Assembly: GCF_014200405.1 (NCBI RefSeq)
Contig: NZ_JACHBQ010000001.1
Location: 4,340,001 to 4,404,000 of the forward strand
Direction: 5' to 3'
Length of the DNA: 64,000 nucleotides
DNA from: Cryobacterium roopkundense
GTDB taxonomy: Bacteria; Actinomycetota; Actinomycetes; Actinomycetales; Microbacteriaceae
Shown here: positions 1 to 64,000 of the stretch, in pieces
Position numbering within the stretch: the first letter of the stretch is position 1
Layout of the letters: the number at the start of each line of letters is the position of its first letter
The notes under the pieces: model-generated
Database searches by the model: none
The model's input: only the letters and a program-made list of their open reading frames with translations
Told to the model about the DNA's origin: nothing
Made by a program: the position numbers and the translations under genes

Positions 1-312
1 GCGTATGACACGGCCATCAAGAACAACGAGGGCGGCACTTATCTGCGCACCGAAGGGCTCTACTCCTCGCAGATCACGGAGTGGCGAAAGCTTCGTGACG
101 CGGGTGTTCTCGCGGGGAAGAAGCCCGGCGAGAAGATTGGCCGGTTAACTCCGGAGCAGGCTGAAATCGCCCGGCTGCGCCGCCAGTTGAGCAAGACCGA
201 GCAGCGGTTGGAAACGACGGGGGTGGCGTTGGAGATCATGTCAAAAATGCACGAGCTACTCGAAAGTCTTTCGAAGAGCTCGCGGGACGAAACACCGCAC
301 ACGAAGCCGTAA
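1..312 (+). CDS. IS3-family transposase OrfA, 5'-truncated by window edge
   Basis: This is the C-terminal 103 residues of the small IS3 OrfA protein, the helix-turn-helix DNA-binding subunit that recognises the element ends. It is identical to residues 42 onward of the full copy at 26794-27228. The visible part ends in a leucine-zipper-like coiled coil rich in Arg, Leu and Glu (about nt 150-270), as expected for OrfA dimerisation. Its TAA stop overlaps the orfB start by one base (TAATG), so the two reading frames are translationally coupled or joined by frameshifting. It is only partial because the window begins inside it. Confidence 0.9.
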   Translation, partial: AYDTAIKNNEGGTYLRTEGLYSSQITEWRKLRDAGVLAGKKPGEKIGRLTPEQAEIARLRRQLSKTEQRLETTGVALEIMSKMHELLESLSKSSRDETPHTKP

Positions 313-1319
313 TGACCGCGTACCGCGAACTGGCCAGTCGAGGGATCTCGACTCGCGTCGCGGCCGACCTGGTCGGGATCCCTCGAGCGACAGCCACAAG
401 GAAACGACGCATTCCCGTGGCCCGGCCGGCGCTGATTCCGGCGAACAAGATCGGCGACACCGGCCGCCGCGAGATCCTTGACGTCGTCAATTCACAGCCG
501 TTCGTTGACCTGCCACCGATCCAGATCTACGCCCAACTGCTCGACGCAGACACGTACTTGTGCTCCATATCAACGATGTATCGGGTGTTGAACGAGAATC
601 AGCAGGTCAAGGACCGCCGCCGCCAGGCGCGCCATCCTGCCCGGGCGATCCCGGAACTGACGGCGACGGGACCCGGCCAGGTACTCAGCTGGGATATTAC
701 GAAACTCGCCGGCCCGATCAAGGGCAAGTACTTCGATGCTTACGTGATGATCGATATTTACTCCCGCTACATCGTCGGCGCCTATGTTCACGCGTCGGAA
801 TCCGGCGAGCTGGCGGTGGAGATGATGAAGGAGATCTTCGGCATTCACGGCGTCCCTCAGGTCGTTCACGCCGACCGCGGCACGTCGATGACGTCCAAGA
901 CCGTCGCGGCGCTGTTGTCTGACTTGGAGGTCACCAAATCGCACTCGAGGCCTCGGGTGAGTAACGATAATCCCTACAGCGAGGCCTGGTTCAAGACCCT
1001 GAAGTTCGCTCCGACGTTCCCCGAACGCTTCGGCTCCCTTGCCGACGCGAAGACGTTCATGGCCTCGTTCGTCGACGGCTACAACCACGAGCATCGCCAT
1101 TCCGGGATCGGCCTCAACACGCCAGCAGACGTTCATTACGGCCTCGCCGAGGCGAAGGCCATCGAACGGGCAGCGACGCTGGACGCGGCACGCGCACGCT
1201 TCCCAGAGCGATTCAGCACCAACAAGGCGCCGCAGATCCTGTCCATTCCCAAGACGGCATGGATCAATAAACCAGCCCCCAAACCTATCGAGAATGAAGG
1301 GCTCGAACTAGCCGCCTAA
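312..1319 (+). CDS. IS3-family transposase OrfB (DDE integrase)
   Basis: This 335-residue protein has the rve integrase core of IS3 OrfB. The catalytic triad is visible as D in SWDITKL, D in HADRGTS and E in NPYSEAWFK. An N-terminal HTH_21-like region precedes it, with the motif PPIQIYAQL. The length is normal for the family and the frame is open throughout, so it should be active. It encodes the same protein as the copy at 27228-28235, differing only by synonymous bases, which points to recent duplication within this genome. Confidence 0.95.
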   Translation: MTAYRELASRGISTRVAADLVGIPRATATRKRRIPVARPALIPANKIGDTGRREILDVVNSQPFVDLPPIQIYAQLLDADTYLCSISTMYRVLNENQQVKDRRRQARHPARAIPELTATGPGQVLSWDITKLAGPIKGKYFDAYVMIDIYSRYIVGAYVHASESGELAVEMMKEIFGIHGVPQVVHADRGTSMTSKTVAALLSDLEVTKSHSRPRVSNDNPYSEAWFKTLKFAPTFPERFGSLADAKTFMASFVDGYNHEHRHSGIGLNTPADVHYGLAEAKAIERAATLDAARARFPERFSTNKAPQILSIPKTAWINKPAPKPIENEGLELAA

Positions 1320-1426
1320 ACTCCCACTGGCCTCATCCACCTTGACAAATTCCGGTTTCCCAGGACCGGCCTCGCGGCGTGCTGGATCGAAGCCCCGGAC
1401 TTAGCGCGTACTGGCCTCAGCTCTTC

Positions 1427-1612
1427 CTAAGCGCGCGTCCTGCGTTGCAGAACGTACCTGCGGCCGTAGTACACCGTCTGTACCAGACCAAGACCAAGCA
1501 GCGCTGCGGTGAACCAGAAATTGCTGGACGTCACGGCGCTGAATACGCCCAAGCCAATGAAGAAGAGGCCGATAATCGTCAAGGCAAGCGGCGCTTCAAT
1601 GTGTTTGGTCAT
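1427..1612 (-). CDS. Small two-helix membrane protein, possible immunity partner
   Basis: This 61-residue protein is not a family I recognise. It has two hydrophobic segments (about residues 8-26 and 33-49) and a strongly basic C-terminus (RRYVLQRRTRA), which predicts a small double-spanning membrane protein with a positive tail. Its ATG overlaps the stop of the upstream secreted-protein gene as ATGA, so the pair is translationally coupled. A tiny basic membrane protein coupled to a secreted cysteine-rich protein is typical of bacteriocin immunity, but that is inference from layout only. Confidence 0.6.
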   Translation of the reverse strand: MTKHIEAPLALTIIGLFFIGLGVFSAVTSSNFWFTAALLGLGLVQTVYYGRRYVLQRRTRA

Positions 1613-2118
1613 ACTGCACTCACTCCCGTTGGTGAAGACGATCCTAGCGATGAACAGCCCCAAGATGTCATGGTCACGCCAAATAGTGTGAATCCAAGCG
1701 CCCCTCCGGCACTGGCCGATGCGATTGAGCCGCCAATGCTCAGGAAGCAACGGGCGGCCGCTGCTTTTTGGCCAGCCGTCGGTGCGGGCCCACCTGTGTA
1801 CGAGTAGTTCCTTCCTTCGTATGTGAAGCACCCGACTGATGACGAGCAGTACCCGGTGTAGAGACGGTAGACGGCTCCGCACCCTGCCGTACCGGATCGG
1901 CAGACGTTGGCTGAGGAAACAGTGATGCACTTCTTCGGTGCGCAGATTCGGACCGGTATGGCGGTGGCTGGCCGTACCGAAGAAGTGACGACGTGCGTCT
2001 GAGTCAGACTGCTTGCTGCCAAACCCCCAGGCGAAGCGCTGGCGGCTCCGGCACTTGAGAGTAACGATCCCGCCACAAGCAGCGTTGCAGCCACGGAAAT
2101 GAACTTGTATCGACTCAC
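1609..2118 (-). CDS. Secreted cysteine-rich protein, unknown family
   Basis: I start this gene at the GTG at 2118, preceded by AAGGGG eight bases upstream; the open frame runs much further but would overlap the ATPase gene. The 169-residue product begins with a clear Sec signal peptide: SRYK, a hydrophobic core, then a cleavage site near ASA-SP at about residue 28. The mature part has eight cysteines, enough for four disulfides, and a Gly/Ala/Ser-rich hydrophobic stretch near the C-terminus (about residues 125-160). It overlaps the next gene by four bases. I do not recognise the family. A secreted peptide toxin or bacteriocin precursor is one possibility. Confidence 0.65.
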   Translation of the reverse strand: MSRYKFISVAATLLVAGSLLSSAGAASASPGGLAASSLTQTHVVTSSVRPATAIPVRICAPKKCITVSSANVCRSGTAGCGAVYRLYTGYCSSSVGCFTYEGRNYSYTGGPAPTAGQKAAAARCFLSIGGSIASASAGGALGFTLFGVTMTSWGCSSLGSSSPTGVSAV

Positions 2119-2309
2119 TCTGAATCCCCTTTGAATCAGCGGTCTCTGGCTGGTTGGCCACAGTGAACGCCACTTTCCACGGGTGGTCATCCTCCTGTCA
2201 ATACCCACAAATTCCCATTGCCTGTTCAGCCGAAACCTGCCAGAGTCACCAGAGAGGGGCCGGGGGTCACGATCCGCAGGAACGGGCCAGACGACTTCGC
2301 AGCCGAGCC

Positions 2310-2351
2310 TGATAACTTTATCAAAGTCAGAAATCCCTGATAAACTTATCA
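2310..2351. promoter_or_regulatory. Twin palindromic operators before the ATPase gene
   Basis: Two 14-bp palindromes of form TGATAA-N2-TTATCA lie at 2310-2323 and 2338-2351, 28 bp apart start to start. The second ends two bases before the ATG at 2354. The same pair with the same 28-bp spacing recurs at 13296-13337. They probably bind a dimeric regulator and would block transcription or translation start of the ATPase gene. Confidence 0.65.
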
Positions 2352-2353
2352 AC

Positions 2354-3589
2354 ATGCGCACTGCACTCAATAGCCCGTTCAGCCCTGGTTCCGACAGCAT
2401 CCCCGAAGTGTGGGCCGGCCGGACAGCCCAGCTCAGCGACTGGCGCGACGTCGTGCGGCCGCGGCGCATAGCCGGGCTCCCTGAGCGAGGAAGAACCATC
2501 CTCGGAGAAGCCGGTCTCGGGAAGTCCACCTTGGTCAGGCGCATCGCCAGAGATGCTGCTGCCGCGGGAGACTGGACCACCCAGCAGCTGCGCGTTCCCT
2601 CTGGCGCTGACCCCCTGAAGATCGTCGCCACGGCAATTCTGAAGCTCGCCGACCAAGCGGGCCTACCCACGTCGCGTGAGAGGCGCATCAAAGACGCCCT
2701 CAGTCGCGTGCAGGCTGTTGCTGCCAGCGGGATCTCGCTGTCCCTGCGCCAACAAGAGGGCCCTGAGCCGTACACGGTGTTGACGGCACTCTTGGTAGAG
2801 GTCGGCCGAGCCGCAATCGCGCGCGGCGATGTGATGGTACTCATCCACGTCGACGAGGTGCAGAACATCACCGACGAGAACGCCCTGTCCCAGTTGCTGA
2901 TCGCTCTCGGTGATGCCCTTGTGCACGAAGAAGAGATCACCGCGCCCGGCGGTGTGCGTGTGCTCCGGTCGTTGCCGATTGCTGTCTATCTCACCGGCCT
3001 GCCTGATTTCGCCGACATGGCCGGATCGCGCACCGGCGCCACGTTCGCGAGGCGCTTCAAGACAACCCTGCTTGAGGCAATTGCTGATGATGATCTGGTC
3101 TCTGCTCTTCAGCCGTTCATCATCGAGGGCTGGCCTGTGCCTGATGACCTAGGCGGTATCACGCGTGTCCACATGGAACCCACCAGTGTCGCAGCGATCG
3201 TCGAGCTCTGCTGCGGCGAACCGTTCCTGTTCCAGCTCGCTGGCGAGCAAGCCTGGTACGCCGGCAGTACCGACGTGATCACCCGCGCGCAGGTGCTGGT
3301 CGGCTGGAAAGCTGCCCGTGCAGAGGCAGCTACCCATGTCGAGCGGATCCTTGATCGCCTTCCCAAGCGCGAGCGCGACTTCGTTCAGGCCATGGCTGAG
3401 CGCCCGGCCCAGGAGCGCACTCTCACCCGTATTGCCCAGGACATGGGCTTCGCCAAGGCCACAGACGCCGGCCCCACATCGCAGCGGCTGGACTCCGTGC
3501 GCGGCATCATCGAGCGTGGCAAGCCGTACACGTTCCGTCACCGTGCTGTCGAGGCGTACCTGACGAGTGACTGGCCCAGCGTCGACTGA
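2354..3589 (+). CDS. AAA-type P-loop ATPase with C-terminal winged-helix-like region
   Basis: The product is 411 residues from the ATG at 2354; the upstream in-frame extension crosses the operators and is unlikely to be coding. Walker A is GEAGLGKST at about residues 51-59, and Walker B is the hydrophobic strand ending VDE at about 161-168. The C-terminal 70 residues (RERDFVQAMAE onward) resemble a winged helix. This architecture occurs in STAND/AAA_16-like ATPases of accessory regions that sense a partner or nucleic acid. The gene stands alone, divergent from the secreted-protein pair. The twin palindromes abutting its start suggest tight, perhaps autogenous, control. Its precise role is unknown. 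Confidence 0.75.
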   Translation: MRTALNSPFSPGSDSIPEVWAGRTAQLSDWRDVVRPRRIAGLPERGRTILGEAGLGKSTLVRRIARDAAAAGDWTTQQLRVPSGADPLKIVATAILKLADQAGLPTSRERRIKDALSRVQAVAASGISLSLRQQEGPEPYTVLTALLVEVGRAAIARGDVMVLIHVDEVQNITDENALSQLLIALGDALVHEEEITAPGGVRVLRSLPIAVYLTGLPDFADMAGSRTGATFARRFKTTLLEAIADDDLVSALQPFIIEGWPVPDDLGGITRVHMEPTSVAAIVELCCGEPFLFQLAGEQAWYAGSTDVITRAQVLVGWKAARAEAATHVERILDRLPKRERDFVQAMAERPAQERTLTRIAQDMGFAKATDAGPTSQRLDSVRGIIERGKPYTFRHRAVEAYLTSDWPSVD

Positions 3590-3618
3590 GCTACCTGGGG
3601 GCGACAGGGCACTATCAA

Positions 3619-4464
3619 TCAATCTTGAACCGGCAGCCCCACTCGCGTGCGAACGGCCGCTTCCCTGGCAATCGCCGTAGGGGTTTCAAGGACGGTACGA
3701 ACCTGCATCCGTGTCCGGGGCTCCAGATGCACGGTCCCGTTCTCTGTTTCGACTGTCACGACGTCTGCGTCGAAGCGACCCTCTGTGTCAGAGCTGCGGG
3801 TGAAGATCACCGTCTGGATAGTGCCGATGTCGACGCCGTGCTCGTCGGCGAGGATGCGGCCGATGTGGTGACTCTTCAGCCCCTGTGCGAACAGAGTGCT
3901 CGTCCGGGGAACCTCGTCGCCTCCGATGTTGGGGGCGCAGGTTTTGCATGAGCGGAGCTTGATGAGCGCGCGCGCTTCGCCGCGGGTCATGAGCGTAGGA
4001 AGCGCGGGTCGGAAGTTTCGATCCTTCTGTAAGCGCTGGCGGGAGTAGCTGGGCCAGGCGAGAGTGCGGTCGAACCAATCTCTCAGGCTGGAGCACGAGA
4101 TGCGGTGCGCCACGCGGTTACCTGGTGTCTGCATGTGCGTTACGGCGATGTCCGCGCCGCGCAACAGGCCCGCACGTACGACGGCGTTTTCTTCGTCGAT
4201 GATCTGGGCAACGAGCTCGTCCATGCTCCCGTCGTACTCAGCAGGAAAATGATAGACAGGCGACGGATCCCAACCGGTTACCTCACGAGAAATAGCCACG
4301 GCATCAGGGTTCCGCTTTTCCTCGGCACGGGCGGCTTCCTTAGTGATGACCTCACCACGAACCCAGTCTCCCTGTGCGTTTTGCGTCGCGACGGCCCATT
4401 CGTACCCTCCGCCAGCGACACTCGATGGCGTGGGAGCTGGTGAGAAAGCGATGATTCTGTCCAT
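3619..4464 (-). CDS. Hypothetical protein, 281 aa
   Basis: I do not recognise this protein. It is soluble in appearance, with no signal peptide or membrane segment. A central cysteine pair (SCKTCAP, about residues 172-178) could bind metal. The C-terminal half has alternating charged/beta-like sequence with LEPRTRMQVRTVLETP. It follows the 215-residue gene on the same strand with a 35-bp gap, so the two are probably co-transcribed. No strong ribosome site precedes the ATG at 4464. It converges with the ATPase gene, the two stops being about 30 bp apart. Confidence 0.55.
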   Translation of the reverse strand: MDRIIAFSPAPTPSSVAGGGYEWAVATQNAQGDWVRGEVITKEAARAEEKRNPDAVAISREVTGWDPSPVYHFPAEYDGSMDELVAQIIDEENAVVRAGLLRGADIAVTHMQTPGNRVAHRISCSSLRDWFDRTLAWPSYSRQRLQKDRNFRPALPTLMTRGEARALIKLRSCKTCAPNIGGDEVPRTSTLFAQGLKSHHIGRILADEHGVDIGTIQTVIFTRSSDTEGRFDADVVTVETENGTVHLEPRTRMQVRTVLETPTAIAREAAVRTRVGLPVQD

Positions 4465-4499
4465 CAGACGAGCTTATCGAGGCCCTGGCTAGTCCAGCT

Positions 4500-5147
4500 C
4501 TAGTCCAGTTCCAGCGCCTCAAGGACCGCAGCCCACGGGTAAGCCTCAATGGCTTCGTCAAACGTCGAAGCGCTGCTGGCCCCGGGCAAGTCTTCCGTGT
4601 GTGTGCTGGTCAGAAACACAGCGCACATGCTCGACGCGGGTTCGACGTGGAAGTCCAGGCGCACGCGGTGGCCATCAATAGAGCCAAACACGACCGCTCC
4701 AAACGGACCAGCTGGCTTGGCCATGGCGCTCAGAAATTCAGCACCGATGAGTTCCAGCTCGGCGTTGACGAGCTTCACCAGCGGCGCTGTGCCGAGGGCC
4801 GTCATCTCAGGCGTCCGTGGTGAGTCTGGAACAGCCGGTGGCTTGCTCGCAGCCTGGTCAGCTGCCGGGACATCAAGAGCCCGCTCAACGGCGGACGCCC
4901 ACACCCACACCCGATGCGTGCCGCGATCTTCCCACTCAACGTACACAGCACGAGAGGTCCAGGCCACAACGAGACCCTGCACACGGACGGCGATCGCTGG
5001 GTATCGGACCCACGCCAGCACTGGCGTCGGCGCTGACGCCATGGACACAGCGAGATCGCCCAGCTCGGCCGGCGTCAAGCTGAACGGCCGCGGCACGAAC
5101 TCGTTCCCGTGGTCGGGCTCGATCTGGGTCAGGTTCTCGGAAGACAT
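4500..5147 (-). CDS. Hypothetical protein, 215 aa
   Basis: This is an unrecognised soluble protein. The N-terminal half has a beta-rich stretch with several tryptophans (AWVRYPAIAVRVQGLVVAW), and a Pro/Ala-rich linker at about residues 95-115 separates it from a C-terminal alpha/beta domain ending EALELD. An AGGA-type ribosome site lies upstream of the ATG at 5147. It is followed by the 281-residue gene on the same strand. No catalytic motif is evident, and function cannot be assigned. Confidence 0.5.
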   Translation of the reverse strand: MSSENLTQIEPDHGNEFVPRPFSLTPAELGDLAVSMASAPTPVLAWVRYPAIAVRVQGLVVAWTSRAVYVEWEDRGTHRVWVWASAVERALDVPAADQAASKPPAVPDSPRTPEMTALGTAPLVKLVNAELELIGAEFLSAMAKPAGPFGAVVFGSIDGHRVRLDFHVEPASSMCAVFLTSTHTEDLPGASSASTFDEAIEAYPWAAVLEALELD

Positions 5148-5510
5148 TGGGCTTGCCTGCTTCCTATTGACGAGATGGACGAACGAACATCACCAAGTGA
5201 TCAGCCGGGATCTCACTGCGCAGCTTCTCTATCGCTTCGAGACTGCTCGCTGCCTCAACGCGGGCAGGCGTTGCTTCAGCCGTGTCACGAGTGCGATGTG
5301 CGCGGTCCCAGAGCATCTATCTATTATCCGCCTCACAGGCAGACTGGCTCGCTGGGTCTGGACCACTATCTGAACGTGAGCTGCACATCTGATTTATTGC
5401 GGCAACACGTGATTCACGACGGAATCAGGTTCACAGCCCGCTTGGAGCATGCGCACGGGTAGCCCCGCTCGGCGTGCGGGGCGAGTCGGGTTCGTGGCCA
5501 CAAGAGACTC
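5148..5510. other. Gene-free stretch with an orphan promoter-like repeat
   Basis: This gap lies between the 215-residue gene and the end of the CoiA-like gene, both on the minus strand. I see no convincing gene in it. It holds a 58-bp segment (5390-5447) that closely resembles the promoter region of the nucleotidyltransferase gene at 8884-8941. Here, however, it reads into DNA antisense to the CoiA-like gene. Confidence 0.5.
5390..5447 (+). repeat. 58-bp promoter-region repeat, copy A
   Basis: An ungapped alignment with 8884-8941 gives about 42 of 58 identical bases. The conserved blocks are ATTGCGG, CACGTG, ATCAGGTTCACAGC and a shared CTTGGAG. The other copy drives the nucleotidyltransferase/HEPN pair. 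This one has no recognisable gene behind it and may be the remnant of a deleted homologous locus. Confidence 0.6.
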
Positions 5511-7085
5511 CTACGTTCCGTCGGTCCCGACCGGCGCAGAGGCAATAGGTATCGGGGCTATCGGCGGCACCGCGCGCACCACACGCGGCAGGTCTCTGTC
5601 CCGCCGCAGTCGCTCCTGGAAGGCCTTCAAGTCCGCAGCCCGACTTGGGTCGGTAATCATCACTTGCCCCTCAGCGTCCACCGGCACCGGGCGTACCTGC
5701 CCGCCCTGAGCACGCACGCGCGCGAAGACGCGCTCGCGTTCCTCCCTGATAGCTACCAAGTTCGACTCACGCTGCGCTTCCCGCGCACGAGCGGTGGCTT
5801 CCTCGTCCCGAAGGACACGCATCGCCTCCACCTTCGCGTCGGCCGCGAGCTGGTTCGCAACTTCGCGGAGGGCCAGTCGCTGGTGATAGGCACTCATCCA
5901 CACCCACGATTGCATGGCAGCCACGCGGGCGGTCCAGGATGCCTTGGAGATCACGGGCGAGAACCGTCCGCCCAAGGCCCTTCGGGCGTCTGCATTAGCT
6001 ATTTGGTCGCGGGGATTGGCTCCGCCGGCTGCACGAGGTGCTCGATCAGCAAGAGTCGCTGGCGGGTGGCGGAGCGCTTCGAGAACGTGCTGAATTGACG
6101 AGCCCTGCCAACCGGGATGACACCAGTGCGCCGGGATTTCCGTGCGTTCTTCGTTGGTGCGAATCTCGGCGGCATCCGCAAGCCATGCCTGGTCAAGCCA
6201 CGCAAACGGCGCAGCGCACCCCGGGCAAGAGAACCCCCATGCAAGGTCGGGCTGGTCTCCCGGGTGCGAGGGGCTGACAGGCACCGCCAACGACGCTTGG
6301 GGCAGATCGAGGCCCAAGTCTCCGGGCGACACACTGTCAGGCAGGTGCTCACCCTCCGTCCAGGTGCCCTCGCAGCGGTCGCACGCCTTCTCTGCGCGGC
6401 CGACGCTGTGGAACGTGATCGAGTGGACACGGCAGCTGTTGCATGCCTGCACGCCCCATCGCGTAGACGCGGCGATCGTGCCAGGCTGGGCGGGCGCCCA
6501 CCGGAGCGGGCTATTCAGCACCGCGACGATGACGGGCGCGAGCGGGATTTCTGGCGTGCCCTGAGTCCATGCCCCGTCGCGGACCACTGGCTCGTCGTCC
6601 ACGATGGCCACGCCGAGCGCAGCTGTAACCCCGTCCGTGAGGTGTTTGATGTGACGCACGAGCCAGAGGCATTCCACCTGATCGTTCGCGTACCGCTCCT
6701 GTCGGGCACGGTACACAGAGTGGATCTGCTTGGACCATTGCACCTCAAACGCGTACCTGCGGTCCCCACGGGTGGCCATGACATCCGCGATCCAGCTTCC
6801 GTCAGGGGCGCGGACTTCCTCGCTCGCTTCCCATCCGGCTTCTCGCGCGGCGAGCATGACCACGGTCTTAATGCGCAGGTGCTCCGGGGATTCAGGCTTG
6901 TGCTGGAACTCGCAAGCCGCGAGGTCGTAGTGGTAGAAGTGCTTCGTGCCCAACTTGGATCGACGCGGGATGCCACGAGTGCCGCAGCTCAGCGTGAGCT
7001 TGAGCTGTTTGAGGTCCGCCCAGTCTTCGTCCGCGATGAAGGGCGCCTGGTACTGGCGCTCACCGTCGTACGCCGTCAATGGCAT
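5511..7085 (-). CDS. CoiA-like competence nuclease-family protein
   Basis: This 524-residue protein matches the CoiA family layout. An N-terminal treble-clef-like segment (KHFYHYD) comes first. A PD-(D/E)XK-type nuclease core follows, with EHLRIK, D101 in WIADV, and E114/Q116 in AFEVQWS. Two Cys clusters (CNSC...CDRC at about residues 215-240 and CPGC later) look like zinc ribbons, and a long Arg/Glu-rich coiled coil near residues 400-470 ends the protein. A good GGAGG precedes the ATG at 7085. CoiA proteins process incoming DNA in competent firmicutes. In actinobacterial islands they may be DNA-damage or defence nucleases, which is my inference here. The coiled coil and zinc ribbons exceed the minimal family length. 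Confidence 0.7.
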   Translation of the reverse strand: MPLTAYDGERQYQAPFIADEDWADLKQLKLTLSCGTRGIPRRSKLGTKHFYHYDLAACEFQHKPESPEHLRIKTVVMLAAREAGWEASEEVRAPDGSWIADVMATRGDRRYAFEVQWSKQIHSVYRARQERYANDQVECLWLVRHIKHLTDGVTAALGVAIVDDEPVVRDGAWTQGTPEIPLAPVIVAVLNSPLRWAPAQPGTIAASTRWGVQACNSCRVHSITFHSVGRAEKACDRCEGTWTEGEHLPDSVSPGDLGLDLPQASLAVPVSPSHPGDQPDLAWGFSCPGCAAPFAWLDQAWLADAAEIRTNEERTEIPAHWCHPGWQGSSIQHVLEALRHPPATLADRAPRAAGGANPRDQIANADARRALGGRFSPVISKASWTARVAAMQSWVWMSAYHQRLALREVANQLAADAKVEAMRVLRDEEATARAREAQRESNLVAIREERERVFARVRAQGGQVRPVPVDAEGQVMITDPSRAADLKAFQERLRRDRDLPRVVRAVPPIAPIPIASAPVGTDGT

Positions 7086-7280
7086 GTGTTCCTCCGTGGC
7101 TGGCTGAGGCTGAGCCTAGCGAGGACCACTGACACTCTCTGTTCTCGCTGCAAGTGGCCGCACCGGCCGGTTTCAGCGCGACGCGCCTTGTACCTCCACG
7201 CTCGGTTCGAAACGGCGACCGCCGGCTCAACCGCCGCCGGGGTAACTGGTCGGCACGGCGAGCATGACCCGCGGCGAGGT

Positions 7281-7979
7281 CTACCGAGGATCCTGCCATC
7301 CTGGCGCGAGCTGATCGAGGAGCGCGATGCGCTCCGCACTGATCTGATCACTGCGGTTTTCGTTCCGCCTGTTCTTCACCCAGGTGGCAAGGCGCCGCTC
7401 ATCAGCGGCGGCGCTGCGGCGGTTCGGCCAGCACCCCGTCCGCCTCACGTACGCGCCGAGCTCACCCGCGGTCCGCTCCCACGCGGTCTGCCGTGAACCG
7501 TCACCCTCCCAGCCGGGACAGGTCACGTTCAACCAGGCAGTCAGCTCCGCGTTCAAAGAACCGCTGTGATGCGCTACCCGCTGGGCAGTCAGCCACGCCC
7601 CGAGGCGCTGTTCGTCTGCGGTTTCGCCGTTCTGACGGGGAAGCCGCCCTGTCGTCTGTATGTGACGCTGCAACGCGACCGTGATCTCTGTCCGGCTCCG
7701 TTGAGGTGGCTTCGGTGATTCGCGCCAGCCTGGCAAAGACTCATCCAGCTTCATCTGACGGTGGAGCGTCATCCACGGCTCGCCACTCCTGGCGCCACGG
7801 CGCTGGATAGCAAGCCAGCCGCCCGGGTGGCTTTCGCCACGAGGAATCGAGCCACTGGCGCGAAAAGCCGAGACAGCGTGTCCGAGGTAGAGCATCCACT
7901 TTTGATCGTCAGCCGTCATGGGGCCAAGGATATCGGCCCGAGCTGCTGGTGAGGGGAGCTGGGCACTCGAGGAAGACAC
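7281..7979 (-). CDS. Helicase-associated (HA) domain repeat protein
   Basis: The 232-residue product consists of three repeats of about 60 residues, each with G-x-x-P, LG-x-W(V/L)-x-x-QR-like and a terminal PGW (ending near residues 85, 158 and 228). This is the helicase-associated domain (PF03457 type), a small helical fold thought to bind nucleic acid, here without any helicase motor. I used the GTG at 7979; an in-frame ATG at 7919 is an alternative, and neither has a strong ribosome site. It lies downstream of a 53-residue gene and a membrane-protein gene on the same strand, and upstream of the CoiA-like gene, so a minus-strand operon is likely. Confidence 0.65.
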   Translation of the reverse strand: MSSSSAQLPSPAARADILGPMTADDQKWMLYLGHAVSAFRASGSIPRGESHPGGWLAIQRRGARSGEPWMTLHRQMKLDESLPGWRESPKPPQRSRTEITVALQRHIQTTGRLPRQNGETADEQRLGAWLTAQRVAHHSGSLNAELTAWLNVTCPGWEGDGSRQTAWERTAGELGAYVRRTGCWPNRRSAAADERRLATWVKNRRNENRSDQISAERIALLDQLAPGWQDPR

Positions 7980-8019
7980 CTAGCCGGTTACGAGCTCGCT
8001 GTCTTGGCGAGAAAAGTAA

Positions 8020-8181
8020 CTACTTCGCCGCAGGTGTTTGAGAAAGCTTGACGATCCACTTTGGCGTCTTGTCGTTGCCGGCGCGGCGGTCTGCGTTCAC
8101 GCGAACTCGCGCGGCTACGGCCTGAGCTTTCGGGCTAGGCCGGCTGTCGCTCTGACGTTGCTGACTCTCGTTGATCGTCAT
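8020..8181 (-). CDS. Small basic protein, 53 aa, unknown
   Basis: The start at 8181 is set by a perfect AGGAGG six bases upstream; the longer in-frame extension has no such signal. The product is 53 residues, polar and rich in Arg, Lys, Gln and Ala, ending TPKWIVKLSQTPAAK. No domain is recognised. It lies 25 bp after the membrane-protein gene and about 40 bp before the HA-domain gene, all on the minus strand, so it is probably the middle cistron of a three-gene unit. The strong ribosome site suggests it is made in quantity. Confidence 0.55.
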   Translation of the reverse strand: MTINESQQRQSDSRPSPKAQAVAARVRVNADRRAGNDKTPKWIVKLSQTPAAK

Positions 8182-8206
8182 GGTGTGCCTCCTGATCCTG
8201 TACTTA

Positions 8207-8650
8207 TTATGCGCGTGGGCGCCTGAAAAAACTACGTATGACCCTAAAGATTCGAGCGCGGCTGCCAGTTGGTATAGGCGCATCATCGTCTTCGCTGGCA
8301 CGTGCTTCGCTGGAAGGACCGGCGGATACGTCCGTGGGCCCCCTGTACAGGAACCACTGCGTTGCCGCTTGGATAAATGCTCGTTCTGGCTCGGTCTTCG
8401 ATTCGAGCGCGTCGAGCATTTCGAGGCCAGTTATCTGCGTGGTCTCCTCCGCCGCCAGTGTCAGGTTCAATGCGTACTCGGCGCGCTTCCACCATTGCTC
8501 CTTGCGGGCGTTTTTCGTCGTCGCGATGTACGCGATAACGGCAGCGACGACGGCCAAGCACCCTGCGAATCCGGGAGACTGTGCGAAATCCGGGAACCAG
8601 AAGAGGTACGTGCCGCAGATGTCGCGCAGATTGTCGAGTACCGGGCCCAT
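8207..8650 (-). CDS. Single-pass membrane protein, unknown
   Basis: This 147-residue protein starts at the ATG at 8650; the open frame extends upstream without a clear signal. One hydrophobic segment near residues 24-43 (AGCLAVVAAVIAYIATTKNA) is followed by a basic stop-transfer region and a long cytoplasmic helical tail with acidic and Ser-rich parts. I do not recognise the family; the WWKRAEYALNL segment resembles single-pass proteins encoded beside toxins and effectors, without proof. It heads a minus-strand unit and lies downstream of the GTGTTT-N9-AAACAC palindrome that also precedes the Fic gene. Confidence 0.55.
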   Translation of the reverse strand: MGPVLDNLRDICGTYLFWFPDFAQSPGFAGCLAVVAAVIAYIATTKNARKEQWWKRAEYALNLTLAAEETTQITGLEMLDALESKTEPERAFIQAATQWFLYRGPTDVSAGPSSEARASEDDDAPIPTGSRARIFRVIRSFFRRPRA

Positions 8651-8766
8651 CCGCCCAGCATGCCAGAAGCACCAGCACGCCAGAGACAGAGGACGAGCCG
8701 GACGTAAATACGCAACGACGCATCTCGTGTTTGCCAGGACAACCACCACTAGGCCCGCTGTGATTT

Positions 8767-8797
8767 GTGTTTAGCAACGGTAAACACGAATTAGAGC
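8767..8797 (-). promoter_or_regulatory. GTGTTT-N9-AAACAC operator, copy 1
   Basis: A palindrome, GTGTTT at 8767-8772 and AAACAC at 8782-8787, is followed by GAATTAGAGC. Read toward the membrane-protein gene, the order is GCTCTAATTC then the palindrome. The Fic gene has the same order and 9-bp spacing (10968-10998). It is probably an operator overlapping a promoter, shared by two transcription units. Confidence 0.65.
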
Positions 8798-8883
8798 GGG
8801 ACTAGTGTGCCACTGGGTAACAGGAAGCGGTGTAGAACGGCGCTTCGATGTCCCGGCCTCTATCCGAGAGTTAACTGAACACC

Positions 8884-8941
8884 TGAGTCATTGCGGAATC
8901 ACGTGTAACCTGTAAGTATCAGGTTCACAGCTTACTTGGAG
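8884..8941 (+). promoter_or_regulatory. Promoter region of the NTase/HEPN pair (58-bp repeat, copy B)
   Basis: This 58-bp segment ends in the ribosome site of the nucleotidyltransferase gene (TTGGAGG). It is about 72 percent identical without gaps to 5390-5447. The conserved ATCAGGTTCACAGC block and CACGTG are candidate regulator sites. Confidence 0.5.
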
Positions 8942-8947
8942 GATTCA

Positions 8948-9586
8948 ATGGATCTCGGGATGCCGCTTGTCACTGTCTTCGGTCGTACTGAGGGCGCAGT
9001 TCTGACGGCCCTCGCGCGCGGGTCGGCGTCGGTAAACGGTCGCCAGATCGAACGTCTCCTCGGCGGAACGGTGAGCATCAAGGGCGTGCGGGGAGCCTTG
9101 GAGCGTTTGACTCGAGTCGGTCTCGTGCTGGCAGCGTCCCGACAGGCCGAGACGCTCTACCGTGTGAATCGGGAGCACCTGCTCTGGTCGACCGTGGAGA
9201 CGGCGATCAACGCTTTGACTGAGTTGCGCCAGCGCATCCGCGATCTTGCGAACGAGAGCGCCCCGAACAGAACCGCTGTCGTGCTTTATGGCTCAGTCGA
9301 ACGAGGTGAAGCCACAGCCGACTCCGACGTCGACCTCCTGGTCGTGTTCCCTGACGAAATACCCGCGAGTCTCCGCGAGGACTTCGTCTATGAGTTGGGG
9401 CGACGCGTAGAGCTCTGGACTGGCAACCCGGCACAGGTCATCCAGATCACCGTTGGTGGCCTTGTGGAATCCGCAGGACGCGGTGACGCGCTTGTCGATT
9501 TGTGGCTGAACGACAGCGAAGTCCTGATCGGTGAACTTCCGACGGTAGTGTCGACGGTGCTCCCGACGACACTTCATCACCAGTAA
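8948..9586 (+). CDS. MntA-like nucleotidyltransferase with N-terminal winged helix
   Basis: The 212-residue product has an N-terminal winged-helix region (residues 10-75, with NGRQIERLL and a beta wing) and then a minimal nucleotidyltransferase core: G115-S116 and D127-x-D129 in GSVERGEATADSDVDLL, the GS-x10-DxD signature. In HEPN/MNT (type VII) toxin-antitoxin modules, this enzyme adenylylates and silences the HEPN toxin. The fused DNA-binding domain suggests it also represses its own promoter. The start is the ATG at 8948, with GGAGG upstream. Its TAA overlaps the next gene as TAATG. Confidence 0.8.
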   Translation: MDLGMPLVTVFGRTEGAVLTALARGSASVNGRQIERLLGGTVSIKGVRGALERLTRVGLVLAASRQAETLYRVNREHLLWSTVETAINALTELRQRIRDLANESAPNRTAVVLYGSVERGEATADSDVDLLVVFPDEIPASLREDFVYELGRRVELWTGNPAQVIQITVGGLVESAGRGDALVDLWLNDSEVLIGELPTVVSTVLPTTLHHQ

Positions 9587-9999
9587 TGGCACGCCAGACG
9601 GCCAAGCGCCAGAACATCGACCGGCCCGCGATCCAGGCTCGGCTCGCGGACGCACTGAAGTTCCTCGAAGCAGCGCAGCTGTACGTCGAAGACGACAGTG
9701 TGTCCTCCTGGAAGGTAGCCGGCTCGAATGCGGTGAACGCCGGCATCGCGGCCTCAGACGCTATCTGCGGCCTTGTCCTCGGCGAGTACTCCCGCGGCGC
9801 AGACCACAAGGACGCCTTGGCCCTTCTCCAAGAAGCAACTCAGCCGGACACTGCGCCGCGCAGGCATCTCACCGCGTTACTGGCCGATAAGAGCGGCTAC
9901 CAATATGGAACAGCTGGTGTCCGACAGGATGCGGCTAAGGCGCTCGTCGAGCACGCTGCGAAACTGGTGGCTGAGGCAGAGCGTCGCTCGAAGCGATAA
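9586..9999 (+). CDS. HEPN-domain protein (probable HepT-like toxin)
   Basis: This 137-residue all-helical protein overlaps the nucleotidyltransferase gene by one base. The region SNAVNAGIAASDAI...YSRGADHKDA resembles HEPN domains of MNT partners. The R70-x3-H74 pair is close to, but shorter than, the usual R-x4-6-H RNase motif, so it may be an RNase toxin or a variant lacking activity. Context makes a toxin-antitoxin pair likely. A non-toxic HEPN scaffold is the alternative. Confidence 0.7.
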   Translation: MARQTAKRQNIDRPAIQARLADALKFLEAAQLYVEDDSVSSWKVAGSNAVNAGIAASDAICGLVLGEYSRGADHKDALALLQEATQPDTAPRRHLTALLADKSGYQYGTAGVRQDAAKALVEHAAKLVAEAERRSKR

Positions 10000-10062
10000 C
10001 TTCCGAATCGAACAGTCGCCCGCTCAACACGCCCGATCGACACATCGGCCCGGAAGGACCTC

Positions 10063-10335
10063 ATGACCAACGTCATCGAACCATCGGTACCGCAAAGTGA
10101 AACGGGACATTGCCCCGCCTGTGGGACCTGGGCATGCGACGACTGCGGCGCCCAGCGCCCATACGCCAGCAGGTTTTCAGAAAAGTCGCAGCAGTGTGCG
10201 AGCTGCCGAAGCCTCAGCGGACAGATGATGCCGAGCCGTCACCGCGAGCGTCGCGCCGACGACCACGCAACCTCATATCAGTCGCGCCTCGCCGGCGGTG
10301 GCGCGCCGCGCTACCCGCTCGGGCCAGAGCGCTAG
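10063..10335 (+). CDS. Small zinc-ribbon-like protein
   Basis: This 90-residue ORF starts at ATG 10063 after an AAGGA ribosome site. It holds three cysteine pairs in the first 50 residues, CPACG, CDDCG and CASC, which would form a zinc ribbon or knuckle. The tail is basic and low in hydrophobicity. It follows the HEPN gene by 63 bp and could be a third member of that unit. No family is assigned, and coding status rests on the ribosome site and the cysteine spacing. Confidence 0.45.
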   Translation: MTNVIEPSVPQSETGHCPACGTWACDDCGAQRPYASRFSEKSQQCASCRSLSGQMMPSRHRERRADDHATSYQSRLAGGGAPRYPLGPER

Positions 10336-10451
10336 ATCACCCCTTGGGCAGCGCGTGTTGCCGTGCTCGACCACCCTCCAGCTGAGCTGCGCCTAAACAA
10401 GCTCGAAGCGGTGCTATCGGTCACGAGACCTCGCTTATGCAAGTGGAACAG

Positions 10452-10670
10452 TCAGCGATACGTTGCCGCAAAACCGACACCGAATCCCACGATGAAATTC
10501 GAGATGACGCCACCGGCAATTACCCAAACACCTGCAACAATCCAGCCGAGTCGGCTGCGAACAATCTCCTCGTGGGTTCGTTCCCGAACCGGCGTCGTGA
10601 TTGGAACGCCAGACATGGCTGCACCTTGTTGGTAGGAGGGTGACGTCGTCGGATCGAAATTGTCAGCCAC
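10452..10670 (-). CDS. Small membrane protein, 72 aa (tentative)
   Basis: From the GTG at 10670, preceded by AGGGGG, this gives 72 residues. A polar N-terminus (THEEIVRSRLG) is followed by one hydrophobic region of about 30 residues (GWIVAGVWVIAGGVISNFIVGFGVG) that could form a hairpin. It is unrecognised. It converges with the zinc-ribbon ORF. Coding is uncertain. Confidence 0.35.
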   Translation of the reverse strand: MADNFDPTTSPSYQQGAAMSGVPITTPVRERTHEEIVRSRLGWIVAGVWVIAGGVISNFIVGFGVGFAATYR

Positions 10671-10796
10671 GCTGCCCCCTGCTTCGTCTAGGCGCCCAGC
10701 TGCGCCACCACCCAAGGCTATGGGTGGCTGGTTGTCGCCGCCAGTGGTGTGAACGGCCGCGCAAAATGTCGCCGTTGCTCCCGCGTTTGAGCGGGC

Positions 10797-10879
10797 TGCC
10801 AAATAAAGTGTCGCCGTCGTGGTCCAAATGGAGTGTCGCGCCGAGCAAGCCGCTTTGGCAGGCGACACTTTATTTGGCA
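10797..10879. repeat. Perfect 19-bp inverted repeat, 45-bp spacer
   Basis: TGCCAAATAAAGTGTCGCC at 10797-10815 recurs exactly in reverse complement at 10861-10879. An imperfect third copy lies between them at about 10824. Multiple short terminal repeats are typical of IS21/IstAB-type ends, so this may be a collapsed IS remnant. A stem-loop regulator is the alternative. Confidence 0.6.
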
Positions 10880-10967
10880 ATCCAACGCGCTCTCCGGCCC
10901 CGTCAACCGGCGCAGGCCCTGCTCGACGACGTCTAGGCGCCGGCAGGAGCTAATCACCACTCTTTTC

Positions 10968-10998
10968 GCTCTAATTCGTGTTTAGCAATACCAAACAC
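10968..10998 (+). promoter_or_regulatory. GTGTTT-N9-AAACAC operator, copy 2, before Fic gene
   Basis: GCTCTAATTC is followed by GTGTTT (10978-10983), nine bases and AAACAC (10993-10998). This is the same order and spacing as the site upstream of the membrane-protein operon at 8767-8797. It ends 26 bases before the ATG at 11025. Confidence 0.65.
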
Positions 10999-11024
10999 CA
11001 TCTAGATGCGGTAAAGTTGTGCTT

Positions 11025-12248
11025 ATGCACGCTGACATCACCAACACTGCTTGGCCGCCACACCAGGTTGAGACTCTGCCGTGGCGTCAGCAGATACGCA
11101 GTGGCACGCGTGAAGACCGGGAGCTGAGTTCGGTCGACGCGACAATCCCGCCTCTGATCCGGACGCTCGACTACATGCCGCCCCTGGCAGTGTTGTTGGA
11201 AACCGAGAAAGCCCTTCTCGCCGTCGCGCAGGCTGACACTGACGCCCAAGCAGGCACTGACGCGGAAGGCCATTCAGCGGCGCTGAGCCGTTTCATGGTG
11301 CGTTCGGAATCGGTGGCTTCCTCGAAGATCGAGCACATCTCTGCCTCGGCGCTGGACTATGCCCAAGCGGTTGCAGGCAACCGAGGCAACGCCTCGGCGA
11401 TGAGCATAGTCGCCGCCTCGGCTGCACTCCACGAACTCATCACCACCGTTGAGCAGCACGGTCGTTTCGAGCTAGAGCACATCATCAGCGCGCATCGCGC
11501 GCTGATGTTAGACGACCCCAGCGAAGCAAGCTACGCCGGTCGTCTGCGGGACATGCAGAACTGGATCGGCGGAAGCGACTACTCACCCCGTGATGCCCTG
11601 CACGTGCCGCCGGCGCCTGAACGAGTCGCTGAGCTCATGACAGACCTGGTGGCGTACCTCAACCGCGACGACGTTCCCGTGATGGTGCAGGCCGCGATCG
11701 GTCACGCCCAGTTCGAGTCGATCCACGCCTTCACCGACGGCAACGGTCGCATCGGACGAGCGATGGTATCCGCTGTGCTGCGTCGCCGCGGCGTCACCAG
11801 AAACGCTGTTGTGCCGCTGGCCAGTGGTCTCCTTGCCCGCCGTGAGGACTACTTCGCATCGCTCGGCGCGTACCGCCGCGGCGACCCCGCGCCGGTTGTG
11901 AGCTTGTTCGCGCGCTCAGCGCGCGCGGCGGCCGAGTGCTCGCGCGGCACGATCGCTCGCCTGAAGGCGCTGCCTGATGTGTGGGCAGCAGAGCTGCGCC
12001 CTCGCGCCGGATCAGCGGCCGCTGCTCTGATCCAGGCGTTCTATGACCACCCCGTGATGAGTGCGGCCGAGATCGAGGCACGGTCCGGGTCCGCGGCTTC
12101 CCAAGCCTACCGGGCCATCGACCAGCTCACCCGAGCCGGGTACATCCAGGAAATCACCGGGCGCAAAAAGAACCGTGTGTGGGCCGCGTCCGAGGCGCTG
12201 GCCGAGTTGGATGATCTTGACCGACGCATCCAGGCCGCGATGGCGTGA
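11025..12248 (+). CDS. Fic-domain AMP transferase family protein
   Basis: The product is 407 residues from ATG 11025; a GTG at 11019 is also in frame. The Fic signature HAFTDGNGRIGR lies at about residues 236-247, giving the catalytic His and the anion-binding GNGR loop. The N-terminal region carries a class II-type inhibitory helix, SSKIEH (about 95-100), where the usual residue after Glu is Gly or Asn rather than His. A C-terminal winged helix (about 340-400, with ARSGSAASQAYRAIDQL) suggests DNA binding. The family transfers AMP or other phosphate groups to proteins. The target is unknown. It stands alone behind the palindrome shared with the membrane-protein operon. Confidence 0.85.
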   Translation: MHADITNTAWPPHQVETLPWRQQIRSGTREDRELSSVDATIPPLIRTLDYMPPLAVLLETEKALLAVAQADTDAQAGTDAEGHSAALSRFMVRSESVASSKIEHISASALDYAQAVAGNRGNASAMSIVAASAALHELITTVEQHGRFELEHIISAHRALMLDDPSEASYAGRLRDMQNWIGGSDYSPRDALHVPPAPERVAELMTDLVAYLNRDDVPVMVQAAIGHAQFESIHAFTDGNGRIGRAMVSAVLRRRGVTRNAVVPLASGLLARREDYFASLGAYRRGDPAPVVSLFARSARAAAECSRGTIARLKALPDVWAAELRPRAGSAAAALIQAFYDHPVMSAAEIEARSGSAASQAYRAIDQLTRAGYIQEITGRKKNRVWAASEALAELDDLDRRIQAAMA

Positions 12249-12274
12249 AGATGAGCTTGCGAGGACGCAGGGGC

Positions 12275-12874
12275 TTAGCCTCGAGGAAGATGCGGACCCG
12301 CAGCCAGTACGGCTTCGGCTTCGACGCGCAGCTGGAAGTTCTGAACGACTTCCTGCATCTCGTCGGGCGACTTCGGTGTCCACTCACCTTCGGCGGTCGG
12401 CAATCCCAGCAGCGCAGCGAAGTGCATGACATTGAGACGACGTACCTTCTGAATGATCCGCAACGGAGCAAGCAGCATCTCTGACGTGAGGTTTGCGCCC
12501 TGAACGATCACGGCATGCCCGGCAGGCGCCGAGGCGGTCTCAGGATTGTGAAGCACCGCGACGAACGGGGCCGTGAAGCCCTTGGACGCCTCGTTGATCG
12601 TGTGCCGCCGATGCGTCTCCGGTAGGTGAAGTTGCTTGCCGAGCACGGGTTCGTGCGCATGCAGCCGCCCATCGACGGGAACGTCCAGATCGTCCGAGAG
12701 CCAGTGAGGCTCGACGGCGTAGAAGCTGAAGCGATAGCTGGCCGGCGCTGCTGCAAGATCCGCGAGGATCTGGTCCGCCTCCACGAGCATCGGGTCACGA
12801 TCGGACGATTCTCGACGAGTGCTGGCAGAGCGTTGCGCTACGAGCTCACGCTGTCGGCGTTTGTCCTTGGGCAT
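12275..12874 (-). CDS. Hypothetical protein, 199 aa
   Basis: I chose ATG 12874, with GGGAAGG about eight bases upstream, over an in-frame GTG two codons earlier. The basic N-terminus (MPKDKRRQRELVAQ) is followed by an alpha/beta region with several His and Pro residues and a C-terminal PKSPDEMQEVVQNFQ helix. It has no signal peptide or membrane span, and I do not recognise the family. It is convergent with the Fic gene, the stops being 26 bp apart, so it is an independent unit. Confidence 0.5.
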   Translation of the reverse strand: MPKDKRRQRELVAQRSASTRRESSDRDPMLVEADQILADLAAAPASYRFSFYAVEPHWLSDDLDVPVDGRLHAHEPVLGKQLHLPETHRRHTINEASKGFTAPFVAVLHNPETASAPAGHAVIVQGANLTSEMLLAPLRIIQKVRRLNVMHFAALLGLPTAEGEWTPKSPDEMQEVVQNFQLRVEAEAVLAAGPHLPRG

Positions 12875-12942
12875 CGGCACCTTCCCTGATGTGCAGCCCG
12901 GTGCTGCACGACTTTAGAATACCGGCGCGCAGAGGAGCAGCC

Positions 12943-13188
12943 GTGGCCAGACGATTTCACCTCAGCGTCATCTCACTTCAAGGGTCTGGTTTCTTACCCA
13001 CGATAATCGCACTTATCACTACTATTGGCGCGGAGGAACACGAGAGCGCGCAAAAGCGCGGCATCAAGGCCGCCGAGATCGAGCACATGGCCTCATCGTT
13101 CAATAAGACTCAGTTCGAGCAGGCCATACGGTTCGTGACGAGCGCGCGGCCTCAGGAAGAACAGGATAAAGAAACTAAAACACCCTGA
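12943..13188 (+). CDS. Small hypothetical protein, 81 aa
   Basis: The GTG at 12943 has GAGGAG five bases upstream and gives 81 residues. A short hydrophobic stretch (FLPTIIALITTIGA) near the N-terminus is followed by a charged helix and a Lys/Glu-rich tail ending KETKTP. It could be a small membrane-associated or helical protein. It is divergent from the 199-residue gene, with about 70 bp between starts. Function is unknown. Confidence 0.4.
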   Translation: MARRFHLSVISLQGSGFLPTIIALITTIGAEEHESAQKRGIKAAEIEHMASSFNKTQFEQAIRFVTSARPQEEQDKETKTP

Positions 13189-13247
13189 AGAGGGGACGCA
13201 ATATTAATAGCGTTAATACAAGTTAATAGACATTCATAAGCCAGTCC

Positions 13248-13296
13248 CGGTGGTGCAGCCGGATTCGAGGCTTACGGAGGGTTGCCACCGTTTTTT
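13248..13296 (+). terminator. Possible terminator after the 81-aa gene
   Basis: CGGTGG at 13248 pairs with CCACCG at 13285-13290 across a long loop, and six T residues follow. The stem is short, so this is tentative. Confidence 0.3.
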
Positions 13297-13337
13297 GTTA
13301 AAGTTATCACCGCACGCGGCGGCTGATAACGTTATCA
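13296..13337. promoter_or_regulatory. Second twin-palindrome operator pair
   Basis: TGTTAA-AG-TTATCA (13296-13309) and the perfect palindrome TGATAACGTTATCA (13324-13337) are 28 bp apart start to start, the same as the pair before the ATPase gene at 2310-2351. Downstream is only a 41-codon ORF, so the controlled gene may be that small ORF or may have been lost. Confidence 0.6.
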
Positions 13338-13355
13338 ACCAGTGACAGTGACACA

Positions 13356-13481
13356 ATGACTGCCTTGAATGACACGCGCGTAGAGACTCTGCTCCTGGCA
13401 AAAGCCTTTCTGTCGCCTGTCGCGTTGTGTGGCGATGACGCCGCCATGGTCAAACAGCGCTACGGGCGACAGTTCGATTAG
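13356..13481 (+). CDS. 41-codon ORF behind twin palindromes (tentative)
   Basis: The ATG at 13356 lies 18 bp after the second palindrome. The 41-residue product begins MTALND, reminiscent of MRTALN at the start of the ATPase whose gene has the same operator pair; the rest shows no similarity. It may be a remnant of a replaced gene or a genuine small protein. It converges on the 76-residue gene, with stops adjacent. Confidence 0.3.
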   Translation: MTALNDTRVETLLLAKAFLSPVALCGDDAAMVKQRYGRQFD

Positions 13482-13482
13482 C

Positions 13483-13713
13483 TCACGGGACCAAACCTCG
13501 CTTTACCAGGTTGTCCATCGCCTGCGCTTGCGCGCGGAAAATGTGCGCGATGTTTTCGGTCAAATTCTCTTGCTGCTCACTCGTGAGCGACACCCAATCC
13601 GGCTGCTGACCATTGGTCACAGCGACTTGCTGATTCGCGAAGCAGCGGGCGGTCTCGTCGATCAGCTTCACTCGAAAGGGCGGCCATTCGTCGCGCCAGG
13701 TTGTATTGGGCAT
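13483..13713 (-). CDS. Small acidic protein, 76 aa, unknown
   Basis: GGAG lies a few bases before the ATG at 13713. The 76-residue product is helical and polar, with Gln-rich segments (ANQQVAVTNGQQPDW, SEQQENLTENIAHIFRAQAQAM), and could dimerise as a coiled coil. It lies 58 bp after the NucS-like nuclease gene on the same strand, so it is probably co-transcribed and may be an accessory or inhibitor. It is not recognised. Confidence 0.5.
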   Translation of the reverse strand: MPNTTWRDEWPPFRVKLIDETARCFANQQVAVTNGQQPDWVSLTSEQQENLTENIAHIFRAQAQAMDNLVKRGLVP

Positions 13714-13771
13714 CTTCTTCTCCGGATTTCATTTTCTTCCTGGCCCCATGGTCAGACTGCGGTGCAGGCAT

Positions 13772-15130
13772 TCACGAGGACTCCGTTTCAGATTTCCGGT
13801 AGTCCGGATCCCTCAGATATGCCCCAGTGTGGTATCCGTCGGCCGGGTGGGACCGAGTGGACGGCAGGCTTTTCAATGACGCGAGCGATTTCATAGTGCT
13901 CCCGGTTGGGATAAAAACGTGAACCCACTCCTCGGACTCAGCAACGATCGTAACCAGCTGCCGGCCGAATAGTCCTTCTTTGGTTGCTTGTGCTCGAACC
14001 CATTGCCTGTACTCCGCGTAGATGACGCCGAAGAGCACGATGGGCGGGAAATGTTGGGTCTGAGTGAGCCAGAACTCTCGGACGTTGTCATCTACAGGAA
14101 CCCTGAAGCTGGTCGCCAGATACGAAACTGGAGTCGTCACAGCTTGGGGCCTCGGCGCGGCGTGCGAGGCTTCGGGGTCCTGTCCATCACGACAGGACGG
14201 GATGAGACTGACGGCGCCGGACTGGATAACGTAGCGGAACATTGTGGTCGCCAGCCCGGGATGCCGGATTGCCATCATTCCCCGCTGAGTTCTCAGGTCG
14301 ATAGCTGCTGCGATGATCGTGAGGACCTGGGTCTGATTGACCACCTCGGGCAGCGGGTGGCCAAAACGCTCATGGAAAACAGCTGTCAAATCGATGCCAA
14401 ACAAACCGCGAGCCGCGATTCTGATGATCTCGTCCCTGTTGAGCTGCTGGACCCAGTACAGGTAGTCGGTCACCTGGCCAACGATCGCTGGAGTAGTCCT
14501 ACCTAGCTTCAGCTCAATGCTGTGGATTACCCCAGTCGGAGCTATAGCGAGAAGATCGAGAATACCGAACGACGTCGCCACCTGTTTGCCGATGATCAGC
14601 AGATCCGGTCCTAGAATCCACGGATTCGCCTGTAGGTGGTCCTCCAGCTCCGTCTCGAGCCGGAACGCGGGCAGCGGGGTCGATCGTGAAGCACGGGCTT
14701 TCGCCCTCTGACCGCGTGCGAAGGCTCTGGACGCCGGTCCTTCGGCCAAGGAGAATGAATCGCGTGTGAACCAGATCCAACCCTTGCGGCGCCAGTGAAT
14801 CGCGACGATCTGATTGAAGAAGTATTTTTCCTTTCGTGGGGCCGTGGCCCAAGCTTCATTTTGGGACAGGAGCTTGTTGAAGAGTCTCGAAAAAGATGGA
14901 CGAGCTTTCGTGGTCTTCCTCACGTGTCGGATGTAGAGCCCTGCGCCCCGTGCCCATTCGTCAGAGGTTTCCTCGCCCGTCAGCTCCAAGAACAACGGCC
15001 TCAGAACACTCCCAATTTGGCGCGGTTCGGCGCGAATGGTGTCCTGTGTCCGACTAATCACGGCCGGCAGCTGAGCCGTCTCGTCTACGTGATCTGCTCG
15101 GAACGGATACCAAAAGCCTGCTTCATTCAT
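13772..15130 (-). CDS. NucS/DUF91-like PD-(D/E)XK endonuclease
   Basis: The 452-residue product has a central restriction-endonuclease-like core at about residues 155-235: E161 in LETELEDHL, the NPWILG turn, D192 in GILDLLAI, and E206-x-K208 in SIELKLG, followed by a GQVTDYLYWV helix. This pattern matches the catalytic half of NucS/EndoMS mismatch endonucleases and their DUF91 relatives. The N-terminal 150 residues and the C-terminal 200 are unlike NucS, so it is not the housekeeping repair enzyme. It lies between an Xre/MbcA-like gene upstream and a 76-residue gene downstream on one strand. A defence or DNA-processing role is inferred. Confidence 0.7.
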   Translation of the reverse strand: MNEAGFWYPFRADHVDETAQLPAVISRTQDTIRAEPRQIGSVLRPLFLELTGEETSDEWARGAGLYIRHVRKTTKARPSFSRLFNKLLSQNEAWATAPRKEKYFFNQIVAIHWRRKGWIWFTRDSFSLAEGPASRAFARGQRAKARASRSTPLPAFRLETELEDHLQANPWILGPDLLIIGKQVATSFGILDLLAIAPTGVIHSIELKLGRTTPAIVGQVTDYLYWVQQLNRDEIIRIAARGLFGIDLTAVFHERFGHPLPEVVNQTQVLTIIAAAIDLRTQRGMMAIRHPGLATTMFRYVIQSGAVSLIPSCRDGQDPEASHAAPRPQAVTTPVSYLATSFRVPVDDNVREFWLTQTQHFPPIVLFGVIYAEYRQWVRAQATKEGLFGRQLVTIVAESEEWVHVFIPTGSTMKSLASLKSLPSTRSHPADGYHTGAYLRDPDYRKSETESS

Positions 15131-15193
15131 CTGTTCCTCATCCTCTCTGCTTACGGATCTTGTGGCGCCCCGTCAGGTGTCGGTGCCAAGTGC

Positions 15194-15937
15194 TCAACGC
15201 CAATCCGAAGCTTCCACGATCTCAATGACGTCGTGAACGTCGCCGCCGTCTCGGAGCCACTGAGCCGGGGTCTTGGGGCCCTCGGCGACGAGGCTTGTCT
15301 GCGGTGTTGCCATGAAGCCGGCCACGCTTTGCCAGCTCCATCGCGGGGACATGACCTGGGCGATCGCGGTGAGCCCTGGGAGGAGCTTCGAGGGAGACCC
15401 GGCGTCGAACTGCCAGACGGGAAAGCGGAACCGGCCGGAGATCTCGACCGCGTACAAGCGCCCCTCTGCGACGGCCGTGCCAACGACTTCCTCCTTCCAG
15501 CTCAGGAAACCGGAGACGACGTCCAACGAGATGGTTTCGAAAAGGCCCAACAGCCACGCCTCAGTTGCGGCAACGTGCAAGCATCCTCGGTTCACGGCTT
15601 CCGACGTCTTGGCCCACTCTTCAGCGCTGAACGCGCCAGATTCGATCAGAAAGCGGACTTCGGTCGCCGAGTATTCGTCCGGCGAGATGGGTTTCATTGC
15701 CGTGAGCATGTCCGTGAGTGCCTGAACGAAGTACTCAGGATCGTCCGACAAGGCGGCGACGGCTTCGGCGAGGCGTCGGACAGCTGCGGCGGAGACATGG
15801 ACTGCTTCCGGCTCACTGCAGACTCCGTCGGTGGACGCGCGGGGTCTTGGTTGGGGATTGTCGGTCACGGATCGAATGCTTTCATCTCCGGGGGAGGAAG
15901 GCAACGGGGCGACGTGGTGTGAAAACCATCTCAGCAA
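15194..15937 (-). CDS. MbcA/Xre-antitoxin-like protein
   Basis: This is a 247-residue protein. The C-terminal 85 residues carry the pattern FPVWQFDAGSPSKLLPGLT...GFMATPQTSL...TPAQWLRDGGD, which resembles the toxin-binding region of MbcA/ParS/Xre-type antitoxins (DUF2384-related). An N-terminal region lists several helices (SAAAVRRLAEAVAAL...) that could contact DNA. No RES- or MbcT-type toxin gene is adjacent; instead the NucS-like nuclease follows after 63 bp. It may regulate or neutralise that nuclease, or may be an orphan. The start at 15937 is uncertain; an internal start is possible. Confidence 0.5.
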   Translation of the reverse strand: MLRWFSHHVAPLPSSPGDESIRSVTDNPQPRPRASTDGVCSEPEAVHVSAAAVRRLAEAVAALSDDPEYFVQALTDMLTAMKPISPDEYSATEVRFLIESGAFSAEEWAKTSEAVNRGCLHVAATEAWLLGLFETISLDVVSGFLSWKEEVVGTAVAEGRLYAVEISGRFRFPVWQFDAGSPSKLLPGLTAIAQVMSPRWSWQSVAGFMATPQTSLVAEGPKTPAQWLRDGGDVHDVIEIVEASDWR

Positions 15938-16352
15938 AGTGCTTAAAAGGTCGGTGAAGCGGGATCGTTTGACGTGTTTTACACCTGATCAAACGCTTAA
16001 TCACCTAATCACGCGTCCGTACGACGTGAGAATTTGGATCTCGCTGGGGTGTTCCTGCTCGAGTTGCGATCGCATTGCAATGACCTTCATTTACGAGCAG
16101 AAAACCGATGGCCGGGTGACGTCAGAAGCGGGCGTCAAGGTTTGCCTGTGAATCCCCTGTGGGGGCGTCCTGTTTGTTCAATCCCCAGGCAGGCCACGTC
16201 GGGTCGCAGTGCCGGCGGCCAACTGGGGGATCGGCGCCGGAGGCCCGCACGCCCCGACAGCGGTCCCTCACTGGCACACCGGGTAGACAGCTCGTCTTCC
16301 CTGTGGCCTAGACTGCGGTGATCATGAACCACAATCACCTTGGGGGCTCTCG
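15938..16352. other. Gene-free region upstream of the WXG100 cluster
   Basis: No gene is seen in these 415 bases. An AT-richer block (about 15945-16020) with TTGACG at about 15970 may hold a promoter. TAGACT at about 16308 could be a -10 element for the rightward cluster, with a weak partner about 19 bp upstream. Confidence 0.4.
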
Positions 16353-16697
16353 ATGGCTGGCATGAAGTTTGCAATGGGATCCGACGTTCTGTCGCATCTG
16401 ACGAAGAAGACGAGTACCTCGTCGGATGACCTCGGGTCGCTCGTGAAGCAGCTGTTCGAAGCGGCCGCTCCGCTCGAAGGTCGGTTCAACGGTGCCGGTC
16501 GCGCCGCGTTCGACAGGTTCAAGAACGAGACGGATTCGATCTCCGCCGAGCTCAACGGTGCGCTGGGGTCGATCCTCACCGGTATCGCCGGGCAGGACCT
16601 CGCGTTCGGCCAGGCCGACCAGGAGTTCGCCGACCAGACGACGTCAGCACAATCCGGGGCGGGTTTCGACTCGGCGCGGTTCGGTTCACGGGGATAG
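16353..16697 (+). CDS. WXG100/ESAT-6-like protein
   Basis: This 114-residue helical-hairpin protein is of the Esx type. The turn between helices reads FNGAGRAAF, with the usual W-x-G replaced by N-G. The C-terminal tail is Gly/Ser-rich (SGAGFDSARFGSRG). Such proteins form heterodimers secreted by type VII machinery or chaperone toxin N-termini. It is the first gene of a five-gene rightward cluster ending in a nuclease toxin and immunity genes; the next gene starts 11 bp downstream. No EccC or EccB gene is present, so secretion would rely on a system encoded elsewhere. Confidence 0.8.
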   Translation: MAGMKFAMGSDVLSHLTKKTSTSSDDLGSLVKQLFEAAAPLEGRFNGAGRAAFDRFKNETDSISAELNGALGSILTGIAGQDLAFGQADQEFADQTTSAQSGAGFDSARFGSRG

Positions 16698-16708
16698 GGA
16701 ACACGCTC

Positions 16709-17029
16709 ATGGCATCAGGCGGTAACGCGGCGGATCGTCGCGACTATGACATTGCGGCATCACAGAATGCGCAGGACAACTTCAACGCGATCGCCGGGCG
16801 GCTCGAGGCCCTGATCGACCAGCGCGACGCCGACGTGAAGGCCATGATGGCCGACTACCAGGCCGACGGTGTGTCGGAGGAGTACGCGTCGAAGGAAATT
16901 CGGTGGAACACCGTAGCGGGGCAGGTGAAGCAGATCATCACGTCGCTGCGTTCCTCGCTGGCGACCAACGACGAGACCGCTCAGTCGGCTCTCGCTCGTG
17001 GCCGGTCCGCCGTTCAGAACATCGGATAG
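16709..17029 (+). CDS. WXG100-like partner protein
   Basis: The 106-residue product is two long helices around a DGVSEEYASKEIRW turn. This resembles the pore-forming ESAT-6-like family or the second Esx subunit of toxin operons. It lacks a signal peptide, consistent with type VII export. It lies between the first Esx-like gene and the DUF6507-like gene, and is probably part of the loading complex for the large toxin downstream. Confidence 0.75.
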   Translation: MASGGNAADRRDYDIAASQNAQDNFNAIAGRLEALIDQRDADVKAMMADYQADGVSEEYASKEIRWNTVAGQVKQIITSLRSSLATNDETAQSALARGRSAVQNIG

Positions 17030-17065
17030 TCCCGTGTTCACGGTCGCTCGGCGCGAGCCTTCCGC

Positions 17066-17425
17066 ATGAGTGGCTGGAGTATCGACCCGTCGGGCGTGCA
17101 GTCAGTTCTCGCGTCGGTGGTAACCGCCGCGTCCGAGCTGCGCACGGCCCTCGACTCCGCGTCGACGTCGTTCGCCGAACTCGCGACAGGTGCCGGCCCG
17201 AACATGGCCGATGTCCCGGCCGCGATCCAGGCCCTGATGGAGAGCGAACAGGGCCGCCTCACGGCGATCGGCAACCGCATCACCGCCGGGTCCCTCGGCG
17301 CGAGCACGGCCACGATCGGGTACATCCAGGGGGACGAGGAGATGGCGGCCACCGCGCAGACGGCGGCCGGCCACGCCGCGTCATCCGGTGATTTGTCGTT
17401 CTTCAACGCGGCTGGAACGCCCTGA
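17066..17425 (+). CDS. ESX-type small helical protein (DUF6507-like)
   Basis: The 119-residue product begins MSGWSIDPSGVQSVLASV, the pattern seen in small proteins encoded directly before LXG/WXG-type toxins in actinobacteria (DUF6507 type). Three helices rich in Ala follow. Its last base overlaps the first base of the toxin ATG (TGATG), so synthesis is coupled. It probably acts as an export adaptor for the toxin. Confidence 0.65.
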   Translation: MSGWSIDPSGVQSVLASVVTAASELRTALDSASTSFAELATGAGPNMADVPAAIQALMESEQGRLTAIGNRITAGSLGASTATIGYIQGDEEMAATAQTAAGHAASSGDLSFFNAAGTP

Positions 17426-19749
17426 TGCTGGCATCTGGCGAGGTTCAACCCGATAGCGATCTAATCAAGCCCGAATTGATCCCGGGCGACGACATCGACC
17501 CCGCCGTGATCGCCGGGTCCGCGACCGGTTTTTCGAGCGCGGCAACCACCGTCACCGATAAGGGCGCTGCCGTCGTCACCCAGTGGGCCGCGCTGTCCGG
17601 CGTGTATGCGGCCCCGGAGTCACCCGAACTTCTCGACGTGATGAACCCGGTCACGGTGGATTCTGCCGCTCTCGGCCAGACCTTCGCCTCCCTGTCGAAG
17701 ATCATCGCGAATTTTGCAGACGACGTGGCCCCCGTAAAGACCCGACTAGCCGCTCTCCGAGAAGAAGCTCGCGTGTTCGTCGCGCGGGTAGCGGACGGCA
17801 TCACTGTCAACATCGGGGATATGGAACATCCAGCGCGTGACGCTGGAATCGTCAGCTTCATGGTTACCGACTGGGTGGACATGGGCCCTCAAGTCATAAG
17901 CTGGCGCCAGCATCAAGAGTCAGTGGACATGAACAAGGCCTTGGTCCACCGGGTGAACGTAGAAGTCGCGGCCCTCCAGTCAATCCAAGCTGACTGCGTG
18001 AACGCGATCAACGCCCTGCGCACCGACACGGAAGTCGCCGCGATCATCCCGATCACGGCCTCCGACCTTGATTCGGGGGCTATAGCCCTGCCCTGGGGAG
18101 CTGCTACGGAGGGTGATCGTTCGTACACGGAGCTGTTCGGCGTCGGGTTCGTGAGTTCTCTGAAGGCCATGTGGGATGGCAGCGCCGCCCTGCTTAGCTA
18201 CAACGCCGTATCCGGACGCTGGGGTGACCTCGGCACCACCGGAACGGCCCTGTCGAGTCTGGGGATGACGGTCGCTGGGGTTGCGCTGTTCTTCGGGGCC
18301 GGTCCCGCGCTTGCGTGGAGGGAGGACGTTCACGTGCCGGGATGGTTGCAGCCGGTGGATGACTTCATGGACGACGCACTGGCCCACTCAAGCGCTGCAG
18401 GCAACGGATTCATCGCGGCCGACCAATGGGCAGACAATCCTGCCTCCGCGGCGGGTTCGGTGGCTGCGAACGTCCTCACCCTGGCTATTGGCGGACCGGC
18501 GGTCGCTGGAGGGAAGGCTGCAACGCTCGGTGGGCGGGCGGTAACGATCATCGGTCACGCGGCCGAATTCGTCGTACCGATGGGGTCCTGGGCCGTGCGC
18601 GGAGCCACCTCGGGCCTGCTGCATGCTGGGCAGGGGCTGTCAGTGATAGCGGACGCTGCCCGGCTGAGCCTCGTCACTGGCGTGAGCACTTCCCGTGTCG
18701 CTCTCGCGGAAGCCTTGCGCACAGTCGGTGATTCCATTCCTGCCGTCAGCATTGTTCCGGGATACTCCGCCGTCACCCCGGACGGTGCCGGGTTCGGTGC
18801 TGCTCCGCGCCTGGTGGTTGGTGAGCCAGGAAGCGGCGGCAGCTTTCTGCACAGCGTCGCTGACCGCGTAGATGCGACGCGTGCGGACGGGCCAGTTCCG
18901 CCCGCCGCAGGTCAACTCGATGTGCAGCCAACGAGCACGTCCGACACGCTCACGGCCGATACGGGAGCCGCCGTTCATCGGCCGGACGGTGACGGGGTGG
19001 GCGGCGGCCTTGAGGTCAAGGGGGACGTCGGGCCGCCTGAGATGGGCCCTCGTGCGATTCCGCAGGATTATCCACGCCCACCCGTAGGGCATGAGGTACA
19101 CGCCTCTGGGCGCGATCTACCGGGCAGCCGGACGCCGTTCGCGGCGCGGACGGATTTGCTCCCCGACACCGTTTATCACGTCGAAGGTCGAGGCGATTTC
19201 TACACAAATTCGCACGGCACCGTCAACTACGTTGAAACGACCTATGGCGGAACACGAAACCTCAACGCGGATCTCATGCATCCGCAACCGGACACGACCT
19301 ACGTCGTGCATCCGAGCGTGGTTGACCCGATTGATGGGGCGAGTTACGCGCACGTATTTCAGACGGACGACCAAGCACACACGGTGCTGGCTCACACAGA
19401 TCGTCTCGCGTTCGGCGATGCTGATCGGTCTCCGTCTATCCAGTCGACCGTCGCCGCTTGGGGAGGCGCGCAATATGATGGAGGCCATCTGTGGGCCAAG
19501 GGCTTCGGTGGGGGCGGGGAGTACACCAACATGTCCGCCATGCTCACCGAGCTCAATCGTGGCGGTGGGAACAGCTACTTCAACCTTGAGAACACATGGC
19601 GTGGCATGTTGAAAGCGGACCCGAATACCAAGATCGAGGTCGACATCCGACCTCACTACCCAGACGGAGAAAAAGTGCCAGACGTATTCACGGTTCGGTT
19701 CGCGATCGACGGCGAACGCTCAACGACGCGGCGGTTTGAGAATGGCTGA
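17425..19749 (+). CDS. Type VII polymorphic toxin with C-terminal DNA/RNA nuclease
   Basis: The product is 774 residues. The N-terminal 220 residues are helical, like an Esx/LXG targeting domain. The middle (about 260-470) has hydrophobic Gly/Ala-rich segments (VAGVALFFGAGPALAW, VLTLAIGGPAVAGG) that may insert in membrane. A Pro/Asp-rich linker leads to the last 180 residues, which match NucA/Endonuclea_NS_2-type nucleases: D-G-G-H-L at about 685-689 with the catalytic His, then FGG, NMSAMLTELN and a C-terminal PDVFTVRF strand. It has no Sec signal. The stop overlaps the immunity gene by eight bases. It probably attacks nucleic acid in competing cells. Confidence 0.8.
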   Translation: MLASGEVQPDSDLIKPELIPGDDIDPAVIAGSATGFSSAATTVTDKGAAVVTQWAALSGVYAAPESPELLDVMNPVTVDSAALGQTFASLSKIIANFADDVAPVKTRLAALREEARVFVARVADGITVNIGDMEHPARDAGIVSFMVTDWVDMGPQVISWRQHQESVDMNKALVHRVNVEVAALQSIQADCVNAINALRTDTEVAAIIPITASDLDSGAIALPWGAATEGDRSYTELFGVGFVSSLKAMWDGSAALLSYNAVSGRWGDLGTTGTALSSLGMTVAGVALFFGAGPALAWREDVHVPGWLQPVDDFMDDALAHSSAAGNGFIAADQWADNPASAAGSVAANVLTLAIGGPAVAGGKAATLGGRAVTIIGHAAEFVVPMGSWAVRGATSGLLHAGQGLSVIADAARLSLVTGVSTSRVALAEALRTVGDSIPAVSIVPGYSAVTPDGAGFGAAPRLVVGEPGSGGSFLHSVADRVDATRADGPVPPAAGQLDVQPTSTSDTLTADTGAAVHRPDGDGVGGGLEVKGDVGPPEMGPRAIPQDYPRPPVGHEVHASGRDLPGSRTPFAARTDLLPDTVYHVEGRGDFYTNSHGTVNYVETTYGGTRNLNADLMHPQPDTTYVVHPSVVDPIDGASYAHVFQTDDQAHTVLAHTDRLAFGDADRSPSIQSTVAAWGGAQYDGGHLWAKGFGGGGEYTNMSAMLTELNRGGGNSYFNLENTWRGMLKADPNTKIEVDIRPHYPDGEKVPDVFTVRFAIDGERSTTRRFENG

Positions 19750-20224
19750 AGTGCAGGGGCTTGGCCTGCAGGGGGAAGCGTTTAATGCGTTGGGCAAAGT
19801 CCTGTTTGGGATGTTGGCCGACGGCGACGACCGGATTGAGTACAGCGCGAGCATGACGGCGCCAGTCACAAGCTCGGACGTGATGATATTCAACGCGACC
19901 GGTCAATTCGAGACTCCTGACGGGCGCGTCAACTCGTCGGAGGAGCCAGATGAGCTGTACGACGCTCTCAAAGCGTTGAGGGCGGCGTGTTATCGCCCCG
20001 GTACTGGTACGTGGTTCAGCATTCGCGTGGTGGTGCTCGCGACGGGCGCGGGAACGGCGGAGTACAACTATGACAACGAACCGGACTTTGGTCTCGGTGG
20101 GATTGACCCCATCTGCTATGTGACGGACCAAGATAGATTCCCGCGAGATGAGGACAAACAGCCGGAGTGGTTAAAGCTCCGGTTAGCTGAAGGACGCGCG
20201 GGGATAGCCGCTCGCGGTCAGTGA
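19742..20224 (+). CDS. YezG/DUF600-like immunity protein
   Basis: The 160-residue product starts at ATG 19742, inside the toxin stop region. The pattern PGTGTWFS, YNYDNEPDF, FPRDEDKQPEWL is that of YezG-type immunity proteins, which bind nuclease toxins of the YeeF class. The direct overlap with the toxin gene supports a cognate pair. It has no membrane segment, so it acts in the cytoplasm. Confidence 0.8.
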   Translation: MAEVQGLGLQGEAFNALGKVLFGMLADGDDRIEYSASMTAPVTSSDVMIFNATGQFETPDGRVNSSEEPDELYDALKALRAACYRPGTGTWFSIRVVVLATGAGTAEYNYDNEPDFGLGGIDPICYVTDQDRFPRDEDKQPEWLKLRLAEGRAGIAARGQ

Positions 20225-20288
20225 CGTGCCCCGCTCATTCGGGGCGGCGTACGGGGCAGGCACCAAGTTGAGGGAGGCTTAATCGAAG

Positions 20289-20753
20289 ATGAAGTACTCA
20301 CCACGTGCTGAAGAATCCGCGAAATACCCCGGAATATTCGGGCAGAAGATTCTGCTGGAGAAACTCGGCAAGATCCTCTATTCGAGTATTCCTCTCGGAT
20401 TTGACAGCGTTGTCTTCAAGGTCAGGACGCTGGCGCCGTGGGGACAGGCATCGATGGACATCACTCGCGCGGATGGTTCTGCCCAGAGCGCTACGGTCGC
20501 CGACAACGCGATGCAGTGCGCTGGCGAGCTTCGGGCAAATATGTATCGAGATGGACTCGGCACGTGGTTCAGTGCTGAGTTCACGGTCACTGCTGCAGGG
20601 AGCCTGCACACGACATATAACTACGACGACGAGCCGAACTGGACTCGCCCCGCGGAAGCTGTTTTCTACGTCGATGATCTCGAGCGTTTCCCGCGCGATC
20701 CAGAACACATCCCGGAGTGGCTGCGCCGCCAGGTGGAACTCGCAGGACGCTGA
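20289..20753 (+). CDS. Second YezG-like immunity protein
   Basis: The 154-residue product is a paralogue of the preceding gene, sharing GLGTWFSAEFTV, YNYDDEPNW, FPRDPEHIPEWLRR. The sequence has diverged strongly outside these blocks. Such extra immunity genes often protect against related toxins of other strains, or mark a displaced older toxin. A small hairpin (CCCCG...CGGGG) at about 20228 lies between the two genes. Confidence 0.75.
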   Translation: MKYSPRAEESAKYPGIFGQKILLEKLGKILYSSIPLGFDSVVFKVRTLAPWGQASMDITRADGSAQSATVADNAMQCAGELRANMYRDGLGTWFSAEFTVTAAGSLHTTYNYDDEPNWTRPAEAVFYVDDLERFPRDPEHIPEWLRRQVELAGR

Positions 20754-20755
20754 TC

Positions 20756-20908
20756 TTGGAGACATCGGACGATCTCGACTTCCCTGACCGGGAGCTGCCA
20801 GACGACGACCCGGATATCGTGAAGGGGATGGAGAACTTGCGTCTTTTGCGCGAGCATGAGGACGACATCCGAGACTTGCGGCCCCGGCCGAACAGACGCC
20901 CGCTCTGA
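20756..20908 (+). CDS. Very acidic 50-aa ORF (tentative)
   Basis: From TTG at 20756, two bases after the immunity stop, this gives 50 residues. The N-terminal half is strikingly acidic (SDDLDFPDRELPDDDPD) and the C-terminus basic (RPRPNRRP). It could be a small accessory of the immunity unit or simply high-GC readthrough. The tight spacing is its main support. Confidence 0.3.
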   Translation: METSDDLDFPDRELPDDDPDIVKGMENLRLLREHEDDIRDLRPRPNRRPL

Positions 20909-21177
20909 CGTGCGGATCGCCGCTCATGCCAGTACGCCGCAGGGCCGGCTCTTCGTCGCTACTATCGGTCGATGGCGGCAGGATGGTGTGCTCGCAACTG
21001 CGACCACTTTCTGTCCGCGTTCGGACCAACGGTGTTCCTTCCGACAATGCAGCAAGGCGGCAGCGCGGAGTCAGATCGCGCCGTCGGTGCTCATATCTCC
21101 CGACTCTAGAGGGGCGCCGCAAGGGTGCTGAACTGTGGCTGCAGAACTCAGACAATCGTGACCACCCACCGTTTCCG

Positions 21178-22707
21178 TCAGTCGCCGAGCAAGGGCGCCT
21201 GCTTCCGGGGATTCATGGCTGGCGCGATGTCGTTGAAAAGTTCAGGATGATCCAATCGCAACTTCCGCTGCTGAGGTGTCATCGCCTTCGTCGCAGCAAA
21301 CTGCTCGGGCGACACAACTGGCAGACCTAGCTGCCGGTTGCGCTCGTTCATTTTGCGGAGCTTCTCGGTATCTCCTTCGCCTCGCGGCGCGAACAGGATC
21401 GCCTCAGATGCGGCGGATTCCGGGGACGTTTTGCGAGCGGTCGGAGATTCTTCCCTTGTCGATGACGCATCACGCAGAGCCGAGAGAGATACGGCGCCGG
21501 GACTGCATACAATAGCGCTCTGTTCGACCTGTGTGGGCGCCTCAAAGGGCCGCTGCGGCTCGGCGCCTGGAGCTTTTGCAGTCTTGTAGTCAGCGATCAT
21601 GCGGCGAGTCTCAGCGTTTGCTTGTTCATCGACTTCCTTGAGCGCAGCGCGCATCCGTTCTTTGAGTGACGACTTCTGCTGAGCCGGCCGGTGCTGTGGA
21701 TCAGGGAGGACCATCTTCACCGTGGACGCGACAACGGGCAGGAGTGAAACCGAAGACTGCAGGGCTGCACTGTTGCGTGCCAGCGCCAGATCTACCGCAT
21801 CCATCTCAAAGCCAGCACCGAGCGACGAACACCGTCGACGGTCGCTCGCTGCGGCTTCAGCGCGCGTGCCGTCGGGGTGCTCCCGCAGCATGCCGTACGA
21901 GATTCCGCGACCCTTCTTGCCGCGTTGCTGGACATGTATGCCGTGCTCGCGGCCCGCGTCGACAAAACTCGCCCAGTCGATAGCCGCTGGATCTGCGAGC
22001 GCTTGCTCGATGCGGGACTTGAGAACTGTCGAGCTGAACGGCTCTGTTTTGTGCGCTGCCCCGAACTCGTCGGCGATGTCGCTGTCTGCCTCCCACATGA
22101 GGTATCGCTGGAACTCGCGAAGCTCACTTCGCTGCGAGGAGTCACCCCTGCGGAGGCCGCTCGGCTCGCCACGCTCTCGGCGCTCAGTCGCATCGGAGAA
22201 CGCCTTCTTGAGATCGGCACGCTGCTCGAACCCTTCGGCTTCGAGAACGCGCTCGTGAGCTTCGACGAGTCGCGAGTGCATGACGATGCTGCTGTCAAGG
22301 CTTCGGCCTGTCTTAGTCTCGACGCTGTTCACGACAATGTGATTGTGCACGCAGCCTGTCTTCCCATCGCGCTGCGTGACGATGAGCACCTGCCGACCCG
22401 GGAACCGGTCTTCAGCCAGGGCACGGCCCAGCCGTTGGGCGGTCATCCACGAGTCAGGATCATCTGGATCGAGCTCATCTTTCGCGAAGCTTTCGATGAC
22501 GTGGTAGGCCTGCACAAACGCGCCAGGCTTGTCCTTGCCCCACTTCTTTCTGACGTCTCGCATCTGCTGCTTCGCGACCGAGACGAGCAGCCCGCCGACA
22601 CCGGACGCCATGACGTAGCGCTCGCCCTGTTGATCGGGTTTGTCATCGAGGGCGTAGCTGATGAGCGCATGACCTGAGCGCGAGGCACTCGCCACTACAA
22701 CGGGCAT
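21178..22707 (-). CDS. mobA: MobA/VirD2-type relaxase
   Basis: This 509-residue protein has an N-terminal relaxase domain: Y18 in ISYALDD is a candidate nicking tyrosine; H69 in YHVIESF and HNHIVVNS at 121-128 form the metal-binding histidine triad. It would nick oriT and lead the DNA strand in conjugative mobilization. The C-terminal half is a charged, low-complexity region ending in KLRLDHPELFND. It follows MobC on the same strand with a two-base gap. With no transfer channel genes in view, it would use a helper element. Confidence 0.85.
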   Translation of the reverse strand: MPVVVASASRSGHALISYALDDKPDQQGERYVMASGVGGLLVSVAKQQMRDVRKKWGKDKPGAFVQAYHVIESFAKDELDPDDPDSWMTAQRLGRALAEDRFPGRQVLIVTQRDGKTGCVHNHIVVNSVETKTGRSLDSSIVMHSRLVEAHERVLEAEGFEQRADLKKAFSDATERRERGEPSGLRRGDSSQRSELREFQRYLMWEADSDIADEFGAAHKTEPFSSTVLKSRIEQALADPAAIDWASFVDAGREHGIHVQQRGKKGRGISYGMLREHPDGTRAEAAASDRRRCSSLGAGFEMDAVDLALARNSAALQSSVSLLPVVASTVKMVLPDPQHRPAQQKSSLKERMRAALKEVDEQANAETRRMIADYKTAKAPGAEPQRPFEAPTQVEQSAIVCSPGAVSLSALRDASSTREESPTARKTSPESAASEAILFAPRGEGDTEKLRKMNERNRQLGLPVVSPEQFAATKAMTPQQRKLRLDHPELFNDIAPAMNPRKQAPLLGD

Positions 22708-22709
22708 GG

Positions 22710-23225
22710 CTACGCAACCCCGCGTGGTGGGAGACCTTGCCGAACCAGGTGCGCGATGCGCCGTTCGATCTCGTCTGGCAATGCCGTCATGTCGGCAACG
22801 CCCTCGAGTGCTGCTGACAGCTCGGCGGCCGTCACTGGATCGCCGATGTTGAGCCTCTTCGAGATCTGGTTCAGATTCCCGGAGATGTGCGAAACAAGAT
22901 TCCTGATCGGACCTAGCTCGTAGCCAAGGCGATCTGAAATGCTTGCAAGATTGACCCCCGGTGACAAGCCGCTGCGCTCCATAACGAGCGCTTGCGCTTC
23001 AATCTCGGCGGTGCCGAGCTTGTGCGTGATGAGCAATCGAAGGGCCTCACTGAAGGAGACATCTGTGATGTCACGACCGCTGGACTTGGCCAAAGCCCGG
23101 CGCACGTTTTCGACCGCTCGTTCCTCGCTTTCACTGAATCGCAGTGTGCGGCGCTTCGCGAAGTTGACGGCCTTCTTCCTCGTTCGCTTCGGCATCGCTC
23201 CGCTTGCCGCATCGTTCCTCGTCAT
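22710..23225 (-). CDS. mobC: MobC-type relaxosome accessory protein
   Basis: The 171-residue product has a ribbon-helix-helix-like N-terminus (RTLRFSESEERAVENVRRAL) and the MobC signature ISGNLNQISKRLN near residues 113-125. MobC helps open DNA at oriT for the relaxase. A GGAGG lies about ten bases before the ATG at 23225. It sits directly upstream of the relaxase gene, as in many mobilizable plasmids and elements. Confidence 0.85.
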   Translation of the reverse strand: MTRNDAASGAMPKRTRKKAVNFAKRRTLRFSESEERAVENVRRALAKSSGRDITDVSFSEALRLLITHKLGTAEIEAQALVMERSGLSPGVNLASISDRLGYELGPIRNLVSHISGNLNQISKRLNIGDPVTAAELSAALEGVADMTALPDEIERRIAHLVRQGLPPRGVA

Positions 23226-23994
23226 CAGTCCGCCCCCTCCGCTCGGTACTTCTTGTAGTCCGGTCCTGTATCTCCCACGCTCCGCGAGGGTGGTACCAGC
23301 CTACAAGAAGTACGGGCAAGCAGTTTATCCGTCAGACATATCGCTTCGCTCATGTCTTTGGATAACAGCTTGCTCAGGTGGCTACGCCCCCGAGACCCCC
23401 TGTGACCACGCGCATCCACCCCCGGTCGGGGCCGGCAAACACACACCGTGCGATGGCCGCGCGGCGGGCTTCACTGGTTGTGAACTCGGCCCTCCGCGTT
23501 GCTGCACCCGCGACGCAGGTCGAACGCCTGAGCGGCGAATTGACCAAGCCGTGGAGGCGTTCAGGCGCTGTGCGAGCACGGAGCTCTCATCGGGCCGACG
23601 TGTCCACGGTCCTGCCTCAACGGCTATCTTCAACGTGGTGAGCACAAATGTATCGGCGCCTAGGCCTTCACGGACCGGCCGAGGCGTCCGAGAGCCAGGG
23701 GCTGAAACTCGCGACCAGTATCTGACCAGTATGTGGACACTATTCGGTCATTTTCTGCCCGTCAAGAATATGTAGTGGTAAATGCAGCGTCGAGAGGGTG
23801 GCAAGTGACCACATTGTGGACATTCTGCGGTCCAATGCGGCCCACTCTGTTTGGCTTAGATGGAAGTGGGCGCGACGTGTCCACTTTCTGGCCGCTATTC
23901 GAAGGCTGCCCCGTTAGAGGAGGAGACGGACTGAGGAACGGCCTTGGACGCCGTGAGAGTCAGCCCTTGACAAGGTTTCTGAGAGACTCTTGTC
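23226..23994. other. Non-coding region with candidate oriT and repeats
   Basis: I see no gene in these 769 bases. The left part carries the 13-bp inverted repeat at 23246-23313, a candidate oriT. The right part has three GTGGACA-type repeats (about 23731, 23815 and, inverted, 23878). TTGACA at 23967 may be a promoter element, but it is too close to the next start to fit simply. Confidence 0.4.
23246..23313. other. Candidate oriT: 13-bp inverted repeat upstream of mobC
   Basis: GTACTTCTTGTAG (23246-23258) is exactly mirrored by CTACAAGAAGTAC (23301-23313). The interval includes GGTCCTGTATC and CCGCGAGGGTGG. Its position just upstream of mobC-mobA fits an origin of transfer or its regulator site. 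A precise nic site cannot be named. Confidence 0.45.
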
Positions 23995-25845
23995 ATGGAC
24001 ATCGAGACCCTCGCGGTGAACGAGATCAGCACTTTGGTTGCGATGTGTCCGCACCTGATTCAGCAGATTACAACCAACGACAAGACGCCGTTCACGGATG
24101 GGCACATCGAAATCTTCAGTGGCCTTGAGCGCAGCAAGGACGAGTGGGTCGGACGCGTCTCGGTCCAGGTCAAAGGACGAACTACCCCAGCCAAGGGGAG
24201 GTTCAAGAAGTCCTACCCGATCTCACGGACTGACCTTCTGGCCTATCAGTCCGACTCGGGCGTCTTGTATTTCGTCGTATCTATTGACCGCGATACAGGA
24301 CAACGGCATCCCTACTACGCCCTCCTCTCACCGTTTCGTATCGAGAAGATACTTTCCGACGCCGCGCCAACAACGAATCAAATTTCGGTGCCACTCAAGG
24401 ACTTTCCTGCCAACCAGGATGAGATTGAAAGGCTCCTACACTTCGCGCACAAGACCAAAGAGCAGCGACCGTCCGCGGGCAATGTTTCCTCGCTGTTTCC
24501 CCAGATGAAGAGTCTGACGGTCTACTCAGCCCAGACCTTGAATCTTGATTCCCCAATATCGCTGGTGCCTGGTGAGACCGAAATTACAGTGGTACTCACG
24601 ACGGCTGAGGGGTTGTCATTGCACCTCGATGGTGAGTTACGGCTCTTCCCCCCGGCCTACGCTCCACGTATCGTCAACCTGAGAATCGAGTGCGGCGAGG
24701 TTATATTTGACCAAGTAACTGTGCAATCGATTGACGATGAGACCGTCGAAATGAAGCTGGCCGATGGCCTGTCATTGCGCTTCCGCAAGGCTTCAGGTGC
24801 ACAGTCCATGCAAGCAAACTTCACATTGATGGACCTTCTCCCTGAGAGGATAAAGACACTTAGCTTTTTCGTGGCATTGCTCGATCGTCATCCCCTCGTC
24901 ATTGACGGGGGATCGATCACGTCCGAGCAGGTCTTTGGTGATGATCCTGAGCTGCATCGTCATCTGGGCTACCTTCGCAAGTTGGCCGATCTCTTTCGTG
25001 TGCTCGGCGTGGATACCCAGCTGGTGAACCTCAGCGATATCGACCAGAAGCAGCATCGGGAGCTTCAGCTCCTTCACAGTTCTTTGGCAAATCACAAACC
25101 GTTCTTCGCTGACAATGCAGAGCCTGGGTGGGTTTTGCAGCAGGTAGGCCGTTGGCAGTTGATGCTCCTCGTTGTTCGCGGGTCAGAGCCGGGATCGTGG
25201 CGCTACGTCGATCCGTTTGCCCCGGGATCCCGCCATGAATTCCGAGCGGGACAAAAGCGCACCGATAATTCGTCCGAGTTCGTCCCCTCAACCATCTACG
25301 AGATCGTCGAGAACGAGGACCTGAAGTCGACCCTGAATCTGTGGCTCGATCAGATCACAGAAGCGTACGACGTCATTGCCGACCTCCCCGACACCGCCAC
25401 CATGGCAACTCTCCAGGTGCTGTCACTCATTTCTGCCGCGGATGCGAGTGACAGCCGACGTGGAGCATTCCTCGACGCTGCTAGTGCACTTACCGAATGG
25501 CTCATCGCTGGCGCGGGGGAGGAGCCGCACTACCTCGTGAACCGATGGCAGATTCTTAAGAGAAGAGGAGACCTCAACAGCGCGCACCGAGGCGAGATCC
25601 GAGGCCTGAAGCGCTCGATGTCGAGGAGCGACCTTGAACTTGCTGGCCAGATCGAAGTCGCCTGTGCCTTCCTGCTCGACGACCGCGAAGAGGCCAATTA
25701 CTGCCTTGAGCTGCTCGAACCTGAGGAACGCGACCAGCTGAAGACATGGCCGATCTGGGCGCTGCGCGAACCCGCCGCTGAGACCGCGTTCAGCACAACG
25801 CAGGTCACCGTCGGCACGGTCGCCAGTCCGGCCGCTGGAGAGTGA
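23995..25845 (+). CDS. DUF4365-like nuclease-fold protein, putative defence factor
   Basis: This is a 616-residue protein. The first 130 residues resemble DUF4365: NEISTLV, D35-G-x-I-E in TDGHIEIF, VSVQVKGR (Q58-V-K60), then YPISRTDLLAY and YYALL. This is a PD-(D/E)XK-like fold. The remaining 480 residues are beta-rich in the middle (residues 180-270) and helical at the C-terminus, and I do not recognise them. The gene stands alone with no partner. Proteins of this design occur in phage-defence islands, and a role as a stand-alone abortive-infection nuclease is my inference. Confidence 0.6.
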   Translation: MDIETLAVNEISTLVAMCPHLIQQITTNDKTPFTDGHIEIFSGLERSKDEWVGRVSVQVKGRTTPAKGRFKKSYPISRTDLLAYQSDSGVLYFVVSIDRDTGQRHPYYALLSPFRIEKILSDAAPTTNQISVPLKDFPANQDEIERLLHFAHKTKEQRPSAGNVSSLFPQMKSLTVYSAQTLNLDSPISLVPGETEITVVLTTAEGLSLHLDGELRLFPPAYAPRIVNLRIECGEVIFDQVTVQSIDDETVEMKLADGLSLRFRKASGAQSMQANFTLMDLLPERIKTLSFFVALLDRHPLVIDGGSITSEQVFGDDPELHRHLGYLRKLADLFRVLGVDTQLVNLSDIDQKQHRELQLLHSSLANHKPFFADNAEPGWVLQQVGRWQLMLLVVRGSEPGSWRYVDPFAPGSRHEFRAGQKRTDNSSEFVPSTIYEIVENEDLKSTLNLWLDQITEAYDVIADLPDTATMATLQVLSLISAADASDSRRGAFLDAASALTEWLIAGAGEEPHYLVNRWQILKRRGDLNSAHRGEIRGLKRSMSRSDLELAGQIEVACAFLLDDREEANYCLELLEPEERDQLKTWPIWALREPAAETAFSTTQVTVGTVASPAAGE

Positions 25846-26717
25846 GGACGATGAGTCCGTGGTCCGGGCTGGCATCTCCGCAAGGAAGGCGCTCAATTCG
25901 GTGTTCGGCGCACTCCCCTCGGTGGAGACCGCGGGAAAGACAAAGTCAATGTTCTTGCCGATTTAGCAAACTGCGCCACAGTCTCCGGACGCGTCGCGGT
26001 GAAGGTCGAAGCGTCCCAGAGCACATGATCGCGGCTTAGGAGAAGACTCAGCTCGTGCAGTCTGCAGGAGCAGGCGGGTATTCCGTGGTCGAGTGAGTGG
26101 GGGCGAGGGTGGAGCTTGGTGGCGTGAGGCGGTTACGTTTCAGCGCGCCCTGTAGTAATGACTGAATTCCCTGTTCAGGTGCTATTTTTCAGCGTTATCT
26201 TTCGGTTACAAATTTTATCGCCCTCAGCCGCGCCAGGGGATGGCTCATCGAAAGGGGCCTCTCTCCACTCTCTCTATAACTCTTGTAACTTAGTAATTCT
26301 GTAATCTTGGTGCTTTTAGCCGCGGAATCATGCAGGTCTTGCGGTTACAACCGTGATGCTGAATCTGTAATCTCATATGTGGTTTGTAGTCCAGCTCATC
26401 ATCGCCCTGAGCTTTGCCCAAAGAGGCATGCCCGCTCTGCGGCAGCGGGCCGCAGGGTCCGCCTTGGCGGTTGGGTGCGGGGCGGTCGGCGCCCGCCGAC
26501 GTCCATCGTGCTCGGTGGTGCCGCCACAGCCGCGCCCAGCGGTCAGCGACTGACTGGCCGGGCATCGGCGGGGGTTCGACGATTGTGGCCTAAGCCGCCG
26601 CGAAGGTGACCGTCGACGTGGACGCGGCACAGTCGGCGATTACGGCGAACAGAAAGTGAATCCGTGTCGCGAGGGACAACCACCAAGTCATTATCCTGAC
26701 GAAGGCCCCGCCCTACG
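25846..26717. other. Gene-free AT-rich region with iteron-like words
   Basis: No intact gene is seen in these 870 bases. Between about 26130 and 26400 the DNA is much more AT-rich than its surroundings and repeats short words: CGGTTACAA (about 26212 and 26341) and (A/T)TCTGTAATCT (about 26298 and 26365). This could be a replication origin for the element or a decayed intergenic region. The left part (25860-26040) may be a gene remnant, since an open stretch ends in a stop. Confidence 0.4.
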
Positions 26718-26793
26718 TGTCAGGGTTGGGTGAGGCCAGTACCTCAGAGCAAGTCCGCCGTTTGACGTAGGGCGAGAATCAGGAATCATCACC

Positions 26794-27228
26794 ATGTCCA
26801 GTCCGTCTTTGAGCGCAGTGCGCGACGATAGTCATATGAGTAGTCCCGGACCCCGAGCTGGTGGCCCGACCTCGAGAAGGTCATTCACCCCAGCGCAGAA
26901 GCTTGCCTACCTCGCCGCGTATGACACGGCCATCAAGAACAACGAGGGCGGCACTTATCTGCGCACCGAAGGGCTCTACTCCTCGCAGATCACGGAGTGG
27001 CGAAAGCTTCGTGACGCGGGTGTTCTCGCGGGGAAGAAGCCCGGCGAGAAGATTGGCCGGTTAACTCCGGAGCAGGCTGAAATCGCCCGGCTGCGCCGCC
27101 AGTTGAGCAAGACCGAGCAGCGGTTGGAAACGACGGGGGTGGCGTTGGAGATCATGTCAAAAATGCACGAGCTACTCGAAAGTCTTTCGAAGAGCTCGCG
27201 GGACGAAACACCGCACACGAAGCCGTAA
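26794..27228 (+). CDS. IS3-family transposase OrfA
   Basis: The product is 144 residues. The helix-turn-helix region (FTPAQKLAYLAAYDTA...GLYSSQITEWRKLRD) recognises the IS ends, followed by a leucine-zipper-like coiled coil to the C-terminus. It ends TAATG, overlapping orfB by one base. The visible part of the copy at position 1 is identical. An in-frame ATG at 26836 is an alternative start. Confidence 0.9.
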   Translation: MSSPSLSAVRDDSHMSSPGPRAGGPTSRRSFTPAQKLAYLAAYDTAIKNNEGGTYLRTEGLYSSQITEWRKLRDAGVLAGKKPGEKIGRLTPEQAEIARLRRQLSKTEQRLETTGVALEIMSKMHELLESLSKSSRDETPHTKP

Positions 27229-28235
27229 TGACCGCGTACCGCGAACTGGCCAGTCGAGGGATCTCGACTCGCGTCGCGGCCGACCTGGTCGGGATCCCTC
27301 GAGCGACAGCCACAAGGAAACGACGCATTCCCGTGGCCCGGCCGGCGCTGATTCCGGCGAACAAGATCGGCGACACCGGCCGCCGCGAGATCCTTGACGT
27401 CGTCAATTCACAGCCGTTCGTTGACCTGCCACCGATCCAGATCTACGCCCAACTGCTCGACGCAGACACGTACTTGTGCTCCATATCAACGATGTATCGG
27501 GTGTTGAACGAGAATCAGCAGGTCAAGGACCGCCGCCGCCAGGCGCGCCATCCTGCCCGGGCGATCCCGGAACTGACGGCGACGGGACCCGGCCAGGTAC
27601 TCAGCTGGGATATTACGAAACTCGCCGGCCCGATCAAGGGCAAGTACTTCGATGCTTACGTGATGATCGATATTTACTCCCGCTACATCGTCGGCGCCTA
27701 TGTTCACGCGTCGGAATCCGGCGAGCTGGCGGTGGAGATGATGAAGGAGATCTTCGGCATTCACGGCGTCCCTCAGGTCGTTCACGCCGACCGCGGCACG
27801 TCGATGACGTCCAAGACCGTCGCGGCGCTGTTGTCTGACTTGGAGGTCACCAAATCGCACTCGAGGCCTCGGGTGAGTAACGATAATCCCTACAGCGAGG
27901 CCTGGTTCAAGACCCTGAAGTTCGCTCCGACGTTCCCCGAACGCTTCGGCTCCCTTGCCGACGCGAAGACGTTCATGGCCTCGTTCGTCGACGGCTACAA
28001 CCACGAGCATCGCCACTCCGGGATCGGCCTCAACACGCCAGCAGACGTCCACTACGGCCTCGCCGAGGCGAAGGCCATCGAACGGGCAGCGACGCTGGAC
28101 GCGGCACGCGCACGCTTCCCAGAGCGATTCAGCACCAACAAGGCGCCGCAGATCCTGTCCATTCCCAAGACGGCATGGATCAATAAACCAGCCCCCAAAC
28201 CGATCGAGAATGAAGGGCTCGAACTAGCCGCCTAA
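27228..28235 (+). CDS. IS3-family transposase OrfB (DDE integrase)
   Basis: This 335-residue protein is identical to that encoded at 312-1319. The catalytic residues are D in SWDITKL, D in HADRGTS and E in NPYSEAW. The gene is intact and uses the TAATG overlap with orfA. Together with the near-perfect nucleotide identity, this means both copies could act on each other's ends and move the 25 kb between them. Confidence 0.95.
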   Translation: MTAYRELASRGISTRVAADLVGIPRATATRKRRIPVARPALIPANKIGDTGRREILDVVNSQPFVDLPPIQIYAQLLDADTYLCSISTMYRVLNENQQVKDRRRQARHPARAIPELTATGPGQVLSWDITKLAGPIKGKYFDAYVMIDIYSRYIVGAYVHASESGELAVEMMKEIFGIHGVPQVVHADRGTSMTSKTVAALLSDLEVTKSHSRPRVSNDNPYSEAWFKTLKFAPTFPERFGSLADAKTFMASFVDGYNHEHRHSGIGLNTPADVHYGLAEAKAIERAATLDAARARFPERFSTNKAPQILSIPKTAWINKPAPKPIENEGLELAA

Positions 28236-28380
28236 ACTCCCACTGGCCTCATCCACCTTGACAAATTCCGCCGTCCCGAATTCTCTGGCGGGGCCTTCGG
28301 GGCTGGGCGTTGTCACCGGAGATGATGCCGACACCGTGTGATCCACGCGATATGGGTCCGAATTTCAACGGCGGATTGTG

Positions 28381-29250
28381 TCAGCTCACGTGCGCGCCCT
28401 GGCGCGCCTTGGCGTCTGCGTGCGCGTTCTCCAGGGCGACGCTAATCGCCAGTGATCGCTTGACCGATGCGGGGCGCTGTATCTGCACCTTTGTTGCCCC
28501 ACCCGTCGATGGGCACAAGCAGCCAGAGCCCGTGCGGCGGACCCGCGCATGCTCTGGAATGTGAGTCGGATCGCTCACGCCATCGTCGTCGATGGCGTGC
28601 CGTTCCCAAACGGCGATGTCGCACTCTTGTAGGGCCGACAGCTCGTGGACGCTGGTCGGCAGGAATGTCCGCCGTTCTATTCCCTTGTAGGTCGACGCCT
28701 TGTTGTTCCACGAATCCGAAGCGACACCATGCTCGTGCAGCATCGGTTCGTCACCTAGCATTCGCTGGGCACGATTAATCACCGTATCGCGGCCATCAGA
28801 GAACCAGAGCTGATCGTTACGCACTGCCTCCATCATGCGGTCGGTAAAGGTTTGCTTTCCCATCGGCTTGCTTCCTGGGTTTTCGCGCACGCGCCAGGCC
28901 TCAAAGAGACGGTGCAGGAAAGGGAACGGGAGGAGATCCCAGGCAAATTGCTCGCGGCTCTCTCCCCAGAACTCTCGGACCAAATCATTTCGTCGTTGCG
29001 CTTCGTCTTTCATGTCACGGCATGATTGTGGCTCTGAGAGTGCGTAATGCGTCATGTGCAAAGCGCGCCAGAGTACATACTCCAGCACCTTCAGGTCACT
29101 CAAGAAGGTCTCTTTGATCTCAGGGAACGCCGACCCCGTGAAACTCTTTGGGAAGGGCACGTACAGCTGGCGGCGCGAGAACGAACTTGACTTGTCCTTC
29201 GTGCTGGGAAGCGCATTGACGCACTGAATAACAAAACCGCGAAAGCGGAT
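28381..29250 (-). pseudogene. Phage/plasmid primase-helicase, C-terminal part (split by IS21)
   Basis: This is the 3' portion of a P4/D5-type replication protein, reading from the insertion junction: RFRGFVIQCVNALP, then DKSSSFSRRQLYVPFPKSFTG. These are conserved blocks of the helicase C-terminus (sensor 1 and arginine-finger region). It ends at the natural stop at 28381, 110 bp before IS3 copy 2. Joined to 31879-33025 with one target-site copy, it gives an uninterrupted 669-residue protein. On its own it lacks the ATPase P-loop and is probably not functional. Confidence 0.85.
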
Positions 29251-29395
29251 TGGCGAGTAGTCCGACTCGGTACGGTTAGTCCACGTTGTTGGTACTGCCG
29301 TTCCACGGAGTTGGTACGGCGGCCATCTTGATTTGATCCCTTTGACAGGACGGCAGCACGACCGGTGTTGCCGATTCCTAACGGAGGGGGCATTG

Positions 29396-30976
29396 ATGGC
29401 GAGCTACAAAGCCATAACAGCGTTGGTATTCGAGGGCCGCAGCTACGACGAGATCACGGGCCTAGTGGGATGTTCACGCCGCGAAATCTCGATGGTGAAG
29501 AAGACCATCACAGCGAAGAACTTGACCGCCGCGGCGACCGCGGCGATGAGTGACGAGCAGTGGGCAGAACTGTTCCCCGACAAACGCCGCAGCGTATCGG
29601 AAGCCTTCATCCAGCCTGACTTCGTGGGAACGCTGAAGTCGATGAAGAGCAATAAGCACTTCACGCTGCAGCAGGGATGGCGAATGTATGTGGGTTTGGA
29701 TTCGGCACGGCCGGGGCGTAAGTACGGGTATTCGCGGTACTGCGAGCTGTTCACCGAGTTCGTGAACACGCATGACGTCGTGGCGACTCTGCACCACGAT
29801 CCGGGCCGAGCACTACTCGTGGACTGGGCCGGCGACACACTCCCGGTTGCAGACATGGTCACCGGGGAGATCCGCAAGGGCTACCTCTTCGTCGCGGTCC
29901 TACCGTTTTCCGGGCTGATCTTCTGCTCGGCCTATGCCGACATGAAGCAAGACTCCTGGAACAACGCCCACGTTCAGGCCTTCGAGTTCCTCGGCGGTTC
30001 AACCCAGCTCATCGTCCCCGATAACGCCGCCACCGCCACCCACCGAACGGTGAAAGACGATAGTGCTCGCGTCGTCCAGGCCCGATACCAAGAGCTCGCC
30101 GACCACTATTCCACCGCCGTCGTGCCAGCCCGCGTCCGCCGCCCCCGGGACAAAGCCGCCGCAGAATCAGCGGTAAACACCATCAACAAGCGAGTAATAG
30201 GCTACCTCGCCGAAGAAATATGGACAACCTTCACCGAGCTCAATTCTGCAATCAAGGAACGCATGGTCGAAGTGAACGAGCAGATGCGCCGCGCCGACGG
30301 CACCACCCGGTCCGAACGATTCCGCGCCGCCGAGGCCGAGCTGCTCCAGCCGTTACCGGCGCACCGATTCGATACGGTCTCGTGGAAGCAACTGAAGGTG
30401 GGGCGAAATTACCATGTCACTGCCGAGTACCAGCACTACTCGGTGCCTTACAAACTGGCCGGGCAGATGTTGCGAGTGCGTCTGACCGGCAGCAACGTCA
30501 CCATCTTTGATGGCGACACGCTCATCTGCGAACACCCGCGCAAATCCGGACGCAAGGGCCAATACTCCACCGTTGCCGAGCACGCCCCGGAACGCCACCA
30601 CGACCTCGAAGGGCTCTGGACACGGGAGTGGTTCGAGCATCGCGCCAAGAGCTTCGGGCCGGCGACCGTGACGGTGATCAAGATGATCTTGGACCGTTCC
30701 GTCATCGAAGCTCAGGCCTACCTCGACTGCCAAAACATCCTGATGACCCTCGGCAAGAGCAACAAGCAGCGACTCGAATCGGCGTGCCAGCAGATCGTCA
30801 ACCAGCGCGGTTACCCGACCTACACGACGCTGAAACGCATCATGGCGACCATCACCGGCGATAAGAAACAAAGCCACCCATTGGTGCCGGCGGCCACGAA
30901 TACGAAGAGCCCGCCCGGGCCTGCCGATACGCCCAGCGTCATGGTCCGCGGCGCCGACTACTACAAGGACCGCTGA
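29396..30976 (+). CDS. istA: IS21-family transposase IstA
   Basis: The 526-residue product starts at ATG 29396 behind ACGGAGGGG. The N-terminal HTH (SYDEITGLVGCSRREISMVKK) is followed by the DDE core: LLVDWAGD, VPDNAATA and the glutamate in DKAAAESAVN. A C-terminal beta-barrel and basic tail follow. The length is typical. It cuts and joins DNA at the IS ends and needs the ATPase IstB for target selection. Confidence 0.95.
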   Translation: MASYKAITALVFEGRSYDEITGLVGCSRREISMVKKTITAKNLTAAATAAMSDEQWAELFPDKRRSVSEAFIQPDFVGTLKSMKSNKHFTLQQGWRMYVGLDSARPGRKYGYSRYCELFTEFVNTHDVVATLHHDPGRALLVDWAGDTLPVADMVTGEIRKGYLFVAVLPFSGLIFCSAYADMKQDSWNNAHVQAFEFLGGSTQLIVPDNAATATHRTVKDDSARVVQARYQELADHYSTAVVPARVRRPRDKAAAESAVNTINKRVIGYLAEEIWTTFTELNSAIKERMVEVNEQMRRADGTTRSERFRAAEAELLQPLPAHRFDTVSWKQLKVGRNYHVTAEYQHYSVPYKLAGQMLRVRLTGSNVTIFDGDTLICEHPRKSGRKGQYSTVAEHAPERHHDLEGLWTREWFEHRAKSFGPATVTVIKMILDRSVIEAQAYLDCQNILMTLGKSNKQRLESACQQIVNQRGYPTYTTLKRIMATITGDKKQSHPLVPAATNTKSPPGPADTPSVMVRGADYYKDR

Positions 30977-31755
30977 TGATCGGCAGCGTATTCACCAGCG
31001 TCGACCACGACAAATTCAAGGCTCTGCGCATCACGCACCTCGCGGCGCGGTTCGAGGAACTGATCAAGGACGAAGCCAACGATGCTGCCGCGCCCGAGGA
31101 GCTGTTCCTCACGGCCGTCGATGAGGCGTTGGAGCTTCGCCGCTCAATCCGGATCGAGAAACTGATCCGTCAAGCCAAGTTCCCGATCCCGGAGGCATCG
31201 GTGGCTGAGCTGAACTACCCGCCGGGACGCAACATCACCCCGGTGCGGATGAAACGCTACGCCGCCCACGACTGGAAGGCCGACCCGAGAAACCTACTCA
31301 TCATCTCGCCCACCGGCGGCGGTAAAACCTATCTGGCCTGCGCGATCGGCATCGCTGCCTGCCACAGCGAGCACAGCGTTCACTACACCCGGATGGATGA
31401 TCTGGCCCGCCAGCTGGTCATCGCTCGAGGCGACGCGATCGGGCACCAGAACATGCTCAACAAGCTCAGCGACGTGGATTTGCTGATCATCGACGACTTT
31501 TTAACGGTGGGGATCGACCCCAATGCTTCCAGCGATCTCTTCTCGATCCTGGCCAACCGTGATCATCGGTTGCCGACGATCATCGTCAGCCAATCCGGGC
31601 CAGCCTACTGGGTCGAGGCCCTACCCGACCGGATAGCGGCCGACTCCACCGTCAACCGGCTCGCCAGTCAAGCTCGCACGCTCAACCTCGGCGAGGTCGA
31701 CATGCGACGCCTGCGCAGCGACGAAGCAAAGACCGCGAAGGACTACTGGGAGTAA
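30976..31755 (+). CDS. istB: IS21-family ATPase IstB
   Basis: The 259-residue AAA+ protein has Walker A SPTGGGKTYLA at about residues 111-121 and Walker B DLLIIDDF at about 171-178, plus the family C-terminus. The ATG overlaps the istA stop (TGATG). IstB remodels target DNA and recruits IstA. Both genes are intact, so the element may still be mobile. Confidence 0.95.
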   Translation: MIGSVFTSVDHDKFKALRITHLAARFEELIKDEANDAAAPEELFLTAVDEALELRRSIRIEKLIRQAKFPIPEASVAELNYPPGRNITPVRMKRYAAHDWKADPRNLLIISPTGGGKTYLACAIGIAACHSEHSVHYTRMDDLARQLVIARGDAIGHQNMLNKLSDVDLLIIDDFLTVGIDPNASSDLFSILANRDHRLPTIIVSQSGPAYWVEALPDRIAADSTVNRLASQARTLNLGEVDMRRLRSDEAKTAKDYWE

Positions 31756-31878
31756 CGCCCGAACGTCGTCCAGACGATCTGGCCGGGCTGGCCCCATCGC
31801 CAGCCTGGCCAGTTCCACCTCCCCGGAACAGCAGTACCAACAACGTGGACTACCCGTACCATTTACGACTATCCGCCA

Positions 31879-33025
31879 AGCGGATTGTGATCACCTTCCG
31901 CCCCTTGCGGTTGATCGGGATCCGATCGTGTGTAACCGCGGACTTGAAGTTCCCCAGAAAAGGCAGATGCTCTCCGACATTGTTTTCGTCGACGAGAACG
32001 GCGATCGCAGTGAGGAGCGGCTCAAGTTTGAAGTCATTGCCCGGCCCGCCCCACTGGTCGAGAGGGATCGAGCAATAGGCGCCAGAGCCTTCGCCGAACA
32101 GGTGCTGGATCATCTCCAAGAGGGTGCCTTTGCCCGATTCCCCGAGGGTGCTGAAGAAGAACGCTGCCTTGTTCCAGCGGACGCCGGGGCGAACACTGGC
32201 GCTAATAATCTCCCAAACAGTGTTCGCAACATCTTCCGCATCGGGCAGCGGTTCGAAGAGATCCACTAGCCAGTTGCTGAACTTCCACTTTGATCCGTCG
32301 CTGAGGAGGCGCATCGGTTCGTCAGGCTTAGTCAAAGGACAGTCGACAGCGAGCTTTGACGTGAAGACATCGATGTCGGGGTCGTACTCCCTCTGAGTCT
32401 TCGTCCTGAAATCGAAGACGCGGCTCCTGCACGGTATGGCGTCGCGATCAGAGGTCTTCTCGACGCGAGGTGCGATGTCATAGAGCTTGCCGATGATCTC
32501 CTTCATCTTTGGGTCAGGGATATCCTGGTCAAAGTTCAAAATCAGCGCCCTCAGGGCAGACTCGTCTGTGACGTAGAGGCCGCGCTTCGCTCCGGTCTGC
32601 TGGTAGTAGCTGAGCTCGTCGAGAGTCGTGTCGCCGAGGCCAGCGTGCGCGATCCGCCGGATCCGATGCCAGCGCGCGGCCAGCATTGCGACTTGCCACG
32701 CGGTCAACGCGGCGGGGGCGCCACCAGGCACGTATGTAGGCCTCTCCTTGCCATTTTCCCCGTGCCATTCTCGGATGCAGGCCCGTGTCGTGCGGGCCAA
32801 AAGTTCAGAGTTCGAGGTCAGCTTGGCGGGCAGTGCCGTGGGGTCGAGCCCGGCTAGTTCCTCAAGGTATGCCGCGGTGGCGTGGTTGATGCGCTGTGCA
32901 CGACTCCAATCCGGTGGAAGTTCCTTAGGGTCTTTTGGCTGTTGATTCTCGCCGCTACGTGAATCGAGCTCGTCGAGGTTGGACTGAGATTTTTTGTCCT
33001 TCTCGGTTCCAATTGATAGAGTCAT
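31879..33025 (-). pseudogene. Phage/plasmid primase-helicase, N-terminal part (split by IS21)
   Basis: This is the 5' portion of a P4-type replication protein. A charged N-terminus and a primase-associated region (D5_N-like, about residues 180-260) are followed by the helicase start with Walker A LGESGKGT and the Walker-B-like AIAVLVDENN. The frame continues into the IS and stops after RLADSRKWYG. Removing the IS and one repeat gives KVITIR-FRGFVIQC, the natural continuation; the combined length is 2010 bp, divisible by three. The protein would have replicated the excised element, so its loss should limit copy number and mobility. Confidence 0.85.
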
Positions 33026-33158
33026 CTTTAGGTTCTTTCGGCTGTTGGACGAGCTGTAACTCGTCGGCTGGATCTGAGTATCGTGTAGAACGCCTCGGCA
33101 ATAGCCGGGGCGTTTTGCGTTGCTCTTGTCTGGGGGAGCGGCGGTGGGGGCCGCAGGA

Positions 33159-33374
33159 TCACCCCACCTCGGGCTCGAGCTGCTCCTCTATCCAGGCATC
33201 GACGTCGGATTGACGCCACCGAACGGCGTGCCCTCCGAGCTTCACCGCCCGGGGCAGGGACTCGCCGATGGAGCGCTTGCGATAAATGGTAGACATCGAC
33301 ATGCCGGTCTGGTCCGCGAGGTCCTGCGCGGTCAGGAGGGCGAGTGGACGCGCTCCGGGGTGATGGACTGTCAT
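33159..33374 (-). CDS. xis: AlpA/Xis-type excisionase
   Basis: The 71-residue MerR-like winged-helix protein contains LTAQDLADQTGMSMSTIYRKRSIG, followed by LPRAVKLGGHAVRWRQSDVDAWI, the classic AlpA/Xis domain. It binds att sites to favour excision or activates integrase. It starts at 33374, divergent from the Xre regulator, with direct repeats between them, and lies 133 bp upstream of the primase gene on the same strand. Confidence 0.85.
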   Translation of the reverse strand: MTVHHPGARPLALLTAQDLADQTGMSMSTIYRKRSIGESLPRAVKLGGHAVRWRQSDVDAWIEEQLEPEVG

Positions 33375-33386
33375 TGTTCAGTTCCT

Positions 33387-33461
33387 TTCTACAAGTTCTA
33401 TAACGTGTAATCTGATGCTACTGACTTTCCCTTTCTTCTACAAGTTCTGTATCCTGTAAGC
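33387..33461. promoter_or_regulatory. Two direct repeats between xis and the regulator gene
   Basis: Copies at 33387-33412 and 33436-33461 share TTCTACAAGTTCT, then (A/G)TA and TGTAA(T/G)C, 49 bp apart. The second copy ends directly against the regulator ATG at 33462, so that gene is probably leaderless. The repeats are likely operators for the Xre protein acting on both divergent promoters. Confidence 0.65.
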
Positions 33462-34202
33462 ATGAGCGAAACTGAAACAATATCCGCTGCCGTAGGAGGG
33501 TTCCTTGCACGAATCCGCCGTGAGCGCGGCCTAACCCTGGATCAGATTGCCCGCGCCGCCCGTTCTTACGGCGCAAGTTGGAGCGCGAGCAGTGTCAGTA
33601 ACATCGAGCGCGGGCAGGCGTCGTTGACACTGCCCACTCTGCTGCTGCTGGCTCTCGCCCTGGGGGATCTCTTGGAGGAGCCGCTCCCGCTTTCAGCGTT
33701 GCTGGGAGACGTGGAGGCGCTGACTCTGGTCGCTGGCAGTCAGTACCCTGTGGAGCGCTCGTGGGTTGATGGCGTGTTGAACGGCGCCGAGGTGATCAGG
33801 CGCTCCGTCGACAGCGTCGATGCCGAGGATGACGAGGAGATTGACGAGGAGCTAGAGGCCGAGGTTCTGCGCAGGATGCGCGAGATGCGCGGTCGAGAGG
33901 CGACGCGTGCGGAGGTGGACGCCCAAGTCGCTCAGCTCCTCGACGAGTCCCAGCTGCCCCCTGAGTCAGCGACCAGGAACCCTGCCAAGGGCGATGCGGG
34001 CAGCCTGGCAGAGGAACGTGCAGCCGCAAAGCTCGGCGTGAGCACCGCCCGACTCCGGCGGCTAGCTCTTGACCTCTGGGCGCATTCGCTGGAGGAGGAG
34101 TCGTCACGACGTGCCGGCTCTGGCAGCACGCCTCAGGCGCGCGGTCGCGTAACCCGCGTGCTGGTCGAAGAGGTCCGCGGCTTCATGAATGAGGTGCGGT
34201 GA
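33462..34202 (+). CDS. Xre-family transcriptional regulator
   Basis: The 246-residue product has an N-terminal HTH (LTLDQIARAARSYG...SSVSNIERGQASLTL, residues 23-60) of the Cro/C1 type. A long acidic coiled-coil middle (VDAEDDEEIDEELEAEVLRRMREM) and a C-terminal region with AAAKLGVSTARLRRLALDLW, resembling a second HTH, follow. It probably represses xis and primase and controls the integrase. Its stop overlaps the integrase ATG (TGATG), so the regulator and integrase are co-expressed. Confidence 0.8.
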   Translation: MSETETISAAVGGFLARIRRERGLTLDQIARAARSYGASWSASSVSNIERGQASLTLPTLLLLALALGDLLEEPLPLSALLGDVEALTLVAGSQYPVERSWVDGVLNGAEVIRRSVDSVDAEDDEEIDEELEAEVLRRMREMRGREATRAEVDAQVAQLLDESQLPPESATRNPAKGDAGSLAEERAAAKLGVSTARLRRLALDLWAHSLEEESSRRAGSGSTPQARGRVTRVLVEEVRGFMNEVR

Positions 34203-35353
34203 TGGCGAGACCCAGGATGGGAATTGGGACCTTCGGCGCCATTAACACGAGCGAAGTCCAGCCCGGGAAATGGCGCGCGCGAACCCGTTATCGGTTCACG
34301 GATGGGAGGGCGCGCCAAGTTGAGAAGTTCGGATTGACGAGGGCCAAGGCGACCTTCGCGCTGAAGCAGGCGCTAACAACCATAGAGGCGGAACGGGGCG
34401 GTGAGTTGAAGCCGACCACAACCCTGCGCGTCCTGGCACAGATGTTTCTGGACGCCAAGCGTGACGTCGGGCGATCCGAGGGCACGCTGGAGACCTATGG
34501 TTATGCAGTTTCCGCCCACATCGTGCCGAAGATCGGGGACCTCACTGTGGCCGAGGCCAAGCCTGAGCGTCTCCAGCCGTTCCTGAACCGCATCGAGAAG
34601 GAAAGCGGAGCGGGCGCTGCGAAAAACTGCCGCTCCACACTGAGCGGGATGATGGCCTTGGCCGTCATCAACGGCGCGACAGAGAAGAACCCCGTCCGTG
34701 AGCTCGAGAGAATCTCCCGAAGCCGGGGGAAGAAGCGTGGCAGCGCAGCGATTCCGCTTGACGAACTGCCCGTCTTTCTCGCCCATGCGCGGACCGACGC
34801 AGACTTAATGCGTTGGGACACGGTCGAGTTGATCGAGTTCATGCTTTCGTCAGGCTGGCGCGTGGCCGAAGTCTGTGCCCTCGATATCGGCTCCGTGGAC
34901 TTTCCAGCTGGCACTGCCACCGTCGAGGCCATCAACGTTCGGGTGAAGGGCAAGGGTGTCGTGCGTCAGGACTTTCCTAAGACCGAGAAATCAGCACGCA
35001 TTACGCCCCTGCCAGTGCAGACGATGGACTTGCTTCGCCGTCGTCATGAGGCCCTGGGAGAGTTCACGACGCTTCTCTTCCCTACGCCGCTGATGCGCCT
35101 ACGTGATCCGTCGAACACCCAGCGCGAGATTCGTGACCGGCGCGACGTGCTCGGCTACCCGGAACTTTCTACGCACTCGTTTCGCAAGACCGTGGCGACG
35201 ATTCTCGACAAGGCGGGGCTATCGGCTACGGAGATCGCTGACTACCTCGGTCACGAGAACCCGTCCATGACTCAAGACGTCTACATGAACACAATCAAAG
35301 GATCTAAGCGTGCTGCGGAAGTGATGGGGCAGCGCCTCGAAGGCCTGATCTGA
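34202..35353 (+). CDS. int: Tyrosine-recombinase integrase
   Basis: The 383-residue product has an N-terminal arm-binding region, a SAM-like core-binding domain (about residues 75-165) and the catalytic domain: R in SSGWRVAEVCALD (about 219), HSFRKT (about 325), LGH (about 345) and the nucleophilic tyrosine in QDVYMNT (about 361). All catalytic residues are present. I used the ATG at 34202, coupled to the regulator stop; a GTG at 34199 is also in frame. The gene ends 88 bp from tRNA-Phe, the presumed attachment site. Confidence 0.95.
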   Translation: MARPRMGIGTFGAINTSEVQPGKWRARTRYRFTDGRARQVEKFGLTRAKATFALKQALTTIEAERGGELKPTTTLRVLAQMFLDAKRDVGRSEGTLETYGYAVSAHIVPKIGDLTVAEAKPERLQPFLNRIEKESGAGAAKNCRSTLSGMMALAVINGATEKNPVRELERISRSRGKKRGSAAIPLDELPVFLAHARTDADLMRWDTVELIEFMLSSGWRVAEVCALDIGSVDFPAGTATVEAINVRVKGKGVVRQDFPKTEKSARITPLPVQTMDLLRRRHEALGEFTTLLFPTPLMRLRDPSNTQREIRDRRDVLGYPELSTHSFRKTVATILDKAGLSATEIADYLGHENPSMTQDVYMNTIKGSKRAAEVMGQRLEGLI

Positions 35354-35441
35354 ATGTGCGGGGTTTATGCGGGGTGGCGGACTGAAAACTCCCGCAGAAA
35401 CGAAAAAATCCCCGTAAACACGAGGTCTAAGAGGATTACGG

Positions 35442-35514
35442 TGGCCCCGACCGGCGTCGATCCGGTGACCTTTCGATTTTCAGTCGAACGCTCTACCAAC
35501 TGAGCTACAGGGCC
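35442..35514 (-). tRNA. tRNA-Phe (GAA)
   Basis: The cloverleaf is 73 nt. Acceptor GGCCCTG pairs with CGGGGCC; the anticodon loop CTGAAAATC gives GAA; the T arm is CCGG...CCGG. No encoded CCA. Its 3' end faces the integrase and is the likely att core. Confidence 0.95.
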
Positions 35515-35578
35515 AGAAAGCCCGAAACGGCGCCTTCTCAAACAAAAACCCTCTCTTGCGAAAGGGTTCTTGCTTTTG

Positions 35579-35652
35579 CGACCCTGACCGGACTTGAACC
35601 GGCGACCTCCGCCGTGACAGGGCGGCGCGCTAACCAACTGCGCTACAGGGCC
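35579..35652 (-). tRNA. tRNA-Asp (GTC)
   Basis: The cloverleaf is 74 nt. The acceptor stem is GGCCCTG with CAGGGTC, the anticodon loop is CTGTCAC (GTC) and the discriminator is G. It is the middle of a three-tRNA cluster transcribed leftward. Confidence 0.95.
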
Positions 35653-35716
35653 TCACTGGTGTAAATGATAGTGAGTACTTGGTAAGACTATTCTATTTTT
35701 TGTGCCTTCACTTACG

Positions 35717-35789
35717 TGACCCCAACGGGATTCGAACCCGTGTTAACGCCGTGAAAGGGCGCCGTCCTAGGCCACTAAACGATGGGGCC
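35717..35789 (-). tRNA. tRNA-Glu (TTC)
   Basis: The cloverleaf is 73 nt. The acceptor stem is GGCCCCA with TGGGGTC, the anticodon loop is CTTTCAC (TTC) and the discriminator is A. It is the first gene of the Glu-Asp-Phe cluster. Confidence 0.95.
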
Positions 35790-36033
35790 GTTAGTCATAA
35801 TGAACATGACCGACGAGGGATAAGCATACGGAGAAAAGTGCCAATGCTCAAATCGAGTGCAAAGATTGTTTAAATGACACGGTCAGGCTTCGCACCGCGC
35901 CCATGAATGACCGCCGTTTGGGGGGTGTTTCGGGTTAGGTTCAGCACCAAGACTGCGCAATACTGCCCTGTCTTGTTACTGTAAAGAGTGTTACCACAGT
36001 GACAGATGTGACTGATGAGTGCCCGATCGGGGA

Positions 36034-37434
36034 ATGATGAATCGCACGGCTACTGTGATCGGCCGCGAACTTCGCGGCGCCTGGGGGCGCTTGCGCCAGA
36101 CTCCCGGCCGCGACGTTCAGGCTCCGCGCGTGCGCCGAACCCTGTCGATCACGAGCGGTGTCGCAGCCCTCGCGTTGCTGGTCACCCTGTTCACCCCGGT
36201 CGGTGCGGCCCAGGCGCTTGACTACCCCAGCTGGCAGGACCTGCAGAACGCGAAGTCGAACACGGCCGCGGCCGCTGCCCAGGTCACCAAAATCCAAGAA
36301 CTGCTCGTGAGCCTCCAGTCCCAGGTCGATGAGACTCAGGCCGAGGCTGAGGCCCGTGGTGCCGCCCTCGAAGAGGCGCAGCAGAAGTTCGACGACGCCG
36401 CACGCCGCGCCTCGGAGCTCCAGGCCCAGGCCGATGCCAGCAAGTCCACAGCGGATGCCGCCACCCGCCAGGCCGGACAGCTCGCTGCCCAGCTCTACCG
36501 CACCGGCGGAACCGACCTCAGCGTCAACCTCTTTCTCGAAGGCGGAGACAACGGCGGCGGTCAGGCCGACGAGTTGCTCTCCAAGCTCGGCAACATGAGC
36601 AAGCTCGTGGAACGCAGCACCGACATCTACGACGTGGCCCAGGCCGCCAATAACAGCGCCCAGGCGCTAGGGGACCAAGCCAAGATCGCGCAGGCCGAAC
36701 GCGAGACCCTTCGTATCGCCGCCGAGGCTGCTCTCCAGGCCGCGCAGGACGCAGCGGATGCCGCGGCGGCCGCCCTTGCGGAGTCACAGGCCAAGAGCCT
36801 CGAGCTCGACCAGCAGCTCGCGTTCATGCGGGATGCCGAGGCCACGACATCCGCGGCCTATGAGGCCGGCGTGATCGAACGCGCCCGCATCGCCGCGGAA
36901 GCCGCCCGGGTTGCCGCTGCTGCTCGTGCGGCAGAGGCGGCGCGAGCAGCCGCTGCTGCCGCAGCGAGCGGGGGCAGCAGCTCGGCCGGCTCTTCGGCGG
37001 GCTCGGCGAGTTCGTCGGGGTGGGGGCGACCAGCCAACGGCCGCATCACCGGAAGCTACGGACCGCGCACTCCGTACTGTGGCAACGGTGTCTGCAGCGG
37101 AAGTTACCACTACGGCACCGACCTCGGCACCGGCTGCAGCGCGCCGCTCTATGCGGCAGCCGCCGGGCGGGTCACGTGGGCCGGTTCGCTCGGCACCTAC
37201 GGCAACTTCGTGAAGATCGACCACGGCGGCGGAGTCTCCACGGGCTATGCCCACATCCGTAACGGCGGTGTCTTTGTGAACGTCGGCCAGAGCGTGTCGG
37301 CCGGTCAGAACATCGCGAGCTCGGGCAGTACCGGCGCGTCGACCGCCTGCCACTTGCACTTCGAGGTGTGGGTCAACGGAAACCGAATCAACGCCGTGCC
37401 GTTCATGGCCGACAGGGGAGCATCACTTGGCTAA
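36034..37434 (+). CDS. M23 murein endopeptidase with coiled-coil N-terminus
   Basis: The product is about 466 residues from ATG 36034, with a GGGGA upstream. A signal or anchor segment (about residues 38-62, ALALLVTLFTPVGAAQA) is followed by a long Ala-rich coiled coil (65-290), a Gly/Ser linker and an M23 (LytM) domain with HYGTD and HLHFEV zinc ligands, so it should be active. It resembles EnvC/RipA-type division hydrolases or their activators. The next gene encodes an NlpC/P60 enzyme with a related coiled coil and overlaps it, so the two act together in septal peptidoglycan cleavage. Confidence 0.9.
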   Translation: MMNRTATVIGRELRGAWGRLRQTPGRDVQAPRVRRTLSITSGVAALALLVTLFTPVGAAQALDYPSWQDLQNAKSNTAAAAAQVTKIQELLVSLQSQVDETQAEAEARGAALEEAQQKFDDAARRASELQAQADASKSTADAATRQAGQLAAQLYRTGGTDLSVNLFLEGGDNGGGQADELLSKLGNMSKLVERSTDIYDVAQAANNSAQALGDQAKIAQAERETLRIAAEAALQAAQDAADAAAAALAESQAKSLELDQQLAFMRDAEATTSAAYEAGVIERARIAAEAARVAAAARAAEAARAAAAAAASGGSSSAGSSAGSASSSGWGRPANGRITGSYGPRTPYCGNGVCSGSYHYGTDLGTGCSAPLYAAAAGRVTWAGSLGTYGNFVKIDHGGGVSTGYAHIRNGGVFVNVGQSVSAGQNIASSGSTGASTACHLHFEVWVNGNRINAVPFMADRGASLG

Positions 37435-38797
37435 CAGCAACACCCGGCCGCGCGCACGTTTGCGGCCGAACCGGCTCTTTTCCGCCGTCGGTATCGGAAT
37501 GGTGGGGGCCGTCAGCGCAACGGTCGGTCTGGGCGCGCCGGTCGCGTTCGCCGACCCGGGGTACCCGAGCTGGGACGACGTTCAGCAGGCCAAGCAGAAT
37601 GAGGCCACCAAACAGACCGAAATCGAGAAGATCTCCGGTCTGCTGACCGACCTCCAGGCGAGTGCCGAGGCCGCAGCCACGTCGTCGCAGATTGCTGCGG
37701 AGGCCTACCGCGTGACCCAGGACGCGCTCGACGCTGCAACCACGCGCGAGGCCGCGCTCACCGAGCAAGTGGCGACCGCGCAGACCACGGCCGCAACCTC
37801 CAAGATGCGCGCCGGCCTGATCGCGGCGCACCTGAACAAGGCCGGTGCCGGCGGACTCTCCCTCAACCTCTTTCTGAACGGCAATACAGCCGACGACCTG
37901 CTGCACCAGCTCGGCACCGCGAGCAAACTCAGCGAGCAGTCCGAAGCCATCTATGGCGAGGCACTGCAGGACAAGAACACCGCGGAATCCCTCGGCGCGC
38001 AGGCGGCAGCCGCGAGCGATGAGCGCGAGCGCCTCACCGAAGAATCCAAGAGCACCTTCGACGCGGCAAACCGCGCGGCCAGCGCCACGCAGACGGCGTA
38101 CGACGTGGAGCAGAAGAAGTCGAGCGAACTCTATGAGCAGCTGGCCATGCTCAAAGACACCACGGCCGAGGAAGAGCGCAGCTACCAAACCGGGCTCGAC
38201 GCAGCAGCCTCGGCCAGGGCGTTCGCCGCAGCACAGGCCAACGCCGCGCGCATCGCGGCGGCCGCCGCTGCCCAGGCACCGGCGGCTCCCGCCGCACCGG
38301 CGGCACCGGCTCCAGTTGCCCCGCCCGCGTCGGGCGGAGGCAGCAGCTCGGGCGGCTCGAGTTCGGGCGGCAGCAGCTCCGGCGCCGGGACCGGCGGCAG
38401 CGCCCCGATCCCCAACGCAAACGCGGTGAGCACCGCCGTGAACTTCGCTCGCGCGCAGCTCGGTGACCGCTATGTGCTCGGCGGCGCGGGGCCCAACGTC
38501 TGGGACTGCTCGGGCCTCACGAAGGCAGCGTACGCCGCCGCGGGAATCTACATCGGCACCCACTCGGCCACCAACCAGTACAACACCATGGCTGCACAGG
38601 GAAAGCTCGTGTCCTTCTCCCAGGTGGCCGTGGGCGACCTCGTGTTCTGGGGTGGTCGCGGCGACTACTACCACGTGGCTATCTACATGGGCGGCGGGCA
38701 GATTCTGGAAGCCCCGAACCCCAACGCGCCGGTGCGCATCCACAGCATCTGGAGCTTCGGCGACGTGTCGCCGTACGTGGGTCGACCCTCGTCCTAA
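37427..38797 (+). CDS. NlpC/P60 peptidoglycan endopeptidase with coiled-coil N-terminus
   Basis: This 456-residue protein starts at TTG 37427 with GGGGAG upstream, overlapping the M23 gene by eight bases. A signal peptide ends near FADPG (about residue 44). A coiled-coil region similar to its neighbour (YPSWDDVQQAK versus YPSWQDLQNAK) is followed by an Ala/Pro and Gly/Ser linker. The C-terminal NlpC/P60 domain has catalytic C in WDCSGL and H in YYHVAIYMG. RipA-like enzymes of this type split daughter cells. A hairpin terminator follows. Confidence 0.9.
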   Translation: MANSNTRPRARLRPNRLFSAVGIGMVGAVSATVGLGAPVAFADPGYPSWDDVQQAKQNEATKQTEIEKISGLLTDLQASAEAAATSSQIAAEAYRVTQDALDAATTREAALTEQVATAQTTAATSKMRAGLIAAHLNKAGAGGLSLNLFLNGNTADDLLHQLGTASKLSEQSEAIYGEALQDKNTAESLGAQAAAASDERERLTEESKSTFDAANRAASATQTAYDVEQKKSSELYEQLAMLKDTTAEEERSYQTGLDAAASARAFAAAQANAARIAAAAAAQAPAAPAAPAAPAPVAPPASGGGSSSGGSSSGGSSSGAGTGGSAPIPNANAVSTAVNFARAQLGDRYVLGGAGPNVWDCSGLTKAAYAAAGIYIGTHSATNQYNTMAAQGKLVSFSQVAVGDLVFWGGRGDYYHVAIYMGGGQILEAPNPNAPVRIHSIWSFGDVSPYVGRPSS

Positions 38798-38814
38798 CAC
38801 GCCGGCAGTAGGCA

Positions 38815-38854
38815 CAAAAACAGGCCCCGGAGCACTGCTCGGGGGCCTGTTTTG
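38815..38854. terminator. Bidirectional terminator
   Basis: ACAGGCCCC...GGGGCCTGT forms a strong stem, with an inner GAGCA-TGCTC, flanked by A and T runs on both sides. It separates the convergent cell-wall and ppa genes. Confidence 0.85.
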
Positions 38855-38863
38855 TACTGGGGG

Positions 38864-39355
38864 CTAGTGGCCCTCTGCGGCGAGCTTCGCCACGCCGTCG
38901 CGCACGATCTGGTCGGCTTCGGCGGCGTCGCCCCAGCCCTCAGTCTTGACCCATTTGCCGGGCTCAAGGTCTTTGTAGTGCTCGAAGAAGTGCTCGATTT
39001 CCTTGCGGGTGTACTCGGGAATGTCGAGCAGGTCCTGAATGTGATCCCAGCGCGGGTCGCCGGCGGGAACTCCGATGACCTTGGCGTCAGAGCCGCCATC
39101 GTCGGTCATGTTGAACACGGCGACGGGGCGTACGGATACGCCGACGCCGGGGAACAACGGGTAGTCGAGCAGTACGAGCACGTCGACGGGATCGCCGTCG
39201 AGGCCCAGTGTGTTCTCGAAGTAGCCGTAGTCGGTGGGGTACATGAAGCTCGTGTACAATACCCGGTCGAGGTACACCCGACCGGTCTTGTGATCGACCT
39301 CATACTTGTTGCGGCTCCCGCGGGGGATTTCGATGACTGCGTCGTATTCTGCCAT
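38864..39355 (-). CDS. ppa: Inorganic pyrophosphatase
   Basis: The 163-residue soluble family I pyrophosphatase begins [19 protein letters not shown]; active-site signature [10 protein letters not shown] at about residues 52-61. It hydrolyses pyrophosphate to drive biosynthesis. AAGGGAG lies upstream of the ATG at 39355. It is a single-gene unit, divergent from tilS with 45 bp between starts. Confidence 0.95.
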
Positions 39356-39400
39356 TGCCTTGTTTCTCCCTTGATCTACGTCTGCGGCTAACGTTACTGG

Positions 39401-40405
39401 ATGCAGTCTGAACGCCGTCCACGCCTGACCCCGTCCATCGCCGACGTGCGCCGGGCCGTGCGCACAGTTTTCACCGTGGCCCCAGCGTCGACCTTCGTGC
39501 TGGTCGGGCTGAGCGGGGGAGCCGATTCCCTCGCGCTGGCCGCCGCGACCGCTTTCGAAGCGCGGCGTTTCGGTGCGCGCGCCGGTGCCGTGATCGTTGA
39601 CCATGGACTCCAAACCGGGTCAGCGGATGTCGCGGCTGCCGCCGGAGACCAGGCTCGCCGGCTGGGCCTCGCGCCCGTTCTGGTGGTCAGTGTGCAGGTC
39701 GGCACAGATTCCGGCCCTGAAGCGGCGGCCCGCGCTGCCCGCTATGCCGCGTTCGAGCGCGCCCTCGCGGAGACAGGCGCGGACGCGGTGCTGCTCGGAC
39801 ATACCCTCGATGACCAGGCCGAGACTGTACTTCTCGGCCTGGCCCGCGGATCGGGGCCCACCAGCCTGCGCGGAATGAGCGTCCGAAACGGACGCTACCT
39901 GCGGCCCCTGCTCGGCATCCGTCGTGCCCAGACCCGTGAGTTCTGCGCCGACAGCGGCCTGGAGCCTTGGCACGACCCGCAGAACCTCGACCCGGCCTAC
40001 GCCCGCGTGCGCGTGCGCGAAACCGTGCTGCCGGTACTCGAACACGAACTCGGACCCGGCATCAGCGAGGCACTCGTTCGCACTGCCGACGCCCTGCGCG
40101 AAGATTCCGACGCCCTCGACGCCCTCGCCCGCGAGGTGCTGGGCTCGTCGTGGACGGGCACAGGGGAGGACGGGCGCATTGCCGTTGACACACTCGCGAC
40201 GCTGCCGGCCGCGGTGCGGCAACGCGTCATCCGCTTCGGTGTCGAGGCACAGTTCGGCGCCACCCTCGAACGAACGCACACTGTCGCCGTCGCCAGGCTG
40301 GTCACCGATTGGCACGGTCAGGAAGCTCTCCACCTGCCAGGCGTTAGAGTTGTCAGGCAGGACGGCGTGTTGATTTTCGCCGATCTTGGACACGCTTTCG
40401 AGTAA
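39401..40405 (+). CDS. tilS: tRNA(Ile)-lysidine synthetase
   Basis: The 334-residue product has the PP-loop SGGADSLAL at about residues 32-40 and a TilS N-terminal fold; the C-terminal substrate-binding region is short, as is usual in actinobacteria. It converts C34 of the AUA-reading tRNA-Ile to lysidine, an essential step. It starts at ATG 39401. hpt follows after 18 bp, the standard tilS-hpt-ftsH order. Confidence 0.95.
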
Positions 40406-40423
40406 AAGGACTGCCCCGCTCCC

Positions 40424-40987
40424 ATGGAACCTCGCGACATTGACGGCGACCTCACCGAAATTCTGATCAGCGAGGAGCAGATTCACTCCAGACTCGCCGA
40501 GATGTCTCGCCAGATCGAGGCGGACTACGCGGGCAAAGACCTGCTGCTCGTGGGAGTGCTCAAGGGCGCCGTCATGGTGATGGCAGACCTGGCCCGCGAA
40601 CTGCATCACCCCATCACTATGGACTGGATGGCAGTGAGCTCCTACGGCTCCGGCACCACATCGAGCGGCGTCGTGCGTATTCTCAAAGACCTCGACACCG
40701 ACCTGACCGGCCGCCACGTGTTGATCGTGGAAGACATCATCGACTCCGGCCTGACGCTGTCGTGGCTGATCGCCAACCTGAACTCCCGCGGACCGGCATC
40801 CGTTGAAATCTGCGCCCTGCTGCGCAAGCCCGACGCCGCCAGGGTCGAAATCGATGTGAAATACGCTGGCTTCGACATCCCCAACCAGTTCGTCGTGGGC
40901 TACGGACTCGACTACGACGAAAAGTACCGTAACCTGCGTTCCGTGGGCGTGCTCGCCCCTCACGTCTATTCGTCAACCAGCGTGTGA
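40424..40987 (+). CDS. hpt: Hypoxanthine phosphoribosyltransferase
   Basis: The 187-residue purine-salvage enzyme carries the PRPP-binding signature [14 protein letters not shown] at about residues 102-115 and the flexible-loop SSYGSGT. It forms IMP or GMP from the base and PRPP. It is co-transcribed with tilS. A hairpin followed by a T-rich tail lies just after the stop, partly insulating ftsH. Confidence 0.95.
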
Positions 40988-40988
40988 A

Positions 40989-41020
40989 ATAGGGGAACAC
41001 CCGTTCCCTATTCTTCTTTA
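40989..41020 (+). terminator. Hairpin between hpt and ftsH
   Basis: ATAGGGGAAC pairs with GTTCCCTAT and is followed by TCTTCTTT. It is a likely intrinsic terminator or attenuator. Confidence 0.6.
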
Positions 41021-41070
41021 GGCGAACACACACCCTTCCCCCAGTGCCGGCACGCTAGCTTAGGAGCACC

Positions 41071-43083
41071 ATGAACGTCAAGAAGCTTCTTCGCGGACCT
41101 ATTCTCTACATCGTGCTGGCCGTCATCGCAGTGTGGGTGGGATCCAGCCTCATCACCATGTCCGGATTTCGTGAGGTCACCACCCAGGAAGGGTTGGAGT
41201 TCCTCAAGAACGGGCAGGTGTCCGAGGCCAAGATCGTCGACGGCGAACAGCGTGTCGACCTCACGCTCTCTAATGCCGCGGGTGACCTCGGCACCCAGGT
41301 GCAGTTCAACTACGTGTCCCAGCGTGGCGAAGAAGTCGTCAACGCGGTGAATGCCGCCAATCCCAAGGACGGCTTCACCGACGAGGTGCCGCAGCCGAAC
41401 GTGCTCCTGTCGGTGCTTGGGTTCCTGCTGCCGGTGCTGCTGATCGGCGCGTTCTTCTGGCTCATGCTCTCTGGCATGCAGGGCGGCGGAAACAAGGTGA
41501 TGCAGTTCGGCAAGTCGAAGGCCAAACTCGTGTCGAAGGAAAGCCCTCAGGTGACCTTCGCTGACGTGGCCGGCTCAGACGAGGCCATCGAAGAGCTCGA
41601 AGAAATCAAGGACTTCCTCAAGGAACCGGCCAAATTCCAGGCAGTCGGCGCGCGAATACCGAAGGGCGTTCTGCTCTACGGCCCTCCCGGAACCGGTAAA
41701 ACGCTGCTGGCCCGCGCCGTTGCGGGCGAGGCGAGCGTGCCGTTCTATGCCATCTCAGGTTCGGACTTCGTGGAAATGTTCGTGGGTGTGGGCGCCAGCC
41801 GTGTTCGCGACCTGTTCCAGCAGGCCAAGGAAAATGCCCCGGCCATCATCTTCATCGATGAGATCGATGCCGTGGGGCGCCACCGTGGCGCCGGCATGGG
41901 CGGCGGCCACGACGAGCGCGAGCAGACCCTCAACCAGCTGCTGGTCGAGATGGACGGCTTCGACGTGAAGGCTAACGTCATTCTGATCGCCGCAACCAAC
42001 CGCCCCGACATCCTCGACCCCGCGCTGCTTCGCCCGGGCCGGTTCGACCGGCAGATCGGCGTCGACGCGCCGGACATGCTCGGTCGCAAGCACATCCTCG
42101 AGGTGCACTCCAAGGGCAAGCCGATGGCTCCCGGCGTGGACCTCGAGGTGCTCGCCCGCAAGACGCCCGGGTTCACTGGAGCCGACCTCGCCAACGTGCT
42201 CAATGAGGCCGCGCTGCTCACTGCGCGTTCCAACGCGCAGCTCATCGACAACCGTGCCCTTGACGAGGCCGTCGACAGAGTGATGGCTGGCCCTCAGCGC
42301 CGCTCCCGCGTGATGCGGGACAAGGAAAAGCTCATCACGGCCTACCACGAGGGTGGGCACGCTCTCGTGGCCACGGCCATGCGCAACACCGACCCTGTCA
42401 CCAAGATCACGATCCTCCCGCGCGGCCGCGCCCTGGGCTACACGATGGTCATGCCGCTGGAAGACCGCTATTCCGTGACGCGTAACGAGCTGCTCGACCA
42501 GCTCGCCTACGCCATGGGCGGTCGCGTCGCGGAAGAGATCATCTTCCACGACCCCACCACAGGCGCATCCAACGACATCGAGAAGGCCACCGCCACGGCG
42601 CGCAAGATGGTCACCGAGTTCGGAATGAGCAGCGCCGTCGGCCCGCTCAAGCTCGGCCAGGGATCGGGCGAGGTCTTCCTCGGCCGCGACATGGGGCACC
42701 AGCGCGACTACTCGGAGCGTCTCGCCGAGCGCGTCGACAACGAGGTGCGCCAGCTGCTCGAAGACGCCCACGACGAGGCATACGAGGTTCTGATCAAGAA
42801 CCGAATCATCCTCGACGAACTCGCCGCAGCCCTGCTCGAACACGAAACCCTCGATCAGCACGCTCTCGCCGATCTCTTCACCAATGTGGAAAAGCTGCCG
42901 CCGCGCCCGCAGTGGCTCTCGAGTGACAAACGACCGGTCTCCGACGTTCCGCCTATCGAGATGCCGGCTCCCAAAGCACCGATCGATGAGGGTGTCGTCG
43001 ACGGCGGAGTGACAAGCGGTGACGAAGCCACGGTCACACCCCAGCGTTCGCCTAACCGCAACCCGCGTCCAGCGACCGCGTAG
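41071..43083 (+). CDS. ftsH: ATP-dependent zinc metalloprotease FtsH
   Basis: The 670-residue protein has two N-terminal membrane segments (about residues 10-30 and 108-132) flanking an extracytoplasmic domain, an AAA+ domain with GPPGTGKT (about 205) and [11 protein letters not shown], and the zinc protease HEGGH (about 427). It degrades membrane and regulatory proteins as a hexamer. The C-terminal tail is Pro-rich. folE follows after eight bases, so the folate genes form the same operon. Confidence 0.98.
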
Positions 43084-43091
43084 GTCGCGAC

Positions 43092-43661
43092 ATGGGGGTC
43101 GACAGGGCGCGCATCGAGGCGGCTGTTTCAGAGATTCTGGCGGCGATCGGCGAGGACACCGACCGCGAGGGCCTGGAGTCCACGCCGAAGCGGGTAGCGG
43201 ATGCCTACGCCGAGTTCTTCGGCGGACTAGACCGGAATCCGCTCGATCACCTGCGAGACTCGATTCCGGTGGGCCCGCACACCGGGGAACTCGTGTTGCT
43301 GCGAGACGTGGCGTTCCGATCGATCTGCGAGCATCACCTACTGCCCTTCCTTGGCACTGCGCACGTGGCCTACCTGCCGAACAAGCGCGTAGTCGGCCTC
43401 GGCCGCCTGCCCGCCGTGGTTGAGACCATTTCGGCGCGCCCGCAGTTGCAGGAGCGTTTGACCGAAGAAATTGCGGAGGCCCTTCAGGAAGGCCTCAACC
43501 CGCTCGGGGTGCTCGTGGTTCTCGACGCCGTGCACGGCTGCGTCGGCACCAGGGGGCCGCGCCAGGCGAGCAGCTCCACCGTGACGATGGCCAGCCGAGG
43601 AACTCTCTCCGACCCGGTGGCGCGGGCGGAAATCATCGCGTTGATTGCGGCCGGTTCGTGA
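43092..43661 (+). CDS. folE: GTP cyclohydrolase I
   Basis: The 189-residue enzyme has the zinc site ICEHHLLPF and a second Cys in HGCVGTRG; the QASSSTVTMASRG block binds substrate. It makes dihydroneopterin triphosphate, the first pterin of folate synthesis. Its stop overlaps folP (GTGA). Confidence 0.95.
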   Translation: MGVDRARIEAAVSEILAAIGEDTDREGLESTPKRVADAYAEFFGGLDRNPLDHLRDSIPVGPHTGELVLLRDVAFRSICEHHLLPFLGTAHVAYLPNKRVVGLGRLPAVVETISARPQLQERLTEEIAEALQEGLNPLGVLVVLDAVHGCVGTRGPRQASSSTVTMASRGTLSDPVARAEIIALIAAGS

Positions 43662-44494
43662 CTCTCATCATGGGCGTGCTCAACGTCACGCCCGACTCCT
43701 TCAGCGATGGCGGTCGGTGGGCCGGAGCGGATGCCGCCATTGAGCACGGCCTGCACCTCGCCGCCCAGGGTGCCGACGTGGTGGACGTGGGCGGGGAATC
43801 CACCCGGCCGGGAGCGACCAGGGTGACCCCGGCCGACGAACGGTCTCGCGTGATCCCCGTGATCACGGAACTCGCTCGCCACGGAGTGCGCATCAGCGTG
43901 GACACCCTCAATGCGAGCACGGCGGAGGCCGCAGTGGCCGCAGGCGCAAGCATTATCAATGACGTGTCCGGGGGACTGGCCGACCCACTGATGGCCGGGG
44001 TCGCCGCGCGCAGCGGGCGTACCTACGTGGCCATGCACTGGCGAGGCCATGCCCAGGAGATGGGCTCGAACGCGAATTACACCGACGTCGTGGCCGACGT
44101 GCGCGCTGAGCTCGCTGCCCGGGTGGCCGCTCTCACGGCGGCGGGTGTGAAGCGGCGTGACGTGGTGTTGGATCCGGGCCTCGGCTTTGCCAAGGAAGCG
44201 GAGCACGACTGGGAACTGCTCGCGAACCTGGCGGCCTTCGATGACCTGGGGCTTCCCGTGATGGTGGGGTCCAGTCGCAAACGGTTCGTGGCGGCGGTGC
44301 TGTCGGCGGAGGCATCCGTTCTCTCCCGCGACCTGCCGACCGCCGTGATCAGCGTTCTCGCTGCACAGGCGGGGGCGTGGGCGGTGCGCGTGCACGACGT
44401 GTCGGCCACCCGCACCGCGTTCAACGTTCTGGCACGCGTGGCCGAGGCCCGGCGCGACTCGACCATCGGCGACTCGGCGCGGTCCCGCTCATGA
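43658..44494 (+). CDS. folP: Dihydropteroate synthase
   Basis: The 278-residue TIM-barrel enzyme begins MTLIMGVLNVTPDSFSDGG, a signature block, with DVGGESTRPGA and SRKRF further on. It joins pterin and p-aminobenzoate and is the sulfonamide target. The GTG start at 43658 overlaps the folE stop. The folB frame begins at its end. Confidence 0.97.
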   Translation: MTLIMGVLNVTPDSFSDGGRWAGADAAIEHGLHLAAQGADVVDVGGESTRPGATRVTPADERSRVIPVITELARHGVRISVDTLNASTAEAAVAAGASIINDVSGGLADPLMAGVAARSGRTYVAMHWRGHAQEMGSNANYTDVVADVRAELAARVAALTAAGVKRRDVVLDPGLGFAKEAEHDWELLANLAAFDDLGLPVMVGSSRKRFVAAVLSAEASVLSRDLPTAVISVLAAQAGAWAVRVHDVSATRTAFNVLARVAEARRDSTIGDSARSRS

Positions 44495-44508
44495 GCCACA
44501 ATGGAGTC

Positions 44509-44871
44509 ATGACGGACTCGATCACCCTTACCGGGCTGCGCGTCAACGCGCACCACGGCGTCTACGACTTTGAACGAGAAAACGGCCAGGACTTCATCAT
44601 CGATGTCACGGTGTGGCTCGACCTGCGCCGGGCGGCCGCGAGCGACGACGTGGCGACCACGATCCACTATGGCGAGCTTGCCAACGAGGTGACCGAGGCC
44701 GCCCGGCGCAACCCGGTGGACCTGATCGAGACTGTCGCCGAGCGGATCGCCGCCGTTGTGCTGCTGCATCAGGCCGCCGACCGTGTGCAGGTGACGGTGC
44801 ACAAGCCGCAGGCGCCCATCGAGGTGCCGTTCACGGATGTTGCGGTGCGCATCGAGCGGACGCGCGCATGA
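44509..44871 (+). CDS. folB: Dihydroneopterin aldolase
   Basis: The 120-residue product runs from ATG 44509, matching family starts (ITLTGLRVNAHHGVYDFE). An earlier ATG at 44491 overlaps the folP stop as ATGA and could also serve. The conserved HHGVYDFERENGQ and the C-terminal KPQAPI are present. It cleaves dihydroneopterin to the hydroxymethylpterin. It overlaps folK by four bases. Confidence 0.92.
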   Translation: MTDSITLTGLRVNAHHGVYDFERENGQDFIIDVTVWLDLRRAAASDDVATTIHYGELANEVTEAARRNPVDLIETVAERIAAVVLLHQAADRVQVTVHKPQAPIEVPFTDVAVRIERTRA

Positions 44872-45389
44872 GCGTGGCGACCGGCGCTCACGTGGTGTTG
44901 GCCCTCGGCAGCAACCTCGGCGACCGCACGGCGACTCTCGCCGCCGCCGTGCGCGACCTGTGCGCGGTTCCCGGCTTTGAGCTTGAGGCAGTCTCCCCGA
45001 CGTTCGAATCGGCGGCAGTGAAGCTCGACGGGGTCGATGACGCCGCTCCCCGATATTTCAATTCGGTGGTGACCGGTAATTTCGCCGGATCACCGCATGA
45101 CCTGCTCTCCGCCGTGAACCATATCGAGGCCCAACACGGGCGAGTGCGGACCCAGCGGTGGGGCGACCGCACCCTCGATATCGATATCATCGCCGTGGGC
45201 GCGCTGCACATCGACGACGCCCTACTCACCCTTCCGCACCCGCGCGCCTGGGAACGCGACTTCGTGCTTGCGCCCTGGCTATGCATCGACGCGGACGCCG
45301 TGATCCCCGGCCGCGGCCCCATCAGCGATCTGCTTGCCGCTACTCGGAACACCGTCATGCCGGTGGCCGACCAGACAGGGGCGTCATGA
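44868..45389 (+). CDS. folK: Hydroxymethyldihydropterin pyrophosphokinase
   Basis: The 173-residue product has LALGSNLGDR at the N-terminus and RWGDRTLDIDII at about residues 95-106, the HPPK signature. It activates the pterin for folP. The ATG at 44868 overlaps the folB stop, and its own stop overlaps the next gene (ATGA). Confidence 0.95.
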   Translation: MSVATGAHVVLALGSNLGDRTATLAAAVRDLCAVPGFELEAVSPTFESAAVKLDGVDDAAPRYFNSVVTGNFAGSPHDLLSAVNHIEAQHGRVRTQRWGDRTLDIDIIAVGALHIDDALLTLPHPRAWERDFVLAPWLCIDADAVIPGRGPISDLLAATRNTVMPVADQTGAS

Positions 45390-45883
45390 AGCGCACTCAC
45401 GCCACGCCCCTGATCGGCCTCGGCCTCGCCGGACTCGTGCTGGGGTTTCTCCTCGAACTCGGTGCCGCGGCATCAGGTTCGGCCATCATCGTTCCGCCCG
45501 TGACCCTGCCGCTCACCCTGGTGGCGATGGCGGCCATCGTGGTCGTGCTCGCCTGGCGCGTGCGTCGATCGACCCGGCGTCGGGGCGCGCGGCGTATGGA
45601 TCCGTTCTGGGCCATGCGCGTCGCCGTTCTCTCGAAAGCATCGAGCCTGAGCGGGGTGCTTCTTCTCGGAGCCGGCCTCGGAATCGTCGTGTACATTCTC
45701 ACGCGCACCGTCGTGGCGGCGATGCCCTCGCTGTGGCTCGCTATCGCCACGGCCGTAGGTGCCCTGCTGCTGCTCGTGGGCGGACTCCTGGCGGAGTACT
45801 TCTGCACCCTGCCTCCCGACAAAGACCCCACCAAGTCCGGCGACAAACCGAACGGAGACGTTCCCGGTGGCGCACGTGTCTGA
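45386..45883 (+). CDS. DUF3180 membrane protein
   Basis: The 165-residue protein has four predicted membrane helices (about residues 8-28, 35-55, 84-105 and 112-134) and a polar tail. It matches DUF3180 by position and topology: this family follows folK in most actinobacteria. Function is unknown. It overlaps its neighbours on both sides. Confidence 0.85.
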   Translation: MKRTHATPLIGLGLAGLVLGFLLELGAAASGSAIIVPPVTLPLTLVAMAAIVVVLAWRVRRSTRRRGARRMDPFWAMRVAVLSKASSLSGVLLLGAGLGIVVYILTRTVVAAMPSLWLAIATAVGALLLLVGGLLAEYFCTLPPDKDPTKSGDKPNGDVPGGARV

Positions 45884-46415
45884 GCTTCCTGAGTTCACCC
45901 CGCCGTCTGCTGACTCCGTTGTCGAGCCGCCCGCCCGCCTCGACCTGCCAGAAGTCGGCGACTGGCAGCGGGTCGCGCCGCGCTACGTCGTGGTCGAAAT
46001 CGTCGGAACGGTCGTCTTCGGCCTCGTCGTCTGCGGCGGTGCGGCCCTGCTCTGGCTGCTCGCCGATTTTCGCTGGGCCCTCTACGCCGGCGCGGCCTTC
46101 GCCCTCTTCACGATCATCAGCGTCATCATCGAACCTCGCCGGGTACGGTCGATCGGATACCAGCTTCGCGCCGACGACCTGCTGTTCCGTCGTGGCATCA
46201 TGTTCCAGCGCTTCGTGTCGGTGCCCTACGGCCGCATGCAGCTCGTGGACATCACGCGTGGTCCGGTGGCCCGATGGCTGGGACTCGCCGACTTGAAATT
46301 CGTCACCGCTGCCGCCACGTCGGGCGTGGCGATCCCCGGGCTCGATGAAGCCGTGGCAGAGGCCCTCCGTGACCGCCTGGTCGAGTTGGCCGAGAGCCGC
46401 CGGGCCGGGCTGTGA
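45867..46415 (+). CDS. Membrane-anchored bacterial PH-domain protein (bPH2)
   Basis: The 182-residue product starts at GTG 45867 with GGAGA upstream. Two hydrophobic segments (about 48-68 and 72-90) are followed by a bPH2 domain with YQLRADDLLFRRGIMFQRFVSVPY and LVDITRGPVARWLGLADL (PF03703). Pairs of such proteins (YdbS/YdbT-like) are linked to bacteriocin resistance and envelope stress. Its partner is next, overlapping as GTGA. Confidence 0.85.
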   Translation: MAHVSELPEFTPPSADSVVEPPARLDLPEVGDWQRVAPRYVVVEIVGTVVFGLVVCGGAALLWLLADFRWALYAGAAFALFTIISVIIEPRRVRSIGYQLRADDLLFRRGIMFQRFVSVPYGRMQLVDITRGPVARWLGLADLKFVTAAATSGVAIPGLDEAVAEALRDRLVELAESRRAGL

Positions 46416-48088
46416 CGCTCCCGGTCGATCCCACCGGCGATCCGCCTGCCGGCCCGCCCGCCAGCCCGCCTGTCGACCCCGAGGGTTCGCCCGCGCAGCT
46501 TGCCGTTCCGCTTGCTGTTCCGTCGATCACGGACGGCGAGTGGCACCGGCTGCACCCGGCGACCCCGTTGCTCCGGGGCGGCATCTTCATCGTTGCGGTT
46601 CTCGGATTCGTTATCGCCAACCTGCGCGAACGCCTCGTGGAGTTCTTCTTCAATGAGCCGCACCACGGGGGAGACCCCCTCGACGAGATCGTGAACCGGG
46701 GGGCCGTCGGTTGGGCGCTGCTGGGCGTTGCGGCCGTGCTCATCGTCATTCTCGTGGTGTTCTGGCTCTCTTGGCGCATGCACACCTTCCGGGTGACAGC
46801 CGAGGTCGTGGAGGTTCGCAGCGGCGTGGTGTTCCGCAGCAGCCGCCGGGCGCGCCTCGACCGTGTGCAGGGTGTCAATCTGGTGCGCCCCTTCATTCCC
46901 CGGCTGTTCGGCGCCGCCAGGCTCGAGGTGAGCGTGGCGGGCCAGGACGGCAACGTGCAGCTCGCCTACCTGGGCTCCGCGCTCGCCGACGGCCTGCGCC
47001 GTGACATTCTGCGCCTCGCCTCGGGACTGCGTCAAGCGCCGCACAGCGCACCGGCCGCCGTCACGGAAATGGATGCCGCTGGCCCCGTCCCGGAAACCGG
47101 CGACGCGCCCGGCGCCGGTTTCGGGGCAGCGTCGCTCGGCGCGCTGGCGCACACTCGGGTAAACGAGTTCATGGCCCCCGAACTCGACCCCGACGCCGCG
47201 CCCCCCGAGTCCGTCGTGCGCATCCCGCCTGGCCGCCTCATCGGCTCGCTCGTCTTCAGCGGCTTCACGGTCTTCCTGCTGATCGCCGTCACCGGTCTCA
47301 TCGTGAGTGTGGCGGTGGGAAGCAGTGAATGGTTGCTCTTCGCCATTCTTCCGGGAATCATCGCCAGCGTCGGCTACTACTTCTCGCGATTCACCAAGTC
47401 CCTGCGGTACAGCATCGCCGCAACGCCTGAGGGCGTGCGCGTGGGCTTCGGCCTGTTGTCCACGAGCAGCGAAACCCTTCCCGCCGGTCGCATTCACGCC
47501 ATTGGGGTGTCGCAGCCCCTGTTGTGGCGCCCCTTCGGCTGGTGGCAGATTCAAATAAACAAGGCCGGACAGTCAACGAACCAGGGCGCCGCGGGCGGGG
47601 CGAATACCCTGACACTGCCCGTCGGCACCCTCGAGGACGTGGCCAGGGTACTGGAACTGCTGGTGCCCGGCTTCGAGCAGCAGCACGACCTCATCGCCCG
47701 CGGCCTGCTCTCCAGGGGCGGCAGCGACGGGTTCACGAACGCTCCTCGATCGGCCCGCTGGCTTCGTCCGTTCTCCTGGCGCCGCACAGGATACGCCATG
47801 TGGGGCAACGTGGCCCTGCTCCGACGAGGCGTCGTGTCGCGCGAACTCATCCTGGTTCCGCTCGCCCGACTGCAGAGCGTGCGCATCTCGCAGGGCCCCA
47901 TCCAGAGGCGACTCGGGCTTGCCCATGCCCACCTGCACACCGTGGCCGGCCCGGTCACAGCGACGGTGAGCAACATGCACCGAGACGAGGCTGTGCGCCT
48001 CTTCGACGTGGTATCCACTGGGGCCATTTCGTCTGCCGACCTGGACACCAGCGTCGCGAGCACCCCCACGACAGGACCGACGCAATGA
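46412..48088 (+). CDS. YdbT-like PH-domain membrane protein
   Basis: The 558-residue partner of the preceding gene has a Pro-rich N-terminus, two pairs of membrane helices (about 55-75, 92-115, 275-300 and 305-325) and three bPH2 domains (for example about 120-200 and 330-420). GTG 46412 overlaps the upstream stop. It is probably an envelope-stress or membrane-binding factor with the smaller PH protein. Confidence 0.85.
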   Translation: MTLPVDPTGDPPAGPPASPPVDPEGSPAQLAVPLAVPSITDGEWHRLHPATPLLRGGIFIVAVLGFVIANLRERLVEFFFNEPHHGGDPLDEIVNRGAVGWALLGVAAVLIVILVVFWLSWRMHTFRVTAEVVEVRSGVVFRSSRRARLDRVQGVNLVRPFIPRLFGAARLEVSVAGQDGNVQLAYLGSALADGLRRDILRLASGLRQAPHSAPAAVTEMDAAGPVPETGDAPGAGFGAASLGALAHTRVNEFMAPELDPDAAPPESVVRIPPGRLIGSLVFSGFTVFLLIAVTGLIVSVAVGSSEWLLFAILPGIIASVGYYFSRFTKSLRYSIAATPEGVRVGFGLLSTSSETLPAGRIHAIGVSQPLLWRPFGWWQIQINKAGQSTNQGAAGGANTLTLPVGTLEDVARVLELLVPGFEQQHDLIARGLLSRGGSDGFTNAPRSARWLRPFSWRRTGYAMWGNVALLRRGVVSRELILVPLARLQSVRISQGPIQRRLGLAHAHLHTVAGPVTATVSNMHRDEAVRLFDVVSTGAISSADLDTSVASTPTTGPTQ

Positions 48089-48101
48089 CAGGAGCACTAC
48101 A

Positions 48102-48896
48102 GTGACGCAGCGACCGGGACGACTCGGCGTGGGAATCATCGGCGCTGGTCGGGTCGGTCCGATCCTCGGTGCCGCCCTCGCCGGCGCCGGACACGCCATC
48201 GTGGGCATCAACGCCATCTCGCAGGCGAGCCGTGATCGGGCAGAAGTCATCCTGCCCCTTGTTCCCATTCTCACCGTTCCGCAGATCGTCGAGCGCAGCG
48301 AACTCGTGATCCTCGCAGTTCCCGACACCGAGCTCGAAGGCCTTGTGAGCGGCCTCGCAGCCACCAGAACGTGGCGGCCGGGTCAGCTCGTGCTGCACAC
48401 GTCAGCTCGCTACGGTATCGACGTTCTCGCCCCCGCCCTGGCCGGGGGTGCGATCCCACTCGCCATCCACCCCGCGATGGCCTTCACGGGAACAAGTCTC
48501 GACCTCACGCGACTCACAGACAGCTACTTCGCGGTCACCGCGCCGGCCCCGGTTCTGCCGATCGGACAGGCCCTCGTCGTGGAGATGGGTGGGGAGCCGA
48601 TCATCGTGGCCGAAGGGGACCGGGCGAGCTACGCGGAGGCCGTCGAGACGGCGACCGCGTTCTCCACATCGATCGTGGAGCAAGCCACCCGTCTGCTCTC
48701 CGATATTGGCGTCGAGAGTCCAGGTGCTGTCATCGGCCCGCTCGTGCGGTCGGCCATGGAGAATGCGCTCGGCCGTCTGAGCCCTGAACCGTTTGATCTG
48801 ACCGCACTCGACGGTCTGCAGGAGCGTACTCTTCGTGACAGGCTTGACGACGGCCCGCGCGAACGATTCAACGAACAAGACCCGGAGGACGAGTGA
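48102..48896 (+). CDS. DUF2520 / Rossmann-like reductase-type protein
   Basis: The 264-residue protein has an N-terminal Rossmann fold with GIIGAGRVGPILGAAL at residues 10-25, and a C-terminal helical dimer domain with HPAMAF and GPLVRSAMENAL. This is the DUF2520 family that almost always precedes panC in actinobacteria. The position and fold invite a role as an alternative ketopantoate reductase, but this is not demonstrated by sequence. CAGGAG lies upstream of GTG 48102; it overlaps panC as GTGA. Confidence 0.85.
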   Translation: MTQRPGRLGVGIIGAGRVGPILGAALAGAGHAIVGINAISQASRDRAEVILPLVPILTVPQIVERSELVILAVPDTELEGLVSGLAATRTWRPGQLVLHTSARYGIDVLAPALAGGAIPLAIHPAMAFTGTSLDLTRLTDSYFAVTAPAPVLPIGQALVVEMGGEPIIVAEGDRASYAEAVETATAFSTSIVEQATRLLSDIGVESPGAVIGPLVRSAMENALGRLSPEPFDLTALDGLQERTLRDRLDDGPRERFNEQDPEDE

Positions 48897-49774
48897 CTGT
48901 GCTCACCATGCCAGAAGTCATTGGCACCATTGACGACCTGCGCAACCGACTGGGTGAGACCCGCGACAGGGCTGCCATGGTGGGCGGTGACACCCGCGTC
49001 GTGCTCATACCCACCATGGGCGCACTGCATGATGGGCACATGGCTCTGATTCGCCGGGCCAAGCAGCTCGGTGACATCGTCTTCGTCTCCATCTTCGTGA
49101 ACCCACTGCAGTTCGGTGTCGGCGAAGACCTCGACCGCTACCCGCGCACCCTCGACGCCGACCTTCACGCGCTCGCCGCCGAGGGAGTGCCGTTCGTGTT
49201 CGCGCCGAGCGCCCGCGAAATGTACCCGGCCGGCACCAACGACACCCGCGTCGTCGCGGGGCCGGTCGGCTCGCTGTACGAAGGAGCTGCCCGTCCCGGA
49301 CACTTCGACGGCATGCTCACTGTCGTCGCGAAACTCCTCAACATCGTCATGCCGGATGCCGCTGTATTCGGTCAGAAAGACGCGCAGCAGGTCTTCCTCG
49401 TGCAGAGCATGGTGGCCGACCTCAACGTGCGCGTCGCCATCGAGGTGGTGCCCACGGTGCGCGAAACAAGCGGGCTGGCCCTCTCGAGCCGCAATCGAAA
49501 CCTTGATCCGGCCGAGCTCGAGGCCGCCGCGGCGCTGTACGCCGGGCTGACAAAGGCCCAGCTGGCCGCCGCAGACGGGCCCCAAGCCGCCCTCGCCGCG
49601 GCGCATGCGATCATCGACGCCCAGCCGTTGGTTAAACTGGACTATCTCGTTGTCGTTCATCCTCAGACCTACCGTTCGGTGGAACCCGACTACCGCGGGC
49701 CGGCCAGAATGTTGGTCGCCGCGATAGTGGGCTCCACCCGCCTCATCGACAACTTTTCACTCGACCTGGCCTGA
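48893..49774 (+). CDS. panC: Pantothenate synthetase
   Basis: The 293-residue product has IPTMGALHDGHMALIRRAK and FGQKDAQQVFLV, the ATP and pantoate sites. It joins pantoate and beta-alanine for coenzyme A. I used GTG 48893, overlapping the upstream stop; ATG 48908 (five codons later) is also possible. lysS follows after about 110 bp. Confidence 0.95.
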   Translation: MTVLTMPEVIGTIDDLRNRLGETRDRAAMVGGDTRVVLIPTMGALHDGHMALIRRAKQLGDIVFVSIFVNPLQFGVGEDLDRYPRTLDADLHALAAEGVPFVFAPSAREMYPAGTNDTRVVAGPVGSLYEGAARPGHFDGMLTVVAKLLNIVMPDAAVFGQKDAQQVFLVQSMVADLNVRVAIEVVPTVRETSGLALSSRNRNLDPAELEAAAALYAGLTKAQLAAADGPQAALAAAHAIIDAQPLVKLDYLVVVHPQTYRSVEPDYRGPARMLVAAIVGSTRLIDNFSLDLA

Positions 49775-49883
49775 CGGCCGGCAGCACCCCGCGCATCCAG
49801 CACCGCGCACCCCGTACGTGACCGACCGACACACACCGAGCCCACCGCGAACCATCCGGCGGGCCCTGGCAATGGAGACCCGC

Positions 49884-51392
<1,509 letters not shown>

Positions 51393-51399
51393 GTGTGCG

Positions 51400-51555
51400 A
51401 TGAGCTATCTGCCCAAAGGCGAACTTGAGCCGGAGAAGCCCGACAAGAACGGCCGTAAGCCGCCGTCGCAGAGCAGAATCGCGCTCTGGATCGTCGTCAG
51501 CGGGGTGGGCCTTTACCTCGTGGGCAGTGGCCTGTACGGCATTCTCACGAAGTAG
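51400..51555 (+). CDS. Small membrane protein, 51 aa
   Basis: This short ORF begins at ATG 51400, seven bases after the lysS stop. A charged N-terminal half (GELEPEKPDKNGRKPP) is followed by one membrane helix (IALWIVVSGVGLYLVGSGLYGIL). It is a typical tail-anchored small actinobacterial protein of unknown role, probably translated with lysS. Confidence 0.65.
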   Translation: MSYLPKGELEPEKPDKNGRKPPSQSRIALWIVVSGVGLYLVGSGLYGILTK

Positions 51556-51572
51556 CGCTGTAGTCTAAGAAG

Positions 51573-51752
51573 GTGATTGAGAACTTCTGGGGTAACGCGC
51601 TCTTCTCGGTTGTGCCCACCATTTTTCTGGGACTGCTGTTCTGGGGTTTGCTGCGCTCAATTCTGCGGGCTGACCGCACCGAGCGGAAGGTCTACGCCCG
51701 CATGGAAGCCGAAGAACGCGAGCGTCTCGGTCTAGACAAGCCCGCCACCTAA
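51573..51752 (+). CDS. Small membrane protein, 59 aa
   Basis: The product runs from GTG 51573, 17 bases after the previous stop, with AAGAAG nearby. One membrane helix (LFSVVPTIFLGLLFWGLLRSIL) is followed by a charged cytoplasmic helix (RADRTERKVYARMEAEERERLG). Similar small proteins lie between lysS and cls in related genomes. Its role is unknown. Confidence 0.7.
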   Translation: MIENFWGNALFSVVPTIFLGLLFWGLLRSILRADRTERKVYARMEAEERERLGLDKPAT

Positions 51753-51758
51753 TTCCAC

Positions 51759-53222
51759 ATGTTCGGTTTCGATGGCCTGACCATCACCGTACTGCTGGCT
51801 TTCATCATCGACTTCGCGGTGAGAATCGTGGCGATCATTGTCGTGCCGCGCAACCGACGGCCCATGTCGGGCATGGCGTGGTTGCTCACGATCTTCTTCA
51901 TCCCGTACGTGGGCGTGCTGCTCTTTCTGCTCATCGGCTATCGAACGCTTCCGAAGAAGCGGCTGGCCAAGCAGGAGGAGATCAACAGGTTCATCCGCGA
52001 GAGCACCGAGGGTATGGAACGCGTGGACCGCGACCAGCCATGGCCTAGCTGGCTTGAATCCGTCGTGGAGCTCAACCGCAACCTCGGCGCCATGCCGCTC
52101 GTCGGTGACAACCGCGCGAGCCTCCTTGGCGAGTACCAGGAGTCGATCGACACGATGATCGCGGACATCGATGCGGCACGCAAGTATGTGCACGTTGAGT
52201 TCTACATCCTGTCACTCGACACCACCACAGCGCCGTTTTTCGACGCCCTGGAGAACGCCGTCACCCGCGGCGTCACCGTGCGCGTGCTGATGGACCACAT
52301 CCAGTCCATGCGCAAGCCCGGCTTCCGGCAGACCAAGCAGCGTTTGACGGATGCCGGGGTGAGCTGGGAGCTGATGTTGCCGGTGCAGCCGCTGCGCGGA
52401 AAATGGCAGCGGCCCGATCTGCGCAATCATCGCAAGCTGCTGATCGTCGACGGTCTCGTTGGTTTCATGGGCTCACAGAACATCATCGACCGTTCTTACA
52501 ACATGCGCCGCAACATCCGCCGTGGCCTGCAGTGGAAAGACCTGATGACCAGGGTCGAGGGGCCGATCGTGCTCGGGCTCAACGCGATCTTCATCACCGA
52601 CTGGTACAGCGAGACCGACGAGCTGCTCACCCGCGATGTGGAGCCGACGGTGCCGAACCTCGGTCTGGAGGGCCTCGACTGCCAGGTGGTGCCGAGCGGC
52701 CCGGGGTTCAAGGGTGAGAACAACCTGCGCCTGTTCCTCGCGATGCTGTACTACGCGCAGGATCGAATCATCATCACGAGCCCGTACTTCGTGCCCGATG
52801 AGGCCATGGCCTACGCGATCACCACGGCGACACAGCGCGGAATCCACGTGGAGCTGTTCGTCTCCGAGATCGGCGACCAGGCCCTCGTCTACCATGCGCA
52901 GCGCTCCTACTATGAGGAGTTGCTCACGGCCGGTGTGCACATCTACATGTACCAGGCGCCGTACATCCTGCACGCCAAGCACTTCACGATCGACGAAGAC
53001 GTGGCGGTGATCGGCTCAAGCAACATGGACATGCGCTCCTTCAGCCTCAACATGGAAGTGTCACTCATGGTGCGTGGCAAGTCTTTCGTTCAGGACCTGC
53101 GCAAGATGGAAGACGGCTACCGGGCCAACAGCACAGAACTCACGCTCGAGACCTGGCTCAAGCAGCCGCTGCGCTCGACAGTGCTCGACAACCTCGCGCG
53201 ACTGACCTCCGCCGTTCAGTAG
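51759..53222 (+). CDS. cls: Cardiolipin synthase
   Basis: The 487-residue product has two N-terminal membrane helices (about 5-28 and 36-58) and two phospholipase D HKD motifs: NHRKLLIVDG (about 225) and HAKHFTIDED (about 407). It condenses phosphatidylglycerol to cardiolipin. It starts at ATG 51759, six bases after the preceding small gene, suggesting an operon with lysS. Confidence 0.93.
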   Translation: MFGFDGLTITVLLAFIIDFAVRIVAIIVVPRNRRPMSGMAWLLTIFFIPYVGVLLFLLIGYRTLPKKRLAKQEEINRFIRESTEGMERVDRDQPWPSWLESVVELNRNLGAMPLVGDNRASLLGEYQESIDTMIADIDAARKYVHVEFYILSLDTTTAPFFDALENAVTRGVTVRVLMDHIQSMRKPGFRQTKQRLTDAGVSWELMLPVQPLRGKWQRPDLRNHRKLLIVDGLVGFMGSQNIIDRSYNMRRNIRRGLQWKDLMTRVEGPIVLGLNAIFITDWYSETDELLTRDVEPTVPNLGLEGLDCQVVPSGPGFKGENNLRLFLAMLYYAQDRIIITSPYFVPDEAMAYAITTATQRGIHVELFVSEIGDQALVYHAQRSYYEELLTAGVHIYMYQAPYILHAKHFTIDEDVAVIGSSNMDMRSFSLNMEVSLMVRGKSFVQDLRKMEDGYRANSTELTLETWLKQPLRSTVLDNLARLTSAVQ

Positions 53223-53229
53223 CCCGCCG

Positions 53230-54666
53230 TCAGTCAGTGTCGCGCGCGCTGGCCGCGGCCTCGACGGGCACGAATTCTGCTTCTGCCTCCTCCGGTGTCT
53301 GCACCTCGTGCGCCTCGGGACGCATCAGCAGTTCCAGCAGCACGATGACCACGATGCTGATGAGCACGGTCCAGCCGATCACGCCCGGCGTCAGCGGGCG
53401 GACGAACACGATCACGGCTGCGGCCACCACGACGACGGCCACCCGGACGACGCGCCGGACGCTGTACAGCCAGACTCCGAACCGGCCGGTCGTCACACCA
53501 CCGCGTTCAGCGGACGCGCGGGCCAGGGCGGCGCCGTGCACCGTGGCGCGACGCAGGTTGCGGCCACCGGTGAAGGGACCCGCGAGGTAGGCCACCACGG
53601 CCACGCCGAACCCCACGAGACCCACCGACAGGGCGGTACTGAAGAGGTAGGGCGTGACGGCGTCGTAGAACGCCTGCGCGGCGCCGATCGGGAGGTAGGC
53701 GGGGGACACCGTGTTCACAAAGATGATGCGGCCGATGGACAACCCAGCGGCAAGAACAGCCATCATCAGGGCGAGGAAACTCCCCGCTAAGATCAGCGTG
53801 CGCGCCCGGCGCTTCGCGGTGAGCACTCCGGCCGCGAGAAACGCGAGAGCCACAATCGGCAGCCACACGCCGAGAGTGTTGAGCACTTCGTATCCGGTGC
53901 GTGCCTGCACGAGCGAGTCGGATTGAGCGACCTGGATGGTGCGGTCGATGCTCGGAATGTTCTGCGCGATCGTGAGGCCTTGGGCCACAAGTTCGGTCTT
54001 CACGGCGTCGATGATCGGGCCGATCTGAATGCCCAGCTCACCGTTGGGTCCGATGACCACGGTCCCCGACGTGTCTCCTTGCAAGGCCGCAATGAGCTGG
54101 GTGTGGCTCACCCGCAGGGTCTGTGCCCACACGTCGGCAAAGGCCTGCGAGGTGATCACCGACTCGGTGGTGCTGCGGATCAGCGATTCCACCCCCTGGG
54201 CGGCGGGGGCTTCGAAGAGTTGCAGGGCCGCCGCCGCGTTGGGTGGCAGGTTGAGGGTGGCGAGTCCGTCGAAGAGATCGCCGACGAGCGCGTTGATGTC
54301 GATTCGCTGGTCGATCTGCGTGACGATGTCGTCCACCAGCACCGCCTGCACCGCCGGGTCGGAGGCGAGGGGCGCGAATGTCGAGACGAAGCGTTCGGTA
54401 TCGGTCACCTCTGTCTTCGTCCAGGCCGTGATGACGGCCGTCGGGGCCAGGAGCACGCCCACCGCTACGAGAAGAGCCGCCACGAATGCCCGACCGCGGT
54501 GGTGCTCCCGCTGGGTGGTGGTGACCGGCGCTGTGGGTTCGATCACGGCGGTGGCGGCGACCTGCTCGCGCAGCCGCGCGTTCTCGGCCGACAGGCGCGC
54601 GATCTCCCGCGCGGCATTTGCGGCTGTCGCGTCGCCCGGCTCCGCACCGCCCGCTGACTGGTCCAT
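53230..54666 (-). CDS. Coiled-coil membrane protein, unknown
   Basis: The 478-residue product runs from ATG 54666 with GGAG upstream; the longer frame is not supported. An N-terminal leucine-zipper stretch (ARLSAENARLREQV) precedes the first membrane helix (about 60-82). A large extracytoplasmic domain (about 85-265, VTDTERFVSTFAPLASDPAVQ) is followed by four or five more helices and a Glu-rich tail. Homologues are common in actinobacteria, but I know no function. Single-gene unit, divergent from clpC. Confidence 0.75.
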   Translation of the reverse strand: MDQSAGGAEPGDATAANAAREIARLSAENARLREQVAATAVIEPTAPVTTTQREHHRGRAFVAALLVAVGVLLAPTAVITAWTKTEVTDTERFVSTFAPLASDPAVQAVLVDDIVTQIDQRIDINALVGDLFDGLATLNLPPNAAAALQLFEAPAAQGVESLIRSTTESVITSQAFADVWAQTLRVSHTQLIAALQGDTSGTVVIGPNGELGIQIGPIIDAVKTELVAQGLTIAQNIPSIDRTIQVAQSDSLVQARTGYEVLNTLGVWLPIVALAFLAAGVLTAKRRARTLILAGSFLALMMAVLAAGLSIGRIIFVNTVSPAYLPIGAAQAFYDAVTPYLFSTALSVGLVGFGVAVVAYLAGPFTGGRNLRRATVHGAALARASAERGGVTTGRFGVWLYSVRRVVRVAVVVVAAAVIVFVRPLTPGVIGWTVLISIVVIVLLELLMRPEAHEVQTPEEAEAEFVPVEAAASARDTD

Positions 54667-54789
54667 GGACTCCGCCTTCCATTCACGCTGGATGCCCCGC
54701 TGATTGCTGACACTATGGCCCCAATCGGGGGTCTTCGCCAGACCCGTGGACGAGGCTGCGGCATCCGCTGTGCAGACTTCCGTCACGCC

Positions 54790-54808
54790 TACGGCGAACA
54801 AAGCCGTA
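54790..54808. promoter_or_regulatory. Palindrome upstream of clpC
   Basis: TACGGC-N7-GCCGTA forms a 19-bp palindrome in the clpC leader region, a plausible operator for a ClgR- or HspR-like regulator. No regulator is assigned. Confidence 0.4.
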
Positions 54809-54876
54809 CAACCCAGCCGGGCTGGTTACTCTCGATGTAACGGCACCAACTGCCCTGGCGCCAAGGGAGCGATCAT

Positions 54877-57402
<2,526 letters not shown>

Positions 57403-57450
57403 CACCAGCACTACCACCAGCACTACCACCAGCACTACCACCAGCACTAC
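57403..57450. repeat. Four tandem 12-bp repeats after clpC
   Basis: CACCAGCACTAC is repeated perfectly four times, beginning at the base after the clpC stop codon, and runs into a partial copy before the terminator. It may vary in copy number between strains. Confidence 0.9.
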
Positions 57451-57457
57451 CACCACG

Positions 57458-57488
57458 AAGGCCCGGCAGTTTCTCTGCCGGGCCTTCG
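57458..57488 (+). terminator. clpC terminator
   Basis: AAGGCCCGGCA and TGCCGGGCCTT form an 11-bp stem around a short loop directly after the tandem repeats. Confidence 0.85.
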
Positions 57489-57561
57489 TCGCGCATCCGC
57501 TTGCCCGCTCCCTAGACTGGAGTTTTCCTCCTGAATGAGGAACGAGCGAGAGGCCGACCCT

Positions 57562-58086
57562 GTGAGCACATCCGAATACACGGTGCGTCGTGCGCGCACA
57601 AGCGACGTTCCCGGCATCCAGGCGCTCGTGGAGCCCCTCGTGCAGCAGCGCATCCTGCTCGGCAAGGACCTCGTCGTGTTTTATGAGGCGGTACAGGAAT
57701 TTCGTGTTGCCGAAGACGCCGCCGGCAACCTGATCGGCTGCGGCGCCGTGCACGTGATCTGGGAGGACCTCGGCGAGGTGCGTACCCTGGCCGTGGATGC
57801 CGCGTGGCTCGGCCACGGGGTGGGCCATGCCCTGCTCGAGCGCCTCGAAGTGGACGCGCGCGAACTCGGCCTGAGCCGCCTGTTCTGCCTCACCTTCGAG
57901 GTGCCGTTCTTCAGCCGCAACGGCTTCGTCGATATGGGGACTGAAACTGTCGACCCGGCGGTGTATGCCGAGCTCGTGCGCTCCCACGACGAGGGTGTGG
58001 CCGAGTTTCTCGACCTCGCACGCGTGAAACCGAACACTCTGGGCAATACCCGAATGGTCAAGGCTGTGACTGCCCTGTCGGGATGA
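57562..58086 (+). CDS. argA: Amino-acid N-acetyltransferase (ArgA-type)
   Basis: The 174-residue GNAT protein runs from GTG 57562, with GAGG upstream; the ATG at 57535 lacks a ribosome site. It matches the short mycobacterial N-acetylglutamate synthase (Rv2747 type): VRRARTSDVPGIQALV, YEAVQEFRVAE, GCGAVHVIWEDLGEVRTLAV, GHGVGHALLERL, GVAEFLDLARVKPNTLGN. It acetylates glutamate or glutamine at the first step of arginine synthesis. It stands alone. Confidence 0.9.
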   Translation: MSTSEYTVRRARTSDVPGIQALVEPLVQQRILLGKDLVVFYEAVQEFRVAEDAAGNLIGCGAVHVIWEDLGEVRTLAVDAAWLGHGVGHALLERLEVDARELGLSRLFCLTFEVPFFSRNGFVDMGTETVDPAVYAELVRSHDEGVAEFLDLARVKPNTLGNTRMVKAVTALSG

Positions 58087-58092
58087 ACGCCA

Positions 58093-58156
58093 GGAAAACT
58101 CTTTTCCGGAGCAGGTGCTCATGTGAGCAAAGTTTGTCGAGTTAACCTAATCGACA
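58093..58156. promoter_or_regulatory. Cluster of three palindromes upstream of the secreted nuclease
   Basis: GGAAAACTCTTTTCC (58093-58107), TGCTCATGTGAGCA (58116-58129) and TGTCGA-N10-TCGACA (58135-58156) lie in 64 bp. The first may be a terminator stem for argA; the others look like operators. Phosphate control would fit the downstream gene but is not shown. Confidence 0.55.
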
Positions 58157-58214
58157 CGTGGCCTAGCTAGTCTGCGAAGACCAGCCGGAGCTTTGCAAAT
58201 TCATAGGGGAACCA

Positions 58215-61200
58215 ATGAAACATCCGTCCAGGAGCGTTTCGACGCTCATTTCCGCGGCAGTTCTGGGAGTGAGCCTTGTGGCTGCTCCGTTGGTTGCCCT
58301 GCCCGCCGCCGCCAGCACAGACGGCACCGGCGTGATCATCAACGAGGCCTACCTGAACGGTGGCAGCGCCGGGGCCACCTACCTCCACAAGTTCGTGGAA
58401 CTCTACAACCCCACTGCCGCCGACGTGTCACTCGATGGCACGTCCATCCAATACCGCTCGGCAACCGGTGTGGTCAATCCCACCGGCACGATCCCGTTAT
58501 CTGGCACGATCGAAGCCGGTGGCTACTACCTGGTGCAGGGCAGCTCGAACGCCGCGAACGGTGCCGCGCTTCCCACTCCCGACGCCGCCCTCAGCGTCTC
58601 ATTCGCCGGCGGGTCGGGAACGATCTTCTTCGCCGACCAGGCCACCGCGCTGACAACCCCGCCGGTCGGCTCGATCGTGGGCAACCCGGCGATCATTGAT
58701 CTGCTCGGTTACGGCTCCTCCAACACGTATGAGGGCACGGCGTCGACCGCCGCATCCGTCACCACCTCGGTCAACCGCTCATCCTTCGTGGACAGCGATG
58801 TCAACGCTGCCGACTTCACGACCGCGGCCCCGACCCCCACGAACTCAGCAGGGGAAACTGCAGCGCCGGTCGAGCCGACTCCGACCGATACCCCCACACC
58901 CACGGACACCCCGGCGCCGACGGACGTCACTCCGATCAGCACGATCCAGGGCACGACGGACACGAGCCCCTTCGTCGGTTCCACCGTCAAGACCGAGGGA
59001 ATCGTCACGGCGTCCTACCCGACCGGCGGACTTGCCGGGTTCTACCTGCAGACCGCCGGCACCGGCGGCATGATCGACCTCGGCACGCACACTGCGTCTG
59101 ACGGCATCTTCGTTTACACGGGCACCCTCGCCGCATCCGTTGCCGTGGGCGACTACCTGTCCGTGACCGGAAACGTCACCGAGTACTACGGTCTCACCGA
59201 ACTCAACGTGACGTCCCTCGCCGGTATCAGCGCACTGGATGACGCCGGAATCGTCGACCCGACGCCGGCCACGGTGGCGCTGCCCGAAACGGCTGCCGCG
59301 CGCGAGTCGCTCGAAGGCATGCTGATTGCGCCCCAGGGCGACTTCACCGTGACGAACAACTACACGACCAACCAGTACGCCGAGATCGGCCTCGCGGCCG
59401 GAACGACGCCGCTGGTCAACCCCACCGTCACCGCACGCCCCGGATCGGCCGAGTACACGACGGCCATCGCCGACAACGCCGCACGTGCCGTGACCCTCGA
59501 TGACGGCGCGAGCACGAATTTCCTGTCGTCCGCGAATCAGGGCACCCCGGTTCCGTACCTCAGTCTGGCTGACCCTGTGCGCATCGGCGCTGCGGTGACC
59601 TTCACGAAGCCCGTCATTCTCGACTACCGCAACTCGGCTTGGAAGTTCCAGCCCACCGAGGCGCTGACCGCGGCCAACGCGTCCACCGTGCAGCCGGCCA
59701 CCTTCTCCAACACCCGCAACGCGGCTCCCGAGGACGTGGGGGGCGACATCCGTCTCGCGAGCTTCAACGTGCTCAACTACTTCTCCACCGTGGGGACCTC
59801 GCTCAGCGGGTGCACCTACTACACCGACCGTGCCGGCGACCCGACGACGGTCCGCGGCGGCTGCCTGGCCCGAGGCGCGGCTAATGACGTGAACTTCGAG
59901 CGCCAGCAGGCCAAGATCGTTGAGGCTATCAACGCTCTCGACGCAGACGTGGTCTCGCTCGAAGAGATCGAGAACTCGGCGGCATTCGACAAGAACCGCG
60001 ACGACGCCCTGTCCAACCTCGTGACGGCCCTCAACGCCGACGCCGGAAGCACAGTCTGGGGCTTCGCCGCCTCGCCGGCCACCCTCCCCGTATCGGAAGA
60101 TGTCATCCGCACCGCCTTCATCTACAAGGTCGACACTGTTGAAACCGTGGGCGAATCGGTCATCCTGGCTGATTCGGTTGCCTTCAACGGGCGTGCACGC
60201 GAGCCCCTCGCGCAGGCGTTCCAGCTGGTCGGCGACGACAGCAGCTCCTTCCTCGCCATCGTGAACCACTTCAAGTCCAAGGGCTCCGGATCCGGCGCCG
60301 ACGCGGACCAGGGCGACGGTCAGGGAGCTTCGAACGCCACGCGTGTCGAGCAGGCCACGGCGCTCGTGGCTTTCGCCGACGAGCGCACCACCACAACCGG
60401 GATCGAGAAGGTCTTCCTTCTCGGCGACTTCAACGCCTACGACCAGGAAGATCCGATCCGTGTCATTACCGACGCCGGCTACGTGAACCAGGGCGCCAAG
60501 ACCGGCGAATACAGCTACGCCTTCGGCGGCACGGTCGGCTCGCTCGACCACGTGTTTGCGTCGCCCGAAGCGGATGCAACGGTGAACGACGTCGACATCT
60601 GGAACATCAACTCCGTCGAGTCGGTCGCCCTCGAGTACAGCCGCTACAACAACAATGTGACGGACTTCTACGCAGCCGATGCGTACCGTTCCTCCGACCA
60701 CGACCCGGTCGTGCTCGGGCTCAACCTCGCAACTCCCACCTCGGTTGAGCTCAACCTGCTCAACATCAACGACTTTCACGGACGCATCGACTCCAACACT
60801 GTCAAGTTCGCCGGAACCATTGAGAAGCTGAAAGCCGAATACGGCGACGCCAACTCGCTCTTCCTCTCCGACGGCGACAACATCGGCGCGTCCCTGTTCG
60901 CCTCGGCGTCACAGAACGACCAGCCCACCATCGACGTGCTCAACGCCCTCGGCCTCGCGGCCTCTGGCGTGGGTAACCACGAATTCGACCAGGGCTTCGC
61001 GGACCTGACCGGCCGAGTGGCCGACGCTGCCGACTTCGACTACCTCGGTGCCAACGTCTACAACGTGGGCACGGAGACTCCCGCCATGAAGGAATACGTC
61101 ATCATCGACGTGGACGGCGTCAAGGTGGGCGTGATCGGAACCGTCACGGAAGAGACCCCGTCGCTCGTATCGCCCAACGGCATTGCGAGCCTCAGCTTCG

Positions 61201-62966
61201 GAGACCCCGTCGCGGCTGTCAACCGCGTTGCCGCCCAACTCACCGACGGTGACCCGTCGAACGGCGAAGCGGATGTTCTGATCGCCGAATACCACGAGGG
61301 TGCCGGAGCGGGAACACCCGATGGCGCGACGCTGGAGCAGGAACTTGCCGCAGGCGGGGCCTTCGCCAGCATTGTCAACGACACGTCGGCTGAGGTCGAC
61401 GCGATCTTCACCGGTCACACGCACAAGACGTACGCGTGGGACGCTCAGGTTCCCGGCGCGGCCGATGGCGTGACCCGCCCGGTGCTGCAGACGGGAAGCT
61501 ACGGCGACAACGTGGGCCAGGTCGTGCTCAACTACGACATCGCGACCGGTGATACGACCACGGTGACGAACCGCAACGTGGCCCGCTCAACCACAGCTGA
61601 CGCTGATCTCGTGGCCGCGTACCCGCGCGCCGCCGAGGTGGAGTCCATCACGAAGGCCGCGTTGGCCGAGGCGGCCATCCAGGGCAATGTTCCGGTGGGG
61701 TCGGTCACCGCCGATATCACCCGGGCCTGCGCCGGCGGAGTCGCACCGTGCGTTGAAAACCGCATGGCTCCCTCCACCATGGGCACTCTCGTGGCGAACT
61801 CGCTGCGGGCATCGTTGGCCGTCCCGACCATCGGGGGTGCCGAAATTGGCATCGTCAACCCCGGCGGTATGCGCTCGGACCTCTCGCTCGCTCCCGACGG
61901 CGTCGTGACCTACGCCGAAGCCAATGCAGTGCTGCCGTTCCTAAACAATCTCTGGACGACGAGCCTCACCGGGGCGCAGTTCAAGACCGTTCTCGAACAG
62001 CAGTGGCAGACCAACGCCGATGGCACTGTTCCGAGCCGTCCGTTCCTGCAACTTGGCCTAAGCGACAACGTGAACTACACCTTTGATGCCAGTCGTGCCG
62101 CGGGTGACCGCGTAACGGGCATCTGGATCGACGGCGCGCAGATCGACCCGGCGCAGTCCTACCGCATCGGTTCGTTCAACTTCCTGCTCACCGGTGGTGA
62201 CAACTTCCGGGAGTTCACGAACGGAACGGACACCCGCGATTCGGGTCTCGTCGACCGGGACGCCTGGATCTCCTACATCCAGGGCAATAGCCCGTTGTCT
62301 CCGTCTTTCGCAGCTACTCAGGCCTCGATCACCGGCGCCCCGACGGCTGCGGTCAACCCGGGTGACACCGTCACCTTCACGGCTGGCAGCCTCAACCTCA
62401 CCTCGCTCGGCGCACCGAAGAACACCCAGCTCGCGTTGAGCTGGTCGGGCACCGACGTGGGTACGGCATCCGTTGACTCGACCGGCACGGCCACGGTCAC
62501 CGTCACGGTGCCGGCCGATGCTGTGGAGAACAGCGTTCTCGAGATGACTGCGGCGGAGTCCGGCACTATTGTGCGGCTGGCCATTTCGGTGGCCGTGAGT
62601 GCCGAACCGGGGGAGGCGCCCACCGCAGCCTCCGAGAAGGACCTCACCAAGAAGCTCAAGAACGCGATCGACACCGATGAGAACTCCTATCAGGCCGGTG
62701 ACACGGTCGTTATCGAGGTCGGAAAGAAGCTCGCCGGAGAGTACGTGTCGGTGTGGGGCTACTCCAAGAAGAAGGCCGACAACCTCGGGGGTTGGTTGCT
62801 CGTGAACGCCGACGGAACCGTGAGTGTCACGCTCGCCGACGACCTCAAGCACGGGAAGTACAGCATCTCCGCGCAGAACACGGACGGCGACGTGATTGGC
62901 TGGACCGATGTGAAGGTTGACAAGGCCAAGAAGTCGCCGAAGCCGCCGAAGTACGGGCACCACTAG
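58215..62966 (+). CDS. Secreted LTD / ExeM-NucH nuclease / 5'-nucleotidase fusion
   Basis: This is a 1583-residue exported protein. A signal peptide (residues 1-34, ending AAAS) is followed by a lamin-tail domain (about 38-200), a Thr/Pro linker (about 215-240), an OB-like segment and an ExeM/NucH-type endonuclease-exonuclease-phosphatase domain (about 510-840, RLASFNVLNYF and SSDHDPVVLGL). Next come a metallophosphatase (about 850-1110, NINDFHG and GNHEFDQG) and a 5'-nucleotidase C-terminal domain (about 1160-1370, NPGGMRSDL). The end has an Ig-like region and a Lys-rich tail without LPXTG. It probably degrades extracellular DNA to nucleosides and phosphate. Confidence 0.92.
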   Translation: MKHPSRSVSTLISAAVLGVSLVAAPLVALPAAASTDGTGVIINEAYLNGGSAGATYLHKFVELYNPTAADVSLDGTSIQYRSATGVVNPTGTIPLSGTIEAGGYYLVQGSSNAANGAALPTPDAALSVSFAGGSGTIFFADQATALTTPPVGSIVGNPAIIDLLGYGSSNTYEGTASTAASVTTSVNRSSFVDSDVNAADFTTAAPTPTNSAGETAAPVEPTPTDTPTPTDTPAPTDVTPISTIQGTTDTSPFVGSTVKTEGIVTASYPTGGLAGFYLQTAGTGGMIDLGTHTASDGIFVYTGTLAASVAVGDYLSVTGNVTEYYGLTELNVTSLAGISALDDAGIVDPTPATVALPETAAARESLEGMLIAPQGDFTVTNNYTTNQYAEIGLAAGTTPLVNPTVTARPGSAEYTTAIADNAARAVTLDDGASTNFLSSANQGTPVPYLSLADPVRIGAAVTFTKPVILDYRNSAWKFQPTEALTAANASTVQPATFSNTRNAAPEDVGGDIRLASFNVLNYFSTVGTSLSGCTYYTDRAGDPTTVRGGCLARGAANDVNFERQQAKIVEAINALDADVVSLEEIENSAAFDKNRDDALSNLVTALNADAGSTVWGFAASPATLPVSEDVIRTAFIYKVDTVETVGESVILADSVAFNGRAREPLAQAFQLVGDDSSSFLAIVNHFKSKGSGSGADADQGDGQGASNATRVEQATALVAFADERTTTTGIEKVFLLGDFNAYDQEDPIRVITDAGYVNQGAKTGEYSYAFGGTVGSLDHVFASPEADATVNDVDIWNINSVESVALEYSRYNNNVTDFYAADAYRSSDHDPVVLGLNLATPTSVELNLLNINDFHGRIDSNTVKFAGTIEKLKAEYGDANSLFLSDGDNIGASLFASASQNDQPTIDVLNALGLAASGVGNHEFDQGFADLTGRVADAADFDYLGANVYNVGTETPAMKEYVIIDVDGVKVGVIGTVTEETPSLVSPNGIASLSFGDPVAAVNRVAAQLTDGDPSNGEADVLIAEYHEGAGAGTPDGATLEQELAAGGAFASIVNDTSAEVDAIFTGHTHKTYAWDAQVPGAADGVTRPVLQTGSYGDNVGQVVLNYDIATGDTTTVTNRNVARSTTADADLVAAYPRAAEVESITKAALAEAAIQGNVPVGSVTADITRACAGGVAPCVENRMAPSTMGTLVANSLRASLAVPTIGGAEIGIVNPGGMRSDLSLAPDGVVTYAEANAVLPFLNNLWTTSLTGAQFKTVLEQQWQTNADGTVPSRPFLQLGLSDNVNYTFDASRAAGDRVTGIWIDGAQIDPAQSYRIGSFNFLLTGGDNFREFTNGTDTRDSGLVDRDAWISYIQGNSPLSPSFAATQASITGAPTAAVNPGDTVTFTAGSLNLTSLGAPKNTQLALSWSGTDVGTASVDSTGTATVTVTVPADAVENSVLEMTAAESGTIVRLAISVAVSAEPGEAPTAASEKDLTKKLKNAIDTDENSYQAGDTVVIEVGKKLAGEYVSVWGYSKKKADNLGGWLLVNADGTVSVTLADDLKHGKYSISAQNTDGDVIGWTDVKVDKAKKSPKPPKYGHH

Positions 62967-62975
62967 CCCGCTGGC

Positions 62976-63029
62976 TGCGCGGGGCCCGCACACGACCGGA
63001 AATCTCCGATCGCGTGCGGGCCCCGCGCA
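62976..63029 (+). terminator. Strong hairpin terminator
   Basis: TGCGCGGGGCCCGCAC is mirrored by GTGCGGGCCCCGCGCA with a loop of about 20 bases. It lacks a long T run, but the 16-bp GC stem is very stable. Confidence 0.75.
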
Positions 63030-63101
63030 TTTCGGTGGCAATTGCTGCCGACACGCACGCCATTACCGGTTCGCGGCACTGAACCTCAATAACCTAGGGG
63101 C

Positions 63102-63743
63102 ATGTCGACGATCAAGCATCCTCTCGGCCGCCAGTCCAGCAAGGTGTACCGGCGCCGGCGTTTTGTAGTTGCACTCGGACTCCTTGCGGTGATCGTGATC
63201 ATCGCGCTGGTGATTTTCAAACCCGGGGCGAGCAGCGGTCAGACCGGCGACACAGACGCAGCGAAGAGCGACGCCGTGGCATCGTCGACGGACACCCCGA
63301 CAACAGCCGCGGCGGCGCCTCCCGCCGTTGACGGTGCTCCCTGCGACCCGTCCAACGTCACGGTTGAGGCACTCACCGACAAGAGCTCCTACAACCCCGG
63401 CGAGTTGCCGCAACTCACGCTGAGCCTGTTGAACAACGGCACCACGACGTGCGTGATCAACGCGGGGACGGCCGCACAGGTCTTCACCATCACGAGCGGC
63501 AAAGACACCTACTGGACGTCGACGGACTGCCAGACGGAGCCCGCCGACGCCGAAGTGACGCTCAAACCCGGTATCGCGGTCAGTTCCTCCACCCCGATCG
63601 CGTGGGACCGCACGCGCTCGGCCGTCGACACCTGCGAGGCCGCCACCCGCGACGCCGCCCCGGCCGGCGGCGCGTCGTACTTCCTCAACGTGACCGTAGA
63701 CAGCATCGCTGCCGCCAGCCCTAAGCAGATCCTGCTCTACTAG
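63102..63743 (+). CDS. Membrane-anchored surface protein, unknown
   Basis: The 213-residue product has a basic N-terminus (SKVYRRRRF), a single membrane anchor (about residues 22-40), a Ser/Thr/Asp/Ala linker and an extracellular beta domain with three or four cysteines. It resembles DUF4232/carbohydrate-recognition-like beta folds only loosely. The start is ATG 63102. Function is unknown. Confidence 0.7.
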   Translation: MSTIKHPLGRQSSKVYRRRRFVVALGLLAVIVIIALVIFKPGASSGQTGDTDAAKSDAVASSTDTPTTAAAAPPAVDGAPCDPSNVTVEALTDKSSYNPGELPQLTLSLLNNGTTTCVINAGTAAQVFTITSGKDTYWTSTDCQTEPADAEVTLKPGIAVSSSTPIAWDRTRSAVDTCEAATRDAAPAGGASYFLNVTVDSIAAASPKQILLY

Positions 63744-63826
63744 CCCGTCGGCAGGTGGTGGTGGCGTTCGCTCGGGGCGTGCGCTTCGGCGTGCGCGGCG
63801 GGTCGTGCTCCTGATTGAATGGAGGG

Positions 63827-64000
63827 GTGACAGAAGCAGAAGAGACTCCTCCCGTGGCCACGTACTCCGAGGCGCTCGCGACCGCGCTTGCCCAGCAAGA
63901 TGTCGTGGCTGTGGCCTACGCCCTGCGCAATGACGTGATGATAGTGCCGCAACTCGTCGTGAACGGGAACGCGGAGCAGGTGCGCGTCTTCGGGCGGGAG
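63827..64000 (+). CDS. Unknown protein, partial at window end (SseB-like)
   Basis: GTG 63827 lies just after GGAGG; the spacing is short, so a later GTG (63854) may be used. Only 58 residues are visible: an acidic start, a helix (SEALATALAQQDVV) and strands (AVAYALRNDVMIVPQLVV, VRVFGRE). The pattern resembles the N-terminal fold of SseB-family proteins, tentatively. Confidence 0.45.
   Translation, partial: MTEAEETPPVATYSEALATALAQQDVVAVAYALRNDVMIVPQLVVNGNAEQVRVFGRE

What the first reader, a model, noticed from the sequence alone, without database searches (positions are those of the whole stretch)
8767..10998. Shared operator links a membrane-protein/HA/CoiA operon to a Fic gene
GCTCTAATTC-GTGTTT-N9-AAACAC occurs in the same gene-facing order upstream of the leftward unit (8650 to possibly 5511) and of the Fic gene. 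The two operators form an inverted pair around the NTase/HEPN module. Joint control of a CoiA-like nuclease, a helicase-free HA-repeat protein, a small basic protein, a single-pass membrane protein and a Fic enzyme is not a described system to my knowledge. It is the strongest candidate here for a new multigene defence or signalling unit.
Basis: partly seen in the sequence, partly recalled or inferred. Interest (0 to 1): 0.75.

Follow-up and report, generated by a model that had tools for sequence, protein, structure and literature searches.

The report
Fic toxin's own operator, found twice
The shared DNA motif is most likely the binding site with which a family of Fic enzymes (AMP-attaching, toxin-like proteins) switches off its own gene; this genome has an unusual second copy beside a neighbouring membrane-protein gene, but the neighbouring genes do not look like a conserved new defence system.

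Summary
The motif is real: two exact copies, 8767-8797(-) and 10968-10998(+), no others in the 4.53-Mb genome. It is the core of an operator that belongs to the Fic gene. Many Fic relatives carry, just upstream, an array of 12-bp half-sites spaced 10-7-10. Its sequence drifts between species and co-varies best with the recognition helix of Fic's C-terminal winged helix (partial r 0.39, permutation p 0.0003). So Fic most likely represses itself, as shown for CccR (PMC9755527). The proposed CoiA/HA/membrane/Fic system is not conserved: CoiA relatives occur in 11 and membrane-protein relatives in 13 of 248 other family genomes, never both; CoiA, membrane, NTase or HEPN relatives in 0 of 67 Fic neighbourhoods. 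In three relatives the operator occurs once, at fic. The second copy here is thus probably lineage-specific: a rearranged array (6-10-7, 8722-8792) reaching towards the membrane gene, perhaps placing it under Fic control, perhaps a relic. New variant of a known kind.

The parts
10951..11025 (+). O2: canonical four-half-site Fic operator (half-sites 10951-10962 <, 10973-10984 >, 10992-11003 <, 11014-11025 >; spacing 10-7-10); the last half-site overlaps the GTG 11019 start and the first base of the ATG 11025 start of fic
8722..8792 (-). O1: second Fic-type array, rearranged (half-sites 8722-8733 > (weak), 8740-8751 <, 8762-8773 >, 8781-8792 <; spacing 6-10-7); the expected right outer half-site 8803-8814 is absent
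11019..12248 (+). fic: Fic enzyme with C-terminal winged helix (recognition helix about residues 360-372); starts GTG 11019 or ATG 11025
8207..8650 (-). small membrane protein gene nearest to O1 (ATG 8650; an in-frame GTG at 8749 lies inside O1)
   Evidence: ORF list; relatives in 13 of 248 other family genomes; the 5 relatives looked at are compatible with the 8650 start, their own starts being unproven
   Evidence: Inner ATG of ORF 8020-8301; no family above cut-off
   Evidence: Pfam HA 2.4e-16, two stretches
5511..7085 (-).
   Evidence: Pfam CoiA_nuc 1.1e-6; relatives in 11 of 248 other family genomes
8948..9586 (+). MntA-like nucleotidyltransferase, between O1 and O2; ATG 8948 behind GGAGGA (8938-8943)
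   Evidence: Pfam NTP_transf_2 4e-10; NCBIfam MntA 29.7 bits, below the cut-off of 60; sequence
9586..9999 (+).
   Evidence: A relative lies beside the NTase relative in 3 of 3 neighbourhoods fetched

Best explanation
The shared motif is the DNA-binding site of the Fic protein itself. This Fic is an AMPylase-type enzyme with a C-terminal winged helix. Fic, as a dimer or a pair of dimers, binds a symmetric array of four 12-bp half-sites (spacing 10-7-10) that covers the fic promoter down to the start codon and shuts the gene off. Shown by computation: the array, its conservation in position but not in sequence, and its co-variation with the Fic recognition helix. In this genome a second, rearranged array (O1) lies between the leftward membrane-protein gene and the NTase/HEPN pair. 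I commit to the reading that O1 puts the leftward promoter (membrane protein, perhaps the small protein and the HA gene) under Fic as a local, lineage-specific gain; this last step is inferred and only about as likely as not. The confidence given is for the operator being Fic's own.
For: Palindromes upstream of fic: over the 67 loci the mean is 10.85 of 13 paired against 8.87 in control windows of the same loci, 35 of 67 at p<=0.05. Outer half-sites at exactly offset 10 on both sides: 6.44 and 5.94 of 10 matches against 2.65 and 2.68 (sd 0.17) in shuffles, every other offset at most 3.42 (50 of 97 items passed the caller, one of the 97 a duplicate). 38 of 96 arrays (the window's own included) exceed the 99th percentile of 576 control windows and 21 of 96 exceed their maximum. 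Operator distance tracks recognition-helix distance with the catalytic part held constant: r 0.26, p 0.0005 (72 of 97 items); r 0.39, p 0.0003 (38 of 96 items). Catalytic-part distance with the helix held constant: r 0.03, p 0.21 and r 0.08, p 0.06. The seven best of the 14-residue windows (taken every 3 residues along the protein) all lie in the winged helix. Model and solved relatives show the winged helix. Precedent: CccR represses itself through its C-terminal HTH and a palindrome (PMC9755527, section 10 part 1 read). For O1: its inner pair scores highest in the window with a half-site profile that was built without O1 (33.6; O2, which is in the profile, 29.0), it has a third strong half-site (15.9) and a weaker fourth (7.0) towards the membrane gene.
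Against: No binding or expression data. 32 of 67 loci are not at p<=0.05 and 58 of 96 arrays are not above the control 99th percentile, so not every relative has a recognisable array; the automatic caller misplaced some. The helix test uses related sequences and its permutations do not fully remove shared ancestry. O1 has no sigma-70-like promoter in either direction, but neither has the fic promoter under that scan (0 found in 8600-11100); O1 lacks the Fic-like -10/start context. As to direction, O1's flanks read a little better rightward (both flanks p 0.0008; upstream flank p 0.0001, downstream 0.27) than leftward (both flanks p 0.0022; upstream 0.07, downstream 0.006) (local alignment 25 against 23). 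Targets beyond fic are not the rule: among 59 of 67 other loci that could be scanned only one doubtful second site appeared (L071), none with a stricter earlier scan of all 67, and three whole relatives have one site each.
Confidence: 0.82

Rival explanations
1. About O1 only: O1 is a relic, a decayed copy of a Fic promoter region left by insertion or rearrangement of modules in this island, without a present function.
For: O1 and O2 lie in a 55-nt direct repeat of 71% around the NTase/HEPN module. Another 95-nt direct repeat of 71% brackets the leftward unit (5356-5450 and 8850-8944; 67 of 95 identical against a mean of 25.4, sd 4.7, for random pairs). The upstream flank of O1 matches Fic upstream flanks on the + strand (p 0.0001). 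Fic and about 250 bp upstream are shared with Cryobacterium sp. Y29, where homology starts at 10748, so neighbours change.
Against: The inner half-sites of O1 fit the half-site profile better than those of O2 (33.6 against 29.0), which neutral decay would not favour; there is a further weak half-site on the left.
Confidence: 0.35
2. About O1 only: O1 is an auxiliary operator for fic. Fic bound at O1 and O2 (2.2 kb apart) loops the DNA to tighten repression, and the genes beside are bystanders.
For: Both sites fit the same half-site profile and are the only two in the genome.
Against: Relatives do with a single site.
Confidence: 0.15
3. One reading: a new multigene defence or signalling system made of CoiA-like nuclease, HA protein, small basic protein, membrane protein and Fic under joint control.
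For: Shared operator, found only at these two places in the genome.
Against: Gene set not conserved: of 248 other family genomes none holds both the CoiA and the membrane relative; no second shared gene in 12 fetched neighbourhoods of those relatives; neither gene near 67 Fic relatives; in G143 the CoiA, NTase and Fic relatives lie over 300 kb apart on one contig. No PADLOC model matched the CoiA, HA or membrane protein.
Confidence: 0.05
4. The palindrome is read by another regulator (for example the NTase's own N-terminal winged helix) and only happens to lie before fic.
For: The NTase N-terminus has a weak DUF7342 hit that I read as winged-helix-like (below cut-off), and the gene lies between the sites. 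In G079 an NTase relative has a distant Fic-domain match about 1 kb away.
Against: The array precedes fic in loci with no NTase relative in the flanks held, and it co-varies with the Fic recognition helix.
Confidence: 0.04

Closest known systems
CccR of Yersinia pseudotuberculosis (PMC9755527; passages, and section 10 part 1)
   Same: Fic domain plus C-terminal HTH; a palindrome near the -35/-10 boxes of its own gene; shown there to repress itself, dimer needed
   Different: CccR has two 10-bp boxes with a 26-bp spacer; here four 12-bp half-sites at 10-7-10. CccR is a secreted effector; secretion was not tested here
SoFic / Sofic anti-phage Fic (PADLOC SoFic; PDB 3eqx, 3zcn; EcSofic, PMC12249575: abstract, passages and section 4 read)
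   Different: Far below the NCBIfam SoFic equivalog cut-off (59.6 of 550 bits). EcSofic has a small downstream antitoxin gene; here blastn homology to the closest relatives ends at 12248-12269, right behind fic. The EcSofic paper has no 'winged', 'palindrom' or 'DNA-binding'
Fic protein of Mycobacterium marinum, PDB 7cb8 (entry title only; no paper found)
   Different: Its operator, if any, was not examined here
Fido/Fic domain survey (PMC2686095; passages)
   Same: Suggested in 2009 that HTH domains fused to Fic may regulate expression of fic, and noted the winged helix of the Shewanella structure
   Different: No operator in the passages seen
CbFic2 of Coxiella burnetii (PMC10628234; passages)
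   Same: Fic with C-terminal winged helix that binds DNA
   Different: Binds random DNA with high affinity; the passages leave open whether it has a specific site

Membership tests
SoFic-type Fic (PADLOC SoFic) | Match to the SoFic model over the Fic and C-terminal domains | tested here: met
   PADLOC SoFic E 2e-62, residues 56-396
SoFic equivalog (NCBIfam NF046030) | Score above the curated cut-off | tested here: not met
   59.6 bits against 550: related, not filed as SoFic itself
Active Fic AMPylase | HPFx(D/E)GN(G/K)R motif (as printed in the PMC2686095 abstract, seen in the listing) | tested here: met
   HAFTDGNGR at 236-244, with A for P; H236, D240, G241, N242, G243, R244 invariant in 27 sequences
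Fic with self-inhibitory N-terminal helix (class II; motif recalled as (S/T)xxxE(G/N)) | SxxxE followed by G or N | tested here: inconclusive
   S101, S102, I104, E105 invariant in 27 sequences, but the next residue is H here and R in the consensus
CccR-like self-repressing Fic-HTH | C-terminal HTH | tested here: met
   Helices 333-343, 349-356, 360-372 and wing strands in the model, block pLDDT 83-94
CccR-like self-repressing Fic-HTH | Palindromic site over the promoter of its own gene | tested here: met
   By sequence only:
CccR-like self-repressing Fic-HTH | Two 10-bp boxes with a 26-bp spacer | tested here: not met
   Four 12-bp half-sites at 10-7-10: works like CccR, operator geometry differs
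CccR-like self-repressing Fic-HTH | Measured binding and repression | not testable with these tools
   Needs gel shift, footprint, reporter
Proposed CoiA/HA/membrane/Fic system | Gene set conserved together | tested here: not met
Proposed CoiA/HA/membrane/Fic system | Same palindrome upstream of a second unit elsewhere | tested here: not met
   One doubtful second site in 59 scanned loci; single genome-wide site in G143, G129 and G140
MntA/HepT (type VII toxin-antitoxin) for the genes between the operators | MntA model above cut-off | tested here: not met
   29.7 bits against 60; HEPN-like neighbour in 3 of 3 relatives fetched

The most novel reading that the evidence does not exclude
Actinobacterial SoFic-like enzymes are one-component regulators with fast-diversifying, recognition-helix-matched four-half-site operators, and in this strain the Fic protein has captured a second transcription unit (membrane protein, small protein, HA protein, perhaps CoiA-like nuclease) as a local regulon, tying a toxin-like AMPylase to neighbouring island genes.
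Probability: 0.33. Interest if true: 0.7.

Novelty: new variant of a known kind. Interest (0 to 1): 0.5.

Why it matters
A toxic Fic protein must be kept low; in the papers found here only CccR comes with a defined operator of its own. A conserved operator geometry whose sequence co-varies with the recognition helix makes direct tests easy in many species, offers candidate orthogonal operator/regulator pairs, and gives a way to find genes that a Fic protein regulates in trans. The second array in this genome is such a candidate.

Tried and rejected
Rejected: recombination or transposon ends as the meaning of the inverted pair; the same array stands alone before fic in relatives. Rejected: NTase as the target of O1; the NTase has its own SD and O1 ends 155 nt upstream of its ATG. 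Rejected: a family-wide fifth half-site (none stands out). Left undecided: O1's direction from flank alignment (lean slightly rightward, the half-site layout leftward).

Led nowhere: viral-contig scan with the O1 pattern (0 matches) and with the CoiA-like protein (4 stretches, no relative confirmed); plasmid search with 5400-11100 (one 107-bp match annotated CoiA); paper searches for 7CB8 (5 unrelated papers) and for the M. marinum Fic (0 papers). Paper searches for a Fic or SoFic operator; listings only, except four papers opened in part (PMC12249575, PMC9755527, PMC10628234, PMC2686095). Of these CccR is the only Fic shown to bind its own promoter. The library holds open-licence PMC papers only. 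The automatic operator callers misplaced some sites (for example L037, L038, L042, L071); counts include these. 8 of 67 loci had no called operator.

Full report
1. The motif GCTCTAATTCGTGTTT-N9-AAACAC is present without mismatch at 8767-8797 (-) and 10968-10998 (+), and a search of the whole 4.53-Mb genome with up to 3 mismatches finds nothing else except the other strand of the left site; a symmetric pattern agrees. The left site (O1) is the centre of a near-perfect palindrome (23 of 27 arm positions, the best of its kind in the window), so its apparent direction carries little weight.

2. The motif belongs to the Fic gene. I fetched 67 relatives of the Fic protein with up to 10 kb on each side and 30 loci from family genomes, one of them the window's own. 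Many have a palindrome just upstream of fic although its sequence differs between species. Over the 67 loci the upstream palindrome score averages 10.85 of 13 against 8.87 in control windows of the same loci; 35 of 67 are at p<=0.05 and 32 are not. Anchoring on the inner pair (50 of 97 items passed the caller) shows further half-sites at exactly 10 nt on both sides: 6.44 and 5.94 of 10 positions match, against 2.65 and 2.68 (sd 0.17) in shuffles and at most 3.42 at any other offset. The operator is thus an array of four 12-bp half-sites, < 10 > 7 < 10 >. With a joint score, 38 of 96 loci (own included) exceed the 99th percentile of 576 control windows and 21 exceed the control maximum of 47; 58 of 96 do not. 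No fifth half-site stands out in the family.

4. How it most likely works. In O2 the last half-site (11014-11025) overlaps the GTG 11019 start, the first base of the ATG 11025 start and a possible -10 (TAAAGT, 11012-11017), so bound Fic would block its own promoter; a leaderless start is inferred. The Fic-HTH protein CccR does this by experiment, with another box geometry (PMC9755527, section 10 part 1). That HTH domains fused to Fic may regulate fic was suggested in 2009 (PMC2686095, passages). For EcSofic the wild type is toxic and hard to clone (PMC12249575, section 4), which fits a need for tight control. Binding and repression here are inferred.

5. The second site. O1 holds three strong half-sites (8740-8751 <, 8762-8773 >, 8781-8792 <; scores 15.9, 16.8, 16.8) and a weaker one at 8722-8733 > (score 7.0, reached by 0.04% of 12-mers on one strand); the right outer position 8803-8814 is not a half-site (score -12.9). 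Its spacing is 6-10-7, a shifted version of the alternating pattern, and it extends towards the membrane gene. The other direction leads to the NTase, whose start (8948) has its own SD and lies 155 nt from the array. The sigma-70 scan finds no promoter in 8600-11100 at all, so it does not decide. Flank comparison leans slightly rightward (both flanks p 0.0008 against 0.0022; alignment 25 against 23). I favour the leftward gene as target but only just; a relic is nearly as likely, since 71% direct repeats of 55 nt (O1/O2) and 95 nt (5356-5450/8850-8944) suggest that modules here were shuffled.

6. The proposed system is not conserved. CoiA relatives: 12 of 249 family genomes including the own (at most 5 candidates a genome scored); membrane-protein relatives: 14 of 249; only the own genome is in both lists. 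NTase relatives: 42 of 249. Around the 67 Fic loci no relative of CoiA, membrane protein, NTase or HEPN was found and one weak HA match (L085); flanks are shorter than 10 kb in part of the loci. One family genome (G129, L175) has a 71-residue HA match 5 kb upstream of its Fic and a relative of window 15194-15937 downstream. One NTase relative (G079) has a distant Fic-domain match about 1 kb away, so NTase and Fic-type genes can meet elsewhere. In G143 the CoiA, NTase and Fic relatives lie at about 24 kb, 350 kb and 1,353 kb of one contig. The 12 fetched CoiA and membrane neighbourhoods share no second gene with the window. In G143, G129 and G140 the Fic operator occurs once in the genome, at fic (up to 3, 2 and 3 mismatches); of 59 other loci scanned around fic one (L071) shows a doubtful second site.

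7. Verdict. The palindrome is a Fic self-operator of a kind with one experimental precedent that I found, but with a different geometry and a broad, helix-matched diversity in actinobacteria; the second copy is a lineage-specific peculiarity worth testing. The searches for earlier descriptions are listed in Tried and rejected; the library lacks most subscription papers, so absence there is weak evidence.

Noticed in passing
window 5356-5450 and 8850-8944: 95-nt direct repeat, 71% identical; the right copy is the NTase upstream region with its SD, the left copy lies just behind the CoiA gene, so the repeat brackets the whole leftward unit.
   Followed up: partly
window 8907-8925: The NTase upstream region holds its own small palindrome AACCTG-N7-CAGGTT over a possible -10 (TAAGTA), with the same 7-nt spacer as the Fic inner pair.
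   Followed up: no
window 10797-10879: Perfect 19-bp inverted repeat TGCCAAATAAAGTGTCGCC with 45 nt between the arms; the homology of the Fic region to Cryobacterium sp. Y29 (L036) begins at 10748, just outside it.
   Followed up: no
window 13772-15130: Protein with a NucS-like stretch (below cut-off) and a strong match to PADLOC candidate PDC-S11 (6.2e-33).
   Followed up: no
window 312-1319, 2183-3589, 17425-19749, 21178-22707: Integrase-core transposase, AAA ATPase-like protein (below cut-off), large protein ending in a DNA/RNA non-specific endonuclease domain, and a MobA/VirD2-type relaxase: the neighbourhood looks like a mobile island.
   Followed up: no
window 13441 (centre): Second-best long palindrome of the window: 21 of 27 arm positions pair.
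   Followed up: no
L068 4320-4391: In Microbacterium helvum a second 72-bp stretch matching the Fic catalytic region (84.7%) lies 1.3 kb upstream of the Fic gene, perhaps a remnant of another fic.
   Followed up: no
L147 3130-3423 (genome G079): A distant Fic-domain match (34% over 99 residues) about 1 kb from an NTase relative: NTase/HEPN and Fic-type genes may meet in other islands.
   Followed up: no
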